Source: a virus. From it: a DNA stretch of 54,245 nt. A program made the position numbers and the translations under genes. The stretch spans positions 1-54,245 of IMG/VR virus record IMGVR_UViG_3300022213_000006; one strand, written 5' to 3'. This document shows, one piece after another, positions 1 through 54,245 of the stretch (the stretch's first letter is position 1; every line of letters starts with the position of its first letter). Below the pieces are notes generated by a model. It saw nothing but the letters and a program-made list of their open reading frames with translations. It searched no databases and was not told the origin of the DNA.

Positions 1-258
1 CGCTGCGACGGCATCCTCGACATGCTGCGCTACGACGCGGCGACCGTGATCGAGCGGTACCGCGGATTCTGGGTCTTCTCCCGCCCCGAGAACCCTCCGA
101 CTACCGGCCGATGGGCGAGCTTCCGCATGACGCCGCTCCACTTCGACGGGCTCGACTACACGCGGGGCGTGTACGAGATGCGGACCCGGATCGATTCACA
201 CCTGGGTGGCCCGCTCCCGCGGCCCGGCACCGTCTTTGATCGGAGGATCTCGTCGTGA
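1..258 (+). CDS. Hypothetical protein, 5' end outside the window
   Basis: The frame is already open at base 1 (R-C-D-G-I-L-D precedes the first ATG at 22) and that ATG has no Shine-Dalgarno sequence, so this is probably the 3' part of a longer gene. About 85 residues are visible, including a DMLRYD stretch, many aromatic residues and a basic C-terminus. I do not recognise the family. Its TGA overlaps the GTG of the next gene (GTGA), and the GGAGG serving that gene lies inside this one, which suggests translational coupling. If the ATG at 22 is the true start, the product is 78 residues. Confidence 0.6.
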   Translation, partial: RCDGILDMLRYDAATVIERYRGFWVFSRPENPPTTGRWASFRMTPLHFDGLDYTRGVYEMRTRIDSHLGGPLPRPGTVFDRRISS

Positions 259-467
259 GACGTTTCACTCTCAGCTACCGCACCTCGAACGGGGATGTAC
301 TTCGACTCTTCAACCTTTCTTCTTCTGCGGCGGATGAAATTATCTCCGCGCAGACAGCCCTCGGTTCGTCTGACTTCGTCCGGTACGCGCAAACTCGAGA
401 GTACGCCGACGTGGAGTGCGTGTTCCTTCGGCGCCACCCGTTACCGGAAATGGGTCATCTTTCCTAA
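255..467 (+). CDS. Hypothetical small protein
   Basis: This 70-residue product starts at a GTG preceded by GGAGG and overlaps the upstream stop by 4 bp. It has a hydrophilic beta-like N-terminus (RRFTLSYRT) and a helical middle. No motif is recognised. The stop codon lies inside the sequence CCTAACAACTT (463-473), one of the recurring TTGTTA-type motifs of this arm. A longer overlapping frame beginning at 295 is explained by the next gene, which starts at 484. Confidence 0.6.
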   Translation: MRRFTLSYRTSNGDVLRLFNLSSSAADEIISAQTALGSSDFVRYAQTREYADVECVFLRRHPLPEMGHLS

Positions 468-483
468 CAACTTGGAGGCTGTG

Positions 484-795
484 ATGGGCCCGACTTGGAA
501 TCCGCGCTACGTCGCATACGCACGAGAGCAGGGTCGCACGCCTCGAGCCCAGGCGTGCCACGACCTTAATAACTTCGAGTTCACGCAGTGGGTCCGTCGA
601 AAACGAGAGGCGGTGCTCGTAGACGGGCAGCCCTGCCGAGACTTTCGAGATCTGATCGGAGGCTCTACGCGCTTCGGCGGTCTCGAATACCACGCGATGA
701 TTGACGCGATCCTTGGTGTGGTCGAGGAAGATCGCAATGTCCCCTACGACTTCGAGGGGTACGATGCCGAATGGCGGGCCCTTCGCGAAAGATGA
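484..795 (+). CDS. Hypothetical protein
   Basis: This gene encodes 103 residues. The frame is open from 295, but the ATG at 484 has a good Shine-Dalgarno sequence (GGAGG at 474-478) and follows the stop of the previous gene, so that start is chosen; a GTG at 481 is the alternative. The product is charged and soluble, with no membrane segment, and ends in an acidic helical part (GVVEEDRNVPYDF). No family is recognised. Immediately downstream lies the first conserved promoter of the arm (798-847). Confidence 0.65.
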   Translation: MGPTWNPRYVAYAREQGRTPRAQACHDLNNFEFTQWVRRKREAVLVDGQPCRDFRDLIGGSTRFGGLEYHAMIDAILGVVEEDRNVPYDFEGYDAEWRALRER

Positions 796-797
796 AT

Positions 798-847
798 GAA
801 ATGCGAGCACTTTCTCCTTGCGGGTTGTTTTCGATTCGTGGTACGGT
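798..847 (+). promoter_or_regulatory. Early promoter P1, conserved 50-bp element
   Basis: A -35-like TTGCGG (818-823), 18-bp spacer and TACGGT (842-847) sit ahead of the gene at 874. The element aligns without gaps with 5715-5764. The blocks GAAATGCGAGCACTTT (798-813), TTGCGG, GTTTT and CGTGGTA are shared, so an upstream activator or UP-like site may be part of it. The leader CATCAACTGAGGAGA is also found after the promoter at 6199. Confidence 0.65.
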
Positions 848-873
848 TCCGTCATCAACTGAGGAGATCTGAA

Positions 874-1194
874 ATGTCGGACCTGTTCACCACGGAAGCC
901 TGCACGGACTGCGGAGCCATCGCCGATTCGGACGGCTTCATGAGTCACACGCACGCGTGCGCTTCGGCTCGCGCGTTCTGGGGTGAGGAAACCCGCACGG
1001 CGCCGCTCAGCGTCTCGTTCGGCCCGGTGGATCCCATGAACCCGCAATGCGGCTACGAGCTGCGCATTACGCGCCAGGATGGGAGCACGCTGCTCTTCAC
1101 GGGTTGCGACCCGGTGACCGGCGCGAACCTGCTGTCCGTCGAGGATTGCCTGCGCGTGGTGTCGTACTACGTGGTGAACGGCGCGCCCTTCTAG
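874..1194 (+). CDS. Hypothetical Cys/His-rich protein
   Basis: This gene encodes 106 residues and is the first gene after promoter P1. The frame is open from 796, but the ATG at 874 follows GAGGAG (861-866) with normal spacing and avoids starting inside the promoter. The N-terminus holds CTDC at residues 10-13 followed by an HTHAC group, a possible zinc site (inference). The rest is beta-rich. It is not recognised. The methyltransferase gene follows 27 bp downstream, probably on the same transcript. Confidence 0.7.
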   Translation: MSDLFTTEACTDCGAIADSDGFMSHTHACASARAFWGEETRTAPLSVSFGPVDPMNPQCGYELRITRQDGSTLLFTGCDPVTGANLLSVEDCLRVVSYYVVNGAPF

Positions 1195-1221
1195 TCGGCC
1201 AAAGAAACGAGGAGCAACTCC

Positions 1222-2196
1222 ATGCAACCGGCACTCGATCTCTTTTCCGGCCTCGGCGGCTGGACGACCGGCGCCAAGCAGAGCACCTCGGTGCGCGTGC
1301 GCGTCGCGCTGAACCACGACGCGGATGCAATCCGCTGGCACGCGGCGGCGCACCCTGAAGTGCGCCATCTGCGCCAGGATGCGGCGGACGCCGACTTCGG
1401 GGCCCTGGTCTCGGAAGTGGGCGGTGGCGTGCTTCTCGCGTCGCCTACGTGCCAGCAGGACTCGCAGTGCGCGCGGCCGGCGCGCGCGGGAACCGGCGGG
1501 AACGGCACCGTAAACGTCGCCGAGTTGATGATGCGCAACCGCGCTCGCCGCTCGACTGCGCACGCCGTGCTCGTCGCCGCGGAGCTGCTCGAACCTCGGG
1601 TGCTGATCGTCGAGAACGTCTCGCAGTTCGCCGAGTGGAACATGTTCGGCGCGTGGCTCGGGTGGCTGCAGGCGCTGGGCTACACGACGCGCGTGCATCG
1701 CCTGAACGCGGCGGACTACGGTGCGGCGACGGATCGCGAGCGCCTGATCGTGACCGCCGCGCGCGGGCGCGCGATCGAGCTGGCGCCCACGTTCGGCGCC
1801 GGCAGGGCGAACGGTCGCCGCCTGCGCGACTGCCTCGATCCCGACGACGCCCCGGAGAACCGCTGGCACGCGATCGACAGCAAGCCGCCTCGCACGCGCG
1901 ACTTGATTCGCTCGAAGCAAACGGCACTCCGTCGCGGCGTGCTCAACAACGTGAGCGCTGGCGTCCGGCTGCGCGCGCTCGATGATTTGGCCCCGACGCT
2001 CACGACGAAGAGCGGGTCGCAGTTGATGCTCGTCGACGAGGATCGCGTGCGCATCCTCAATCCGCGCGAGCTGGCGCGCATCCAGGGCTGGACTGGAACT
2101 GAGCCGCTCCCGAGCGATCGATCGACGGCAAGCCGCCTTCTCGGCAACGCTGTGCCCGTGGAGCTTGCTGCCGGGGTGATCGCTCAGACGGTCTGA
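1222..2196 (+). CDS. DNA (cytosine-5) methyltransferase
   Basis: This 324-residue product should transfer a methyl group from S-adenosylmethionine to C5 of cytosine in phage DNA. Family motifs appear in order: DLFSGLGG (residues 6-13, SAM binding), SPTCQQDS with the catalytic Cys at 77 (a variant of the usual PCQ loop), VENV near 131, ATDRERL (motif VIII-like), RELARIQGW and GNAVP near the C-terminus. The ATG follows GAGGAG. No restriction endonuclease is adjacent, so it is an orphan enzyme, probably protecting the phage genome or marking it. The family assignment is firm; the target site cannot be read from the sequence. Confidence 0.93.
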   Translation: MQPALDLFSGLGGWTTGAKQSTSVRVRVALNHDADAIRWHAAAHPEVRHLRQDAADADFGALVSEVGGGVLLASPTCQQDSQCARPARAGTGGNGTVNVAELMMRNRARRSTAHAVLVAAELLEPRVLIVENVSQFAEWNMFGAWLGWLQALGYTTRVHRLNAADYGAATDRERLIVTAARGRAIELAPTFGAGRANGRRLRDCLDPDDAPENRWHAIDSKPPRTRDLIRSKQTALRRGVLNNVSAGVRLRALDDLAPTLTTKSGSQLMLVDEDRVRILNPRELARIQGWTGTEPLPSDRSTASRLLGNAVPVELAAGVIAQTV

Positions 2197-2236
2197 GCGT
2201 CCTCGACCTCGGATTCTCGAGACGGAGATTCGAACA

Positions 2237-2437
2237 ATGTGGGTGTACCTGAAGAGCGAACGCTCGCTGTGGACGGTGGGCTACTACGACCCGCGCGGCC
2301 GCTGGGTGGCAGACAGCGACCACTCCTCACGGGAAGCGGCGACTGAGCGCGTGCATTTCCTGAACGGGGGCCGGGAGTCGAAGCCGGATACCTCACCGTT
2401 TCTCGATGTCGATCCGCGTCCGGCGATCAAGCTCTGA
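2237..2437 (+). CDS. Hypothetical phage protein
   Basis: This 66-residue product starts with ATG after GGAG. The N-terminus MWVYLKSERSLWTVGYYDP is rich in aromatics and likely a small beta fold; a helical AATERVHFLNGG part follows. Short proteins of this shape are common in phage early regions but have no assigned function that I know. The TGA overlaps the next ATG by one base (TGATG), suggesting coupled translation. Confidence 0.7.
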   Translation: MWVYLKSERSLWTVGYYDPRGRWVADSDHSSREAATERVHFLNGGRESKPDTSPFLDVDPRPAIKL

Positions 2438-2724
2438 TGTTCGACGGGCAAAACCTCTGGGTGCTGAGTCGAGACGTATGGCACCTGTCTCGGCCTCCTG
2501 CGCACGAGGCGATCTATGAGTTGCAGTGCTGTGAGGCTTCGATCGAGAATCCGAGCACGCTGTGGAGTTCCACGCAGCTCGCTGAGAAGCCGGCACCGAG
2601 CTTCAAGCAAAAACTCTGCTGGCAGGCACGACAGATCTCGGATCTGCGCGTGTCAATCAATCAACTTTCTGAACAACTCGAGAAGTTGTTAAGGAACAGG
2701 TCGAGATCATTCCGACCTGTATGA
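2437..2724 (+). CDS. Hypothetical protein with C-terminal coiled coil
   Basis: This 95-residue product is coupled to the preceding gene by a TGATG overlap. The N-terminal half is Trp-rich, while residues 60-85 form a likely coiled coil (QISDLRVSINQLSEQLEKLL). No family is recognised. The coding region holds an inverted repeat, AACAACT-5 bp-AGTTGTT (2672-2690), which belongs to the recurring TTGTTA motif set. Confidence 0.6.
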   Translation: MFDGQNLWVLSRDVWHLSRPPAHEAIYELQCCEASIENPSTLWSSTQLAEKPAPSFKQKLCWQARQISDLRVSINQLSEQLEKLLRNRSRSFRPV

Positions 2725-2734
2725 GGAGACGAGA

Positions 2735-3100
2735 ATGATGAGGCAAATTGTTAGGGATCTGTGGGTGGAAGCTCTCGAAAGCGGGCGCTACACGCAGTGT
2801 CGGAATTTTCTTTCCCGTGGTGGGGCTAAGCGCTGCGCGCTTGGAGTTCTCTGCGAAGTGCTTGCGGACATGCAGGCTGCGCCTGCGAGTGTGCGACTGA
2901 GCGCTCGGCGTGCCCTGGACGACAGCGTCAGCGCGGTCCCTCCGGATGTAGCCCGTTTCGCCGGTTTTCCGGGCGAAGTTACTGGGCCGTTCATTCGCGT
3001 CTCTGCAGAGGGTGAGGAAGGTCTGTTCGCAGTCGGAGAGTTGAATGACGAAGGCTTCAACTTTCGTGCTCTTGCGCGGTTGCTCCGAGAGCAGGCTTGA
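2735..3100 (+). CDS. Conserved phage protein of unknown function (CxLGVLCE type)
   Basis: This 121-residue product starts with ATG ATG after GAGGAG. It begins with a helix (RDLWVEALESGRY) and then KRCALGVLCEVLAD, a signature I know from many phage and bacterial proteins of unknown function that read roughly W-x-ALRSG...CLGVLC. The C-terminal part (GELNDEGFNF, then ALARLL) is typical of the same family. Probably soluble. TTGTTAGGGA lies within its first codons. Confidence 0.75.
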   Translation: MMRQIVRDLWVEALESGRYTQCRNFLSRGGAKRCALGVLCEVLADMQAAPASVRLSARRALDDSVSAVPPDVARFAGFPGEVTGPFIRVSAEGEEGLFAVGELNDEGFNFRALARLLREQA

Positions 3101-3137
3101 AAAAATCCTGCTAGGCCTTGCTGCATCATGATGACAC

Positions 3138-3205
3138 GGGCGCATAGCTCAACTGGTAGAGCGGCCGGATTTCAACCCGGGCGGTTGCGGCGCTTCAGCG
3201 ATACC
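3138..3205 (+). other. tRNA-like 5' half, probably a truncated or degenerate tRNA
   Basis: Bases 3138-3175 follow a tRNA plan: GGGCGCA acceptor strand (3138-3144), TA, D-arm GCTC-AACTGGTA-GAGC (3147-3162), and an anticodon-like loop ATTTCAA (3169-3175) that would read TTC (Glu). The 3' side of the anticodon stem pairs poorly. No T-arm (GGTTCRANNCC) and no TGCGCCC acceptor complement follow. Instead there is a small hairpin CGC-TTCA-GCG. It cannot fold as a normal tRNA and is best read as a remnant or a mimic. The 195-bp stretch 3101-3295 holds nothing else I can name. Confidence 0.4.
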
Positions 3206-3295
3206 GACCATTCCGAGGCCTTCAGGCACTGGAAGTCCGAGTAGCTCCACGACGGGCGGGGAGGGAGACCTCCTCGCTCGTCCTCGGGGAGGCCC

Positions 3296-3517
3296 ATGGC
3301 AGCGAAGAAACATGTTGGCAAGGTCAAGATGACGACCGAGAAAATTTTCTTGGGCACGAAGCTATTTGCAGAAGTCACTCTGCCTGTCTCGGAGTTGGGG
3401 CGGTTCCGCGATCGCATGTATTGGGTGCTTGTCTCAAGCCGGGCGTCCTCGGATCTTCCGCCGTACATCACCGTAAAATTCAAACACAAACCCGAAAGGG
3501 GAGTCCTTGACGCCTGA
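3296..3517 (+). CDS. Hypothetical protein
   Basis: This 73-residue basic product starts with ATG closely after GGGGAGG. Sequence is beta-rich (KIFLGTKLFAEVTLPVSEL, then PYITVKFKHKPERG). No motif is recognised. It is first in a tight run of genes that leads to the sigma factor: the next gene overlaps it by 11 bp. Confidence 0.6.
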   Translation: MAAKKHVGKVKMTTEKIFLGTKLFAEVTLPVSELGRFRDRMYWVLVSSRASSDLPPYITVKFKHKPERGVLDA

Positions 3518-3770
3518 GCAAGAAGGCTCGATCGAGCTGGTCGCCATGCGGGCATATCGTGCTTGGATGGAGTCCTGCAGCAACGGACGCGTGGCAATCA
3601 CTGACTCGAGACTCCGCGCCGCTTGGCGCCTACTCTCTTCAGACAAACGCGTCGCGTGGCGCAAGGTGGCACTCGTACTTTTGACTGATTGTCCTGAGCT
3701 TTCTCCGTCGAGAGTGCGAGGGGCAGTACGAGACACGGAAATCATCACTCACAAGTTGTTAGGGGGATAG
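3507..3770 (+). CDS. Hypothetical helical protein
   Basis: This gene encodes 87 residues from a TTG start at 3507, preceded by AAAGGGGAG at suitable spacing; it overlaps the previous gene by 11 bp. Predicted mostly helical and basic, with no membrane segment and no known motif. The last codons hold AAGTTGTTAGGGGGA (3753-3767), which serves both as a copy of the TTGTTA motif and as the Shine-Dalgarno sequence of the next gene. Confidence 0.6.
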   Translation: MTPEQEGSIELVAMRAYRAWMESCSNGRVAITDSRLRAAWRLLSSDKRVAWRKVALVLLTDCPELSPSRVRGAVRDTEIITHKLLGG

Positions 3771-3772
3771 TC

Positions 3773-4027
3773 GTGATACTGGCCGTTGTTTATGGGGCCG
3801 TTGTCGGGCTCTGCTACGTCGTTTACAGCCTGAGTTCGACTGACAGGCAAGCGAACTTGATCGCGTCTGTACTGTGGCCGCTCTCGGCACTGGTCGGCGC
3901 CGCGGTCTCTGCACTTTTTGCAGTCTCAGCGCTTGCCCTGTGGGTAGCTGTCCCTGTGTTCGTCGCGAGTTCCGTCGTGAGGACACTCGTGCGTAGTTTC
4001 AGCAGCACGATTCAAGGACGATGGTAA
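3773..4027 (+). CDS. Small membrane protein, two transmembrane segments
   Basis: This 84-residue product has a GTG start after AGGGGGA. Two hydrophobic spans are evident (residues about 2-20 and 30-65), separated by a short polar loop containing SSTDRQ and followed by a basic tail. The second stretch is long enough for two passes. No family is recognised. It lies directly upstream of, and overlaps by one base, the sigma factor gene. Confidence 0.6.
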   Translation: MILAVVYGAVVGLCYVVYSLSSTDRQANLIASVLWPLSALVGAAVSALFAVSALALWVAVPVFVASSVVRTLVRSFSSTIQGRW

Positions 4028-4761
4028 TGCAAGATGTATGCGTGCTAGAGATCGAGAAGCAAGAACTACCAGGCAACACTTTGACTAGGTCGCAGCGCAT
4101 CGCCGCTCACCAGGGCATTGTGTTTCAGATTGTCAACCGTTTGTGGGCCCGTTTGCGCGGTATCTACTGGATCGACTACGACGACCTGGCTCAGTGGGCC
4201 CAAGCTGGGTTGATTCATGCGGTGGACAACTACCGTCCCGGAGTGGAAGGTCGCGAGTGGGCTTCTTTCTACACGTACGCATACCACTGTGTACACGGGT
4301 ACGCGTTGCAGGTGTTCGCGGATGACAGTCAGGTCACGAAGTGGAGTGCCACGTATCGGAGGCAGATGCGTGGAAACCCAACCTCGTACCAAGCTTTGCC
4401 TTCTCCTTCGCCCACGTTCATCCCCTTCGATTTCCTAGAACACACAGGAACTTCGACGGATTCCGAGGCGGGAACCTTGCTGGAATTCGAGATCAATAGT
4501 CAGCTCAACGAGACTCGCACAGGAGACCCCGACGACTCAGAACACGTCGTACTCTGTGCAGAAGCTTGGAAGAGTCTCAGCCAACTTTCTCCGCGTGAGC
4601 GTAAGATCCTGATCGATCGCGCCAACGAAATCACACTCGAACAGATCGGGGTAGAGCTTGGTGTATCTCGAGAGCGTGTGAGGCAAATCGAGCGAACGGC
4701 GCTGAATAAGTTGCGAGCATTCCTAACAATCTCAGGTAAGCGTCGACGTGACCAATCATAG
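4027..4761 (+). CDS. Phage-encoded sigma-70 family RNA polymerase sigma factor
   Basis: This 244-residue product should bind host core RNA polymerase and direct it to phage promoters. A region-2-like block lies at about residues 30-105 (IVNRLWARLRG, DYDDLAQWAQAGLIHAV, FYTYAYHCVHGYA). A variable linker follows, then a clear region 4: LSPRERKILIDRA and the helix-turn-helix LEQIGVELGVSRERVRQI, ending ERTALNKLRAFL. Region 4.2 resembles housekeeping sigma-70 rather than ECF factors. The ATG at 4027 overlaps the previous TAA and has AAGGA 8 bp upstream; an ATG at 4021 is less well spaced. The downstream gene overlaps it by 14 bp. Confidence 0.88.
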   Translation: MQDVCVLEIEKQELPGNTLTRSQRIAAHQGIVFQIVNRLWARLRGIYWIDYDDLAQWAQAGLIHAVDNYRPGVEGREWASFYTYAYHCVHGYALQVFADDSQVTKWSATYRRQMRGNPTSYQALPSPSPTFIPFDFLEHTGTSTDSEAGTLLEFEINSQLNETRTGDPDDSEHVVLCAEAWKSLSQLSPRERKILIDRANEITLEQIGVELGVSRERVRQIERTALNKLRAFLTISGKRRRDQS

Positions 4762-5275
4762 GTACAGTGACGCGCAGAGATGGTTTCGTGAAGCCCTTGT
4801 CCGCCGTCTGGAGACCTGTGCTGCACAGATGAACACTCTGCTCTCTGAGATTCCACGCGGTAGCCTGCGCTATTGGACGCTGACTGTGGCTACTCGGGAG
4901 GACTACTCAGAGATTTTCCACCAGGCGAGCGAGTTAGCTCGCGTTGCCATCGCGCTCGGGCGACTGCGGGTGGCGGGTCGCAAATCGATATTGGAGGTAC
5001 AGCGGGTGCTTGAAGAGATCCGCGAGCAAGATCCGCAGATTGCCCAAGGGCTCGAGTCCGATGTTGTTATGGCGCTGCAGATTGCCGGCTACGACGTGCA
5101 GGTCCACGCGGAGCCTGTTGTGGAGTTGGCGCCGCCGATTGATGCCGCACCAATCGAAGCTCCCGTGGAGCCGAACCTTTCAGAGTTGCCAAGCACATCG
5201 CGGGGTGCCGCTCGGTCGACCTCCGGGTTTGTCTCCGCCAATACAGCGAAGCAGCGCATGCCCTGGGAGTACTAG
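4748..5275 (+). CDS. Hypothetical protein, possible sigma-factor partner
   Basis: This 175-residue product has a GTG start inside the 3' end of the sigma gene (14-bp overlap, AGGTAAG upstream), so the two are probably translated together. Residues 1-110 are helical and charged; residues 120-160 are low complexity, rich in Pro, Ala and Glu (VVELAPPIDAAPIEAPVEP); the C-terminus is MPWEY. No domain is recognised. The stop overlaps by 3 bp the stop of the leftward gene that follows. Confidence 0.65.
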   Translation: MTNHRYSDAQRWFREALVRRLETCAAQMNTLLSEIPRGSLRYWTLTVATREDYSEIFHQASELARVAIALGRLRVAGRKSILEVQRVLEEIREQDPQIAQGLESDVVMALQIAGYDVQVHAEPVVELAPPIDAAPIEAPVEPNLSELPSTSRGAARSTSGFVSANTAKQRMPWEY

Positions 5276-5622
5276 TACTGCCCCCGTTCTTCGGCCTCTC
5301 TCTGAGTTATTAGGTTGAGGCTCCTCAATCGGAACGACGCCATTCGTTCCTCCGTGACGCTGTAGCAGTACGAGCTTCCGAGCTGTCGTACCTTGCCTTT
5401 GAGGCCCGGGTATCGGTTCCAGATGCGCGAGCTGAGCGCTTCGAAAAGTTGCGATAGCACGGAGCCCGCGGCGATGGTCTCAAAGGCCTCCACGCAGGTG
5501 GCTCGTCGCCCATCCTCGTAGGCCTCGATCACTGCTTCCACCGCGGCACGCACTTCCGCCTCGCCCACATCTTTGACGGGCTCGAATTCCACGCTGATGA
5601 CGACGGGGATTTGGACGCGCAC
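5272..5622 (-). CDS. Hypothetical protein on the opposite strand
   Basis: This 116-residue product is read leftward, tail to tail with the gene ending at 5275. The composition is that of a real protein: an acidic N-terminal part (VISVEFEPVKDVGEAEVRA), a long helix and a basic C-terminal part. The frame is open from 5838, but the GTG at 5622 has GGAG 6 bp upstream and lies about 20 nt after a TTGCGC-18-TACGCT promoter (5649-5678), so that start is preferred. It is the only opposite-strand gene of ordinary size in the left arm. Function unknown. Confidence 0.62.
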   Translation of the reverse strand: MRVQIPVVISVEFEPVKDVGEAEVRAAVEAVIEAYEDGRRATCVEAFETIAAGSVLSQLFEALSSRIWNRYPGLKGKVRQLGSSYCYSVTEERMASFRLRSLNLITQREAEERGQY

Positions 5623-5648
5623 AGGCTTCTCCGCTTGGTTGATCCACC

Positions 5649-5678
5649 AGCGTACCACGTGGTTGTTTCGATGCGCAA
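5649..5678 (-). promoter_or_regulatory. Leftward promoter of the conserved family
   Basis: Read leftward: TTGCGC (5678-5673), an 18-bp spacer ending CACGTGG, then TACGCT (5654-5649). The layout CGTGG-TACG(G/C)T matches promoter P1. It would start RNA near 5642, about 20 nt ahead of the GTG at 5622. Confidence 0.55.
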
Positions 5679-5714
5679 GGGAAATTTTGGTCCAGCCCGC
5701 AAAATTTATTTTTT

Positions 5715-5764
5715 GAAATGCGAGCACTTTTCTGTTGCGGATCGTTTTGGACCCGTGGTAGTGT
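5715..5764 (+). promoter_or_regulatory. Early promoter P2, second copy of the conserved 50-bp element
   Basis: TTGCGG (5735-5740), an 18-bp spacer and TAGTGT (5759-5764) sit upstream of the gene at 5790. The 16-bp upstream block (5715-5730) is identical to that of P1 and has the same spacing. It lies back to back with the leftward promoter at 5649-5678, leaving an A/T-rich centre between them. Confidence 0.65.
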
Positions 5765-5789
5765 TCATTCCATCGAAAGGGAGACGGCG

Positions 5790-6167
5790 ATGGCGAACAA
5801 GGTCCACGACTACAGCTCGAAGAACCGCAAGGCGGCACGCGCGACGGAGCGCCAGAAGTCGGCGGCGATCATCGCGGAGTCCGCAGACAGCGCTCCGCGC
5901 CTGGCGACCCACGCGAACTTGCAGCAGCTGATCTCGGAGCTGAGCGTCGTGGCTCTGGGGGAGTTCGAGTTCGGCGACCGCGACCTGGGCGTCTTGTACC
6001 AGAGCGTGGCCATGTCGCTGTCCGCTTGGGAGCTGCCGAGCGCGGCGGATTACGAGGCGCTTGCGGAGGCCTGGGAGCTGCGCGGCGACAATGAGCCGCG
6101 CCACGACCTTCTGCTCCACCTCGCGAAGACTCTCACCGCTCTCGGCGGCGAGGATTTCCGGGGCTGA
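5790..6167 (+). CDS. Hypothetical helical protein
   Basis: This 125-residue product starts with ATG after GGGAGA, directly downstream of promoter P2. The N-terminus is basic (NKVHDYSSKNRKAARATER) and the rest is helical and acidic (LGEFEFGDRDLGVLYQSVA, WELPSAADYEALAEAWEL). No known domain. It is followed by an A-rich gap and another promoter, so it may be a single-gene unit expressed early. Confidence 0.7.
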   Translation: MANKVHDYSSKNRKAARATERQKSAAIIAESADSAPRLATHANLQQLISELSVVALGEFEFGDRDLGVLYQSVAMSLSAWELPSAADYEALAEAWELRGDNEPRHDLLLHLAKTLTALGGEDFRG

Positions 6168-6198
6168 AAAAAAAACGCACGAGACCCCCAAAAAAGAT

Positions 6199-6228
6199 TT
6201 GCATGGAGCGTGGGTTTCGAGATACATT
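6199..6228 (+). promoter_or_regulatory. Early promoter P3
   Basis: TTGCAT (6199-6204), an 18-bp spacer and TACATT (6223-6228) precede the gene at 6255. The leader CATCAACTGAGGAGA is identical to that following P1. The upstream flank has two A-runs (about 6168-6196) but lacks the GAAATGCGAGCACTTT block. Confidence 0.6.
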
Positions 6229-6254
6229 CCACGCATCAACTGAGGAGAACGCAG

Positions 6255-6725
6255 ATGACGAACTGGATCAGCGAGAAGGCGCTCGAGCGCGCGACCGTGG
6301 TGCAAGACCTGGAGGTCTCAGAGCTGTTCGCCCTTCGCGTCAGCAACCCCGCCATGCCCGCGGTGCTCGCGGCATGCGGGCACATCCGCACGGGTCGCGG
6401 CGTCACGGAGCTGTCGGGCCCCTGCGTGGCCTGCAAGGACGAGGGCTGGCTCTCCCCCGCCGAGCGCGCGGTGAAGGAAGAAAACGACCGTCTTGCGAAG
6501 ATCCGCTGGGACGAGCTGGCGCACAAGCACCTGATCCACTCGCTGCGCGAACTGGCGCAGCGCATCGAGGACGGTTGCGAGTCGTGCAAGTGGGCCGCGA
6601 AGCAGATGATCGCCGGCAAGGGGCTGCCGTTTGCGCCTCGGCACGAGGGCTCGGAGCACTGCCGCTCGGGTTCGATTGCGAGCGGGGGCAAGCACGCGCA
6701 CTGCACCTGCGACACCTGCTTCTAA
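6255..6725 (+). CDS. Putative zinc-binding early protein
   Basis: This gene encodes 156 residues. The ATG at 6255 follows GAGGAG; the longer frame from 6210 would start inside the promoter region. Cysteine pairs suggest metal sites: GPCVACKDEG, ESCKW, and a C-terminal Cys/His cluster ending HAHCTCDTCF. The central part is helical and charged. The C-terminal block looks like a self-contained module ending exactly at the stop. Function unknown; nucleic-acid binding is possible but only inferred. Confidence 0.72.
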   Translation: MTNWISEKALERATVVQDLEVSELFALRVSNPAMPAVLAACGHIRTGRGVTELSGPCVACKDEGWLSPAERAVKEENDRLAKIRWDELAHKHLIHSLRELAQRIEDGCESCKWAAKQMIAGKGLPFAPRHEGSEHCRSGSIASGGKHAHCTCDTCF

Positions 6726-6748
6726 CCCCAACTAGGAGGGCCTAACAA

Positions 6749-6994
6749 GTGGACGAACGAATCCTGAAGGAACTGAGGGGCATTCGCAAGGCGCTGCAGG
6801 CGTTCGTCGCGATCCAGCGTGCCGATGTGCGGCGCATCTCGAAGTTCGAGCGCGAGGCCGCGCGCGAGGCGAAAGCAGCGAAGGAGGAGGCACGGAACCT
6901 GACCCGCATTCGTGAGCAGCGTTCGACCAGCGACTGGATCCGACCTTGCCACGTGGAGGAAGTTGATGCGGACGAGCAAGGCCCGTTCGCGTGA
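6749..6994 (+). CDS. Hypothetical coiled-coil protein
   Basis: This 81-residue product has a GTG start after GGAGGG. The spacer between Shine-Dalgarno and start contains CCTAACAAGT, a copy of the recurring TTGTTA motif. Residues 1-60 are one long charged helix (DERILKELRGIRKALQAF, then FEREAAREAKAAKEEARN), followed by a short tail. Its stop overlaps the next start. No family recognised. Confidence 0.6.
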   Translation: MDERILKELRGIRKALQAFVAIQRADVRRISKFEREAAREAKAAKEEARNLTRIREQRSTSDWIRPCHVEEVDADEQGPFA

Positions 6995-7299
6995 TGTCTG
7001 TGTTGCTGTTCGTCGTGGTGGCAATTCTTGCCTATCAAGCGGCGAAGCGGGGCCTGGTTTTGTTGTCCCTCGTTCTTTTCGTCCCTCTCGTCGGACTCGG
7101 ATTCGAGGACAACCCGTGGGCGTGGTTCCTCACGTATGGAATCCTGGCATGGTGCCTCTCCCGGTGGATTCCTGAGCCCGACGAGAGGGCGCCGGACCTG
7201 ACAGTCGCAGATGCGGAGCCGGACGAAACCCCTCCGCAAAAACCTAAGAAACCAAGGACTCGACCAAAGAGTCGAGCACACCTGAAAGTGGTCAAATGA
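6994..7299 (+). CDS. Membrane protein with charged cytoplasmic tail
   Basis: This 101-residue product has its ATG overlapping the preceding TGA. Two transmembrane spans lie in the first 50 residues (SVLLFVVVAILAYQA, then LVLFVPLVGLGF to ILAWCLSRW). The C-terminal half is hydrophilic, acidic first and then very basic (PQKPKKPRTRPKSRAHLK). It could be an early membrane factor; function unknown. Its stop overlaps the next ATG (ATGA). Confidence 0.65.
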   Translation: MSVLLFVVVAILAYQAAKRGLVLLSLVLFVPLVGLGFEDNPWAWFLTYGILAWCLSRWIPEPDERAPDLTVADAEPDETPPQKPKKPRTRPKSRAHLKVVK

Positions 7300-8015
7300 C
7301 GGATCAAGCGGCGAAAGATTTCGAAGCGGTGACGGTCGACAACGTGCTCGCTGGGTACGTGCGGCGCTCAGAGTCTGTCGAGGCGTGGGGCGCCTACAGC
7401 AAAAATCAGAAGCTACTCGCATGGTATCGCTTCCCCGAGTACGCCCGAATGGAAGTGAAGACCCGCCACCGTGCGCTGCTCAAAGCGCGTGCGACTCGCA
7501 GCCGCAACAAACAACCTCGAGACGCGCAGCGCGCGAAGCTCTACAAGGCGGAGTGGGCTGCGCTGGGGAGTATGCAGCTGCGCAGTGGACGCACGATCGC
7601 CGAAGTGAACACCTGGCTTACCTCGTTGTTAGAGATCTACCGCGAGCGCTACGAAAAAGTGCCCACCTTCGTGCAGGTGGAATCCAGCTCCGGGAACCAC
7701 GCGATTTGGTCTCGCAACGTGATCCGTTTGACGCTCCGAGGCCGAGAACAGGATTGGGTGTGCTTGCATGAGCTGGCGCATCTCCTCGTAAAGGAAAACC
7801 CGGGGCATGGGCGGAAATTCGCGAGTGTCTACTTGACCCTGGTCACGGAAGTCTGCGGTCGCATTTGGGGAGACAGATTGCGAGAGGCGTTCCGGGAGCA
7901 CGGTGTGAAGTATCAGGCCAAGCGAGAGCTTTCTCCCGCTCGTTTGGCGGCGCTCCGCGAGCGCGGCAAGCAGCTTGCAGCCTCGCGCTGGGGATCCCCA
8001 TCTGCACCGATCTAG
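7296..8015 (+). CDS. HExxH zinc metallopeptidase-like protein
   Basis: This 239-residue product carries HELAH at 158-162 and, ten residues later, NPGHGRKF with a third His near 171. That layout is typical of SprT-like and related phage/actinobacterial putative metallohydrolases. The N-terminal 100 residues are basic and helical and may bind nucleic acid. The catalytic zinc ligands and Glu are all present, so it may cleave protein, perhaps a host DNA-bound factor; the substrate is unknown. Its TTG-TTA leucine pair (7624-7635) is an odd codon choice in this GC-rich gene and forms a copy of the recurring motif. Confidence 0.78.
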   Translation: MTDQAAKDFEAVTVDNVLAGYVRRSESVEAWGAYSKNQKLLAWYRFPEYARMEVKTRHRALLKARATRSRNKQPRDAQRAKLYKAEWAALGSMQLRSGRTIAEVNTWLTSLLEIYRERYEKVPTFVQVESSSGNHAIWSRNVIRLTLRGREQDWVCLHELAHLLVKENPGHGRKFASVYLTLVTEVCGRIWGDRLREAFREHGVKYQAKRELSPARLAALRERGKQLAASRWGSPSAPI

Positions 8016-8023
8016 GCGTCTAC

Positions 8024-8236
8024 TTGTCGTTTTTCCTGGCGCTCGGCGGAGCTGGACTTATGCTCCTCTCCCTGCTGCGCGATAGCCAACGCACGTTGGT
8101 TTTGGGGGCCATCGCGATATGTCTATCCCTGGTGACTTTGACCGCGACGCAGATGTTGTTCGCCACGCCACGATTCGGGGCGTGCAGTCTGACGTTGGAG
8201 ATGGACAAGAGTGCGTCATCCTTACGCTTGCCCTGA
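8024..8236 (+). CDS. Small membrane protein, two transmembrane spans
   Basis: This 70-residue product begins at a proposed TTG with a weak AGG upstream. The frame is open further upstream inside the metallopeptidase gene, but only from here is it protein-like. Two good membrane spans (LSFFLALGGAGLMLLSLL; TLVLGAIAICLSLVTL) are joined by RDSQR, a holin- or accessory-like plan. The last 118 bp overlap the next gene in another frame. Third-position GC is higher in this frame than in the overlapping one. Confidence 0.45.
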   Translation: MSFFLALGGAGLMLLSLLRDSQRTLVLGAIAICLSLVTLTATQMLFATPRFGACSLTLEMDKSASSLRLP

Positions 8237-8331
8237 CGATGCCAGTTGGTGATGGGGAGGCGTTCGTCGCCGCGATCGGTGATTTAATCTCCGACCTCGG
8301 CTACCAGATCAACGCGAAGCTCGTGGACTGA
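8119..8331 (+). CDS. Hypothetical protein overlapping a membrane protein gene
   Basis: This 70-residue product starts with ATG with GGGGG upstream. The sequence looks like a small alpha/beta domain (TIRGVQSDVGDGQECVILTL, then GEAFVAAIGDLISDLGYQI). It shares 118 bp with the membrane protein frame, so one of the two may be spurious or the region is dual coding. No family is recognised. Confidence 0.5.
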   Translation: MSIPGDFDRDADVVRHATIRGVQSDVGDGQECVILTLALTMPVGDGEAFVAAIGDLISDLGYQINAKLVD

Positions 8332-8341
8332 AAGGTCTCGC

Positions 8342-8647
8342 ATGGTCTGCGTCCTAATAATCTGCGGGTGGTGCGGCGGAGACATTCGACCGCCCGACGA
8401 CAGTTACCGCGTGATTCGCTCGCGGCCCGCTTGCTCGACGTGTGTCGAGCGCGGAGTTACTGCAGTTGCTTCAAGAGGAGGATCTGATGTCGGAGTTGCA
8501 CACGACGGACGCAGAAATCGCGTTCGTGCGAGGTCTGGGAACAAACACGCGCGCGGCCATGCGCGCAACGCAAGCGGGCCGCAAAGCGATGCTGGAACAG
8601 ACCGCGAAGCTGCTTCAGGGGTACCTGCGAAGTCTTCCGTTCCGTAG
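8342..8647 (+). CDS. Zinc-ribbon-like small protein, 3' end uncertain
   Basis: ATG with AAAGG 7 bp upstream, a well-supported start. The first 40 residues form a zinc-ribbon pattern: CGWCG near residue 9 and CSTC near residue 31. Beyond that the frame stays open to 8647 but becomes Arg/Gly/Ser-rich and overlaps the strongly supported gene at 8487 by 161 bp. Either the real protein is short and its stop has been lost by mutation or sequencing error, or the frames are joined by a shift. The product is 101 residues as written. Confidence 0.4.
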   Translation: MVCVLIICGWCGGDIRPPDDSYRVIRSRPACSTCVERGVTAVASRGGSDVGVAHDGRRNRVRARSGNKHARGHARNASGPQSDAGTDREAASGVPAKSSVP

Positions 8648-8738
8648 CCGGCGCGAGTACATCGACTTTCGGCAAGTGGAGACCGCCGCGACTGAGCGGC
8701 TTCGAGACGTGCAGCGGGCGCTACTGGCTCTGAACTAG
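8487..8738 (+). CDS. Hypothetical helical protein
   Basis: This 83-residue product starts with ATG after GAGGAGG with ideal spacing. All-helical and charged (AEIAFVRGLGTNTRAAM, then EQTAKLLQGYL). The frame is open back to a GTG at 8442, but the Shine-Dalgarno decides for 8487. It lies just upstream of the primase-helicase. No family is recognised. Confidence 0.65.
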   Translation: MSELHTTDAEIAFVRGLGTNTRAAMRATQAGRKAMLEQTAKLLQGYLRSLPFRSRREYIDFRQVETAATERLRDVQRALLALN

Positions 8739-8749
8739 CCGAGCCCTTC

Positions 8750-10651
8750 GTGGAACGCACGCTTAAACCTCGCCACATCCGCCTGCTCGCCGAAAAAGCG
8801 GTGAGCCTCGATGTGGCCAAGGCTCGCGGGTATTGGTCGCTCGACAGCGCCGATGATTTTCCCAAGCTGGGCTGGGCAAGTCGTGGTCGCAACGCGGCGC
8901 CAAAGTGGCTTCGCCCACCGGGCCTAACAATTCCCCTGTTCTCCCCGGTCGATCTCGAGATTGGCGAGATCGAGAGTTGTTATTCCCAGTTCCGGCCGGA
9001 TCGCCCGGTTGAAGACGACAAGGGCAAGACGCGCAAGTACGTAAACCCCTCCGGCACGCGCGCCATCATCGACGTACATCCGGCGTTCTTCGGGACCGAT
9101 GCGTGGACTGATCGCGACACGCCGCTGTTCATCGTGGAGGGTGTCCCGAAAGAAGACGCGCTTTGGTCCATTGGGATTCCCGCCGTCTCGATTCAAGGGG
9201 TCTGGAATTTCACAAGCGAGAACCCTGACACGCACTACCGGGAGATCCTGCAGGATTTCCGGTATCTCCCCGTTGCGGGTCGTGAAGTTGTTATTGGGTT
9301 CGACGCGGATGCTTGGACGAATCGCGCGGTGCGCGCGGCTGCGCGCGAGCTGGGACGCATTCTTGGGCGCGGTAACGGCGGCGCTTCTGCGGTTCGAGCT
9401 TTACGCCTTCCACACCCTGAGAAGAAGTGGGGTGTGGATGACTTCTTGGCGGACGGCGGCACGCGGGAGTCGCTGCTTGAGCTGATTGTCGATCTCGACA
9501 AGCTCGCCCACGGTGGCCTCAGCGTCCAAGCGCTGAGCGAGATCGCGCCGATGCCGCCCGAGTGTTTGTGGGAGCCGTACCTGATCCGCAACACGTTGGG
9601 CTTTCTGGATGGTGCGCCTGGCGTGGGCAAGACGTGGATCGCGCTGAGCCTCGCAGCTGCCGTAACAACTGGTGGCTCGATGCCGAGTGCCTTCCGAACG
9701 GACAAGGGCAAGATGAGTCGTTGGCCGATCCCGAAAGGCAACGTCGTCTACATCACGCACGAGAACGATCCGAGCACAGCGCTGCGCCCTCGCTTTGATC
9801 GACTCGGCGGCGACGCGTCCAAGTTCTTCGTGCTCGCAACTGGGGATCCTGAAAGCGACGCGTTCACGTTGCAAGACATCGAGCCCCTCGAGAAAATGAT
9901 CGAAGAAATTAAACCCGTGCTCGTCGTGCTCGACCCCATCATGAATTTCCTCGGCGCGAAGACGGATGCACACCGAGACAATGAAGTGCGTCCGCTGCTG
10001 TCGAAGCTCATGCGTCTCGCGTCCAACCACCAGACCACGATGCTTGGCATTCGACACTTGCGAAAGGATTCGACGGGGAGCGCGGTGTACGCGGCTGGTG
10101 GTTCCGTTGCGTTCTCCGGCACGGCTCGCAGTGTTATTATGGCCGGCCGTTATTTCGGAGAGAACGAGTCGGAGAAGCTCGTGCTCGCCCACTCAAAAAC
10201 CAACGAGACTCCCGCTGGCGCGTCGCTCGAATTCGCGGTGACGAACGAGGGCAAGGACGATAAGGGGTTCTACAACGTCGCCTTCGAGTGGCGCGGCGTT
10301 CTGACTGTGCGCGCAGACGAGTTGGTCTCTCAGAAGGCGCCCACGAAAGCGCCGGCCACAAAGCCTCGGGACAAGCTCGCGAATCTGCTCGTCACCCTGC
10401 TCGCACAGAATCCCAACGGCGTCCCGACCACGGTGGTGGCCACCGCGATGAAGAGCATGGAGCTGGCTCCCACGACGCTTAAGCGCGTGGCCGAAGAGAT
10501 CCGCATCCAGCGTGTGCGCGTGGAGCCGCCGAAAGGCAGTCGATCGCGCAAATCCCCGTATTACGTGTGGAAGTACCTGGAAGGCGAGGAACCGGCGAAG
10601 GGTCGAGATTCTGTAGATATTTCACAGAATACCCCTAGCGCGAAGTTTTGA
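8750..10651 (+). CDS. Bifunctional primase-helicase (DUF3854-like TOPRIM plus RecA-like ATPase)
   Basis: This 633-residue product starts at GTG. The N-terminal part carries a TOPRIM-like fold: the acidic FIVEG loop with Glu130 and GFDADAW near 185, typical of DUF3854 primase domains, followed by WGVDDFL. The C-terminal part is a RepA/RecA-type hexameric ATPase: Walker A GAPGVGKT at 288-295, VLVVLDPIMNF as Walker B, and a later GIRHLRKDS loop. A winged-helix-like tail may follow after residue 540. It probably unwinds and primes phage DNA for the polymerase at 13755. TTGTTA-type sites occur at 8933, 8975, 9285 and 9663 inside the gene. Confidence 0.85.
   Translation: MERTLKPRHIRLLAEKAVSLDVAKARGYWSLDSADDFPKLGWASRGRNAAPKWLRPPGLTIPLFSPVDLEIGEIESCYSQFRPDRPVEDDKGKTRKYVNPSGTRAIIDVHPAFFGTDAWTDRDTPLFIVEGVPKEDALWSIGIPAVSIQGVWNFTSENPDTHYREILQDFRYLPVAGREVVIGFDADAWTNRAVRAAARELGRILGRGNGGASAVRALRLPHPEKKWGVDDFLADGGTRESLLELIVDLDKLAHGGLSVQALSEIAPMPPECLWEPYLIRNTLGFLDGAPGVGKTWIALSLAAAVTTGGSMPSAFRTDKGKMSRWPIPKGNVVYITHENDPSTALRPRFDRLGGDASKFFVLATGDPESDAFTLQDIEPLEKMIEEIKPVLVVLDPIMNFLGAKTDAHRDNEVRPLLSKLMRLASNHQTTMLGIRHLRKDSTGSAVYAAGGSVAFSGTARSVIMAGRYFGENESEKLVLAHSKTNETPAGASLEFAVTNEGKDDKGFYNVAFEWRGVLTVRADELVSQKAPTKAPATKPRDKLANLLVTLLAQNPNGVPTTVVATAMKSMELAPTTLKRVAEEIRIQRVRVEPPKGSRSRKSPYYVWKYLEGEEPAKGRDSVDISQNTPSAKF
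10608..10630. promoter_or_regulatory. Inverted repeat upstream of promoter P4
   Basis: ATTCTGT (10608-10614), a 9-bp AT-rich spacer and ACAGAAT (10624-10630) form a perfect 7-bp inverted repeat just ahead of the promoter at 10635-10664, inside the last codons of the primase-helicase. The size and position fit an operator for a dimeric regulator; the protein is unknown. Confidence 0.4.
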
Positions 10652-10664
10652 TCCGCGGTAAGAT
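10635..10664 (+). promoter_or_regulatory. Early/middle promoter P4
   Basis: TAAGAT (10659-10664) preceded by GTTTTGATCCGCGG resembles P2 (GTTTTGGACCCGTGG then TAGTGT) at the same spacing. The -35 hexamer CTAGCG (10635-10640) is poor, so activation may be needed, in line with the inverted repeat just upstream. It serves the gene at 10709. Confidence 0.5.
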
Positions 10665-10708
10665 TCCCTCGCATTGATTGGGACACATTCAACACGAGGA
10701 GTTTTAAA

Positions 10709-11167
10709 ATGACGCCGTCCCGGTTCCCGAAGGAAATCACCATCTCCGTCCCGCAGATCCCGAAGATGCCGAAGGCTCCGGCGTCGAAGGTCGACCGCCT
10801 GTACGAGCTGCGCGAGGCACGCCTCGCTTTCGGCCGCGCCATCGGGGAGGCGGAGAAGCTCCTGAGCCGCATCAAGGAAGTCGAGGAGGAGATCGCCCTG
10901 GAGCTGTCCGCAGAGCTGCGCAAGCTCGGCGGCGCGACGAAGCTCTCCGGCGAAGTGGCGACGTTCGCCCCCAGCACGACCCCGGTGTACGCAGTGGCTG
11001 ACTGGGATGCGTTCTATGCCCACATCAAGAAGAACGACGCTTGGGATCTCCTGGAGCGCCGCCCGGCTCGCGCCGCTTTGAATGCCCGGTTCGATGAGCA
11101 CAAGGCGGTCCCGGGCATCCAGCAGGACCGCAAGTTCTCCTACTCGCTGACCAAGGCGAGCCGCTAA
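10709..11167 (+). CDS. Hypothetical coiled-coil protein with its own promoter
   Basis: This 152-residue product starts with ATG after GAGGAG. Residues 1-25 are Pro/Lys-rich (VPQIPKMPKAPASK), residues 28-75 form a strong coiled coil (LYELREARLAFGRAIGEAEK, IKEVEEEIALELSAEL), and the C-terminal half is compact and basic (NDAWDLLERRPARAALNARF). Its position after primase-helicase with a dedicated promoter suggests a protein needed in quantity during replication. No family recognised. Confidence 0.7.
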   Translation: MTPSRFPKEITISVPQIPKMPKAPASKVDRLYELREARLAFGRAIGEAEKLLSRIKEVEEEIALELSAELRKLGGATKLSGEVATFAPSTTPVYAVADWDAFYAHIKKNDAWDLLERRPARAALNARFDEHKAVPGIQQDRKFSYSLTKASR

Positions 11168-11187
11168 GCCAACAAAAACCCTAATAA

Positions 11188-11301
11188 GAAAGGAGGTGGT
11201 AGCAACGAGCATCGAGCCAGCTTCGGGTCTGAGAGCGGACAGGACCGCTCGATCCTCAGCTCGGCGTCCTCCGAGTCGAATCTTGCGGCTGGTCACGCAA
11301 G
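11188..11301 (+). other. Structured leader or candidate non-coding RNA
   Basis: A perfect AAGGAGGT anti-anti-SD sequence (11190-11197) has no ATG/GTG/TTG start at normal distance. It is followed by three perfect hairpins: GAGCGG-6-CCGCTC (11233-11250), CTCGG-6-CCGAG (11260-11275) and CTTGCG-8-CGCAAG (11282-11301). CTGAG (11229-11233) can also pair with CTCAG (11255-11259) around the first stem. The stretch between the genes at 10709 and 11348 has no convincing ORF. It may control the Fis-like gene or act as an RNA of its own. Confidence 0.4.
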
Positions 11302-11347
11302 CGAAGCTCGATCTGGTTCGATGGCCGTTGCTATCACTGGAAAGAGA

Positions 11348-11548
11348 ATGAAGACGAAAGTTTCCATCGAGAACGCGAAGGACTACAAGCTGACGAAGCA
11401 GCTCTTCGACGCTGCTTACGCGCGTGAAGTCATGTCCGCTTGCAAGGGCAACGTCACCGAAGCTGCCCGCTTCGCCGGCAAAGAGCGCAAGGACTTCTAC
11501 GATCTGCTCAAGCGTGCAGAGGTTTCTCCGCAGGAATTTCGAGAATGA
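11348..11548 (+). CDS. Fis/NtrC C-terminal-type helix-turn-helix protein
   Basis: This 66-residue product is small and basic. FDAAYAREVMSACKGNVTEA followed by ARFAGKERKDFYDLLKR matches the Fis-type helix-turn-helix (HTH_8) found at the C-terminus of NtrC-like regulators, where a GNVTxAAR turn is typical. It lacks any AAA or receiver domain, so it is probably a free-standing DNA-binding protein acting on phage or host promoters. The ATG at 11348 has GGAAAGAGA upstream; an in-frame ATG at 11321 has no Shine-Dalgarno. Stop overlaps the next start (ATGA). Confidence 0.7.
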   Translation: MKTKVSIENAKDYKLTKQLFDAAYAREVMSACKGNVTEAARFAGKERKDFYDLLKRAEVSPQEFRE

Positions 11549-11880
11549 CGCGCAGTCGTGAAATCGAAGCGGCACTCTGGAGCCGGATCTCCGATCCGGG
11601 GTTGCCCGAGCAGTCAAGGAGCCTCACCTACCTGACGCTGGTGCTCCTGGACTTGGCGGAGAGCGTGGCTTCGATTCAAGCGGCACCCGCTGCGTCGCCT
11701 GTGAGCGCGGAACCGTCCGTTGAAACTCGAGAATCCCTCGCCTACCTCAGTCAGTCTCTGGCCGAGTACCAGGACATTCTCACGCGCGAGCCGACAGCGC
11801 GCATGCCGTGGGGAGCGTTGCGAGAAAAAGGGGAGCAGCTCCGAGCCGCCATCGAGGACGTTCAGCGTCGAGGCCTGTAG
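11545..11880 (+). CDS. Hypothetical helical protein
   Basis: This 111-residue product starts at the ATGA overlap with the Fis-like gene; the longer frame from 11440 has no support. It is helical throughout, with a short Ala/Pro-rich stretch around residue 50 separating two helical parts (SLTYLTLVLLDLAESVASI; SLAYLSQSLAEYQDIL). No known domain. Confidence 0.65.
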   Translation: MTRSREIEAALWSRISDPGLPEQSRSLTYLTLVLLDLAESVASIQAAPAASPVSAEPSVETRESLAYLSQSLAEYQDILTREPTARMPWGALREKGEQLRAAIEDVQRRGL

Positions 11881-11890
11881 GAGGACGACA

Positions 11891-12361
11891 ATGCTTGATT
11901 CTTTGTTGCGTTGGATCGACAACCGAGGCGGTGCGGTTTGGATTCGAGATAACAATTACCTGAAGCGCCACTTCATCGTCTCCTCCAAACACTTCGGAGT
12001 TCTGCTGCACGAGTGGCATGGCTCCGATCCCGATCGGCCGCATTGCCATCCCTGGTGGAGTGTCAGCATTCCACTGCGCGGATATTTGTTGGAACATTTC
12101 CACGACGACACTGTTCGGCACTTGGAGTTTGGACGAATCGCCATTCGCACGTCCCGAGAGCTGCACCGAATTGTGGTGCCGAAGCAGCGCACGCGCCCGG
12201 TGACGCTCTTCATACACGGTCCTGTGCGCCGAAAGTGGGGTTTCATTGCGCCCGCATCGGAGTGGCGTGATCGGTTCTGGGTTTCCGCGACATCCCTGGG
12301 AATTGAGAATTCGCGGAGGCAGCTTCGGGGATGGTTTTTCCCCCGGATTTCAAGCGAATGA
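11891..12361 (+). CDS. Cupin-like protein
   Basis: This 156-residue product starts with ATG after GGAGGA. The stretch LHEWHGSDPDRPHCHPWWSV followed by SIPLRGYLLEHF has the HxH-Pro-W and Gly-Tyr pattern of small phage/bacterial cupin-fold proteins, which usually hold a metal through His residues. The catalytic role is unknown; sugar or peptide modification is possible. A copy of the TTGTTA motif (GATAACAATTACC, 11948-11960) lies in the gene. Confidence 0.65.
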   Translation: MLDSLLRWIDNRGGAVWIRDNNYLKRHFIVSSKHFGVLLHEWHGSDPDRPHCHPWWSVSIPLRGYLLEHFHDDTVRHLEFGRIAIRTSRELHRIVVPKQRTRPVTLFIHGPVRRKWGFIAPASEWRDRFWVSATSLGIENSRRQLRGWFFPRISSE

Positions 12362-12582
12362 AAGAAGACGTCGTCTTCGGAATGACAAGACTGCCACATG
12401 TACCGCCAGAGAAACGAACGGAGTACGCACGACACATCCGCGAGTTGTCTTCGGTCATTCCGCTCGAAGATGCCTTGTCGATTTTCGTCTCCGAGGCCGC
12501 TGGGCGTGGCTGGCCTTCTGGGGCCCACGTCGAGATTAGAATTCGCACAGCGATCATTGCGCTGAGACAGGATCCAGCGTAG
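12358..12582 (+). CDS. Hypothetical protein
   Basis: This 74-residue product starts at the ATGA overlap (ATG 12358) with the cupin-like gene; an in-frame ATG at 12331 would give 83 residues, and neither has a clear Shine-Dalgarno. The sequence is helical and charged (PPEKRTEYARHIRELSSVI, LEDALSIFVSEAAG). No family recognised. The following gap holds a 6-bp hairpin CTTGCT-AAGGC-AGCAAG (12628-12644) without a U-run. Confidence 0.5.
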   Translation: MKEDVVFGMTRLPHVPPEKRTEYARHIRELSSVIPLEDALSIFVSEAAGRGWPSGAHVEIRIRTAIIALRQDPA

Positions 12583-12682
12583 GTTCGAAACACTAAATCC
12601 CAAAATTCTCACTCGCGTGATTTCGAGCTTGCTAAGGCAGCAAGTCTCCACCGACGTGGGGAATGTGCAGGAGCACAGCAAC

Positions 12683-13654
12683 ATGGCAAAGATGACGAAG
12701 ACCCGTCAGGAGACGGGTGCTTTGGTGGCACGGGGAAATACCCCGTCCGCTCTGATGGTCCCCGGCTCGGGGCATGTGCCCGAGGGCTGGGAAGCGCGCA
12801 TTCAGCAGTACGCGAAGCGCGACGCGGCTACGGCGAAGGGCGCCGCTGGTTGGCCCTACATCAGCACGAAGGGCGGCGTCTTCAAAGTCGAAGAGACGCG
12901 TCTCGAAGAGCTTCCGCCGATGATCGTCCTCGGCACTGTTTTCGAGAACAGCTTCTTCGCAGGGCTGTACGACGCGGACCACGCGTCGGCACCGACCTGT
13001 TTCGCGATCGGAACCGAGGAGGAGAATCTCGCTCCGCCGGAGTCCCTCGGCGATCAGCGTCAGTGCATTCAGACGGAGCCGACGAGCCCGAAGTGCTCGG
13101 GCTGCTGGGCCAACGTGTTCGGAACCGGAGAACGTGGCAAGGGCAAGGCGTGCAAGAACACGCGACGCCTCGCGCTGCTGCCCGCAGACGAGTTGTCTGT
13201 GGGGAGTCTCTCGCAGGCGCAGTGCTTCATGCTGCGTCTCTCTGTGACGAGCGTGAAGCAGTACGCCTCGTACGCCAACAAGGTGGCGCGATCGCTGGAG
13301 ATCCCGCTCTTCATGCTGCGGACGCGGATCCGGATCGAGCCCGACCCGAAGACTCAGTTCAAGATCCTCTTCGAGCCGTACGACATCGTGGAGCAGGACG
13401 GTCGCGTCCTTCCCCTGCTGATCGGAGATTCCGATCTGCTGACCGCGATCGAAGGCCGCGTGAAGGAAGCTGAGAACTTCCTGATGCAGGTTCCGAGCGC
13501 CCGCGACGATGAGAGCGAGGGTGCTCCGAAGCGTCGCGCGGTGGCTCCCGCGCCGCAGCGCAAGCCGCAGATTGGCCGCGCCGGCACGTCTCGCAAGGCG
13601 TCGGATGCGCCCGCCACGGGCGGCGTGAAGCGCGCAGCCACGGCGAAGTACTAG
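12683..13654 (+). CDS. Cys-containing replication-associated protein (candidate ssDNA-binding)
   Basis: This 323-residue product starts at ATG 12683 (GGAG upstream); the longer frame from 12617 lacks support. The core has conserved-looking blocks PMIVLGTVFENSFF, KCSGCWANVFGTGERGKGKA and CKNTRRLALLP, with four to five cysteines that could bind zinc. The C-terminal 60 residues are basic and low complexity. It sits between primase-helicase and polymerase, where phages often encode a single-stranded DNA-binding or recombination protein. That role is inferred from place and composition only. Confidence 0.6.
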   Translation: MAKMTKTRQETGALVARGNTPSALMVPGSGHVPEGWEARIQQYAKRDAATAKGAAGWPYISTKGGVFKVEETRLEELPPMIVLGTVFENSFFAGLYDADHASAPTCFAIGTEEENLAPPESLGDQRQCIQTEPTSPKCSGCWANVFGTGERGKGKACKNTRRLALLPADELSVGSLSQAQCFMLRLSVTSVKQYASYANKVARSLEIPLFMLRTRIRIEPDPKTQFKILFEPYDIVEQDGRVLPLLIGDSDLLTAIEGRVKEAENFLMQVPSARDDESEGAPKRRAVAPAPQRKPQIGRAGTSRKASDAPATGGVKRAATAKY

Positions 13655-13754
13655 CTCCGAGGTTGTCGAGTCGTCGTAGCCTTCTTCGCATTCCTCCACC
13701 TGGCACCCCCATCCCAGGAGCGGAGAGGCGACGGCGGCTCGACTTCCTCTCTCG

Positions 13755-15788
13755 TTGTTGGGGTGTTCTCTGACTGCTCCGATCGCAATCGACTTCGAGA
13801 CTAAGCCGATCAAGCCTAGGCCCGAGTATCCCCCGGAGCCCGTGGGCGTCGCGATTATGGAGCCGGGCTCGAGGCCAACGTACCTTGCCTGGGGTCATCG
13901 CGGCGGGAATAACACCTGCACGAAACGTGAAGCCGCCGTGCGGCTGCGAGCGCTGTGGAAGAGCGGGAGACCGCTTCTGTTCCACAATGCGAAGTTCGAC
14001 ATCGATGTGGCTGAGACGTTCTTCGATCTGAAGCGGCCGGCCTACGACAACTTCTTCGACACCATGCTCGAAGCTTTTCTGTATGACCCAAATTCGCGTG
14101 AGCTGGGATTGAAAGAGCAAGCGACTGTTCACCTCGCCATGCCACCGGAAGAGCAGGACGAGGTCGTCAAGTGGCTGATGAAGAACATCCCAGCGCTCAA
14201 GCGGAAGAAGAAGGAAGCGAAGGCGAATCTTTGGCTCGCCCCGGCCAACATCGTTCGCCCGTATGCGATCGGGGATGTGGTTCGAACTCGCAAGCTTCAC
14301 GACTTCTTCTTTCCGTGGCTGCGAGATTCCCAGGTGCTCGAAGCGTATGATCGCGAGCGACGATTCATGTACGTCATCCTCGACATGGAACGTCTGGGTG
14401 TTCCCATTGACGCAGATCGTTTGCGGACGAGTATCGAGGGGGCTGACGGGCTCAATTGGACGAATTCTCTGAGAACGGTCGAAGACTGGATCGTGAAAGA
14501 GTTGCGTCGACGCTCGCGTCGAACCGGCGAGATCAATCTCGACTCGAACGAAGAGTTGGCCGACGCGCTTGAAGCGGCTCGACTTGTTAGGCCCGGAAAC
14601 TGGGTGATGACGGAACCCACTGCCGACTTCGCGCAGGGTCAGCGATCCGTTTCGATCGAAAATCTTGGGAAGGCTATCGAGGATCCCCTCGTCTATGGGG
14701 CGCTTCGATATCGCGCGTCGCTTGCGCACTCGGTGCGGACCAACGCGCGACCGTGGCTTGCAATGGCGGGTGCGGGTTCCAGCATCTACCCGCAGTGGAA
14801 TCAAGTGCGCCAGGCCTCGACGGGAACGACGCGCAGGCAGATCGGCGCCCGCACGGGACGCGTCAGCTCCACGCCGAACGCGCAGAATCTTGCGAACGAG
14901 CCGATGCGGATCTTCTTCGATGCGTCGAAGATGCAGCAGGCGCTTGAGTTAGCGGAAGCAAACAAAGAAGAGTGGAGAGCGCTGCTGATGCCCCCGGACT
15001 TGGAGGGGAAGATCTCGCCGCTTCCGTGGATGCGTGACTTTGTGATCCCTGATGTCCCAGAGCGGGCGCATCTGAGCGTGCTCGGGGATCGAGACTACGC
15101 CCAGCAAGAGTTGCGAATTCTCGCGCACTTTATGGAAGGTGCGGCTCTCGAGATTTACAAAGAGAACCCAGAGACTGACTTTCATCAGATGGCGACAGAC
15201 GAGTTGCACGAGCGCTACTCGCACCTCGCGCACTACAAGCGCAGCAAGGTCAAAGCGGTGGTGCTCGCGATCATTTATGCGCGCGGCATTCCTGCGTTGG
15301 CTGCCCAGCTTGGGATCACCATCGAAGAGGCCCGGCAGCTGAAGAATGCGATCTTGTCGCTCTTCCCCGGAGTGAAAACTCTGATGGACAACCTGCGTCG
15401 CCGAGCGGCACTGGAGCAACCCATTCGTACCTGGGGAGGCCGGGTCTACTACGTTGAACCACCGGTCGAAATCATCGACAAGATCTCCAAGCTTCCGCGC
15501 TTGCAGACCTTCGAGTACAAGATGATCAACACGCTGATCCAAGGCAGCGCGGCCGACAACACGAAGGAAGCGATGATCCGCTACCACGAAGACCCGAGGC
15601 GTCAGGGTCGCATGCTGCTTCAGGTTCATGACGAGCTGGTGATGACGGGCAGACGCGAAGGTTTCGACGCTGAGATGTCGCTTCTGCGGGAACACATGGA
15701 GAGTGTCGAGTTCGACGTGCCGATGAGAACGGAAGGGGAGTGGGGTCCGACGTGGGCTCAGCTGTCGCCGTATAACGATCAACGCTGA
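13755..15788 (+). CDS. Family A DNA polymerase with 3'-5' exonuclease domain
   Basis: This 677-residue product replicates phage DNA. The N-terminal DEDD exonuclease shows IDFET (Asp13, Glu15), HNAKFDIDVA and the YAIGDVVRT block. The polymerase domain shows motif A DRDYAQQELRILAHF, motif B KRSKVKAVVLAIIYARG and motif C LLQVHDELV. The start is a TTG (13755 or 13758) with a weak Shine-Dalgarno. No 5'-3' exonuclease domain is present, as is usual for phage polymerases. The upstream gap contains CCTGG-10-CCAGG, a small hairpin. It is followed 13 bp later by a nuclease gene. Confidence 0.93.
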   Translation: MLGCSLTAPIAIDFETKPIKPRPEYPPEPVGVAIMEPGSRPTYLAWGHRGGNNTCTKREAAVRLRALWKSGRPLLFHNAKFDIDVAETFFDLKRPAYDNFFDTMLEAFLYDPNSRELGLKEQATVHLAMPPEEQDEVVKWLMKNIPALKRKKKEAKANLWLAPANIVRPYAIGDVVRTRKLHDFFFPWLRDSQVLEAYDRERRFMYVILDMERLGVPIDADRLRTSIEGADGLNWTNSLRTVEDWIVKELRRRSRRTGEINLDSNEELADALEAARLVRPGNWVMTEPTADFAQGQRSVSIENLGKAIEDPLVYGALRYRASLAHSVRTNARPWLAMAGAGSSIYPQWNQVRQASTGTTRRQIGARTGRVSSTPNAQNLANEPMRIFFDASKMQQALELAEANKEEWRALLMPPDLEGKISPLPWMRDFVIPDVPERAHLSVLGDRDYAQQELRILAHFMEGAALEIYKENPETDFHQMATDELHERYSHLAHYKRSKVKAVVLAIIYARGIPALAAQLGITIEEARQLKNAILSLFPGVKTLMDNLRRRAALEQPIRTWGGRVYYVEPPVEIIDKISKLPRLQTFEYKMINTLIQGSAADNTKEAMIRYHEDPRRQGRMLLQVHDELVMTGRREGFDAEMSLLREHMESVEFDVPMRTEGEWGPTWAQLSPYNDQR

Positions 15789-15801
15789 GAGGCAAAGCAA
15801 T

Positions 15802-16530
15802 ATGGTGAAGAGAACAGTGGTGAAGGCCGGCGAGGAAACGCGCCCGCGTCTCAAATCGTGGAGCTACTCCACGTACACGCAGTACGAGGGTTGTCCGGCC
15901 CGTGTCTACTACGGGAAGATCCTGAAGCTTCCGGATCCCTTGGGCCCCGCGGTTGAACGCGGAAATCAAATCCACGTGCTCGCCGACCGTTATCTGAAAG
16001 GAATCCTTCAAGAGTTTCCCGCGAAGGGGGTAGGGAAGGAATGGCATGCGTACAGGGAGCACCTCGACGCGCTCAAAGACCTGAGCCGCATGAAGTCGGA
16101 ATCTGACATGACGTTCACGCGTGAGTGGCGAAAGACGCACTGGCGTGATTGGGACGGCGCCTGGGTTCGGATGAAGCTCGACGTTGAGGCCTTTCACTCC
16201 AAGACGCATCTGCTCGTGGTGGATTTCAAATCCGGGCAAGATCGTGATTACTCGAAGCAGCTAGAGCTGTACGGTCTCGGAGGTTTCAAGCAATACCCCT
16301 CGGTCAAGGAGGTCACTGCGGAGATCTGGCTCGTGGATCAGCCGAATTCTCCGAACGCCATTCGAGGTATCAACTTCACACGAGCGACGGACGAAAAGCG
16401 CTTGCAGACAACGTGGGAGGGGCGCGTGGAGAAGATGATGGCGGACGAGACGTACAAGGCTCGGCCGAGTCGCGCGTGCTCCTGGTGCCCATTCTCGAAG
16501 GCAAAGGGTGGCCCCTGCACCGAAGCATGA
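15802..16530 (+). CDS. Cas4/RecB-like PD-(D/E)XK nuclease with likely Fe-S cluster
   Basis: This 242-residue product starts with ATG after GAGAGG. The N-terminus SYSTYTQYEGCPARVYYGK carries Cys31; the C-terminus carries Cys226, Cys229 and Cys239 (ACSWCPF...GPC), the one-plus-three arrangement that holds a 4Fe-4S cluster in Cas4 and AddB. The core has RGNQIHVLADRYL, MKLDVEAF and VVDFKSGQ (Asp-x-Lys) with QLELYGLGG, as in PDDEXK_1 nucleases. It probably works as a DNA exonuclease in recombination or in processing replication ends, with the helicase and VRR-NUC genes next to it. Confidence 0.88.
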   Translation: MVKRTVVKAGEETRPRLKSWSYSTYTQYEGCPARVYYGKILKLPDPLGPAVERGNQIHVLADRYLKGILQEFPAKGVGKEWHAYREHLDALKDLSRMKSESDMTFTREWRKTHWRDWDGAWVRMKLDVEAFHSKTHLLVVDFKSGQDRDYSKQLELYGLGGFKQYPSVKEVTAEIWLVDQPNSPNAIRGINFTRATDEKRLQTTWEGRVEKMMADETYKARPSRACSWCPFSKAKGGPCTEA

Positions 16531-16548
16531 AAGGCAGAGCGTGACAAA

Positions 16549-17004
16549 ATGGCTGGCCGAAAAGAGCCCGTTCTCGAGCGGGTCATCGAAGCAGCGGGAG
16601 ATGCTGAAGCCCGCCGCTGTGGATTGGTCTCGCTCAAGCTCAACTTCCGAGGACGAAGGAGCTGGCCAGACCGCGCTTACCTTGCCCAAGGCGGACGAAT
16701 CCTTTTCGTGGAGTTCAAAAGACAAGGGCAGTCGCCGAGGCCGGACCAAGAGCGGACGATCGGACTCCTCCGCCGCCTCGGTTTCCAAGTCGAGGTCATC
16801 GACCAGAGCGACCGTGCTCGGCAAATCCTCCGAGAGTTCGCAGTGGGATGCGCCGAGGCGATGGACTCCGAAGCCGTACCACGAGCGCGCGGTTCAAGCG
16901 ATGGTGAGCAACCCAGCATACGGGCTGCTTCTCGATCCCGGGCTCGGAAAGACGGCCGTCACCCTCGCCGCGTTCAAGCTGTTGAAGAAAGCGGGAATTG
17001 TTAG
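16549..17004 (+). CDS. VRR-NUC domain nuclease
   Basis: This gene encodes 151 residues. Residues 10-97 are a clear VRR-NUC fold: GLVSLKLNFRGRRSWPDRAY with Asp41, GGRILFVEFKRQG with Glu55 and Lys57, RPDQERTIGLLRRLGFQVEV with Gln67. These enzymes cut branched or flap DNA and are often paired with SNF2 helicases in phages. After about residue 97 the sequence turns into Arg/Ser-rich, low-quality protein where it overlaps the helicase gene by about 190 bp, so the original stop may have been lost. Confidence 0.82.
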   Translation: MAGRKEPVLERVIEAAGDAEARRCGLVSLKLNFRGRRSWPDRAYLAQGGRILFVEFKRQGQSPRPDQERTIGLLRRLGFQVEVIDQSDRARQILREFAVGCAEAMDSEAVPRARGSSDGEQPSIRAASRSRARKDGRHPRRVQAVEESGNC

Positions 17005-18277
17005 GCGGGCTTTGGTCATTGCCCCGCGTCTCGTCTGCGCCGACACCTGGCCAGGGGAGATCGAGAAGTGGTCCGACTTCAACGGCTTGCGGACCGTGTT
17101 TCTGCACGGCCCGAAGAAAGAGCAGCTTCTTGCTTCTGACGCGGACATCTTTCTGCTGAACCCAGAGGCAGTGGATTGGCTCGCTCAGAAAGACCATCTG
17201 GGGCGCCCGAAGCGGGAGTGGCCGGGTGGTTGGCCGGAGATGCTTGTTATAGACGAGAGCACCCGCTTCAAGCACGGGAACACGCAACGTTTCAAGACGC
17301 TGCGGAAGATCCTCGGACGCTTTGAACGAAGGTACATCCTCACAGGATCCCCTGCCCCGAATGGCTACGGCGATCTGTGGGGACAGATCTACCTACTCGA
17401 CTTCGGTGCGCGCCTCGGTGAGTACATCACTCGCTACCGAAACAAGTACTTCACGCAGAGCGCAGACGGGTACGGGTGGGTGCTTGCCAGCGATGAACAC
17501 GCGCACGCCATCGAAGATCAGATCAGCGACATCGTTCTTCGCCTAGCGGCCGAAGATTACCTCGACATGCCGCCATTGATCGAGAAGACGATCCCCGTTT
17601 CGTTGCCGCGCGAAGCGATGTTGGCCTACGAGCAAATGGAAGACAGCTTCGTACTGCAGATGCAGGAGGGTGAGATCTCCGCGGCGAATGCTGGTGTGCG
17701 TTCAGGGAAGCTTCGCCAGATCGCCAACGGTCGCGTGTACGTCTCAGACATCCCGGGTGTGCCCGCAGACCCGAAGAATCGAAAGTATGGCGTCGTTCAC
17801 AACGCCAAGATCGAGGCTCTCCTTGATCTGATCGAGGAGCTGCAAGGGCAGCCGCTGATGATCGCCTACGAGTTCGAGCACGATCTCCACGCGCTGCGGA
17901 GCGCGCTGGGCGATCACCTACCGATCCTGGGTCAGGGCGTGACAGACAAGCAGGCAAGGCAGATCGCGAGTGACTGGAATGCCGGAAAAATCCCCTTACT
18001 GCTCGCGCATCCGGCCTCAGCGGGGTGGGGTCTGAACCTCCAGAACGGGGGGCATCACCTCGCGTGGTTCTCCATTACCTGGAACCTTGAACACTACATG
18101 CAGCTGGTCGCCAGGCAGTGGCGGCAAGGCCAGAAGTTCCCGGTTTTCGTTTACCTCCTTGCAGCGCGTGGAACGGTGGACTATGACGTTATCGCCGCTC
18201 TAGAAACGAAAGATGCTACGCAGCGAGCACTTCTGGAGGCGCTGAAGAAACGCCGAAAAGAAAGGAAAAGGGGATGA
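16814..18277 (+). CDS. SNF2-family DNA helicase/translocase
   Basis: This 487-residue product reads from a proposed GTG at 16814, just before the Q-like motif PKPYHERAVQ. The longer open frame back to 16508 is Ser-rich and antisense-like, so it is not used. Motifs: Walker A LLDPGLGKT, VIDESTRFK (DESx box), LTGSPAPN (motif III), then ASAGWGLNLQNGG and RQWRQGQ (motifs V-VI). It probably remodels or translocates DNA with the VRR-NUC nuclease encoded just upstream. The start is the uncertain point: no clear Shine-Dalgarno precedes 16814. Confidence 0.85.
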   Translation: MLGKSSESSQWDAPRRWTPKPYHERAVQAMVSNPAYGLLLDPGLGKTAVTLAAFKLLKKAGIVRRALVIAPRLVCADTWPGEIEKWSDFNGLRTVFLHGPKKEQLLASDADIFLLNPEAVDWLAQKDHLGRPKREWPGGWPEMLVIDESTRFKHGNTQRFKTLRKILGRFERRYILTGSPAPNGYGDLWGQIYLLDFGARLGEYITRYRNKYFTQSADGYGWVLASDEHAHAIEDQISDIVLRLAAEDYLDMPPLIEKTIPVSLPREAMLAYEQMEDSFVLQMQEGEISAANAGVRSGKLRQIANGRVYVSDIPGVPADPKNRKYGVVHNAKIEALLDLIEELQGQPLMIAYEFEHDLHALRSALGDHLPILGQGVTDKQARQIASDWNAGKIPLLLAHPASAGWGLNLQNGGHHLAWFSITWNLEHYMQLVARQWRQGQKFPVFVYLLAARGTVDYDVIAALETKDATQRALLEALKKRRKERKRG

Positions 18278-18786
18278 CGGCCCTGACCCCGTACGATTGG
18301 AGTCGCATGTACCAAGAGCCCAACGTAGAAAAGTGGCATCGCAGGTTTCTCTCTCTGTGCCTCGAAGTCGCCAAGTGGTCGAAAGACCCGAGCACGAAGA
18401 CCGGCTGTCTCATCGTGGACGATCGTCGCCGTATCCTTTCCACGGGGTACAACGGGTTCGCTCGCGGCGTCGAAGACACACCGGAAAGGTACGAGAACCG
18501 TGAGTTGAAGTACGCCTTTGTGGTTCACGCGGACCTCAATGCGATCTATTCTGCCGCCGCGAACGGAGTGAGCGTCGACGGCTGCACGATGTACCTGACC
18601 GGACCTCCATGCGCGGAATGCTGTAAGGGGATCATCCAGGCGGGAATCAAGCAGGTGATTTGGCCGGAAGACAACCCGTTCGAAAAAGACGAGGCCACGC
18701 GGGCACGCTGGGCTGTCTCACTCGACAACTCGAACACGTTGTTGCGTGAGGGTGGAGTTCGGAGCTGGAGGATGCCCAGCGAATGA
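18274..18786 (+). CDS. Deoxycytidylate (dCMP) deaminase
   Basis: This 170-residue product should convert dCMP to dUMP, the substrate of ThyX encoded 500 bp downstream. Zinc ligands are present: His85 in VVHADLNAIYSAA and Cys113/Cys116 in GPPCAECCKGI. The proton-shuttling Glu of the usual H-A-E motif is Asp here (H-A-D, residues 85-87), a notable change. ATG overlaps the helicase stop and has AAAGGAAAAGGGG upstream. Length is normal for phage enzymes. Stop overlaps the next gene (ATGA). Confidence 0.85.
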   Translation: MTALTPYDWSRMYQEPNVEKWHRRFLSLCLEVAKWSKDPSTKTGCLIVDDRRRILSTGYNGFARGVEDTPERYENRELKYAFVVHADLNAIYSAAANGVSVDGCTMYLTGPPCAECCKGIIQAGIKQVIWPEDNPFEKDEATRARWAVSLDNSNTLLREGGVRSWRMPSE

Positions 18787-19079
18787 CCCCCAAGCTCTAC
18801 AACATGCAGATCGCGAAGCTACGGAAGCAGTGCCGCCTACTGGCGCAGCAGCTGCTTCGAGAACGCGCGCGACTCGAGGAGTTGCTGGAAGCCCGCCCGG
18901 ACATGGGTGGCTATTCCTGGACGCCAGAAACTCGCGAAGACGTAGAGAGTCTGTCCGTGCTCCGCGACCGACTCGCGAAGATCCCCAATGAACGCGAGAT
19001 CGACGAGCAATGGCTTGCTGAGATCGAGAAGCTCGCGAACGATGTCCCAAAAAGCGTGAACAAAGGAGTACGCGCATGA
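18783..19079 (+). CDS. Hypothetical coiled-coil protein
   Basis: This 98-residue product starts at an ATGA overlap with the deaminase gene. Two charged helical segments (MQIAKLRKQCRLLAQQLLRE and LSVLRDRLAKIPNEREIDEQ) flank a short polar linker. No domain is recognised. It is embedded in the nucleotide-metabolism cluster and overlaps the next gene by 4 bp, so it belongs to the same operon. Confidence 0.65.
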   Translation: MTPKLYNMQIAKLRKQCRLLAQQLLRERARLEELLEARPDMGGYSWTPETREDVESLSVLRDRLAKIPNEREIDEQWLAEIEKLANDVPKSVNKGVRA

Positions 19080-19282
19080 CGGCAGGAGAGCGGTACGAGT
19101 ACGTGGAAGTCGAGGATGTGATTCGCTCGACGGACAAGGCTCTGTTGGTGAAGATCGATGGCGACGAGTACTGGTTGCCAAAGTCACAGGTGCTCAACGC
19201 GGACGAAGTAGACCCCGGAGTTTTCGGAACCCAGGAACTCGAGATCTCGCGCTGGTGGCTGAAAGAGCAGGGTCTCCTGTGA
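19076..19282 (+). CDS. Hypothetical small beta-rich protein
   Basis: This 68-residue product starts with ATG with AAAGGAG upstream, overlapping the previous stop. The sequence KALLVKIDGDEYWLPKSQVL is a compact beta fold and the end ISRWWLKEQGLL is helical. Similar short acidic proteins are frequent in phage genomes without known function. Its stop overlaps the GTG of ThyX. Confidence 0.7.
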   Translation: MTAGERYEYVEVEDVIRSTDKALLVKIDGDEYWLPKSQVLNADEVDPGVFGTQELEISRWWLKEQGLL

Positions 19283-20088
19283 GCGGCCCTCTACCGATTC
19301 GCGTCTACCTGATTGCGCGCACAGCGCTGACTCACGACTTCAATCACTGGCTGGCGAGCGAGCACGGGGTAGACCAAGAGAGTCTCGGTATGGATCGACA
19401 GTTCCCCGGGGCCAACCTCGTCGGAGCTGCCGCGAAGAATTGCTACCGCTCGTTCGAGCCCGGGTTGAATCCGAATGTCACCAAGGTTCGGCGCGACTGG
19501 GTTGACTATTTCGACCACGTCCTTTCCTCGGGCCATGGATCCGTGCTTGAGCACTCGACGTACAGCTTCGCGCTCGAAGGCGTGACTCGAGTCTTCACGG
19601 CGGAGATGAATCGGCACCGCGCCGGCTGGGCGATCAGTGAACGCTCGCTTCGATACTACCGATTGGACGATCTGAACTACTGGATGCCCGAGAGTCTTTA
19701 CCCCTTGGAGGACGACTCGCAGGATCTTCGTGAGCGCAAAGCTCGGACCGCGGAGATTCTGCGCGAGACGTTCGAACGAGCGGAGGAGACCTACCGCGAG
19801 CTGAACACGCTGTGGGAGATCGAGAAGCTTCCCTTCCACGAGAAGAAGAAGCTGACCTCGCTCTTCCGTCGCATCGTTCCCATGGGCGTCTCCACGGCTG
19901 GAGTTTGGACCGGAAACGCCCGGGCGCTCAGACACGTGATCGCCACGCGCGCCGTACCCGAGGCGGAGGAAGAGATCGCCGTGGTGTTCTCTCAGATTGG
20001 GAAGATCATGGTGGAGCAGGAGCCCCTTCTCTTCGGGGATTTCAGCGAAGAGAATGGTTACTACACCCCCAAGTACAGAAAGGTCTGA
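19279..20088 (+). CDS. thyX: Flavin-dependent thymidylate synthase
   Basis: This 269-residue product converts dUMP to dTMP using methylene-tetrahydrofolate and FAD. The signature is RHRAGWAISERSLRYYRL (residues 112-129), the phage-type variant of the ThyX motif RHRxxSxNExSxR with one extra residue. SVLEHSTYSFALEGVTR and the VIATRAVPEAEEEI block also fit the family. The GTG start at 19279 gives a 4-bp overlap with the previous gene (GTGA) and avoids an unsupported extension to 19255. Together with the dCMP deaminase it makes a complete dCMP-to-dTMP route. Confidence 0.92.
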   Translation: MSGPLPIRVYLIARTALTHDFNHWLASEHGVDQESLGMDRQFPGANLVGAAAKNCYRSFEPGLNPNVTKVRRDWVDYFDHVLSSGHGSVLEHSTYSFALEGVTRVFTAEMNRHRAGWAISERSLRYYRLDDLNYWMPESLYPLEDDSQDLRERKARTAEILRETFERAEETYRELNTLWEIEKLPFHEKKKLTSLFRRIVPMGVSTAGVWTGNARALRHVIATRAVPEAEEEIAVVFSQIGKIMVEQEPLLFGDFSEENGYYTPKYRKV

Positions 20089-20092
20089 CCTA

Positions 20093-20632
20093 TTGGACGC
20101 AATGATCGACATTGAGACCCTGGCAACGAGTGAGAGAGCCGTCGTTCTATCCATCGGCGCTTGTCAATTCTCGCTGGCGGAAGCTCGGATCGTGGAGAGC
20201 AACTGCTTCTACGTCACTTTGGGTGCGGAGTCGCAGAAGAACCGTGAGATCGACCCCAGCACGGTGATTTGGTGGATGCGCCAAGACTCTCGTGCGCGGG
20301 AGGAGTGGATCGACTCGAAGAAACCGCTGGCCAATGGCCTCGCGGAGCTTTCCGGGTGGCTGCAACTCAACAAGGTCTCCGCGGTCTGGGCGAATAGCCC
20401 GACCTTTGATCTTACGATCCTTCGGCATGCGTACGTATCGATGGGATTCCCGGTGCCCTGGCACTTCCGCGACGAGCGCGACGTTCGAACACTCGTGCAA
20501 ATGGGCAAGCTTGCCGGAGTCAAGAAAGTCTCGGACGCGGAGCGTCGAGGCGTCGCGCACAATGCCTTAGACGATGCGAAGCATCAGGCGTCCTACTGCA
20601 TCGAGCTGTGGCGCGCTCTTAGGAGGAGCTGA
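20093..20632 (+). CDS. DEDDh-type 3'-5' exonuclease, T4 DexA-like
   Basis: This gene encodes 179 residues. MIDIETLAT supplies the first Asp and Glu, SPTFDLTIL the second acidic motif, and HNALDDAKHQASY the His-Asp of Exo III. The N-terminal pattern (IDIETL...AVVLSIGACQF) is that of the DexA-like exonucleases of phages. A TTG at 20093 has AAAGG at good spacing; the ATG at 20102 is the alternative. It may degrade single-stranded DNA or RNA for nucleotide recycling or mismatch removal. Confidence 0.82.
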   Translation: MDAMIDIETLATSERAVVLSIGACQFSLAEARIVESNCFYVTLGAESQKNREIDPSTVIWWMRQDSRAREEWIDSKKPLANGLAELSGWLQLNKVSAVWANSPTFDLTILRHAYVSMGFPVPWHFRDERDVRTLVQMGKLAGVKKVSDAERRGVAHNALDDAKHQASYCIELWRALRRS

Positions 20633-20635
20633 TCC

Positions 20636-21064
20636 GTGAGCACCAAAGAAACGAACCCGAAAGACTCGGTCGGGGTAAAGAAGGCCCCCATGTCCACGGT
20701 CTCGAGTCTCGTCCTTGCCGAGCTTGGCGTGGCGATGCTGGAGGGGGCGCGAAAATATGGGCGCCACAATTATCGCGTCTCGGGCGTCCGAGCTTCGGTG
20801 TACAAGGACGCCCTCGACCGTCACATGACAGCGTGGTGGGAGGGAGAAGACCTAGATCCCGACTCGGGGCTCAGCCATGTCACCAAAGCCATCGCATCTC
20901 TGTTCGTGCTTCGAGACGCGATGATCTGCGAGATGATGGAAGACGATCGACCTCCACGCGGAGCACCTGCCGGCTGGTTATCCGAACTGAACAAGAAAGC
21001 CGCTGAGATCATTGATCGCTACCCGGACGCCAAAGAGGCGTTCACGGAGAAAGGCAGGGTATGA
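20636..21064 (+). CDS. dATP/dGTP pyrophosphohydrolase, MazZ-like (DUF5664)
   Basis: This 142-residue product starts with GTG after AGGAGGAG. NPKDSVGVKKAPMSTVSSLV, LAELGVAMLEGARKYGRHNY and ALDRHMTAWWEGEDLDPDSG match the DUF5664 / dATP-dGTP diphosphohydrolase N-terminal family, an all-helical MazG relative with Glu/Asp metal ligands. Family members hydrolyse purine dNTPs to monophosphates; in some phages they work with PurZ to supply 2-aminoadenine. No PurZ or DatZ is visible in this window, so here it may only shape the purine dNTP pool. Confidence 0.8.
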   Translation: MSTKETNPKDSVGVKKAPMSTVSSLVLAELGVAMLEGARKYGRHNYRVSGVRASVYKDALDRHMTAWWEGEDLDPDSGLSHVTKAIASLFVLRDAMICEMMEDDRPPRGAPAGWLSELNKKAAEIIDRYPDAKEAFTEKGRV

Positions 21065-21360
21065 GAGCACGAACGGAACGTCGTTTGCGGGAGAGACTCG
21101 CAGCGGCTCAAACCAAGAGAAACGGAGACAACATGCCCCCTTCGCAACCCATGAGCGAGTACATCTCGGGAGAGATTATCTTCACGCAGGGAGACTCTCT
21201 CATTGTCGGTCGCTGTACGATGCAGCAACTGGCCGTCGACGGCGACATTATGGTTGTCTTGATCGAGAAACTTGCTCCCGAAGTGACCCACGTATTCCTC
21301 ATGAGCAGGGTGGAACGACTTAAGCTCGTTGCCTCTGCTATCGAAAGGGTTGGTCTATGA
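21061..21360 (+). CDS. Hypothetical protein
   Basis: This 99-residue product starts at an ATGA overlap with the MazZ-like gene; AAAGGCAGGG lies upstream. An internal ATG at 21133 with GGAG could give a shorter form of 75 residues, without the basic N-terminal helix. The remainder is a small beta fold (SGEIIFTQGDSLIVGRCTM; DIMVVLIEKLAPEVTHVFLM). No domain recognised. Confidence 0.62.
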   Translation: MRARTERRLRERLAAAQTKRNGDNMPPSQPMSEYISGEIIFTQGDSLIVGRCTMQQLAVDGDIMVVLIEKLAPEVTHVFLMSRVERLKLVASAIERVGL

Positions 21361-21698
21361 TCGACCCTGACTACTACGGTGACGTGGTTCGTCGCGTGAA
21401 GAATGCAGGCATCTCGATTCCCAAGACTCCTGGTCTTGCATCAGAGCATCTTCGTGCGTCGATCTCGGAGACGCTGATCGAAGACGCCACGTTTCTGCGA
21501 GGCAACATCGACGTTGTCGAGTACGCCATACTGATCATGTCGTCAGTGAATGCGCTGCTCTTTCTCGCTGCTTGCTCTGGGCTTCCCTTCGACCGAGTGT
21601 GGGAGGTCGGGGAGAATCACCTGAGGAAGGTTACCGTGGACGCCCAAGATACGGCGTTGTTTCGCGCGCAGCTGGAGCAGGTGCTTGGACTTTCTTGA
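21357..21698 (+). CDS. Hypothetical helical protein, possibly MazG-like
   Basis: This 113-residue product starts at an ATGA overlap with GAAAGGG upstream. It is helical; the segment FLAACSGLPFDRVWEVGENH vaguely recalls the C-terminal helix of MazG-like pyrophosphatases, which would fit the adjacent MazZ-like gene, but the metal-binding ExxE/ExxD pattern is not clear. Treat the link as weak. Confidence 0.6.
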   Translation: MIDPDYYGDVVRRVKNAGISIPKTPGLASEHLRASISETLIEDATFLRGNIDVVEYAILIMSSVNALLFLAACSGLPFDRVWEVGENHLRKVTVDAQDTALFRAQLEQVLGLS

Positions 21699-22161
21699 GC
21701 TACCAGAGTCCCAGATCGCTGCACGTTTCCCGGTAACCGCAGCGCACACAAATGAGCTTGCAGTTCTGACCAATCATCTGCGCACCGCAACACAGGCAGA
21801 TGTACTGCATCGAGTACTTGCTCGCGCGCAGGTCGACAGCATCAATGGTTGCTGGACGTGGCTCGGAGCTCGAGCCGGTGGAAATCGCGGTTGGGACAAA
21901 GGCGGGGGGTATGGTCGCATTCGCAACAACGACGGGCATCACGTATACGTACATCGATTGATCTTGGAGCTTGTGCGACGGAGTCCCCCAGACTGGATCC
22001 TTCCCCACGAGCTTGTCGTGCATCACATGTGCCTCAATCGGCTGTGTTTCAATCCGCTCCACGTAGCGTGGACCAGCGTTTCAGAAAATGCGCGTGAAGC
22101 AACGGGGGTGCGGTTGTCATCGCCGCTGCGCCTTGCGGACGAGCACGAACCAGTGTGGTGA
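21685..22161 (+). CDS. HNH endonuclease
   Basis: This gene encodes 158 residues. The HNH core is at residues 55-150: NGCWTWLGARAGG, GGGYGRI, GHHVYVHRLILELV and VVHHMCLNRLCFNPLHVAW followed by SVSENARE. The start is a TTG at 21685 with GGAG in the 3' end of the previous gene; no ATG or GTG is available. The first 40 residues lack any HNH feature and are encoded opposite a convincing zinc-ribbon gene (21700-21810). It is the last rightward gene before the convergent hairpin. It may be a homing-type mobile gene or a packaging/repair nuclease; the former is more likely. Confidence 0.8.
   Translation: MDFLELPESQIAARFPVTAAHTNELAVLTNHLRTATQADVLHRVLARAQVDSINGCWTWLGARAGGNRGWDKGGGYGRIRNNDGHHVYVHRLILELVRRSPPDWILPHELVVHHMCLNRLCFNPLHVAWTSVSENAREATGVRLSSPLRLADEHEPVW
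21700..21810 (-). CDS. 36-residue zinc-ribbon protein, antisense to the HNH gene
   Basis: Leftward ATG at 21810 to TAG at 21702-21700. The product begins MQYICLCCGAQMIGQN and continues CKLICVRCGYRETCSDL. This is a recurrent small zinc-ribbon type in bacteria and phages, with CxxC, NCK, CxxCGY and a terminal CSDL. The match over the full length makes it hard to dismiss as a shadow frame, although the Shine-Dalgarno is weak. It overlaps the weak N-terminal third of the HNH gene on the other strand. Confidence 0.65.
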   Translation of the reverse strand: MQYICLCCGAQMIGQNCKLICVRCGYRETCSDLGLW

Positions 22162-22201
22162 CGCCGGGGCCCGCGGGGAGGAGTACCCGCGAACCCCGGC
22201 G
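22162..22201. terminator. Convergent GC-rich hairpin between the two arms
   Basis: CGCCGGGG (22162-22169) pairs with CCCCGGCG (22194-22201), and inside it GCGGG (22173-22177) pairs with CCCGC (22186-22190) around an 8-nt loop. It begins right after the HNH stop (22161) and lies before the end of the leftward operon (22241). No U-run follows on either strand, so termination may depend on hairpin strength, a protein factor, or collision. The symmetrical position fits a bidirectional terminator. Confidence 0.6.
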
Positions 22202-22240
22202 CCGATCGCTGCGCAACCCAGCCCCAAGGCGCGCGCGACC

Positions 22241-22474
22241 CTACCCCTGAGCCGCCGCGGCTTTCCGCCGGGTGACCTCATCGGCCGATCGCTTGGCGAG
22301 CATCCGATTCATGTCGAGGAGGGCCAGGAACTCATCGGGCGTGGGGTCGCGCCCCTCTTTGAGCAGGGACTCCACGATGTCGCGGGTTCGCTGGAAGTGC
22401 GCGACCTCTTCGCCTACGAGGCCAACGAGCGAAGCGAGTCCGTCGATCAGCTGGACGATGGCCAGGATGCCCAT
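22241..22474 (-). CDS. Hypothetical small protein, end of the late operon
   Basis: This 77-residue product starts with ATG after GGAGGG. The N-terminal 22 residues are hydrophobic (ILAIVQLIDGLASLVGLVG) and the rest is a charged helix (EEVAHFQRTRDIVESLLKEG) ending in a basic Ala-rich tail. It follows a lipoprotein and a small membrane protein, so it may belong to the lysis cassette. No family recognised. Confidence 0.62.
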   Translation of the reverse strand: MGILAIVQLIDGLASLVGLVGEEVAHFQRTRDIVESLLKEGRDPTPDEFLALLDMNRMLAKRSADEVTRRKAAAAQG

Positions 22475-22477
22475 GGC

Positions 22478-22858
22478 TCAGCCCTCCGCCTTGGCCCGCG
22501 CAGCACGGGCCTCCAGCTCGCGCGCGAGGCGTCGAAGGGACGCTGACGCGGCGGCGTAGTCGAATGTCGCTCCTGTGGCGGTTCTGGAAGCTTCAACCAC
22601 CTCCACGGCGGCCACTGTCTCCTGCACCACCTTGTCGATGGCGAAGGCGACTCGATCCGGGGTGCTCGGATTGGTGACGACAGCCACCTGAGCGATTAGC
22701 GCCGCCTGAATGTCCAGCAGAGCCCCGTAGTAGAGCTGCTGCTGGGTCGCCTCGCCCGAGCGCGCCAGTTGCGACGTGGCGCAGCCCGTGGTCGTCGCCA
22801 GGGCGGGGACCAAGGCCAGGGAGATCAAGAACGCGAGCGCGTGGGGCTTGAGGCGCAT
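22478..22858 (-). CDS. Lipoprotein, candidate outer-membrane spanin
   Basis: This 126-residue product has an N-terminal signal peptide with basic residues (MRLKPHALAFLISLALVPAL) and a lipobox TTTGC, so Cys26 would be lipidated. The mature part is helical and Ala-rich and ends in a basic coiled coil (LRRLARELEARAARAK). In the lysis region this suggests an o-spanin-like role, inferred from position and topology. It overlaps the upstream gene by one base (TGATG). Confidence 0.65.
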   Translation of the reverse strand: MRLKPHALAFLISLALVPALATTTGCATSQLARSGEATQQQLYYGALLDIQAALIAQVAVVTNPSTPDRVAFAIDKVVQETVAAVEVVEASRTATGATFDYAAASASLRRLARELEARAARAKAEG

Positions 22859-23088
22859 CAGGCAAGCGCCCGGCGCAGCCCCAGGACCGCGAGGATCTGA
22901 CCAACCAGGGATACGAGGTTCACGCTCTGCTGCGCGAGGTCGCTGCCCTGCGCGGCTGCTTGCTGACCCATAGCGGTGAGCCCAGCCGGAAGAAGCCCGT
23001 TGGCCTCAGCCACCTGCCCGAAGGCCAGGAGTGCGAGGCCCCACGCGGTCATCGACTTGTAGACGGGCTTGTCTTTGAGAAGCGTCAT
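22858..23088 (-). CDS. Small membrane protein, holin-like
   Basis: This 76-residue product starts with ATG after GGCAGGAG. It begins LLKDKPVYKSMTAWGLALLA, followed by one hydrophobic span, an Ala/Gln-rich middle and a second span LVSLVGQILAVLGLRRALA. Proteins with this K-P-x-Y-K-S start and two membrane segments are common next to lysis genes in phages. Holin function is plausible but unproven; the endolysin lies far away at 45881. Confidence 0.6.
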   Translation of the reverse strand: MTLLKDKPVYKSMTAWGLALLAFGQVAEANGLLPAGLTAMGQQAAAQGSDLAQQSVNLVSLVGQILAVLGLRRALA

Positions 23089-23165
23089 GAGTGAACTCCT
23101 GCCTCTCGAGAGTGAGAGGATGCTTTGGGTGGCGTCTGAAAATAGCGCGCTTCCAGAAAGCAGTC

Positions 23166-23555
23166 CTACCGGCTAGCTCGGCGTTCTAAGAGCACTAGCT
23201 GCTCCAGCACGGCGATCATCTTGTCGAGCTTCTCGTTCTGTTTCCGCTCCGCCTCAGCATGCTCGCGCATCGAACGCATGTGCTCGCGCGGCAAGGGCGT
23301 CCCCGTCACAGCGTCGATCGGGGCCATGCCGGCATGAATCTCTGAGGTCTGCTGAGCCAGTGCCATGAACGCTTGCCGAGATTCCTGATCCATGTCCTGG
23401 GGTCGAGTGGGGAGTGGTGCGGGCTGTACGACGCCCAACCGAATGCCCATCTCGATCAGCGCGTACAGCGTCCCGATCGTCACGGCGGTGCCCAGCCCTG
23501 CCTTTTTCAGCTTCGCAGGGGCGTCTTCCCCGAAAACCGACAAATCAGCACCCAT
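23166..23555 (-). CDS. Membrane-anchored coiled-coil protein
   Basis: This 129-residue product uses the ATG at 23555 with GGGAGG upstream; the longer frame to 23576 is unsupported. A membrane span (residues 25-45, GLGTAVTIGTLYALIEMGI) is followed by a Pro-rich linker and a C-terminal coiled coil (AERKQNEKLDKMIAVLEQLV). An N-terminal anchor plus coiled coil would also fit an i-spanin-type partner for the lipoprotein at 22478, but no direct evidence exists. The 23556-23629 gap contains CCTTAACAAGTA and a short T-run in the leftward direction. Confidence 0.6.
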   Translation of the reverse strand: MGADLSVFGEDAPAKLKKAGLGTAVTIGTLYALIEMGIRLGVVQPAPLPTRPQDMDQESRQAFMALAQQTSEIHAGMAPIDAVTGTPLPREHMRSMREHAEAERKQNEKLDKMIAVLEQLVLLERRASR

Positions 23556-23629
23556 GATCCAGCGCCTCCCAGGCAATTAAAAAGACCCTTAACAAGTACC
23601 GTGTTCTGCGTTTCGTGACATCATTTACC

Positions 23630-24922
23630 CTAGTCGATCTTCTGGATCAGGAACCGAGCTTCTTCGATGTCAACGTTGCCACCGCTCGACTGCGTGACGC
23701 GGACTTTCAACACGTCCGTGGCAACGAGGGAGACACTGGCTACGAGGTTTCCCGCGAAGCTCTCGCCGTTGGCCACGGTGCGCTGGATGAACTCCGGGAT
23801 CGCCGTGCCGTTCTTCGTGACTTCGATCAAGAGCGGCATGCTCGCGCCGGGCGAAGCCATGTCGATGAAGGCCGCGACGAGATACTCCCCGTCCCCGTCT
23901 GTGGGACAGGTGAAGGACTCTCGGACGCTGAGCGTTCCACTCGCGTGGTCGTGCCACGTTCCCACGTCGAAGAGATCTGCTGCATCAAAATCCACGAAGG
24001 TGGCAGTCGCCGTCGCTAGAGACTGCGTCGCAGTTCGTGCGCCTTTGACTCGGGCTTGCTTCGGGAGATCGACAAACCCAGACCCGTCGACGAAGACAGC
24101 AGCGGATCCAGCGTTTGAGATGCCGAAGGTGTTGTTGCCATTTCGGTAAATGCCCGTGTCGGTGTCCAGGCGGAACACGAAGTCAGGCAGCGACGCCGAC
24201 CCGTCGTTCACTGCCATCGGGCCGATGGCATTGCCGACGCCGTCTGAGACAAAGCCTGAAACCAGGCGCTCAATCGCCACGAGACGATCGGTGAAGTTCT
24301 TGTGCGTACGCGCGGTCCACGTCGGGGACTGCACGGGCCGGACGAGCATCCGCTCGTACTCATCCCCGTCAAAGAACACCGCTTGGTACGGGGTCGTCGT
24401 GGGGTCGTAGTTGACGACAGCGGTGTACGCGGAGCCGTTCCACGTTGCCGTACCGACATCGTGTAGTCGCTGGCCGGCCAGGGTCTCGACGTAGATCGTC
24501 CCGTTGATGTCGATGGCCACGTACCGAGTGCCCGCACCGCCAGAACCAGCCATCGTGGCGCCGCCGGATCCGTTCTTGATCGGGGCGCCCGAACTCAAGA
24601 ACGTGCCGCCCGTGATCACTAGGTTCGAGGTCGGGGAACCAATGGAAATACGGAAACTGTCTGCACCGACGCGACCGGTGGTAGCGACGCCTCCTGCCCG
24701 CGTCGGATCGTTGAACACCGCTTGCTCGATTCCGACTGCAGAAGCTGCCCCCTGAACCGCTGCGACCTCGTCGATGATCGCGTTGATCGTATTTCGCAGC
24801 GTCGTGAAGTTGGTGTCGAAGTCCGTCGCATACTGCGTGTACGGTGGAGTTCGAAGACCGCTCTGACCACCTGCGAAGTTGACAAGGTAGGTGGTGAGGG
24901 AGATCTGGATCTTGGTTGCCAT
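23630..24922 (-). CDS. Tail fibre or tail-tip protein with C1q-like C-terminal domain
   Basis: This 430-residue product starts with ATG after GAGGACA. A helical start (TQYATDFDTNFTTLRNTINA) resembles a trimerising stem. The middle carries LDTDTGIYRNGNNTFGIS, a motif typical of phage fibre proteins. Residues 300-430 (FVDFDAADLFDVGTWHD to EARFLIQKID) look like a jelly-roll C1q/TNF-type domain that often binds surface ligands. It probably contacts the host. Last large gene of the tail block before the lysis genes. Confidence 0.72.
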   Translation of the reverse strand: MATKIQISLTTYLVNFAGGQSGLRTPPYTQYATDFDTNFTTLRNTINAIIDEVAAVQGAASAVGIEQAVFNDPTRAGGVATTGRVGADSFRISIGSPTSNLVITGGTFLSSGAPIKNGSGGATMAGSGGAGTRYVAIDINGTIYVETLAGQRLHDVGTATWNGSAYTAVVNYDPTTTPYQAVFFDGDEYERMLVRPVQSPTWTARTHKNFTDRLVAIERLVSGFVSDGVGNAIGPMAVNDGSASLPDFVFRLDTDTGIYRNGNNTFGISNAGSAAVFVDGSGFVDLPKQARVKGARTATQSLATATATFVDFDAADLFDVGTWHDHASGTLSVRESFTCPTDGDGEYLVAAFIDMASPGASMPLLIEVTKNGTAIPEFIQRTVANGESFAGNLVASVSLVATDVLKVRVTQSSGGNVDIEEARFLIQKID

Positions 24923-24937
24923 CGATGTGTCCTCTGC

Positions 24938-25420
24938 TTACGGAACCGGAACCCCGTAGGCGTTCAGGATTCTCGAGTAGTTGAACGGTGTCGTTCCGTT
25001 ATTGAAGATGACGCCGAGCGTCGCACCCGCAGCGAGAGTGGCGTAATAACTGAAAGGGACAAGCTCCGTGGTGAACCCGCTTAGAATCGGAGTCCCACCC
25101 CCGGTGTTTCCGAACGTGTACAGGATCTTGGAGTTGATCCCTGCCACGCGCTCGCCGGGCCCGATCACTTCGACGCGTCCGCGCGCTGTGCGTCGCAGCG
25201 TCACCGGAAGACCAATCTGGGCGTAGAAGTGGTCTCGTCCGCTCGACTTCACGGGGACGTCTCTCAGGATCTTCCCCACCCCGATATCGACATCCACCAC
25301 CCACACGCCCGAGACGTTCCCATCCATGTTGAACAGCACCGGGTTGGACAGGCACACTCCAGGCAGAGTGTCCTTGGTCGTTCTGATTTCACGCGAGATC
25401 AAACGCTTGAGAGTGCTCAT
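24938..25420 (-). CDS. Tail-associated protein, unknown
   Basis: This 160-residue product uses the ATG at 25420, which overlaps the previous stop; GGGGA lies upstream. Beta-rich: VWVVDVDIGVGKILRDVPV, HFYAQIGLPVTLRRTARGR, VEVIGPGERVAGINSKI. This pattern recalls small tail-tip or baseplate beta domains, possibly an OB-like fold. Position between a large tail protein and the fibre supports a tail role. Confidence 0.62.
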   Translation of the reverse strand: MSTLKRLISREIRTTKDTLPGVCLSNPVLFNMDGNVSGVWVVDVDIGVGKILRDVPVKSSGRDHFYAQIGLPVTLRRTARGRVEVIGPGERVAGINSKILYTFGNTGGGTPILSGFTTELVPFSYYATLAAGATLGVIFNNGTTPFNYSRILNAYGVPVP

Positions 25421-27114
25421 TCGTAGATCCCCGGTGTGATCTCGTGGCAATCCAACGTGGTGAGTGCCGAGGCATCATTGTCTGGGGTGTACGAGTGCGT
25501 GACTCGAGTAATCAGGAAGCGACGACCATCCGGCATTTCGAATGTGTCGTCGGGCTCAAGCGCTAGATCCTGAACCATCTCGATCGTGCGCGGATGCGCG
25601 CGAGCTTGCTCCAAGAAGAGCAACTCTCGAGCCACAGTTTCTGCAATAGCCTGCGTGTTGATGAGATGGTTCTCAACCGTTTGCTGAGACTCGTCGAACT
25701 GCCCGACCCCAGAAATTCCAGCTGTGGCGCGGATCTCCTTGAACACGTACTCGATGGGATCGCCGAAGTACTCGTAGTGGCCGCGACCGATGCGAGACAT
25801 AAGCCACAGCGCTGAGATCAGCGACGTGGCCTCGATGATGCGGCCGACCGGGATCGTGCTGCCACCCAGGGGCGGTACAAGATCGGGGTACGCAGCGAAG
25901 GTGATGTACACGATGAGCAGAAACGTGATCAGCCACGGGGCGAAGCCCGTATCAATTCGAACCCGGACTCCGATTGTTCCCCCGCCAGGCCCCGGAGTCG
26001 CGATGAGGGTGAATGACTCGCCGCCGCCAAGAATGGTCAACCCGCCGTTGACCGACTTGTGGACGAGCACCGACGCATTGTCGAGTACGAGCGTCTTATC
26101 CTCGGCCCAGAAGACGTTGAAGTCTTCCTTGTCCGTGAAAAATCCTGTGGTGAGCTGGGTTTCCGCAATCGACTGATTGGGTTGCGTGACCTTGGACATC
26201 AGAGCTTCGAGGCCAATCACGATGACCATGTTGGCGGGGGTGACGTTGCTCCACGGATGGTCAATGGAACGAATGAGCTGGTAGTCCGCATAGAAACGCG
26301 TAGGCGGAACCGAAGTCGTGGACTGCTGTTGCGTCAGAACTCCGCGACCGTCGAACCTAGGCTTGAATAAGCTCGGGAGCATGAGTTTCGCCAACATCGT
26401 GATCGGAGTCTCTTCCACGAGCTGGACCGAGTCGTGCCCGAAAAGCGTAGAGCCCCAACTCGAAAAGCTGTACTCGTCGGTCGACAGCCCCATGTTCTGC
26501 TGCGCGATTTGCTCGGCTGCGAAGACGTGCGTATCGATGCGCGTGAACACGTCACTCGTCTGGTTGAAGCGCATGAAGTGCGCCTCTCGAGAGACGGCAC
26601 GCACCTGCGCAAAGCTCTCAGCCTTCACGCGGGAGCGGGTGTAGCCCGTCTGACCCACGATCTCGCCGGTGAAGACGAGAGGCCACAAGGTGTCGCTCAC
26701 TCTTCGATCGCCCCAGGTCACGGTGATCACGTTGCCAGCGCGCAGGTATCGAGCGAGGTACGAACTCCAATTCGGTGAGCTGGGCGTCAGGTTGCTCAGA
26801 ATGCTCGGGTCGAACAGCCCGACCTCGTCCACAATCGACACCGTCAACGAGGAAGCCGCGATCCCGGAGTTGAGGTAGTCGCCGGCTTCCTCCGTGAGTT
26901 GGACGTTCGTCACGTACTCCGTGATGTCGAGCGGGCCGGTGATAGGAATCAGCGGCGCCGACCCATACCGGTTGAACAGCACCACGTCTCGCATCGTGTT
27001 GACGCCGTTACTCGATCGGATGTCGTACACAAGAACGCGAACGCTGGGCTGCCGCTCCGTGGACTGGGGCTCCGTGTAGATCCAATGGAGGTCAGCGGGA
27101 AGCGGCCGAGGCAT
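25417..27114 (-). CDS. Large tail-tip/baseplate protein with an internal hydrophobic segment
   Basis: This gene encodes 565 residues. The N-terminal part is beta-rich (LDITEYVTNVQLTEEAGDY) and similar in style to phage hub or late-control-type proteins; VITVTWGDRRVSDTLWPLVF TGEIVG supports this. A marked hydrophobic stretch near residues 395-415 (WLITFLLIVYITFAAY) is unusual for a structural protein and could insert into a membrane. The C-terminus has FEMPDGRRFLITRVTHSYT. Assigned to the tail tip by position downstream of the tape measure. Confidence 0.65.
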   Translation of the reverse strand: MPRPLPADLHWIYTEPQSTERQPSVRVLVYDIRSSNGVNTMRDVVLFNRYGSAPLIPITGPLDITEYVTNVQLTEEAGDYLNSGIAASSLTVSIVDEVGLFDPSILSNLTPSSPNWSSYLARYLRAGNVITVTWGDRRVSDTLWPLVFTGEIVGQTGYTRSRVKAESFAQVRAVSREAHFMRFNQTSDVFTRIDTHVFAAEQIAQQNMGLSTDEYSFSSWGSTLFGHDSVQLVEETPITMLAKLMLPSLFKPRFDGRGVLTQQQSTTSVPPTRFYADYQLIRSIDHPWSNVTPANMVIVIGLEALMSKVTQPNQSIAETQLTTGFFTDKEDFNVFWAEDKTLVLDNASVLVHKSVNGGLTILGGGESFTLIATPGPGGGTIGVRVRIDTGFAPWLITFLLIVYITFAAYPDLVPPLGGSTIPVGRIIEATSLISALWLMSRIGRGHYEYFGDPIEYVFKEIRATAGISGVGQFDESQQTVENHLINTQAIAETVARELLFLEQARAHPRTIEMVQDLALEPDDTFEMPDGRRFLITRVTHSYTPDNDASALTTLDCHEITPGIYE

Positions 27115-27716
27115 TAGACAATGCTCACGACGCGGAAGGTCAGCGTCACAGGGCGATCGAGGAACGTCGTCGGGGATACATCGAGTCCGTAGCCCGGGTG
27201 CTCAATCACGGATCCGCCTTGACCCGAGTATTTGCGGACGTCGAATTTCGACGGAGCCCCAGAGCCGAGCTGAAGGTCGAGGATCTCGATGTTGTACACG
27301 TCCGTTGACTCGTCTCGAGGCTCCCACTGGATGTAGACGGGGTTCACCACGGAAAAGGCCGGCGGGTTGATGAAGTAGTTGTAGAGCAACCGAAAGAAGA
27401 AGGTGGGCATGCTCAGCTCACCTTCCCACGTCTCGGTCACGATCACGTCCTGCTGATTCTCTTCGAATCGCACAAGCTTGGAGTCATCGATCGTTCGCAC
27501 GAGCGTCGCGAGCGGGGAACGCAGCACCTGCGCATCGAAGTTTCCACGACGATCGGGATTCCGGAAGTAAACAAGCGGCGGCATGAGAGCGCTGTTGGGG
27601 TGTACGAGGCGTCGCAGCGCCCCCGGCGTACCAGTCACACCAGCCGGCAAGAGCTGCACCGTCGTCGACGCGGTGGTCACGGTCCCCTGAAGAATCGGGT
27701 AGGTTCGAAAGCTCAC
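27114..27716 (-). CDS. Tail structural protein, unknown
   Basis: This 200-residue product has a GTG start overlapping the previous stop, with AGGAGAA upstream. Beta-rich with LRRLVHPNSALMPPLVYFRN and PVYIQWEPRDESTDVYNIEI, consistent with a distal-tail or wedge-like protein. No cysteines, no membrane segment. It lies between the LamG protein and the large tail-tip protein; every gene here is coupled by short overlaps. Confidence 0.65.
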   Translation of the reverse strand: MSFRTYPILQGTVTTASTTVQLLPAGVTGTPGALRRLVHPNSALMPPLVYFRNPDRRGNFDAQVLRSPLATLVRTIDDSKLVRFEENQQDVIVTETWEGELSMPTFFFRLLYNYFINPPAFSVVNPVYIQWEPRDESTDVYNIEILDLQLGSGAPSKFDVRKYSGQGGSVIEHPGYGLDVSPTTFLDRPVTLTFRVVSIV

Positions 27717-29629
27717 TAGGGTTCTCCTGCGATGCGGGCCTGAATCGTAACATTTGCCCCCGCATCAGCTTCGTCAGTCGAAGCGGTGTACGTCCCGTAG
27801 ATCTGTCCCGACGCATCTGCGACGAAGTTGTTATTGGCAGGCTGCGTGATCGAGCCCGGACTCGGAGCAACGAGCACGAAGGGCAGAAAACTGGCCCCCT
27901 GCGCGGGGAGGCCAGATACCGCGTCGGTAACGAGCCCAGTGATATTCGCTCCCCCGTTGATTCTGGGCACCCGGTCGAGTGAGACCGTGAGGTTCGGTGT
28001 GAAACCCAGCGGCTTACTGACGACCACAAACGAGGAGCGGTGCGGACCCGGTGTGATGCTCCCATTGGCTGCTTCGAGCGTGAACAACCAGGCTTCCGCG
28101 CGCATGGGCTGCGTGGCGGGCAGCGTGGTGCGCCGGAGCCAAATCGGCCGGTAGCCCGTGGGATTACTGGTCACCGTACCCACATCGAAAGACAACTCAG
28201 CGGTGGCGTAATCGGCGGGGCGAACCCACATCGCAGGCTGCGTGCTGAACGAATTCCCGGTGAAAGTCGTGAGGTCCGGAAGATCCGTGTCGACAGAGAT
28301 CGCGGTGACGAAGCTGGCGCCCGAGATCAAGTTCCTGTGTGAAGGGGCGTACTCCAGAATCGAAGATCCATTCAACGGAGTCAGAATGTATCGGACGTTC
28401 AGCAGGGATTCGCCTGTTGATTGTGTGAAGAAAATCATCCGGTGGTCGACCTGTCCGTTGATGCTGTCCGTGGTGCTCGGACCATCATCCCACAAGCTCG
28501 TCCAGGAGCAGAAACGGTAGTAATCACCTGACGACCCGAGATTCGAAAATTCGTGCGTGAAGACCAACTTCCCGTTCACTTTGTCGTGGCTGATGATTTC
28601 TCGAGCCTCGTTGGCGTTCGCGCCCGTAACGAAGACAACCCACTTCCCCACGTGGGAGTGATTATCGGCGTTGTCCCCGTCTCCCAGACCGGCGATGGCA
28701 GCACAGTTCGCGTCGTTCAACGCGGCGTCCCAGATTGCAAGGGAGTGAATCTGTCCTGTCCAACGATCGGCGGGGGTAGCCAGGGTGTATCCGGCTCCGC
28801 CGATACAAGCTCCGCGAGACACATTCGTCTGCGTAACGGAGTCATTCTCCGGGGTTGAGCTCGGGGTCTGTAGAATCCCGTTCTTGAAGACGCTGAGAGT
28901 GGTACCGTCCCAGCGAACAGCTACGTGGTACCACGTGTTGGTCGAAAAGAAGGAGTTGAACAGCAACTCCTTCTGGTCAGCAGTCGTCGTTGCATCCGAG
29001 ATTCTGACGAACAAGTTGGACGACTCGCGACGCACCAAAATCATGTTCGTGCTGTCGTTGTTGAACCCGTTCGTGTTCAGCTCGAAGATGACTCCGTTGC
29101 CGGCCGCAACAGTCGTCGTACGAGCCCAGACTCCGATCGTCCAAGCATTCACAATGCCGAATGCAGCGATGGTATTGCGGACAACGGCGTCGTTGGTTCC
29201 GTCAAAACTCAGAGACTTCCGTTGCCGGTTGAAGATCCCCGGCTGTTCCTTGCTTCGATCAAGCCCGGTCAACCCACCGCGAAGCGTTGGGAAATCCAGA
29301 GGATTGGCGAAGATCCAATCGCTTCCCGGAGAGTCAACGACATGCGCGAGCCTGTACCAATGAATCAGATTTGCAGCCGCGGTGTACGCCCCCGAATTTA
29401 CCAACGGGGTTGAGGATGCAGGACTCGGGACCGAATCTTCCTCGTACAGGGGGAGGGAAACGATTGCATTCTTGTCCGTCATTCCCCCAGAGAGCTGATA
29501 CTCGGCGTAGGGATTCCGACTGCACGCGTACCCGCCGAGAGATTGCGCAGGCTCAACGCCGTAACGCTGGTACGAATCCGCGTCGTTCGAAGACAGGAAG
29601 AACTTGATGTCTTTGGGGTTAACAGCCAT
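27716..29629 (-). CDS. Tail protein with LamG/concanavalin A-like domain
   Basis: This gene encodes 637 residues. The region about residues 130-300 is a laminin-G/pentraxin-like lectin fold: NAWTIGVWARTTT, STNTWYHVAVRWDGTTLSVF, KNGILQTPSST and WTGQIHSLAIWDAALND. These domains usually bind glycans or proteins, so it may take part in host recognition. The C-terminal 120 residues have an Ig-like or bacterial-surface-type pattern (LVTDAVSGLPAQGASFLPF). ATG start, weak Shine-Dalgarno. Confidence 0.75.
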   Translation of the reverse strand: MAVNPKDIKFFLSSNDADSYQRYGVEPAQSLGGYACSRNPYAEYQLSGGMTDKNAIVSLPLYEEDSVPSPASSTPLVNSGAYTAAANLIHWYRLAHVVDSPGSDWIFANPLDFPTLRGGLTGLDRSKEQPGIFNRQRKSLSFDGTNDAVVRNTIAAFGIVNAWTIGVWARTTTVAAGNGVIFELNTNGFNNDSTNMILVRRESSNLFVRISDATTTADQKELLFNSFFSTNTWYHVAVRWDGTTLSVFKNGILQTPSSTPENDSVTQTNVSRGACIGGAGYTLATPADRWTGQIHSLAIWDAALNDANCAAIAGLGDGDNADNHSHVGKWVVFVTGANANEAREIISHDKVNGKLVFTHEFSNLGSSGDYYRFCSWTSLWDDGPSTTDSINGQVDHRMIFFTQSTGESLLNVRYILTPLNGSSILEYAPSHRNLISGASFVTAISVDTDLPDLTTFTGNSFSTQPAMWVRPADYATAELSFDVGTVTSNPTGYRPIWLRRTTLPATQPMRAEAWLFTLEAANGSITPGPHRSSFVVVSKPLGFTPNLTVSLDRVPRINGGANITGLVTDAVSGLPAQGASFLPFVLVAPSPGSITQPANNNFVADASGQIYGTYTASTDEADAGANVTIQARIAGEP

Positions 29630-29632
29630 GGC

Positions 29633-31228
29633 CTAGAGACTCGCGTCCAGGCGATCCCACTTATCCTTGACTGCGACCTCCTCGGCGTACCGAACGGATG
29701 TCGTAGCTCGCCCGTTGTCGTCGGACAACGAAGCGGTCACCAGCAGCTGCCCGTGCGGCGGAGTCTGCGGGTCCGACAGATGGCGATAGTCCGCGGTATA
29801 GACCGCTCCACCACCCAGCGGTTTGGGCGCCACAAAGGTGATTTGGCTGCTGCCTCGATTGAGCGTGTAATGCGTCGTCTCTGTGAGGGCAACTCCATCC
29901 TCGTACACCGTAATCGGGCTCGCTGCAGCAGCGGTAGGATCCACGGTGTTTTGCAGCGTGACCGTTTCCCCGGCCACCGGCGTCGTAGCGAGAATTTCTC
30001 CGATAGAAGATGCTCGACGGAGCTGCCAATCCACGCTCTCTCCCGAAATCAGTTCTCCGAATGACCCGGAGACATCCACGCCGAAGCTGACGGTCTTTCC
30101 CGTCGCGATCGTGGAAAACGGATACACCGTGCTCAGCGTGGTAGCGACGGGGGACCGAGACAAGTACAGATACTTGATGTCCCCGGGAGCAAGCGCGCCG
30201 ATGGCGGCTGTCCAATCGGTGGAGTAGTACGTTATCTCTCGCGTGATCGGGTTGTAGAACGGAGTAGTGTCGTGGTCAAAGTTGTTGTGGACACCACCAA
30301 CCGTTCCCGGGCTATTCTCCGTGAAGTCATAGCCAGAGAGAAGGCGTTCGCGGAGATGCTGACGCACCGGAGTCCCGGTTTGGTTCAGCGGATTCCAATC
30401 AACGGCTTTGACCCAGCGCCGGCTGATCGAACCGCTCGCGCCGTTCACAGCCTGAGCGAACAGATACATCAGGCCCTTCGGAAAATTGGGCGTGCTGTCG
30501 TCGTCAGGCACGAACTGCGGAAGTTTGAAATCGACAATCTCACCAAACAGAGTCGGCCCGTTGAATTTGTGCGCGCCAGTGGTCGTATACTCCGTAATCA
30601 GACCCTGAATGATGGTCGCCGCACCAGTCGTCATGTCGATCATCGCAGGCACGCCTGTGTACGTGACGTTGTCGGTGTGTCGCACAGCGCACCACGGCAT
30701 GAAGATCTGGTTGAGAGACTCGAAGAAAATCGGCCGCGATCGATTGTCCGTGTAGTACCCGACCGTCGTCGCAGTCAAACTTCCATTGCGTGTTTGGAAC
30801 GTACCGACATTCGGAAGAGGGTCGCTCGAGCCCACTGTGACTTGCAAATCAAGCGGGTTCACTTTGCGGAATGATCGACCCGCAATCTGCTGGTTGTTGT
30901 ACATCCAAAAATTCTGAACGCTGTTGATTCGATCCCACTCTCCCACCGCCATCGCATTCGTCGCGTGACCTTCCGCGGTCACAGGCGGGGTATCAACCAC
31001 GTTGTAGTACGACGTGGTGTTGTCGATGAAGAGTGGATCGAAACGCATGAACTTGATGAAGATGCCCTGCTGGGCATACCCGATGATCATCGACAAACGA
31101 TCGTAGAAAACGTTGTTTCCGCCGAAGTCTCCGGAGTCAGTGCCAAGCAGAAACGCCCCGTTGACTCCGTAGTTTCCACCGGAGAAATACGTGTACGGGT
31201 CGATTTCTCGAATCAATCGAAGAGCCAT
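29633..31228 (-). CDS. Tail structural protein, unknown
   Basis: This 531-residue product starts with ATG after GAGG. Beta-rich, Tyr- and Gly-rich sequence without recognised domain: SYYNVVDTPPVTAEGHATNA, FWMYNNQQIAGRSFRKVN. The C-terminal 100 residues (VYEDGVALTETTHYTLNRGS then YTADYRHL) look like an Ig-like beta sandwich. It lies after the tape measure and its small neighbour, where tail-tip proteins are usual. Confidence 0.62.
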   Translation of the reverse strand: MALRLIREIDPYTYFSGGNYGVNGAFLLGTDSGDFGGNNVFYDRLSMIIGYAQQGIFIKFMRFDPLFIDNTTSYYNVVDTPPVTAEGHATNAMAVGEWDRINSVQNFWMYNNQQIAGRSFRKVNPLDLQVTVGSSDPLPNVGTFQTRNGSLTATTVGYYTDNRSRPIFFESLNQIFMPWCAVRHTDNVTYTGVPAMIDMTTGAATIIQGLITEYTTTGAHKFNGPTLFGEIVDFKLPQFVPDDDSTPNFPKGLMYLFAQAVNGASGSISRRWVKAVDWNPLNQTGTPVRQHLRERLLSGYDFTENSPGTVGGVHNNFDHDTTPFYNPITREITYYSTDWTAAIGALAPGDIKYLYLSRSPVATTLSTVYPFSTIATGKTVSFGVDVSGSFGELISGESVDWQLRRASSIGEILATTPVAGETVTLQNTVDPTAAAASPITVYEDGVALTETTHYTLNRGSSQITFVAPKPLGGGAVYTADYRHLSDPQTPPHGQLLVTASLSDDNGRATTSVRYAEEVAVKDKWDRLDASL

Positions 31229-31230
31229 GG

Positions 31231-31551
31231 CTACCTCACAGTCGGAATCGTTCCGCCCCAGGTCTTCATCGCCTCTTGCGCCGCACGCATCGCAGCTCGA
31301 ATAGTCTCTTCGGAGACGGCAGACGCAGCGGCTCGAGCGCTCTCGGGAGAAGAGGCATGGGCCAACGCGGCAAGCATCCTCTCAATGAGACTGGCCAAGT
31401 TGCTGAGCATGTTGATCTGAACCCACGCCAGCGCTTTGCTGTCGTCGGCTAGAAAGGTGTCATCGATTTTGATCTGGTAGGCCTCGTTCGGGCTAGTGCT
31501 GATCAGAATCTCAGAAGCGTTGATGGCGATCACGTTCTTCATGTCACTCAT
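31231..31551 (-). CDS. Hypothetical protein between tape measure and tail tip
   Basis: This 106-residue product starts at ATG 31551 with GAGGAG upstream (the frame opens earlier at 31566). N-terminal beta part (NVIAINASEILISTSPNEAY) and C-terminal helical Ala-rich part (ETIRAAMRAAQEAMKTWGG). No domain recognised. Probably a minor tail component. Confidence 0.62.
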   Translation of the reverse strand: MSDMKNVIAINASEILISTSPNEAYQIKIDDTFLADDSKALAWVQINMLSNLASLIERMLAALAHASSPESARAAASAVSEETIRAAMRAAQEAMKTWGGTIPTVR

Positions 31552-31562
31552 GCGGTTTCTCC

Positions 31563-34136
31563 TCAAGCAAGGCTTTCAGTTGTGTTTCCCAGCAGATTAT
31601 CGAGGTAGTTGTTGGACGAGGGGGCGACGGGGTTTCCTCGACGGACGGCCAGCAGGATATCTCGAAGGATGGAATTGGTGTCTTCGAGTGCATCTTCCAA
31701 GCTGGCCCCAACCTGAAAGATCGAGATTTCCGTGGGGCCGGCAACCACTCCCCTTGTCGCCTGAGTACTCTCGACGGCCGAACTCACCACGCGACGCGTG
31801 GTGTTGGTCTTCGTCTTCGCCAGCGCGCCCTCAAGGAAGAGCGATGCCACACCAATCGCAGCACCGAAGGCCTTCCCTAATCCGTTGGAAGACCCACCTA
31901 GAATCGTCCCGAGTTTGTCCCCCAGATCATCGATCAATTTACGGAAAGCCTCGAACGCGCGTTCCAACGAGCTGACCAACGCCTTCTCGAAGAGTCGCGC
32001 GCCCTGGTCGAAGACGATCTCCATGATGTCGAGGCCTTCCCCGCGCAGTGCGCGACGGATGGCCGACGTAAGCTGACTCCCGACTTCTTGGCCGAAATCT
32101 TTGGCAGCTTGGCCCAGTTCATCTTCCAAGTCTCGTCGAGTGTCCCCCGCCTGCCGGGCCACATCCCGCAATGCGCGAACGATATCTTCGAGCCCACCCG
32201 CAGTGAGAAGAGCGGCCTGGAGAGCCTTCTGCAGATCCGCGGCGAACTGTGGAGAGATCGCATTGATCGCCTGGATGTCTGCCAGGATCTGCCGCTGCAG
32301 TGCCGCTGCGCTTCGATTCAGATTCTCGATCTGCGAGTAGATCCGAATTCGGCTCTGGTAGATCAGGTTCAGAGCCTGCGCAGCTTTTCGCTCGTCGCCC
32401 GCCCGAATGGCGAGCTTCACCGCAAGTTCCTCTTGCTGACGAAGCTTCTCGAGCTTCGCGTCGAGCGGATCAATCTGTGCAGCCAAGGCTCGCCGGAGGG
32501 AGTTTTGCAGTGCGATTAGACGGTTGATCGCGGCCTGTTCGTCCGCGAGGCGCTTCTTGCGCGCAGCATCTGCCCCTGCTGCGACCTCTGGAATTTCCAC
32601 GCCTCCGAAACCCGTAAGAGCTGTCCGCGCTGCCGCAAGACGATTCTCTTCGGCCTTCTGCCGAGCCAGGAGATCCAAAGTCTTCTGAATTTCCTTGTTG
32701 TACTCTTCTTTCCACTGTTTGGTAATAGAGTCGATCCCATCGCCAATCGACTCAAAGAAATCACCAACAAGGTCGCTTTGAAATGCGTCCTTCACGTCGT
32801 TCTTGAGATCCGAGAGCGTCTTCTTACCCTGCGCAATCAAAGCAAGGTCGCCGATGGCGACGCCGAGCGCGAAGAAAGGTCTGAGGATGTTGTTGGTGAG
32901 AGTTTTCATGAGATCCCCAACAAACCCAAGAAGATCAACAAAGAAGTCTTTGAGGAGTCCGAAGATGTTTGGGAACTCAACCCCGAGAATTCGCCCAACG
33001 GTGTTTCCAAAATTTCGAATGGAAGTCGTGAAGCTCTCGACCAGATTCAGAGTTGCTCGGAAAGCGGCTCCCAGTTTGGCGAAGCCAGTCACCGACACCT
33101 TTCCAACTGGACCGACGAACACCTCCTCCACGGTCAGGCCAAATTGCAGCAACGCATCGATGACCAGGGTGAGAGCGACGAGGAGCGAGCCGACTACGGT
33201 GCTGACCAAGAGACTGCGGATAGCAGCGGTAAGAGCGATGGTATTCCCGGTCAAAAGAGTCGTGCCCACCTGCGCTGCTCGCAGGCCGACCGCGTAGGCT
33301 CCCCAAGCAACACCTGCACCTACGAGCAGCGTGGCAATTCTTGAGATGTTATCGGCGATGAAGCCAACGATTTTGCCAAACTCCAAACTGCCCTTCGTGG
33401 CGTTGTTGACGTCACCCAGGAACTTGATGAATGCGTTGGAAAGCTGAGTCCCCGCTTGCTCGATGGTGGGGGTCAGCTGCTGGAATTCAGTCGCGATGAG
33501 CTTCGTCTGTGTTTCGATCGCCTCGGCGACGATCTTGGGCGTGAGGGCGCCTTCGAATGCCAAACGACGAAGTTCGCCGATGCTCTTCCCCGTACCATCG
33601 GCGATAGCAATCAGCAGACGCGGAAGCTGCTCGGCCACGGCACGAAACTCTTCACCGCGAAGCTGACCCGAAGCGAAGCCCTGCGCGAGCTGGATGAGAC
33701 CATTCCGAGCTTCCTGGGCCGTAGCTCCAGAAACCGCCACAGCTTGGTTGATGGTCTTGATCAACGCGAAGATGCGGTCCTGTCCGAAGTCACCGAGATC
33801 GCGAGTGTTCAACGCGAGGCGGCGGTACAACTCGGCCGTCGCCTCCACGGGGGCACGGGTCTCAGTCGAGACCTGGAACACCTGCCTCATCGCACCCGCG
33901 TAATTCTCAGCCGTTCCAGCGCCGAGCCGAACCGCGTTCGAGAGGTTGATGAAGGCATCCGTAGAACGAACAATTTCGCGGAGCCCAAGACCAACTCCGA
34001 TCCCAGTAAGTGCGTTCCTCAGTGCGGTGACGTTTCGACTCGCGCCCGTAGCAGCGGTTCCCACCCCGCGAATGGCAGATGCGGTTGCAGCAGCACCCCG
34101 CTGCGTAACGACAATTGTTACTCGCTGAGTCGCCAT
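31563..34136 (-). CDS. Tape measure protein
   Basis: This 857-residue product determines tail length. The N-terminal 250 residues contain the tape-measure domain with ASAIRGVGTAATGASRNVTA, VFQVSTETRAPVEATAELYR and QEARNGLIQLAQGFASGQLR followed by GEEFRAVAEQLPRLLIAIAD. Hydrophobic segments around 260-330 (VGAGVAWGAYAVGLRAAQVG) and long coiled-coil regions follow, then Gly/Ser-rich C-terminal parts. The length corresponds to a tail of moderate length (inference). ATG start, poor Shine-Dalgarno. Confidence 0.9.
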   Translation of the reverse strand: MATQRVTIVVTQRGAAATASAIRGVGTAATGASRNVTALRNALTGIGVGLGLREIVRSTDAFINLSNAVRLGAGTAENYAGAMRQVFQVSTETRAPVEATAELYRRLALNTRDLGDFGQDRIFALIKTINQAVAVSGATAQEARNGLIQLAQGFASGQLRGEEFRAVAEQLPRLLIAIADGTGKSIGELRRLAFEGALTPKIVAEAIETQTKLIATEFQQLTPTIEQAGTQLSNAFIKFLGDVNNATKGSLEFGKIVGFIADNISRIATLLVGAGVAWGAYAVGLRAAQVGTTLLTGNTIALTAAIRSLLVSTVVGSLLVALTLVIDALLQFGLTVEEVFVGPVGKVSVTGFAKLGAAFRATLNLVESFTTSIRNFGNTVGRILGVEFPNIFGLLKDFFVDLLGFVGDLMKTLTNNILRPFFALGVAIGDLALIAQGKKTLSDLKNDVKDAFQSDLVGDFFESIGDGIDSITKQWKEEYNKEIQKTLDLLARQKAEENRLAAARTALTGFGGVEIPEVAAGADAARKKRLADEQAAINRLIALQNSLRRALAAQIDPLDAKLEKLRQQEELAVKLAIRAGDERKAAQALNLIYQSRIRIYSQIENLNRSAAALQRQILADIQAINAISPQFAADLQKALQAALLTAGGLEDIVRALRDVARQAGDTRRDLEDELGQAAKDFGQEVGSQLTSAIRRALRGEGLDIMEIVFDQGARLFEKALVSSLERAFEAFRKLIDDLGDKLGTILGGSSNGLGKAFGAAIGVASLFLEGALAKTKTNTTRRVVSSAVESTQATRGVVAGPTEISIFQVGASLEDALEDTNSILRDILLAVRRGNPVAPSSNNYLDNLLGNTTESLA

Positions 34137-34139
34137 AGA

Positions 34140-34556
34140 TCAGAGCCCTCGCCCGACTTGAATGGCAAGCGCCCGAGAGATTGCGCGCTCGATATACCCT
34201 GCCGGCTGCTGCCTTGACTTCCCGCGGTTCAGATCCTCGATGTAATCGAGATTATTCTGCAGGTAGAAGGTGCCGCCGTTTCGGAAGCGACTGGTCACAA
34301 CGCGAGCTGCGGCGACCGCTTGAGAAACAGCGGACCCAGCACCGTAGGTGGGGATCGTGCGAGACGTGGGAGTGCCCAACGTGGCAATCCAGTTCGATCG
34401 AGCCTGGCCGGTGTCCACCGGAGTCGTCGAAATTACATCCTGAGAGATCTGCTCGCAGACGCGCTGCGTGAATCTCTCAATGCGTGCGTCGAGATCTCGC
34501 ACCGTACGGTTCAAATTCCGGGCAAATTGAGCGAAGCTACGACCCGTTACCGCCAT
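34140..34556 (-). CDS. Tail completion / HK97 gp10-like protein
   Basis: This 138-residue product uses the ATG at 34556 with GGGAGGAA upstream; the track from 34781 is not supported. STTPVDTGQARSNWIATLG is the typical signature of HK97 gp10-like/tail completion proteins, and the C-terminal helix IERAISRALAIQVG fits. Unusually, it sits after the tail chaperones and next to the tape measure, where such proteins are rarely found. Confidence 0.7.
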   Translation of the reverse strand: MAVTGRSFAQFARNLNRTVRDLDARIERFTQRVCEQISQDVISTTPVDTGQARSNWIATLGTPTSRTIPTYGAGSAVSQAVAAARVVTSRFRNGGTFYLQNNLDYIEDLNRGKSRQQPAGYIERAISRALAIQVGRGL

Positions 34557-34893
34557 GCGACATTTCCTCCCAGCGACTCGGCTGACCGGCGATCTCCACC
34601 AGCGTGTGAAAAATCTCCGGGTTTTGGAGAAGCCAATTCTCCCAATCAGTCTTCGAGTAGCCCTGGAAGCGAGCCGTGGGAGAGCCCGCGACGACACTTT
34701 CCGAGAAAGCTCTTGCCAGTATCGCAAGGGCTCGCTCTTCCGACATCCTTTCGGCTTCCAGCAGTAACCGGAAAGGTGCAAAGCTTCGTCGAAGAGCCTG
34801 CCCGAAGGCCTGATTCTCAGCGGTGGCCGGGTAGAGATCGAGGATGATCCCCTCGGGTTCGAACTGCACGCGTACGGTCTCCAGCTCAGCCAC
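34537..34893 (-). CDS. Tail-assembly region hypothetical protein
   Basis: This 118-residue product starts at GTG 34893 with GGAGACTCC upstream. Begins MAELETVRVQFEPEGIILDL, then a long helical part (RMSEERALAILARAFSESVV) and ends in WEEMSHGGNGS. It overlaps the following gene by 20 bp. No known domain; its place between chaperone and tape measure suggests a tail function. Confidence 0.6.
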   Translation of the reverse strand: MAELETVRVQFEPEGIILDLYPATAENQAFGQALRRSFAPFRLLLEAERMSEERALAILARAFSESVVAGSPTARFQGYSKTDWENWLLQNPEIFHTLVEIAGQPSRWEEMSHGGNGS

Positions 34894-35688
34894 GTGGAGT
34901 CTCCTTCTCTCGAACAAAGCCTCCGGACATCAACTTCCCGAAACGGCGGCGAAGCTCTGCCGTGTTCTCTCGACCGACAGAGGTGTTCTTCGGCATCACC
35001 GCCCGCCCAAATTTCTTGAGCGCATCCTTCTGACCGAACGCCGTCGCGATCGCGGCCAGCACGCCGTAGGATTGCATGAGAATCTCGGCGCCGCGGGATT
35101 CCCCTTCCACTTTGAGGTAGAAGGTGAATTGCTGCTCCGTTAGCGTTTCACGGAGTACTTCCGGGTTCGTCCCCCAGCGCCGAGAAAGGAAAGCTAGCCC
35201 TCTAGCGATTTCCTCTTCGTGCTCGATCAGCTCACGGGTGTCTTCTCGGGATCCGCGGCCAGCGCCCGCGCCTCTTCGAGGCGAGCCTTTAGCTCCGGGG
35301 CGATTGACGACTCCTGGCCCAGTAGATTCGTCGCGCCCACCACTTTTCCCAAAACGCCCCCGCCACCTTCGCGGAGCAGGCACGTGTCGATCACGCCCTG
35401 CGCAAGCGTGAACAGATCCTCATAGTGGATCTTGTCTTCCAGCTCTTCCACCGTCCAACCGATTGTGTCTGCGACAACCGCTGTGATTTCGGCTTCACAG
35501 AGTTCGAAAGCGCTGGCGATCGAGAAGTCTTTCCCACCCTTCCGAAGCTCATCCAGCACCTTCGTGATCCGACGCCGTTGAATCCTCCCGTTCTTGAGTG
35601 TCCAGGGCTTGATCATGACTCGAGTGTTATCGAGCAGAATGACTTCACGCTCGGGGAACACGACCCCTTCAGTCTCAGATTTGTCCAC
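34886..35688 (-). CDS. Tail assembly chaperone, frameshifted G-T fusion product
   Basis: Translation starts at GTG 35688 and shifts back one base at G-GGA-AAA (35350-35344). It then continues in the second frame through SGGRDESTGPGVV to the stop at 34886, giving about 267 residues (115 + 152). The second part (ELIEHEEEIARGLAFLSRRW, LTEQQFTFYLKVEGESRGAE) has no start codon of its own with a Shine-Dalgarno, which supports expression only by frameshift. By analogy with lambda gpGT it should bind the tape measure during tail assembly. Confidence 0.72.
35227..35688 (-). CDS. Tail assembly chaperone, G-like
   Basis: This 153-residue product uses the GTG at 35688 with GAGGAG upstream, after a strong terminator; a frame extension to 35751 would read through the terminator hairpin and is rejected. 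The core (VILLDNTRVMIKPWTLKN, ELCEAEITAVVADTIGWTVE) fits the short form of phage tail chaperones that sit between major tail protein and tape measure. It carries the slippery site near codon 115. Confidence 0.75.
   Translation of the reverse strand: MDKSETEGVVFPEREVILLDNTRVMIKPWTLKNGRIQRRRITKVLDELRKGGKDFSIASAFELCEAEITAVVADTIGWTVEELEDKIHYEDLFTLAQGVIDTCLLREGGGGVLGKVVGATNLLGQESSIAPELKARLEEARALAADPEKTPVS
35344..35350 (-). promoter_or_regulatory. Programmed -1 frameshift slippery site
   Basis: Leftward mRNA reads GGGAAAA with zero-frame codons GGA AAA, the canonical X-XXY-YYZ arrangement and close to the lambda G/T signal GGGAAAG. The -1 frame is open from here to 34886. Position (between major tail protein and tape measure) is where such sites occur in siphoviruses. 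Confidence 0.75.
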
Positions 35689-35700
35689 GTACGTACTCCT

Positions 35701-35748
35701 CAAAAAGTAGAAACCCGGCTGGGACACTAGCGGCCCCCAGCCGGGTTT
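35701..35748 (-). terminator. Rho-independent terminator after the major tail protein
   Basis: Leftward RNA forms a perfect 13-bp stem, AAACCCGGCTGGG (35748-35736) with CCCAGCCGGGTTT (35723-35711), 12-nt loop, followed by CTACTTTTT. It would reduce transcription beyond the highly expressed major tail protein gene, so tail chaperone and later genes need read-through. Confidence 0.8.
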
Positions 35749-35766
35749 CACGAACCGAAGGCAGGA

Positions 35767-36882
35767 TCAGGCGAGCTGCTCGGGCTCGCTCGAGAGGTTG
35801 AGCGTTCCGAAGCGGTCGGTGCCACCCGCATCGAGGACGTTCATGATCATCGTGCCGACCGCGAAGTCCTCGGCATCGAACGTCAGCGCGTCATCCGTGA
35901 TGCGAATCGACGCCGAGGGGATGTCCCAGACGAAGTTGACACCCACGTCCGTGAGGTGCTTGATCGTGGCCTTTCCCTCAAACTGAGTCTGGGTGAACGG
36001 CTTGAGCGTGTTGCTCGCCTTCCGGTTGTAGTTGTAATCAACCTCCACCGGCTGGCCGGCCTTCAGCTCGCTCGTGGCGGAGCCAAGGTCGGGGAAGCGC
36101 AGACGGCCGAGCAAGGGATCAATCACCACGTCCGGGTTCGCGGTGCCGAGCGACTCCACGAGGTTGAAGCTCGGCTCGTAGCTCGCCACGATCGCGGCGC
36201 CGTTGGCGGGAATCTTCGAAGAGCCGAACGTGATCTGGCCCGAGGTTGCCGTCGCGCCCACTGAGATTGCGATCTGTCCCGCAGTCGGGGTCGTACCGGC
36301 CACGAGGTTGACAGTCTCATCGACGCCCCCCACGAGGAATTCCGTCACGTCACCGATCACGAGAATCTTGTAGTCGAGGGCGTAATCGCCCGTCGTACCA
36401 CCGAGGGTTCCGTTGCCGGTACCGACCGCCTCATCAACAAGCGGCGCCGCATCCACGACAACCGTGGCCTCGTCGATGTCGGCCTTCGACAGCGGAGTGA
36501 ACGTGCGCGCCGCGTTCGAACCGGAAGGCACGTTGACCAGCTCGTTGACCACAGCCTGAGCCGCTGCCGCAGTCACAGGCGTGATCGAGGACGACGCCAG
36601 CAGAAGCTGCGCGAGGTCGGCTCGAAAATTGAACGTCTCGAGCTGCAGCGACACGGCGAGGCGAGAAACCAACTCGCGCTCGATCGTGATCAAACCCGCG
36701 TCGCCGCGGGGCAGCTCCAGAAGCTCGATCTCCTTCTGCAGCTCTTGGCCTGACAGAATCCCGAGCGGGATCGGCGTGCCGTAGCCGCCGGCCGTGAGCT
36801 TGGGGGTGAACTCAACCTGCGAAAATCCCAAGAGCAGATTGTCGCGAGTGTACGTGTCAGTCGATCGCGGCTGAACGGGCAT
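35767..36882 (-). CDS. Major tail protein
   Basis: This 371-residue product starts with ATG after GGAGG. It is beta-rich and acidic (LGFSQVEFTPKLTAGGYGT, then SVGATATSGQITFGSSKIPA, GTMIMNVLDAGGTDRFGTLN). Length, composition, position just upstream of a terminator and a G/GT chaperone pair all fit the tail tube protein. There may be an extra Ig-like insertion in the middle, as it is longer than typical tube proteins. The assignment is from context plus composition, not from a signature motif. Confidence 0.78.
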   Translation of the reverse strand: MPVQPRSTDTYTRDNLLLGFSQVEFTPKLTAGGYGTPIPLGILSGQELQKEIELLELPRGDAGLITIERELVSRLAVSLQLETFNFRADLAQLLLASSSITPVTAAAAQAVVNELVNVPSGSNAARTFTPLSKADIDEATVVVDAAPLVDEAVGTGNGTLGGTTGDYALDYKILVIGDVTEFLVGGVDETVNLVAGTTPTAGQIAISVGATATSGQITFGSSKIPANGAAIVASYEPSFNLVESLGTANPDVVIDPLLGRLRFPDLGSATSELKAGQPVEVDYNYNRKASNTLKPFTQTQFEGKATIKHLTDVGVNFVWDIPSASIRITDDALTFDAEDFAVGTMIMNVLDAGGTDRFGTLNLSSEPEQLA

Positions 36883-36894
36883 GCGTCGTGCCTC

Positions 36895-37314
36895 CTACGG
36901 AGTGGTGTCGAATTGGAAGGAGCGCTTCATGAGCGCTTCGAAAGTCTGCTCCACAGTGAAACGACGCACTTGGTCGCGACCCAGTGGAGCTGGCGGAGCG
37001 GATGCCCGCAACCGCGCAATTCTTGTGGTGTCTCCGAAAACGCCTTGCCCCTTCTCCTGAAGATGCCGGGCGATGTTCCGCAACGTCTCAGATGCCACCT
37101 CGTAGGACAGATTGCGCACTCGCACTGTGAGCAACCAAACCTCCGAGATCTCTGACGGGATTCTTCCCCCTGAGACATTGAAGACCGTGATTACATTATC
37201 GGGTGTGTTCGGCTCTTCGCCAACTCGAATGTCGGCGGTCGGGGCAAGCGGGTCAAAAGTCCCGAACCCCTGATTCGCCAACTCCTGGGCAATTGCGCCT
37301 TCTAACCCCAGCAC
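36895..37314 (-). CDS. Tail terminator-like protein (minor capsid PF12691 type)
   Basis: This 139-residue product has a GTG start after GGAGG and 5 bp from the previous stop. The pattern ADIRVGEEPNTPDNVITVFN then VSGGRIP, and LTVRVRNLSYEVASETLRN resembles the family of phage minor capsid/tail terminator proteins in which a short beta sheet faces a helix. Such proteins cap the tail tube. Its position just before the major tail protein gene agrees. Confidence 0.7.
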   Translation of the reverse strand: MLGLEGAIAQELANQGFGTFDPLAPTADIRVGEEPNTPDNVITVFNVSGGRIPSEISEVWLLTVRVRNLSYEVASETLRNIARHLQEKGQGVFGDTTRIARLRASAPPAPLGRDQVRRFTVEQTFEALMKRSFQFDTTP

Positions 37315-37318
37315 CCCT

Positions 37319-37702
37319 TCATGTCCTCCGGGTCAGGAATTCGATGTGACTTCGCACGAAGCTAGCAGGATCCCAGATGTTCACGTTGACCACGAGTGAG
37401 ACGATGGTTCGGGTCGTAAGGCCCTTGGTTCGCGAACGCCAGGTTACGTAGTCCCCGGGCTGCACATCTTGAATGGAGTTCGGGACCGCCGGTGAGTGAA
37501 GGTCGATCCACAAGACATCGTCGCCCCCGCCGTCAGCCTTCGAGATCGTGCTAGCGGAGGAACCCGACGAGAAGGGAGCTCGAATCATCGGGATCGACTG
37601 GAAAAGAATCACCCGAAGGATCTCATCTCCTCCGGGTCCGGAATTCTGTGGCCGTTCGACCTTTTGGATGTCGGCGTTGTAGAAGCCCGAGTAGAGAGCC
37701 AT
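37319..37702 (-). CDS. Head-tail joining hypothetical protein
   Basis: This 127-residue product uses ATG 37702, located right after the connector gene (stop 37704) with GAGGCTG upstream; the longer frame from 37831 is rejected. Features: MALYSGFYNADIQKVERPQN, DYVTWRSRTKGLTTRTIVSL. Beta-rich, basic C-terminus. Probably a head completion (stopper-like) protein, based on location. Confidence 0.62.
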   Translation of the reverse strand: MALYSGFYNADIQKVERPQNSGPGGDEILRVILFQSIPMIRAPFSSGSSASTISKADGGGDDVLWIDLHSPAVPNSIQDVQPGDYVTWRSRTKGLTTRTIVSLVVNVNIWDPASFVRSHIEFLTRRT

Positions 37703-37703
37703 C

Positions 37704-38537
37704 TCAGCCTCGCAACAACGAGTACGAGCCACCAGAGACAAGGCCGGTTGCGATGAAGGGAACCAACAAGGCGTACACCTTCGGGAACGCAACAGCATTC
37801 TCCGTGTCAGCGTAATCGACCTCCAGTTCAATTGCCCCTACTCGCTCGCGGCGCATCCGGGCCCCGCCCTCGACCTTGATCGGCACGATCTCCCCATTGA
37901 GAACGTAAACCAGCGCCAACTCTGCGATGGCCTGCTTCACCAACACCGGGATTTCATCGGACGCGTATTCCCGACCATCCGCGTCAATCATCCCTGCTCG
38001 TGGAAACACAAGAACCTGATCATCGTACGTGGGGCTGCCCTGGTAAAGGTACGCCGTGTTCACGTAATCCGTGGCAGCAACGATCGCGGCGACTTTCTGA
38101 TCCGCGCTCGCTGTCCAAGCACCATTGAAGCGCAACGCGTGGTAAGCGTCCACGTCTGCGACAGAGGCCAGGGCGTTAGCACCCGGGACATTCAACCCCG
38201 TCTCAACCACAATGGGGATGACAGGGGTGAGGCCAGAATTCTCGGACACCCGAATCGCGACCATGACTTCGATATCGCGTGACGGCGTCCAGTTCGTTTG
38301 AACGCGAACTTTCACGCGGTACATCGTGTTCGAAAGTCCGCTCGTCAGCCAGACCTTGACCACTCGAGTCGGGATATCGAAGGCAGTAGCGACAACTGTC
38401 AACGCAGGGATGGTCACCGGAGAGTCGATCGTTGCCGTCACCGCGGTGATCGTGTCGACGGCCGGAATGACCTCGGACATGTCCAGGTCGTAATCGAGAG
38501 TCGTGTCCGGATCTTTGTCAGGCCATTGGAGGTCCAT
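37704..38537 (-). CDS. Head-tail connector with DnaT-like C-terminal domain
   Basis: This 277-residue product starts with ATG after GGAGAA. The N-terminal 110 residues look like an Ig-like beta domain. From residue 115 the sequence (NVPGANALASVADVDAYHAL, VAAIVAATDYVNTAYLYQG, VFPRAGMIDADGREY) fits the putative DnaT-like/phage connector family found at this genome position, where it links portal to tail. The N-terminal beta extension is not usual and may be a decoration domain. Confidence 0.72.
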   Translation of the reverse strand: MDLQWPDKDPDTTLDYDLDMSEVIPAVDTITAVTATIDSPVTIPALTVVATAFDIPTRVVKVWLTSGLSNTMYRVKVRVQTNWTPSRDIEVMVAIRVSENSGLTPVIPIVVETGLNVPGANALASVADVDAYHALRFNGAWTASADQKVAAIVAATDYVNTAYLYQGSPTYDDQVLVFPRAGMIDADGREYASDEIPVLVKQAIAELALVYVLNGEIVPIKVEGGARMRRERVGAIELEVDYADTENAVAFPKVYALLVPFIATGLVSGGSYSLLRG

Positions 38538-38538
38538 A

Positions 38539-40071
38539 CTACAAATTCTCCGGTTTGACGATCAAGAGATTGGAGGGCTTGGGCGTGACCTTAACAATCC
38601 TCGAAGCCGAAGCCCCGCTCACCGAGACCACGCGATTTGGAGAGAAGAGCTTCACGGAGATCTTAGAAGGAGTGAACGGGTCGGGAAGCCCGCCCAAAGG
38701 CGGGGCGTACGCGGTGTCGATCTCCGTGGCCATCCCGGTCCCGAGGATGACCCCGACGTCGAAAGCGGCGTCGGTCTCCGCCGAGAGCCCCACTCCCACA
38801 ACCACCGCGACTTGGAAAGCAGTGTCTGCCTCCGCAGCGAGGCCCGAAGAGAGGGAGACCGGAACTCCGATTGCAAAATCAATCTCGGACGAGAAGTCAT
38901 GCCCGATCGTTACAGAGGTACCGAGGGAGAGATTCGTTTCATCCGCTCGGGAGATGCCCACTGCCACGGATCGAGCAATCGCCGTGTCCGTCTCGGTAGC
39001 AATGCCCACGTTGAAACCAGGCAAAACCACAGTGGGCGCAAATGCCGTATCCGTTTCATCAGACCGACCCGGACCGACCGCGATAGCACGCTGGAAAGCA
39101 GAATCCGATTCGCTGGAGATCCCAGGAGAAATGGAGGGTGATACTGCGAGCGACAAGTCAACTTCGGCAGACCTACCGATGCCGACCGCAACAGCGCGTG
39201 CAAAGGAAACGTCCGACTCTGCAGAGAGACCCGTCCCGACCGTGATAGAACGTGCAAGGGCACTGTCTGTTTCACTGGAAAAGCCATGCGCCGTGGTAAT
39301 GCCAGTTGCGAACGCAGCATCCGTCTCTGCCGCTCGCCCCGCACCTACGGACACCGCCAGGGGAAGTGCAGTATCTGTTTCCGTCGCGAGACCTACGTTC
39401 GCCGTCGCTGCTTGGCTAAGCGCGAAGGCGGAATCCGTCTCTTCTGCTCGACCTGTTCCAACCGTAAGGGACCGAGAGAAAGCTGCGTCTACTTCCGCAG
39501 AAAATCCAGCGCCAATAGAAACAGCGCGGGCAAAAGCTGAATCCGTTTCGCTCGAGAATCCACGACCAACAGAAACGCCTTGCCCCAGCGCGGTGTCTGT
39601 CTCAGCGGACCGGCCTACGCCAACCGAGATCGCTCGAGAAAAAGCAGTGTCTACTTCGGTGGAGACTCCCGCAGAAACAGACACGGATCGCGCAAGCGCA
39701 GTGTCCGATTCGGTGGCGAGCCCGTAATTCGCGACATCGGTTCGAGAAACAGCAAAGGCCGAATCCGTTTCGCTTGAGAGACCCGTGCCGACCGTGACCG
39801 ATCGAGCAAAAGCAGTGTCTACTTCAGCGGAGACTCCCACGGAAACAGACACGGATCGTGCAAGCGCAGTGTCCGTTTCACTCGAGAATCCACGACCAAC
39901 AGAAACGCTTCGACCCAGGGCGGTATCCGTTTCATTGGATCGCCCAGTGCCGACAGAAAGAGAGAGCGAAACCGCGACGTCAGTTTCTGTGGCCAGCCCG
40001 GTAGGGAACGAAGCACCGCCGCCCGACGCGATAGCAGCAGCTTGAGTAAGTGGCTGCCACGCCCACGACAT
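38539..40071 (-). CDS. Virion protein of 24 eighteen-residue repeats
   Basis: This 510-residue product consists, between residues 25 and 459, of 24 consecutive repeats of about 18 residues with consensus G-x-S-x-ETDTAFARSVSVG. Three units are longer (20-21 residues, units 5, 11 and 18), and each is followed by G-(L/I)-ATETD or close, so a second-order repeat of 5-7 units exists. Short non-repeat ends follow (SWAWQPLTQAAA; 51 C-terminal residues with PDPFTPSKISVKLFSP). A beta-solenoid or fibre is likely. It lies between capsid genes and the connector; it could decorate the head or form head fibres. Confidence 0.75.
   Translation of the reverse strand: MSWAWQPLTQAAAIASGGGASFPTGLATETDVAVSLSLSVGTGRSNETDTALGRSVSVGRGFSSETDTALARSVSVSVGVSAEVDTAFARSVTVGTGLSSETDSAFAVSRTDVANYGLATESDTALARSVSVSAGVSTEVDTAFSRAISVGVGRSAETDTALGQGVSVGRGFSSETDSAFARAVSIGAGFSAEVDAAFSRSLTVGTGRAEETDSAFALSQAATANVGLATETDTALPLAVSVGAGRAAETDAAFATGITTAHGFSSETDSALARSITVGTGLSAESDVSFARAVAVGIGRSAEVDLSLAVSPSISPGISSESDSAFQRAIAVGPGRSDETDTAFAPTVVLPGFNVGIATETDTAIARSVAVGISRADETNLSLGTSVTIGHDFSSEIDFAIGVPVSLSSGLAAEADTAFQVAVVVGVGLSAETDAAFDVGVILGTGMATEIDTAYAPPLGGLPDPFTPSKISVKLFSPNRVVSVSGASASRIVKVTPKPSNLLIVKPENL
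38695..39999 (-). repeat. Coding tandem repeats, 24 units of about 54 bp
   Basis: This stretch encodes the ETD repeat units of the 38539-40071 gene. Units are diverged at the DNA level but keep the GAxACxGA core that codes for ETD. Long open frames on the opposite strand here (38555-39727 and 39785-40045) are by-products of this repeat. Confidence 0.75.
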
Positions 40072-40077
40072 GGAATT

Positions 40078-40761
40078 CTACCCAGCCTTCCGCAGGGACC
40101 AATTCACCGTCACGGTTCCTGCGGCGGCATAGAAAGTCGCGTCCCACCCGTGCAGCAGTAGCAAAGCGGGTGCGATAAATAACGGCCGAGATTGGGCGCC
40201 AACGTAGATGCTTTCGTACACGACGCGCTGCGTGTCTCCACTTCGCGCCTTCTCATAGATGCGGATGCGCAGATCGTCTCCGGCGACCATGTCCGACAAG
40301 TCTGCAACCAGTTGGTAACAGCCGGCAGTAGTATCCGAATCCGGTCCGGCTGTATCAGTCGTAGCGGACCACTCTGTGGCCGCGACTGCCTCGGTTCCTG
40401 ACTGAAACTCGGTCCAGGTTCCAGCGGTACGGATACTCCACAAAACGGTGATGGTTCCAGAGGTTGCCTGTACCGTGACGTCCCAACCGTGCCCCAGGCA
40501 AATCGTGGGCATGACAAACAGCGCAGTCGCCTGTGCCCCCGCCAGCGTCCATTGCTCTGCGAGACGTTGAGTGTCCGCCGAACGTGCCTTTTCGTAGAGC
40601 CTGATTACGAGCACATCACCCGCGATCATGTCACTCACGTCAAGGATCACCTGGTAGACGCCATTCGTCGTGTCGGAATCCGGACCCGAAGTATCCGTAG
40701 TGAGAGACCACTCCGTGGCCCCCACTGCCTCTGTCCCGGAAAATGCCTGTGTAATGGCCAT
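40078..40761 (-). CDS. Virion protein with two tandem 107-residue copies
   Basis: This gene encodes 227 residues. Residues 8-114 and 121-227 are two copies of the same beta domain (SGTEAVGATEWS... and SGTEAVAATEWS...; LYEKARSADTQR and IYEKARSGDTQR; HGWDVTVQAT and HGWDATFYAA). Identity is high enough for a recent duplication. Probably a surface or decoration protein; no known domain. GGGGGT upstream of the ATG. Confidence 0.7.
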   Translation of the reverse strand: MAITQAFSGTEAVGATEWSLTTDTSGPDSDTTNGVYQVILDVSDMIAGDVLVIRLYEKARSADTQRLAEQWTLAGAQATALFVMPTICLGHGWDVTVQATSGTITVLWSIRTAGTWTEFQSGTEAVAATEWSATTDTAGPDSDTTAGCYQLVADLSDMVAGDDLRIRIYEKARSGDTQRVVYESIYVGAQSRPLFIAPALLLLHGWDATFYAAAGTVTVNWSLRKAG

Positions 40762-40763
40762 GC

Positions 40764-42422
40764 TCAGCTACCCCCGAAGCCAACAACGGCAGCCTGATAG
40801 GGGCTATCGGGTGAGTTATTACATTGTCCCCGAACCCACAATTCAGCCCCAGCGGGCAAGGGAGATAGCAATTCCGGAGGCGTAAGCTGCCAATCCAACC
40901 GCCGGGGTTCCTCTTCAAGGGATGTGTGTTCTACGACATACTCCGAAATCAGCAATTTGTTTGTCACGTCCCCAACGGCCAGCTGACAAATTGTGATTTC
41001 GGCGCCTTTTGTGCTGTCCGCAGCCTGTTCTCCGAGCTGCACTGCCCACAGGTTTCGCGACGTAGTTCCAAGACTCGTCCACGATCCAAAACTGCCGTTG
41101 CCGGGAGTGAACGCTGTTCCTGCGGTCCCGCTTACCCCGAGTGTTTCAGAAAACGATGCCGCACGAGCGAGAGCGGGTACGTCTGGGCTTCCGTAAAACT
41201 CAGCGCGAACATTCACCGTTCCTGCTGTCGCATTGCTCCCAGCGATTCGAACCGCCACGGAGGAGCCGGAAGGAATACGGATCGGTGCCCACAGCGTTTT
41301 ATCGGAACCCGAAGCCGAGGAGCCCGCAACAAAGTCAGTCACCACCGCGGTGTAGGAAGTCCCTCCTGCAGGGTCAACACCGATATCCACAACGTGGTTT
41401 TTCACCTGACCCGAGGTGAAGCCTGAAGCTAGGGCCAAAGCCACCCCGAAGCACTCTTGCGAGATATCCCCGGAGGCTGCGATTTGCGTCCACGACCCTT
41501 CGGCGCCGGATGCTCCCGGGGTGACACTAACCGTTGTCTCCATCCCCTTAGCGCGAAAGCTGAATGACGCGCGCCCTGCCATCAGTTTCTGATCGCCACC
41601 CACACCAACGCCCACCGCATGCCAGCCACTCGTTGGGGCAGCGCTGCATTTCCCCCGCACGTAGATGGTCGAGCCAGCAGGTACGGGGTGGTACGCATTC
41701 TCAGCGAGCCACTGAAAGACGCCCTGCTCGAACAGGGCTTCGACCCCCGTTTCAACAACAACGCGACGACAGATCACATGCTTATTGGTGCCATCCCCGT
41801 AGGCCAACTCGATAGCCGTAACGAGTGCGGACCCCATAGTGGAACTCGAAAGGCCGACGCCGAGTTGCCACCAGAAAGTGTCTCGAGACGTTGTGCCGAG
41901 ACTCGTCCACGACCCAAAAGAGCCGTTACCAGGGGTGAACCCTACGCCCGCAGACCCTGTGATCGTCCCAATAGTTTCAGAGAAAGTTCCAACCGGAAGA
42001 TTCTCGGGACGAGAACTCTGTCCGTAGAACTTCGAAGAAACCGCCACTGTTCCAGCGATGGAGTTGGACCCTTGGATTCGGACCGCAACCGTCGACCCGG
42101 ACGGGATGAAAAGAGGAAAATAAGCCGCGATCGGGGCCTGCTGCCCAACGGTGCTTTGCCCCATCGCAAAGTTGGAGACGATCGCGCTGTAGGATGTGCC
42201 GCCGGCTGGATCCACACCGACATCCAGAAGCTGGTCTTTGATTTGACCGCTAGTGGAGCCGCCGCGAATTAGCAGTGCAATTCCGATTACATCAGCTGAC
42301 AAAGCTGAGGCAATCTGCGTCCACGACCCCTCCGCGTTACTAGCGCCAGGGGTGACGTTAGTAGAATTCCCCGCCCCGTTGACCCACAGCGTTTGCGCCG
42401 ATCCGCCAGATTTCGCGAGCAT
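40764..42422 (-). CDS. Virion protein with internal duplication of beta domains
   Basis: This 552-residue product consists of two halves of about 275 residues, each beginning VTPGAS(N/G)AEGSWTQIA (near residues 24 and 300) and each containing a second block FTPGNGSFGSWTSLGTTSR (near 163 and 440). Sub-domains share VGVDPAGGTSY and PSGS(T/S)VAVRI stretches. This suggests four related beta sandwiches, a likely fibre or head-surface array. No enzymatic motif. It is adjacent to two other repetitive proteins. Confidence 0.7.
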   Translation of the reverse strand: MLAKSGGSAQTLWVNGAGNSTNVTPGASNAEGSWTQIASALSADVIGIALLIRGGSTSGQIKDQLLDVGVDPAGGTSYSAIVSNFAMGQSTVGQQAPIAAYFPLFIPSGSTVAVRIQGSNSIAGTVAVSSKFYGQSSRPENLPVGTFSETIGTITGSAGVGFTPGNGSFGSWTSLGTTSRDTFWWQLGVGLSSSTMGSALVTAIELAYGDGTNKHVICRRVVVETGVEALFEQGVFQWLAENAYHPVPAGSTIYVRGKCSAAPTSGWHAVGVGVGGDQKLMAGRASFSFRAKGMETTVSVTPGASGAEGSWTQIAASGDISQECFGVALALASGFTSGQVKNHVVDIGVDPAGGTSYTAVVTDFVAGSSASGSDKTLWAPIRIPSGSSVAVRIAGSNATAGTVNVRAEFYGSPDVPALARAASFSETLGVSGTAGTAFTPGNGSFGSWTSLGTTSRNLWAVQLGEQAADSTKGAEITICQLAVGDVTNKLLISEYVVEHTSLEEEPRRLDWQLTPPELLSPLPAGAELWVRGQCNNSPDSPYQAAVVGFGGS

Positions 42423-42433
42423 GGGCGCGCCTC

Positions 42434-42649
42434 TCAGGACAATCGAAGATGCGCGAGGTCCGCCGCACTAAGAGCTACGTCCGTGTCGATTCGGAAATTG
42501 CTGCCCTGGATCCTGAAATCAACGATGTTGAATCCAAGTCCGACTTGATGGTGCGCCACGGTGAGTAGAAGGTTGCAGAAATCCAGCACGGCCGGCACGC
42601 CGCCAGTGCGAACCTCTGAGAGCGTCACGATCGGCGTGTACGTAGGCAC
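42434..42649 (-). CDS. Hypothetical small virion protein
   Basis: This 71-residue product has a GTG start without a clear Shine-Dalgarno, 6 bp from the previous stop, so it is probably translated by coupling. Sequence: VAHHQVGLGFNIVDFRIQGS, then VALSAADLAHLRLS. No domain recognised. Confidence 0.55.
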   Translation of the reverse strand: MPTYTPIVTLSEVRTGGVPAVLDFCNLLLTVAHHQVGLGFNIVDFRIQGSNFRIDTDVALSAADLAHLRLS

Positions 42650-42655
42650 GGCGTT

Positions 42656-43117
42656 CTACGACGCGCGGAAGAAGACACCCGAATTCAGCGTGAGGTCCAC
42701 GCCACTCGGCGTGTACGCGAGATCGAACATCGTCAGAGGGATGATGTTCGAGTCCGTGCCCGCACCCGTGTCGTTGTCGTAGCAAACCAGAATCTTCGAG
42801 ATGGCGTTGCCAGAGGCTGCAGTCCACGTCACGGACGGAAGAGAGACCTCGTAGCGGTCGTTGGTGTCGTCGGGCGCCGGCAACGCAGCAAGCTCGGTGT
42901 CCGTCAGCGTCTTGCGCCCCATGGTGGTCTGCTCGTTCGTCGTTCCCGCAATCACCGCCGCAAGCGAGTCAGCGTCGATCAGTGTTGCATCCGACTCCAA
43001 GCCTGCGGTCTCAATCGGGACAAGAATGAGAGCCGACGCCGCGGGATCGTTGTTCTCGACACGGTTGTAGTACTCAACCACGCGACCCTTCGCGATGTTG
43101 AAAACGATGTTCGCCAT
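42656..43117 (-). CDS. Structural protein, possible capsid decoration
   Basis: This 153-residue product starts with ATG after AAGGAG. Acidic, beta-rich: ANIVFNIAKGRVVEYYNRVE, DRYEVSLPSVTWTAASGN, ending in GVDLTLNSGVFFRAS. The style is that of small head or neck proteins encoded downstream of the capsid gene. No family recognised. Confidence 0.65.
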   Translation of the reverse strand: MANIVFNIAKGRVVEYYNRVENNDPAASALILVPIETAGLESDATLIDADSLAAVIAGTTNEQTTMGRKTLTDTELAALPAPDDTNDRYEVSLPSVTWTAASGNAISKILVCYDNDTGAGTDSNIIPLTMFDLAYTPSGVDLTLNSGVFFRAS

Positions 43118-43151
43118 GATGCGTCATCTCCTTGGCCGGTGAGGCCAGTGG

Positions 43152-43379
43152 TCAGTCCCGTGCGCCACCGCGCCCGGAAGCTTCCTCAAGGTGGTTCGAG
43201 AGCTGTGCTTCAACCTCGGCAACAGCGCCACGCCGTTCTCCTCGGGGAAACCGCTTCACGAAGCGGTACCGATCCGGCTGGAGCTTCAGCATCTCTCGAG
43301 CGTCGGCGGAAAAAACGAACACGTCTTTCTTGTCCGCAGACTCCGCCGCAGTGTCTTCAAGCTGAATCAGGGTGGCCAT
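43152..43379 (-). CDS. Hypothetical small protein
   Basis: This 75-residue product uses ATG 43379 with GAGGAG upstream (frame open to 43412). Sequence ATLIQLEDTAAESADKKDVF, then LKLQPDRYRFVKRFPRGERR; charged and basic at the C-terminus. It is the first gene beyond the terminator at 43411-43446. Role unknown. Confidence 0.62.
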   Translation of the reverse strand: MATLIQLEDTAAESADKKDVFVFSADAREMLKLQPDRYRFVKRFPRGERRGAVAEVEAQLSNHLEEASGRGGARD

Positions 43380-43410
43380 CAGAAACTCCTCGTTGAGTTG
43401 GGCTTCAAAC

Positions 43411-43446
43411 AAAAGGGCCCTGGAGGCAGCGTTGCTTCCAGGGCCC
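43411..43446 (-). terminator. Rho-independent terminator after the capsid genes
   Basis: Leftward RNA: GGGCCCTGGA (43446-43437) pairs with TCCAGGGCCC (43424-43415) over a 12-nt loop and is followed by TTTTGTTT. It follows the decoration-type gene that ends at 43472, so the capsid and its neighbour would be made in excess over genes beyond. Confidence 0.78.
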
Positions 43447-43471
43447 CCTGTTCCACAGACGAAAGCCGCCT

Positions 43472-43975
43472 CTAGTCGGCGACTTCAGTCAGATACACGT
43501 ACGCGGTCACCGAGGGCGTGGTGCCGGCCAGAATCGCGTACAGACGTGCGTAGCGGTACAGCGTACCCGCGACCTCGTTGTCCGCGCTGACCGCGTAACG
43601 ACCGACCGTGTACATGTCATCCGAGTTGCCCGCGCCCGCACTGAGCGCGTCACCGACCGGGATGACCACCTTGTTCACGACCGCATCCGCAGCCTCGAAC
43701 AGAGTGCCATTGCCGTTCGTGTCATTCGAGAGCTGGAGGACGAACAGATACTGCTCGTCACCCGTGCCCGAGTCCGCTGCTCGCACATCGACCACGAAGT
43801 CGAAGCGCGTGTAGGCGACGTTGACCACGCCCTGCGCTGTAACGCCACCAAAATCGATGACCTTCGCGACCGTGGCGATCTCGCCTGCGAACGAAGCCGT
43901 CTTGACGGCTGCATCGTGAAGCAACGTACCGAGATCAAAGACTCGGTCGTGCTGAGAACTGGCAGTGATTCCCAT
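43472..43975 (-). CDS. Capsid decoration or stabilisation protein
   Basis: This 167-residue product starts with ATG after CAGGAGAA. Acidic, beta-rich (HDRVFDLGTLLHDAAVKTAS, YTRFDFVVDVRAADSGTGD, LYAILAGTTPSVTAYVYLTE), without cysteines. Genes of this size directly after the major capsid protein usually encode head decoration proteins. The terminator behind it supports high expression. Confidence 0.7.
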   Translation of the reverse strand: MGITASSQHDRVFDLGTLLHDAAVKTASFAGEIATVAKVIDFGGVTAQGVVNVAYTRFDFVVDVRAADSGTGDEQYLFVLQLSNDTNGNGTLFEAADAVVNKVVIPVGDALSAGAGNSDDMYTVGRYAVSADNEVAGTLYRYARLYAILAGTTPSVTAYVYLTEVAD

Positions 43976-44019
43976 GACTGGTTTCTCCTGTGAGAAGGTT
44001 GCTGGACTCTGCTCACCGA

Positions 44020-44946
44020 CTAGGCGGTGAAGGCAGCGTCCGCGATGTCACGCAGGCGGATGGCCGCTCGGGTGTGGTTGATGTGGAAGTTCGAGTACCA
44101 CTCCATACGGGTGGTCTCCCGCGGCGTGGAGTCATCCTCGCCGAGATCACGAACCTGCATGCCGCCGTTCTCGATGCCCTCAACGCCATCCTCGCCCAGA
44201 CCGATGACGTAGATCGAAGCGGCGGTGCTACCACCGCCACCCGTCGCCGCTTCCGTGAAGTCGAGGATGTTGTCGTTGTTCTGCGAATCCGTGATCCGCA
44301 CAACCTCGATGCCGTTGTACCGCATCACCTGTCGACCGAGATCGTCGGTCGTGTGCGTGACGAAGCCCGTCACGCCCGTGAGGCGCCCGGCCTGCGACAG
44401 ACGCAGGTGCATCTTGCGACCGACGAGGATCGCCTGCGGGCTGTGGCACCGCGCGATGGCCTCATCGAGCGTGAGAAGCGACAGCGCCGAGCCGCCCGCG
44501 CCGCCACCAGCCGAGACCACATTGAAGTTGTCGAGCCGAACCTGAAGCCCGTCCATCTCGCGCGGATCCGTGGTGTTGTCACCCTTGAAGAAGTCCTGGA
44601 TCCAGAGATTCGAGATCGCCTTGATCTTCATGCCGATCTGACGAGCTGCCTGATCGGCACCCTTCGTCTTCAGGATGAAGGGGTCGATGCCGATCTCGCC
44701 GCCGTAGATCTTGAGCGACTGGATCATCTCTTCGACCCGACCCTCGCTCGCAGTGAACCCTTCGTTCACACCGCGAGTGCCGGCCGCGGGCAGCACCGAC
44801 TCCAGCGTGATTCCGTCCGCTGACCCGAGAATGGGCCGAAACGGCAGAACCTCAAGCAGGCGCTGATTGCCGATGAAAGTCTCAATGACGCCGCGTCGGA
44901 AGATGTTGTCTTCCTGCTTCGCAGCTTCGAGCAGCGTAAGTGCCAT
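44020..44946 (-). CDS. Major capsid protein
   Basis: This 308-residue product starts with ATG after CAGGAGG. N-terminal helix with EAAKQEDNIFRRGVIETF, then a pattern of E-loop and P-domain-like blocks (GIDPFILKTKGADQAARQIG, FKGDNTTDPREMDGLQVRLD, QAILVGRKMHLRLSQAGRL) typical of HK97-fold capsid proteins, with TRMEWYSNFHINHTRAAIRL near the end. The length is normal for a HK97-fold protein lacking a fused delta domain; the scaffold is a separate gene. Confidence 0.85.
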   Translation of the reverse strand: MALTLLEAAKQEDNIFRRGVIETFIGNQRLLEVLPFRPILGSADGITLESVLPAAGTRGVNEGFTASEGRVEEMIQSLKIYGGEIGIDPFILKTKGADQAARQIGMKIKAISNLWIQDFFKGDNTTDPREMDGLQVRLDNFNVVSAGGGAGGSALSLLTLDEAIARCHSPQAILVGRKMHLRLSQAGRLTGVTGFVTHTTDDLGRQVMRYNGIEVVRITDSQNNDNILDFTEAATGGGGSTAASIYVIGLGEDGVEGIENGGMQVRDLGEDDSTPRETTRMEWYSNFHINHTRAAIRLRDIADAAFTA

Positions 44947-44992
44947 GATGAAGTGACCTCCTGGCGACGACGAGATCTATAGCAGGTTGTTA

Positions 44993-45766
44993 CTAGCTTG
45001 CCTGCTGCAACCCCACAGACAACTTCTGTGAAGGCGTCATCGCCTCAATTTTCGTGAGATCCTTACGTCGCGACGACCTGTCGCCGTTCGGACCACCACC
45101 CGATCCACCACCCGTCGACGGTTCGAAAAGATGCCCAGCCTCAGTCACGAGGCCCTCATACCATTCCGCCATCGAGAGAGGTGTCTTTCCGTCCTTGCTG
45201 TACATGGGCCGGTCACCGTCAATCGCCACCACGTCGTTCTCATCGTTCAGCTTGAACACCTTGTGTGCGCGTGAGAGGAGATCGAACGATGCGGTCGGGC
45301 GAAGCTTCGGCCCACCCTTTGCCGCCAGCTCTTCCGCCGTGCGGCGGACGCTGTCGTCGATCTTCAACCCACTGATCGTGCTCTTGGCTCCGGTGAGATT
45401 CCGCTCGAGTTCCTCGCACCGCTTCGTGAGTGCCTCAACCTGCGCGGTGCTCGCCTTTTTGAAAGCGTCCACCCGCCGATCAATCACCACGTCCATCTTG
45501 CCTTCAGCGAGAAGCTTCGCTTCCTCGTCGTTGGCAATCTTGTCCAGAAGTCCTCGAAGAATCTTGGGTTCGGGAAGTCCCTCGTAATCCTTCTGGAGTT
45601 TCGCGAATCGCTCTTCAGCGGTGCGCTTCTCCGCGAGGATGTCGTCCTTGTTCTTTCGAAGACCAGCCGTCTGACCGTCAAGCCACTCCTGCAGCTTCTT
45701 CAGGTCTTCGGCGTTGGGGGTACCATCGAAGCTCGGCCTCGTGGGATAGCGGAACAGAGAACTCAT
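44993..45766 (-). CDS. Scaffolding protein
   Basis: This 257-residue product uses ATG 45766 with GAGGTG upstream. Long coiled coil (residues 15-130; DDILAEKRTAEERFAKLQKD, KASTAQVEALTKRCEELERN), acidic Gly-rich linker and a basic C-terminus (DRSSRRKDLTKIEAMTPSQK) expected to bind the capsid protein. Its place directly before the major capsid gene supports the role. It probably dissociates or is cleaved during head maturation. Confidence 0.78.
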   Translation of the reverse strand: MSSLFRYPTRPSFDGTPNAEDLKKLQEWLDGQTAGLRKNKDDILAEKRTAEERFAKLQKDYEGLPEPKILRGLLDKIANDEEAKLLAEGKMDVVIDRRVDAFKKASTAQVEALTKRCEELERNLTGAKSTISGLKIDDSVRRTAEELAAKGGPKLRPTASFDLLSRAHKVFKLNDENDVVAIDGDRPMYSKDGKTPLSMAEWYEGLVTEAGHLFEPSTGGGSGGGPNGDRSSRRKDLTKIEAMTPSQKLSVGLQQAS

Positions 45767-45806
45767 TCGTGTAACACCTCTGGTGTATTGTGGCGAAGAT
45801 GGCACT

Positions 45807-45834
45807 CGGGCTCCCGCCCGCGAGCTTCTGCTCG
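45807..45834 (-). other. Pair of adjacent 5-bp tetraloop hairpins
   Basis: Leftward RNA reads CGAGC-AGAA-GCTCG immediately followed by CGGGC-GGGA-GCCCG, with no gap. It lies in the 114-bp interval between the endolysin stop (45881) and the scaffold start (45766). No U-run follows. A stabiliser or processing element for the capsid mRNA is possible. Confidence 0.5.
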
Positions 45835-45880
45835 AAGCCTCTTTCGCAGAGAGAGTGATAGTGGACTGGCGAAGAGTATG

Positions 45881-46432
45881 TCAACTGACACGGTTGAGCA
45901 GCCAGCCATAGACAAAGCTCTCGTTCTGTACGCGAGCCTCCGCCAACGAGATGTACCGGGCTCCCTGCAAGCAATTGAGTGCCCGGAGTAGCACCAACTC
46001 CCCGTGGTCGGGCCTTCTGCTGAGGAAGGCCTGCAACGCGGAAAGAGTCTCAGGTCCGATCGGACCTCGCACATCTACGTCCAGGTAAAACTTCTCGTTT
46101 TGGTTGAAGACGTTCAGCGAACGCTTCAGAAATCCCACCGCAACCAAAGGGCCGCAATTCACACCCGTATCGAGGAGTTCGTCTGCGATCCGCGGGCTAA
46201 TCGCGTGGACCCGGTCGAAGCCCGGCTTGCGGTAGTACTGATCCGCATAGATCTCTCGAGCCTCGGCGCGCGACAAAGCCTGTACGTCCGCCACCGAGAC
46301 GGCAACCCCACGCCACGCGGACAGAGTTCTCTGCGTGATGCCGTACTTTGTTGGTCCGCCGCGATCGTCCGGTCGGTTGATGAAGCCCCCTTCCCGGACA
46401 AGCAAGCCGTCGAGAATCGTCTCGATGCTCAT
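45881..46432 (-). CDS. Endolysin, GH108 N-acetylmuramidase with PG-binding domain
   Basis: This gene encodes 183 residues. LLVREGGFINRPDDRGGPTK followed by YGIT is the GH108 signature with catalytic Glu14. The C-terminal part (ALNCLQGARYISLAEARVQN then ESFVYGWLLNRVS) is a PG_binding_3-type domain. It cuts peptidoglycan glycan strands. ATG overlaps the portal stop (ATGA). It is unusual that it lies between portal and scaffold rather than with the small membrane proteins near 23 kb. No signal peptide is visible. Confidence 0.85.
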   Translation of the reverse strand: MSIETILDGLLVREGGFINRPDDRGGPTKYGITQRTLSAWRGVAVSVADVQALSRAEAREIYADQYYRKPGFDRVHAISPRIADELLDTGVNCGPLVAVGFLKRSLNVFNQNEKFYLDVDVRGPIGPETLSALQAFLSRRPDHGELVLLRALNCLQGARYISLAEARVQNESFVYGWLLNRVS

Positions 46433-47862
46433 TCCGCGGGTTCCTTTTCAAGTTCACGCGCCGCTCGGATGTCCATCTCTTTCTGAACCTCTGCTTCCAT
46501 CTCTTCAACAGTCAGGTCCGCCGGCATGATCTCGCCCCGCTGCAAATTAGAGTGAAGCACGCGACGACTGAACGCCCCCGCTTGCCACGCACTGACGAGA
46601 GCTTCGAGGTCACCCGCAGAGAGGCGCGTGTCCACAAAGTCTCGATTCAGCTTCACATTCACTGAACCCGGATCGATGCCCTTGAAGCTCGCAGCCCACT
46701 GCAACGCTTTGCGGAAAGCCAGCTCGACGGTCTCTGTGCCGCCCATAAGGACACTGGTTTCCTCTCTTGCCTCCAACCGCGTTGTTTCTGCCGTGACGTT
46801 GTCGCGTTCGTTGTCGGAACGCACCAACCGCGCACCAAGAACAGCCATGCGATCTTCCTTGTCCTGCATGGCGTTACGAAGCGTCGCGACACCCTGGCCC
46901 GTGTATTCCAACATTCCCACCTTCACGTCTTTGGCCGAAGAGTGCCAAATTTGGGAAGGACCAACCGTAGTGGGACGCTCTTCTTTCTTCATGCCGAATG
47001 CGTACGGGGTCGGGGAACCGATCATGTGGAGAGCCATCTCGTAATCCGCGGAGTTGCGGTAATGCGCGAGATTGACGTTCACGAGGTCTAAGAATGGAGC
47101 CTTCTCCGTAGTAGGACGAAGATCGAAGGTGTTGACGAAAATGAAGGGGATGAACGGGAGAGGAGCCCCATTCATGGTCGGAGTTAACACCGGTCCTGCC
47201 TCGAAGGAATCGAAGCCGTCAAAAAACATGCTTCCGATCACACTTGTTTTTCGGATCGACGTCTGCGTAGTTACCTGCATCCACACGCGTTGGTGGTACA
47301 CCCCGTCCTCAAGATAAAGCTCGCGGATTCGAGCGACTTCCTCTCCATCTTGAATCGCCGGTTCTTCGATCGCACACACGCGGGTAAGCATGCGGACCCC
47401 AGACACCGGATCAATGCCCTCTTCCCAGTTGAAGATCTCCTCCGCGCGCCAGGTCGCAATGTATGGCAGCGCATTGGGAGAACCCGTCTGCGGCATGTCC
47501 ACCAGCAGACCCAGTCGCCCGATAGACAGCGTCTCCCGGAGCGATTCTCGAATGAGCTGTCGGCTGTCGTAGCCTTCCGGGCTCATCGCCTCAGAGAGGC
47601 CCGCTAACGCCGGGGGGAGCGTAATCACGGGCTCGACGCGAAACACCAAGCCGACCAGCCCGCGCAAAGTTCGGTCGGCGACGGCATAGAAACTCGCTCG
47701 AGTCTTGTAGCTGGCGTAGTCCCGCAGCTTCATGCCGCCCGGACGGGGAAGATAGAGGGAACCCTTTTCCTTGATCTGCTCTTCTCCCTCAATCGCATCG
47801 CGAACCTTGGTCCACGACTCAATGCGGCGATCCCAACCCGCTGCGGTATCTGTAATCGGCAT
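46429..47862 (-). CDS. Portal protein (DUF4055-like)
   Basis: This 477-residue product forms the dodecameric DNA entry channel. N-terminal part with YLPRPGGMKLRDYASYKTRA then ADRTLRGLVGLVFR fits the DUF4055 family, as do VNVNLAHYRNSADYEMALHM and PTPYAFGM. C-terminal coiled coil (LTVEEMEAEVQKEMDIRAAR) is typical of the portal barrel. TGATG overlap with terminase. Confidence 0.85.
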   Translation of the reverse strand: MPITDTAAGWDRRIESWTKVRDAIEGEEQIKEKGSLYLPRPGGMKLRDYASYKTRASFYAVADRTLRGLVGLVFRVEPVITLPPALAGLSEAMSPEGYDSRQLIRESLRETLSIGRLGLLVDMPQTGSPNALPYIATWRAEEIFNWEEGIDPVSGVRMLTRVCAIEEPAIQDGEEVARIRELYLEDGVYHQRVWMQVTTQTSIRKTSVIGSMFFDGFDSFEAGPVLTPTMNGAPLPFIPFIFVNTFDLRPTTEKAPFLDLVNVNLAHYRNSADYEMALHMIGSPTPYAFGMKKEERPTTVGPSQIWHSSAKDVKVGMLEYTGQGVATLRNAMQDKEDRMAVLGARLVRSDNERDNVTAETTRLEAREETSVLMGGTETVELAFRKALQWAASFKGIDPGSVNVKLNRDFVDTRLSAGDLEALVSAWQAGAFSRRVLHSNLQRGEIMPADLTVEEMEAEVQKEMDIRAARELEKEPAE

Positions 47863-49589
47863 CAGAGGAAACCCCCAAAATCATCGGTACTGAAGTCGGA
47901 CAGGGTGACAGCCGGAGCAAACGTAAGCGCAAGCGCGTCTGCGAAATCCGGACTTTCTACTCCGCGTCGACTCATGGACCGTTTTGACTCAAGTATGACT
48001 TTCCCACTCGCGTTCGAACCCCAAGTAGGCATGCTCAACTGCGTCTGCAAGGTGGGATCATCAGGCAGAGAGATTAGTTCGTCCAGAGAGTGCTTACGCC
48101 CCTTCGCGTCGCCCCGCAGATAAAGGATGTGCTCGTAGGTCTTCTGAAATCGATCTCGCATCAACCACCAAAGCTCTGCCCGCGTATTGGCGAACTTCTC
48201 ACTTGAGGTGCGATCATCATCCCACAGAGTCTCTGAGGGTGGGGATCCCACGTTAATAGGAAGAACCTCTACCGCGCGCTGCGTACGGATGCGTCGGGTT
48301 TTAGAGGCTTCGAACGGAAACTCAGGAGGCACAGCCGTCGTGATATCGCGCTGCGCCCGCTCCGTTTCAAAAGTAGAAGTCGAACCGATCCCCACTCCGA
48401 GTGGGTCGTAACACAACGTATAGACCCCGTCCTCGCGCGCGAGCTGCAGGGCCTGAATTGCATCGTGTGTTGGGTTCCCACCCTCCCACGAGCGGGGAGG
48501 ATCCACCCAAGGACCAAAACGAGACACGTAGACGGTTTTTCCGGCGCCTCCGCCTCCAATGTCCAGGCCAGCCACGCCCAGGGAACTCCTCGGCCAATCC
48601 CTGATCAGCGTGTTGATAACTCGAGCCGCCTCGACCCATTTTCCGGGGATTACGACGTTGTCGATCGACGCGGTGTAGTCGATGTCGACTTCCGCAGCGA
48701 GAATGTGCGGTTCCAGCTTGTTTTTCTGCTGCTCGTACCACTCTTGGTTTTTCCTCGGGTCTTCAGTCCAGTGGAACCTGAACTTCGGAAACTTTCCACT
48801 CGTCACCTTTCGGTAGAACGGATTCCCAGTGCCGTGCGCGGTACTCGACCAAATTCGCACATTGGAGACCTGACTAAGCGCAGCTTCCGCGCGCTCCGGC
48901 TGCTCAAAGAAAGCGGCCTCGTCAATGAAGTAGATGGAGGCGCGCCCACCGCGCCCGATGTTGTTGCCAGCCTCTCCAGTCAGCGTTGAGCCGTTCTCTG
49001 GGTTCACGAACTTCAAAGAAGGGGCATGCTCCTCTTTGTTGTAGCCACGAGGAAGAAACTCCACCGGCAGGTTATCGAGAATGATTCGCCCCTTTTCAAA
49101 CAACGAATCTGGATCCCCGAGCTTGTCGATCTTGATCTCCTTGTACGATCCGTACCCGATCTTCACCCCGGAGAAGAACAACCACTGGTGGATCCCGTAC
49201 ATCATCATGAGCCACGAGATGCCCATGTCTCGGCTCTTCTCGGTAACCCCATCTTCGCGCTTCCGACGCCGCTCCTCGACCCAGTGGATGAACTGTTTTT
49301 GCTTGGGGAAGAGCAGGAAAGGCATGAAAACAGTGCGGTTCACCTCTGCGTTACGAGGGTCATAGGTAACCCCCCAATCTTGGATGAACTCGACCACACG
49401 TGTCCGATAGAAGAGCTTCAGGGCAAGCAGACGCTTTGCCCCGTGTTCTTCGTCGCGCAACCATGAAAGCCGCTGAGCGCGCTCTTTGATGATCGGCACG
49501 TAATCCGGGTTGTTCCAATCGAAGTTTCGAATCGCTTCCGACTCGACTACTTCAGGAAACCCAGATTCTTGAGTGCTAACAGCAGCCAC
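47862..49589 (-). CDS. Terminase large subunit
   Basis: This 575-residue product pumps DNA into the head. Walker A-like TEKSRDMGISW, Walker B with Asp-Glu in IYFIDEAAFF, and motif III-like IWSSTAHGTGN. The nuclease part has GVAGLDIGGGGAG and SPDFADALALTFA with acidic metal ligands. GTG start with GGGGA upstream; overlaps the preceding small gene by 43 bp. Length typical. It may package by headful (sequence gives no cos site). Confidence 0.9.
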   Translation of the reverse strand: MAAVSTQESGFPEVVESEAIRNFDWNNPDYVPIIKERAQRLSWLRDEEHGAKRLLALKLFYRTRVVEFIQDWGVTYDPRNAEVNRTVFMPFLLFPKQKQFIHWVEERRRKREDGVTEKSRDMGISWLMMMYGIHQWLFFSGVKIGYGSYKEIKIDKLGDPDSLFEKGRIILDNLPVEFLPRGYNKEEHAPSLKFVNPENGSTLTGEAGNNIGRGGRASIYFIDEAAFFEQPERAEAALSQVSNVRIWSSTAHGTGNPFYRKVTSGKFPKFRFHWTEDPRKNQEWYEQQKNKLEPHILAAEVDIDYTASIDNVVIPGKWVEAARVINTLIRDWPRSSLGVAGLDIGGGGAGKTVYVSRFGPWVDPPRSWEGGNPTHDAIQALQLAREDGVYTLCYDPLGVGIGSTSTFETERAQRDITTAVPPEFPFEASKTRRIRTQRAVEVLPINVGSPPSETLWDDDRTSSEKFANTRAELWWLMRDRFQKTYEHILYLRGDAKGRKHSLDELISLPDDPTLQTQLSMPTWGSNASGKVILESKRSMSRRGVESPDFADALALTFAPAVTLSDFSTDDFGGFL

Positions 49590-49762
49590 GCGTTCCCCGT
49601 CTCCGTGAGATGGCTTCGATCTTCGGGGTCAGTGAGCTGCTTCGCAACGTCTTCGGGTATCCCCGGTATTAGAAACGGCCGGCGTCGTCTTTTAGCCTTG
49701 CCCTTAGTTTTCTCGCGCTCCGCTGCAGCACGCTGTCGTTGCTCCAGCGTGGGAAAATTCAC
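49547..49762 (-). CDS. Small basic protein upstream of the terminase
   Basis: This 71-residue product has a GTG start at 49762, overlapping the stop of the Ntn-hydrolase-like gene by 4 bp (GTGA). Very basic middle (REKTKGKAKRRRRPFLIPGI), then EDVAKQLTDPEDRSHLTETG. It overlaps the terminase start by 43 bp. A small terminase or DNA-binding accessory is possible, but no HTH is evident. Confidence 0.55.
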   Translation of the reverse strand: MNFPTLEQRQRAAAEREKTKGKAKRRRRPFLIPGIPEDVAKQLTDPEDRSHLTETGNAWLLLALKNLGFLK

Positions 49763-50337
49763 CACTCGAGTACTTCGGGTTTTTGAAGGCGTGCCCCCGA
49801 AGCTGAGACATTCCACAGCGAGATGGGTGGCCCGCAAGTCGTGTCGTGCTTCGCTGCGATAACCAACGCCGAGCGAAACGCGGTTTCTTCATCGTGTCGT
49901 AGGCCGACCGCACCCCAATACGCCCCGTACGCGAGTACCGCACCAGACCCAATGAATGTGATTCCACGAATGGGCTCGGGCTCTAAGTAGCCACCAAGCT
50001 CGTACATCTCGCGACCGTTCGTGATCAGAGCCTCGATCGGTAAATTCGGCTGCCCGTTCTCGGGCTGAACTCCAGCACTCAAGAAACGATCTTGGATGTA
50101 TGCGGACAACTTGCGGACCATCTTCCCGCTGAAATTGTTGGCCGTGAGCCCCACCGCCTCGATGCCGTCGCGTAAGAAAATGGAGTTGAAGGTAAAGCCC
50201 GAAGAGACCGCCACCATGCGGCCTCGTGTAACCCACTTACTATGCGTGGAACGCAAACGAAGATTCCCAGCCGTAACCAGGGAATCCACCCCGAACAGAC
50301 ACCCAGAGTCAGAGAGCAAAGCTCCCGCAATCGTCAT
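49759..50337 (-). CDS. HslV/proteasome-like Ntn hydrolase
   Basis: This gene encodes 192 residues. After removal of Met, Thr2 would be the N-terminal nucleophile (MTIAGALLSDSGCLFGVDSL), as in HslV and proteasome beta subunits. Asp18 in GVDSLVT, the segment GITFIGSGAVLAYGAYWGAV and the block ALVIAAKHDTTCGPP fit the fold. No ATPase partner is visible here. It may process virion or host proteins; capsid maturation is a possible role given its place by the terminase. ATG with GAGG at good spacing. Confidence 0.62.
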   Translation of the reverse strand: MTIAGALLSDSGCLFGVDSLVTAGNLRLRSTHSKWVTRGRMVAVSSGFTFNSIFLRDGIEAVGLTANNFSGKMVRKLSAYIQDRFLSAGVQPENGQPNLPIEALITNGREMYELGGYLEPEPIRGITFIGSGAVLAYGAYWGAVGLRHDEETAFRSALVIAAKHDTTCGPPISLWNVSASGARLQKPEVLEW

Positions 50338-50370
50338 TCGCGTGCCTCAGCATGGAAAACCAACTGGCAG

Positions 50371-50862
50371 CTACGGCCGAAGAACAGGGGCCTGCGGGCC
50401 TCTCCACGAATTAGAAGGGCTCGGATCAACGACTGAGATCGTCAGACTGCCGCACGTACCGGTGTAGCCTGTGGGAGCGACAACAACGGTGGGGCAGCCC
50501 ACAGCTGCCAATTCCGGCTCGGGGGCGGTGCAGCTGATCGGACGCGCCGTGTCTTTCTTCGGCCCAGCATCGTACACCTGAGGACGAGCGCGATACCCCA
50601 CCGCTTGCGCTCGGCTTGGGACGTCCCAGCAGTTGTACGGGGTGAGCACTGCGCGCGTCCCGTCCGCACGAAGAAGCTCTACCCACTGCCCCGTCACAGA
50701 GTCGAACCTCTCGAGAGCGGTGCCAACGGCGTACACATTCCAGCCATTGGCGCCGGGAACCACGACCCCCGTAACGGGGTTCATGTTCAAGATCTTCTCG
50801 CCGGCCAGCGCGCTAACGGCTGACAGGACGGCAGCGCCGAGAAGTAATCCGAGACGAGCCAT
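50371..50862 (-). CDS. Secreted protein with WRGPxxPxLxP C-terminus (1)
   Basis: This 163-residue product uses ATG 50862. A clear Sec-type signal peptide (MARLGLLLGAAVLSAVSALA, cleavage after Ala20) precedes a mature domain with four cysteines (NCWD, ISCT, VGCP, GTCG) that could form two disulfides. The C-terminus SWRGPQAPVLRP matches that of the next gene. The protein should be exported to the periplasm or cell surface, unusual beside packaging genes. Function unknown. Confidence 0.68.
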   Translation of the reverse strand: MARLGLLLGAAVLSAVSALAGEKILNMNPVTGVVVPGANGWNVYAVGTALERFDSVTGQWVELLRADGTRAVLTPYNCWDVPSRAQAVGYRARPQVYDAGPKKDTARPISCTAPEPELAAVGCPTVVVAPTGYTGTCGSLTISVVDPSPSNSWRGPQAPVLRP

Positions 50863-50879
50863 CGGACAGCTCAGTCCAC

Positions 50880-51266
50880 CTAAGGCTGCAGAGTCGGACG
50901 GGCCGGGCCTCGCCACCGCGGAAGGGACACCGTGGCAGTCGCCGTGTTACCGATCTCTGCAGAAAGCGGAGTCGTGCAGTTTCCGAAAGCCTCTGCGGTG
51001 CTCTGTGACCCCTTCACCTGGGATTTCGTGATCGGAACCGCTGCTCCGACAGTCGAATTCACAATGACCTGCCGGATCGTGGTGCCGATGGGGTTCTGTA
51101 GATCAACGACGCAGCGGATGGTCGTGCCCGCAGGGAACGCATCACCGTCGAGATCCGCCGTTGGCATGACGATCGACCCGCCATCCGTCCAATCCAAGGG
51201 GGTCGTCTGCGCGGAAGCCATCGCCGCGAATCCAAGAACGAGGGTGAATGCGAGTAGTAAACGCAT
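50880..51266 (-). CDS. Secreted protein with WRGPxxPxLxP C-terminus (2)
   Basis: This 128-residue product uses ATG 51266 with GGAG upstream; the frame to 51359 is not supported. Signal peptide MRLLLAFTLVLGFAAMASA with AxA-like cleavage, followed by a beta-rich mature domain with two cysteines (TIRCVVDLQ; GNCTTP). The end RWRGPARPTLQP aligns with the neighbour's end. The two genes are adjacent, suggesting duplication with divergence of the mature part or a shared anchoring signal. Confidence 0.68.
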   Translation of the reverse strand: MRLLLAFTLVLGFAAMASAQTTPLDWTDGGSIVMPTADLDGDAFPAGTTIRCVVDLQNPIGTTIRQVIVNSTVGAAVPITKSQVKGSQSTAEAFGNCTTPLSAEIGNTATATVSLPRWRGPARPTLQP

Positions 51267-51343
51267 TTGGAGAGTCTCCGGTTTGGGGTGCGGTCTCCCG
51301 CAATGGAGACACCGAGTTAGCGGAGCCTTCTCCAGTGTGCCAC

Positions 51344-52858
51344 CTACTCGTCGCACCACTCGGACCCCAGCAAGTTGATGAGCTGGCGTTTACCATTCTC
51401 GTGAATTAGGCCGTGCGTATGTAACCACGCGGAAGCTGCAGCCTGTGCGTACACCAATCCCAAGAGGCTTGATGTACCCACTTGCCAAACCCCACGAAGA
51501 ATCCCCGGTGCATGAGAATGTCCGATGAATGAGCGAGTTCCAATTCGATCGAAGGCTCTTCGACTTCCCCGAGTACCGGAGGGACCGACGTGTCCGTGGA
51601 AACCTGTCTCCACCCCACGAATTCGATGGGACTCTCCCGTCTGCAGAAAATTGATCTTGCTGTAGCCCCACTGCTTCGCCATCGCAGCAAGTGGATCCAT
51701 CTGCACAACACCGGCAGGCGTGTAACGGGAGCCCTCCAGCATGGCTCTCTGAAGCTCAAGCAGGAAAAGCGCGTTGTCATAGTGCTTGACTTCAGTCCAG
51801 TGCTTGGTCAGTGCCCACCGAGCAAGGTGATCATTGTGGTTCGATGGAATGACCGTAGACTTAGCCCACGCAGGGGTGTTCTGCTTAACAAACTCCAGCG
51901 CGCGTCGAACCTCGTCTTTTACGCTGCCTCTCCCCGCCAGGTGCAGAATCAGCTCTTCCAGCGGATTGTTGTGGTGGCTCCCACTCTGCATGTCCAGCAG
52001 ATCGTGCCAGATAATTTCTCGAGGCCGCAGCCGATCAACGATTCCGCCGGGCCCGTACGTCCCACGCACAACCTCCGAGTCGATACGATCGATGTGGGAG
52101 TCCCCAGTAACAAGAGCAGGAATCGAGCGTTGCAGTGTCGGCTTCCCCGTAGAGGTATACCGGGTGTTAAGGTCGTAGATGACGTGATCCCCATCTGCGA
52201 TGAGTTGCCGCAAGTGGAATCGTCCACCCTTCTTTTCGACCACGATGCCGCCCACGGAATGGTTGAACGCGCCTTTCGCTCCCGCCGTCGATCGGGAGTA
52301 CCTCTTTGCAGTGATCGACCCGGTTGTATGAAGGATCTTCGGCAACTCGTTCTGCGGAGTCGGGATCGTTTCCATGGCAAGCTGGGCATGGCCGAAAATG
52401 GCGGACGCTCCACGAGTTAGCCCATCAAGCCCTGTAAGCGGATTGCGGGCCGTAGCAGCGATGGGGATGTCGCCCATCACGTACAGCTGCTCATGGAGGC
52501 GAATCTGATTCGCGCACAGGTACGGCTGCAATTCTCGCGGCCACACCTCTTCTTCCACGCGCCTTTTCGCCTCAAGGTCCGAGGTGGGATTCCGGTATCG
52601 GGCTTGGAGTACTACCAACTCGGCGCCACGGGAATCGCAGTAACGACGCAGCGTGTCGTAGGCCTTTTCGACCGGAGAGTTGTTCAGTGCGGTCGTTACG
52701 ACAACGCGACTCGCGCGCTCAATCCGGGCTCGAGCCTCCAGACTGAGGTGGTAGACAGGGGAGTCCGGGGTGTCCGAAGGGAGAAAATCATGCTGCGCAA
52801 CAACGACCGGGTCATCTAGGAGGGAAGTTGCTTTCCTAGCACCGCGCGTTCCTGCCAC
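51344..52858 (-). CDS. Metallophosphoesterase, T5 A1-like
   Basis: This gene encodes 504 residues. Blocks ALVTGDSHIDRID (GDxH), EIIWHDLLDMQS, STVIPSNHNDHL (NH-x-x-H, like the GNHD motif) and SFIGHSHAPG (GHxH) are the calcineurin-like metallophosphoesterase motifs in order. Phage T5 A1 and related proteins have this fold and act in DNA transfer and host DNA breakdown; that link is from the pattern, not a full alignment. GTG start with GGAGAA upstream. It overlaps the 52816 gene by 43 bp. Confidence 0.7.
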   Translation of the reverse strand: MAGTRGARKATSLLDDPVVVAQHDFLPSDTPDSPVYHLSLEARARIERASRVVVTTALNNSPVEKAYDTLRRYCDSRGAELVVLQARYRNPTSDLEAKRRVEEEVWPRELQPYLCANQIRLHEQLYVMGDIPIAATARNPLTGLDGLTRGASAIFGHAQLAMETIPTPQNELPKILHTTGSITAKRYSRSTAGAKGAFNHSVGGIVVEKKGGRFHLRQLIADGDHVIYDLNTRYTSTGKPTLQRSIPALVTGDSHIDRIDSEVVRGTYGPGGIVDRLRPREIIWHDLLDMQSGSHHNNPLEELILHLAGRGSVKDEVRRALEFVKQNTPAWAKSTVIPSNHNDHLARWALTKHWTEVKHYDNALFLLELQRAMLEGSRYTPAGVVQMDPLAAMAKQWGYSKINFLQTGESHRIRGVETGFHGHVGPSGTRGSRRAFDRIGTRSFIGHSHAPGILRGVWQVGTSSLLGLVYAQAAASAWLHTHGLIHENGKRQLINLLGSEWCDE

Positions 52859-53256
52859 CGCTTTCTCCCGCTAGCACCAGCCGCTTGTCTGAGTCGGTCC
52901 CACAAATCCGGGTGGTATCTCTGAAGAAAACTGAGCGTCTGCCGTTTCTTCAGAGGCGCTCTCGCAAACTCCGAGCACACTTTCCTCTGCGCCTCGTCCA
53001 GACGCAGTGACGCACCCTTCTGATCCTTAATGAGAACATCCTGGTCACTGGGCGTGTCCGCCACTGCCTTGGCGGCGGCGTACAATCGCCCAATCAAATC
53101 TTCCCAAGGAAAGCTGTGGCCATGAACGACTTTCAGCTCGCAGAGACCTAATAGCCAAGAGCGTAGAGGCTCGCGACCCAACTGAGAAGCTTCCTGAGCT
53201 AGCGGAACGATCTCCTGCGCAGCTTGTGAAACTGGATCCAGCATCCTCTTCTTCAC
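52816..53256 (-). CDS. Hypothetical protein at the head of the late operon
   Basis: This 146-residue product has a GTG start after AGGAGG. Helical and basic: SQAAQEIVPLAQEASQLGRE, GRLYAAAKAVADTPSDQDVL, ending in RKRWQERAVLGKQLP. First gene of the long leftward set that ends at 22241. Possibly a small terminase-like DNA-binding protein, but no HTH was identified. Confidence 0.6.
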   Translation of the reverse strand: MKKRMLDPVSQAAQEIVPLAQEASQLGREPLRSWLLGLCELKVVHGHSFPWEDLIGRLYAAAKAVADTPSDQDVLIKDQKGASLRLDEAQRKVCSEFARAPLKKRQTLSFLQRYHPDLWDRLRQAAGASGRKRWQERAVLGKQLPS

Positions 53257-53285
53257 GAGACAGCCTCCTGCTAAAAATTCCCAAC

Positions 53286-53564
53286 ATGACGGACGAACTC
53301 AAAAACGCTCTACAACGTATCGGAACCCCTGCCTACGATCTCGCACTTGAGATCTATGAAAGCGAAGAGTCAGGCGAGGGGCTGGCGTACCGTCGTTTTG
53401 AGATTCAAGTCCAAACGACAAAGTCCGATGGCGAAACGCAGTTGCAGGTAATTCCCTGCGTCTGCATCGTCGCCACCGGACTCGGAGCCCAGGCCGCGGA
53501 AGCGGCCATAGACGAGTTCGCGCGGTTTATGCGCGAACGATCTAGGCAGACCCCCACTGCTTGA
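53286..53564 (+). CDS. Hypothetical protein, possibly on a leaderless mRNA
   Basis: This 92-residue product uses ATG 53286. No Shine-Dalgarno precedes it; TAAAAA at 53272-53277 would place the transcript start at or next to the ATG. Sequence: TDELKNALQRIGTPAYDLAL, YRRFEIQVQTTKSDGETQLQ, then a helical Ala-rich end. The divergent gene at 53256 leaves only 29 bp between starts. No domain recognised. Confidence 0.55.
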   Translation: MTDELKNALQRIGTPAYDLALEIYESEESGEGLAYRRFEIQVQTTKSDGETQLQVIPCVCIVATGLGAQAAEAAIDEFARFMRERSRQTPTA

Positions 53565-53811
53565 GCAGTGTGCGCGCCTCACGCGTGAGCGTGACGCCCG
53601 AGCGCGACGCATCGTCGATCAGCGTCTTGTTGGCGTTGCGGGACAGACGCGCCACCGTCGTGTGGACGTTCCCCGCACTGATTCCCAGCGCGCGAGCCGC
53701 TCCGTTGTAGGAGCCGTTCTCTGCCACGGCCTTGAGCACAGCGATCTGACGCGTGGTGACCGAGGGCGGGCGCCCCACGGCTGACTTCTTCGACTTCACC
53801 TTCTTGGACAC
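53542..53811 (-). CDS. LysR-type winged-helix DNA-binding protein
   Basis: This 89-residue product has a GTG start at 53811 after AAGGAGAA; the longer frame to 54243 runs through another gene. A basic start (MSKKVKSKKSAVGRPP) is followed by a winged helix-turn-helix: AVLKAVAENGSYNGAARALG, ISAGNVHTTVARLSR, SGVTLTREARTLLKQWG. It resembles the N-terminal domain of LysR regulators without any effector domain, so it is a free-standing regulator. A 7-bp inverted repeat lies in its promoter region. Overlaps the end of 53286-53564 tail to tail. Confidence 0.72.
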   Translation of the reverse strand: MSKKVKSKKSAVGRPPSVTTRQIAVLKAVAENGSYNGAARALGISAGNVHTTVARLSRNANKTLIDDASRSGVTLTREARTLLKQWGSA

Positions 53812-53832
53812 TCGATTTTCTCCTTGTATTGA
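53804..53832 (+). promoter_or_regulatory. Putative rightward promoter for the gene at 53890
   Basis: TTGGAC (53804-53809), a 17-bp spacer and TATTGA (53827-53832) lie upstream of the ATG at 53890. The first arm of the GTAGAAC inverted repeat starts right behind the -10, so a bound regulator would block it. Confidence 0.4.
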
Positions 53833-53873
53833 GTAGAACCCCATAAGGGCGCTCTCGTTCCCCAATGTTCTAC
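53833..53873. promoter_or_regulatory. GTAGAAC inverted repeat, candidate operator
   Basis: GTAGAAC (53833-53839) and its reverse complement GTTCTAC (53867-53873) are separated by 27 bp. Leftward, TAGAAC of the second arm is a -10 with TTGCAT 17 bp upstream (53895-53890), which would serve the regulator gene. Rightward, the first arm covers the likely start site of the other promoter. Confidence 0.45.
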
Positions 53874-53889
53874 ACCCCAGGAGCAAATT

Positions 53890-54245
53890 ATGCAAGACAG
53901 AAGTCCCGAAGTATTTCACCCGGTAACGCAGGACAAATTCGGAACACCAAACGGGAATTGCTACAGCGCCTGCGTCGGCTCCTTGGTGGGGTTGTCCATG
54001 GAAGAGCTGCGACCGTTCGAGGCGCTTTACCGAACCCTTGCCGTTTCCTACTTCGACCTGGAGAAATACCCAGAACTGCAAAAGAAACTCTGGGCATACG
54101 GCTGGGGCGTGCTTCTTCAGTGGATCGAAAAGAACGCCGGCTTTGAGCTGGTAGTTGGGCCCGCGCCCGCCGGGCAGCTCTACATCGCCACGGGTCTTAG
54201 CCCGCGCGGACCCTTCAACCACAGCGTGATCTACCGAGACCAAGA
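53890..54245 (+). CDS. Papain-like fold protein, 3' end outside the window
   Basis: ATG 53890 with GGAG upstream; the frame is open to the end of the window (118 codons seen). NCYSACVGSLVGLSMEELRP and, later, GPFNHSVIYRDQ form a Cys...His arrangement that I recognise from a frequent phage family of papain-like or C39-like fold. Proteolytic or amidase activity is possible; the remaining C-terminal part must be seen. The gene reads rightward, away from the regulator. Confidence 0.7.
   Translation, partial: MQDRSPEVFHPVTQDKFGTPNGNCYSACVGSLVGLSMEELRPFEALYRTLAVSYFDLEKYPELQKKLWAYGWGVLLQWIEKNAGFELVVGPAPAGQLYIATGLSPRGPFNHSVIYRDQ

Follow-up and report, generated by a model that had tools for sequence, protein, structure and literature searches.

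The question raised by this locus is whether five promoter-like strings sharing an 18-bp spacer (s1–s5; Table 1) form one family of promoters and, if so, which sigma factor reads them and what a repeat upstream of two of them contributes. They lie in an unclassified phage, whose 54,245-bp virus record (the window) carries its genes on the plus strand from the left end to ~22 kb and on the minus strand from there to ~53.9 kb, and encodes a DNA polymerase, a helicase, a primase-like protein, thymidylate synthase and siphophage structural proteins. Neither DNA nor protein comparisons with IMG/VR and GenBank phages turned up a close relative; the nearest named relatives, Stenotrophomonas phage AXL_3, Pseudoxanthomonas phage PW916 and MW202621, are related through the replication module, with protein identities of only 32–46%. 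Elsewhere in the genome, the minus-strand gene 38539–40071 contains degenerate direct repeats at 54-bp spacing (38816–39992), and the divergent intergenic region 53860–53940, between the late operon and the right-edge plus-strand gene, harbors a GTAGAAC...GTTCTAC inverted repeat as well as TTGCAT-17-TAGAAC on the minus strand.

Table 1. Coordinates of the promoter elements, their associated sequences and the genes discussed in the text.
Feature	Coordinates	Strand	Description
s1 core promoter	818..847	+	TTGCGG-18-TACGGT; extended -10 CGTGG
s2 core promoter	5735..5764	+	TTGCGG-18-TAGTGT; CGTGG
s3 core promoter	5649..5678	-	TTGCGC-18-TACGCT; CGTGG; divergent from s2
s4 core promoter	6199..6228	+	TTGCAT-18-TACATT
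s5 weak element	10635..10664	+	CTAGCG-18-TAAGAT; motif not separable from background
s1 block	797..813	+	TGAAATGCGAGCACTTT; ~-57 to -41 from predicted s1 start
s2 block	5714..5730	+	TGAAATGCGAGCACTTT; exact copy of 797-813
s1 predicted transcription start	854	+	A
s2 predicted transcription start	5772	+	A
s3 predicted transcription start	5643	-
s4 predicted transcription start	6235	+	A
s1 leader	853..867	+	CATCAACTGAGGAGA; has Shine-Dalgarno; exact copy at 6234-6248
s4 leader	6234..6248	+	CATCAACTGAGGAGA; same as s1
Gene behind s1	874..1194	+	106 aa; no family match; GC3 0.869
Gene behind s2	5790..6167	+	125 aa; no family match; GC3 0.897
Gene behind s3	5272..5622	-	116 aa; lone reverse gene; GC3 0.744
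Gene behind s4	6255..6725	+	156 aa; no family match; GC3 0.898, genome's highest
Gene behind s5	10709..11167	+	152 aa; PHROG 13900; GC3 0.882
Phage sigma-70-family factor	4021..4761	+	Region 4 clear, region 2 weak/diverged, no region 3 match; candidate alternative reader

All five strings, first picked out in a sequence-only reading, are present as written. The pattern TTGC-N18-TAnnnT occurs exactly four times in the 54 kb, both strands considered, against 1.73 expected from dinucleotide shuffles; these occurrences are s1–s4, and each of them lies just upstream of a gene start. When TGG is required before the TA, three sites are observed versus 0.03 expected. CGTGG does precede TA in three elements, s1–s3, which therefore carry TGn before TAnnnT, whereas s4 (GAG) and s5 (GCGG) do not. 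A -35 element with at least TTG at a distance of 16–19 bp is found in s1–s4 (TTGC, 18 bp) but not in s5, which has CTAGCG. Matches to the sigma-70 hexamers end at TTG in the -35 and at TA...T in the -10, and a scan of positions 1–13,000 with the E. coli sigma-70 consensus, from which that of the host may differ, gave 0 hits versus 1.9 expected in shuffles. In viral contigs, the promoter-core pattern yielded a single chance match, within an open reading frame. TGnTAnnnT as such is depleted genome-wide (10 observed on both strands versus 24 expected from dinucleotide shuffles).

The elements were then ranked with a leave-one-out position weight matrix composed of -35, extended -10 and start-site modules, in which the tested site was withheld and scored against 108,335 background positions. 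s1, s2 and s3 each outscored every background position; s4 came third genome-wide, with two positions above it, and first among promoter-zone positions, while s5 ranked 599th. The proposed family of five thus stands, by motif, for s1–s4, but not for s5, which is beaten by 598 background positions. The likeness of s1 and s2, partly due to duplication, inflates both of their scores, so that only s3 and s4 count as independent, with s4 relying on the start-site module, in the absence of which 201 background positions score as high. Expectation-maximization motif discovery on all upstream regions gave uninformative output, dominated by coding sequence. The motif model did not carry over to AXL3 and MW202621, where its top scores were at most 15.5 and mostly away from gene starts. 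A DNA match to MW202621, at first taken for the promoter region, actually lies inside the gene behind s5. In MW202621, moreover, an unannotated small gene at 36060–36360 (plus strand) runs counter to the annotated ones; its promoter, TTGGTATAAT, has a consensus extended -10, and CATCGACC occupies the start position.

The geometry of the elements is more regular than their placement 15–60 bp before a gene start, as originally described, would suggest. Proximity to genes holds, but the distance from the -35 to the start codon is 56, 55, 56 and 56 nt for s1, s2, s3 and s4, respectively, compared to 74 nt for s5; the starts had been called by a gene finder that uses codons and Shine-Dalgarno sequences and is blind to the promoter motif. 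Furthermore, ATC(A/G)A is found 5–7 nt past the -10 in s1–s4, where transcription is expected to start, while the counterpart in s5 is a weaker ATTGA, 8 nt past its -10. s1 and s4 additionally have in common a 15-bp leader, in exact register with the -10 and present in only these two copies. RNA structure in the leader was not significant, and an Rfam search of positions 1–12,000 gave no match. An intergenic tRNA-like 5' fragment at 3141–3195 (plus strand), comprising acceptor, D arm and anticodon arm, lacks a T arm and was called by neither ARAGORN nor Rfam; a 31-nt piece of it had zero exact matches in 84,980 genomes.

Codon usage in the downstream genes provides a further line of evidence. 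Among the 72 genes, those behind s4, s2, s5 and s1 rank first, second, third and fifth in GC3, and in codon usage the same four resemble the major capsid gene more than any others do (p 5e-5 by permutation among plus-strand genes); the gene behind s3 is without codon bias. GC3 tends to drop further downstream, from 0.87 to 0.86 and 0.81 in the genes at 874, 1222 and 2237, and from 0.90 to 0.77 and 0.65 in those at 6255, 6749 and 6994. G+C at first and second codon positions stays steady at ~0.55–0.57, the shift being confined to third positions, which argues against GC-rich islands. The pattern is in line with translational selection acting on genes that are highly expressed from strong promoters right before them, and the capsid-like codon usage supports such promoters at s1, s2, s4 and s5, the last of which has no support from the motif by itself; alternatively, these genes could stem from elsewhere and reflect different codon preferences. 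The left-edge gene 22–258 (plus strand; GC3 0.873, fourth of 72) is possibly highly expressed as well, from a promoter outside the window. Just upstream of s5, an inverted repeat, ATTCTGT-N9-ACAGAAT (10607–10630), constitutes a possible operator.

The promoter-like nature of the elements is hence well supported by motif statistics, start-codon geometry, the common start-site motif and downstream codon bias, and the set appears to consist of four promoters, with s5 perhaps a fifth. We consider it quite probable that s1–s4 represent sigma-70-type cassettes, with s5 as a weaker or diverged relative, that the host primary sigma reads them early, and that the upstream block adds a contact. Sequence, statistics, geometry and codon bias are the observations from which we infer transcription, its timing, the sigma factor and the role of the block. 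Each cassette would comprise a TTGC -35, an 18-bp spacer and a (TGn)TAnnnT -10, extended in three cases. The A of ATC(A/G)A would be the first nucleotide of a leader of ~20 nt that contains the Shine-Dalgarno sequence; early in infection, RNA polymerase with the host primary sigma would read the cassettes, so that small phage proteins are expressed at high levels. The block would afford s1 and s2 an extra contact to alpha-CTD or to a regulator, distinguishing both from the other elements.

The block had been described as 16 bp long; it is shared exactly by s1 and s2, as proposed, but its length is 17 bp. By itself, an exact 17-bp repeat is within chance for 54 kb (longest in shuffles, 14–18 bp). 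However, s1 and s2 match without gaps at 42 of 53 positions, while the runner-up to s1 anywhere reaches 29/53 (z ~9). The 11 mismatches spare the block (P 0.008) and, jointly, block, -35 and CGTGGTA (P 2e-5), both values being optimistic, as the segments were picked after looking. Still, such a distribution favors selection acting on three distinct segments over simple inheritance. The block occurs in two copies in the genome, is absent from s3–s5, is moderately AT-rich (AT 0.54–0.62 versus a genome mean of 0.40) and has unremarkable dyad symmetry, equaled by 17% of random 17-mers. It gave a single chance match in viral contigs, inside apparent coding sequence, and together with the -35 it was found in none of 84,980 public genomes.

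The region from about -57 to -41 is the zone bound by alpha-CTD and activators. Given its location there, the block is a possible activator site, and it probably offers alpha-CTD or a regulator a point of contact in s1 and s2. A narrower proposal, compatible with the cassette reading and to our minds somewhat less than an even bet, is that the block is an operator for a DNA-binding protein, of phage or host, that jointly activates or represses s1 and s2. Its persistence while neighboring positions changed, its position, and its occurrence at no more than two promoters, as a regulon would show, agree with this proposal, as does the presence of a LysR-type helix-turn-helix protein encoded at 53542–53811. 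On the other hand, the block contains no significant dyad and is limited to two genomic copies, and its AT content makes a UP-like alpha-CTD site equally possible. The LysR-type protein itself (minus strand, 89 aa) consists of little beyond the helix-turn-helix (Pfam HTH_1, 1.8e-11) and is encoded near the start of the late operon; it is a candidate regulator. If the block is a regulator site, the genome offers a clean comparison of promoters with it (s1, s2) and without it (s3, s4).

As to the sigma factor, the phage encodes a sigma-70-family protein of its own, whose region 4 helix, VSRERVRQIE, retains the TTG-reading residues. The cassettes could then belong to a phage regulon transcribed in the middle of infection or later, and there is precedent in phiEco32 and 7-11, in which host sigma-70 reads the early promoters and the phage sigma reads middle and late promoters with host-unlike motifs (PMC8948821). 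Several observations render this alternative unlikely. The elements are located in the small-gene/replication arm, with none found before the late operon, and their motif looks sigma-70-like, judged against a consensus that need not be the host's, while the phage sigmas compared, those of phiEco32 and 7-11, both read host-unlike motifs. s1 lies upstream of the phage sigma gene on the same strand, so that s1 could not depend on the phage factor unless a further promoter serves the sigma gene. TGn forms an extended -10, for which sigma region 3 is the reader, and promoters of this type favor spacers of at least 18 bp (PMC2613000); CGTGG and the 18-bp spacer thus correspond to an ordinary extended -10, and the "extended phage signal" once suggested for them is unneeded. 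The phage factor has no detectable region 3 for TGn and a diverged region 2, while TA...T together with TGn are targets of primary sigma factors. Target promoters of the phage sigma were not found in the window, and its AlphaFold model (pLDDT 43.6) was too poor for use. Compared with the phage sigmas of the GenBank phage set, the protein reaches ~27% identity at most; the genome is siphophage-like. Based on TGn, the missing region 3 match, the position of s1 and the phiEco32/7-11 precedent, we favor the host primary sigma as the likely reader of s1–s4.

We also doubt that block and cassette make up a dedicated two-promoter unit to which a new phage activator binds or which the divergent phage sigma reads; if true, the unit would imply a transcription program unlike that of related siphophages. 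Very improbable, finally, is that s1 and s2 are no more than a recent duplication, with the block inherited and non-functional: the two do match across 53 bp, but their mismatches spare block, -35 and extended -10 at the joint probability given above, and in the gap adjoining the block 0/4 positions match.

Returning to the cassettes read by the host primary sigma, the elements are a fresh example of an already known kind of promoter, in which promoter, leader and start follow a regular layout. For a phage without close relatives, they provide predicted start sites and a probably strong promoter set, and they illustrate that heavily expressed genes can be located by reading promoter elements jointly with the codon bias of the gene that comes first behind them.

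Among known systems, the elements resemble the extended -10 (TGn) sigma-70 promoters (PMC2613000) in the TTG of the -35, the 18-bp spacer and the TGnTAnnnT of s1–s3, as well as in the predicted start 5–7 nt downstream. They differ from such promoters in their weak hexamers, in the extra 17-bp block in two of them and in the lack of TGn in s4 and s5. As in phiEco32 and 7-11 (PMC8948821), they are early-arm promoters in a phage encoding its own sigma, with reading by the host sigma presumed in our case; unlike in those phages, at least four promoters are distributed over several short units. In cluster K mycobacteriophages, start-associated sequences (SAS) are a 13-bp GGGATAGGAGCCC-like motif in 11–19 copies, and the extended SAS (ESAS) are 17-bp imperfect inverted repeats (PMC3203893). 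In both cases, a repeat that includes the Shine-Dalgarno sequence is placed at a fixed short distance from the start codon in the non-structural half of the genome, and a subset carries an added upstream element, as does ESAS. In the present phage, however, the leader is CATCAACTGAGGAGA instead of a GGGATAGGAGCCC-like motif and precedes only two genes, the upstream block, a single 17-mer, does not form an inverted repeat, and one can recognize a core promoter.
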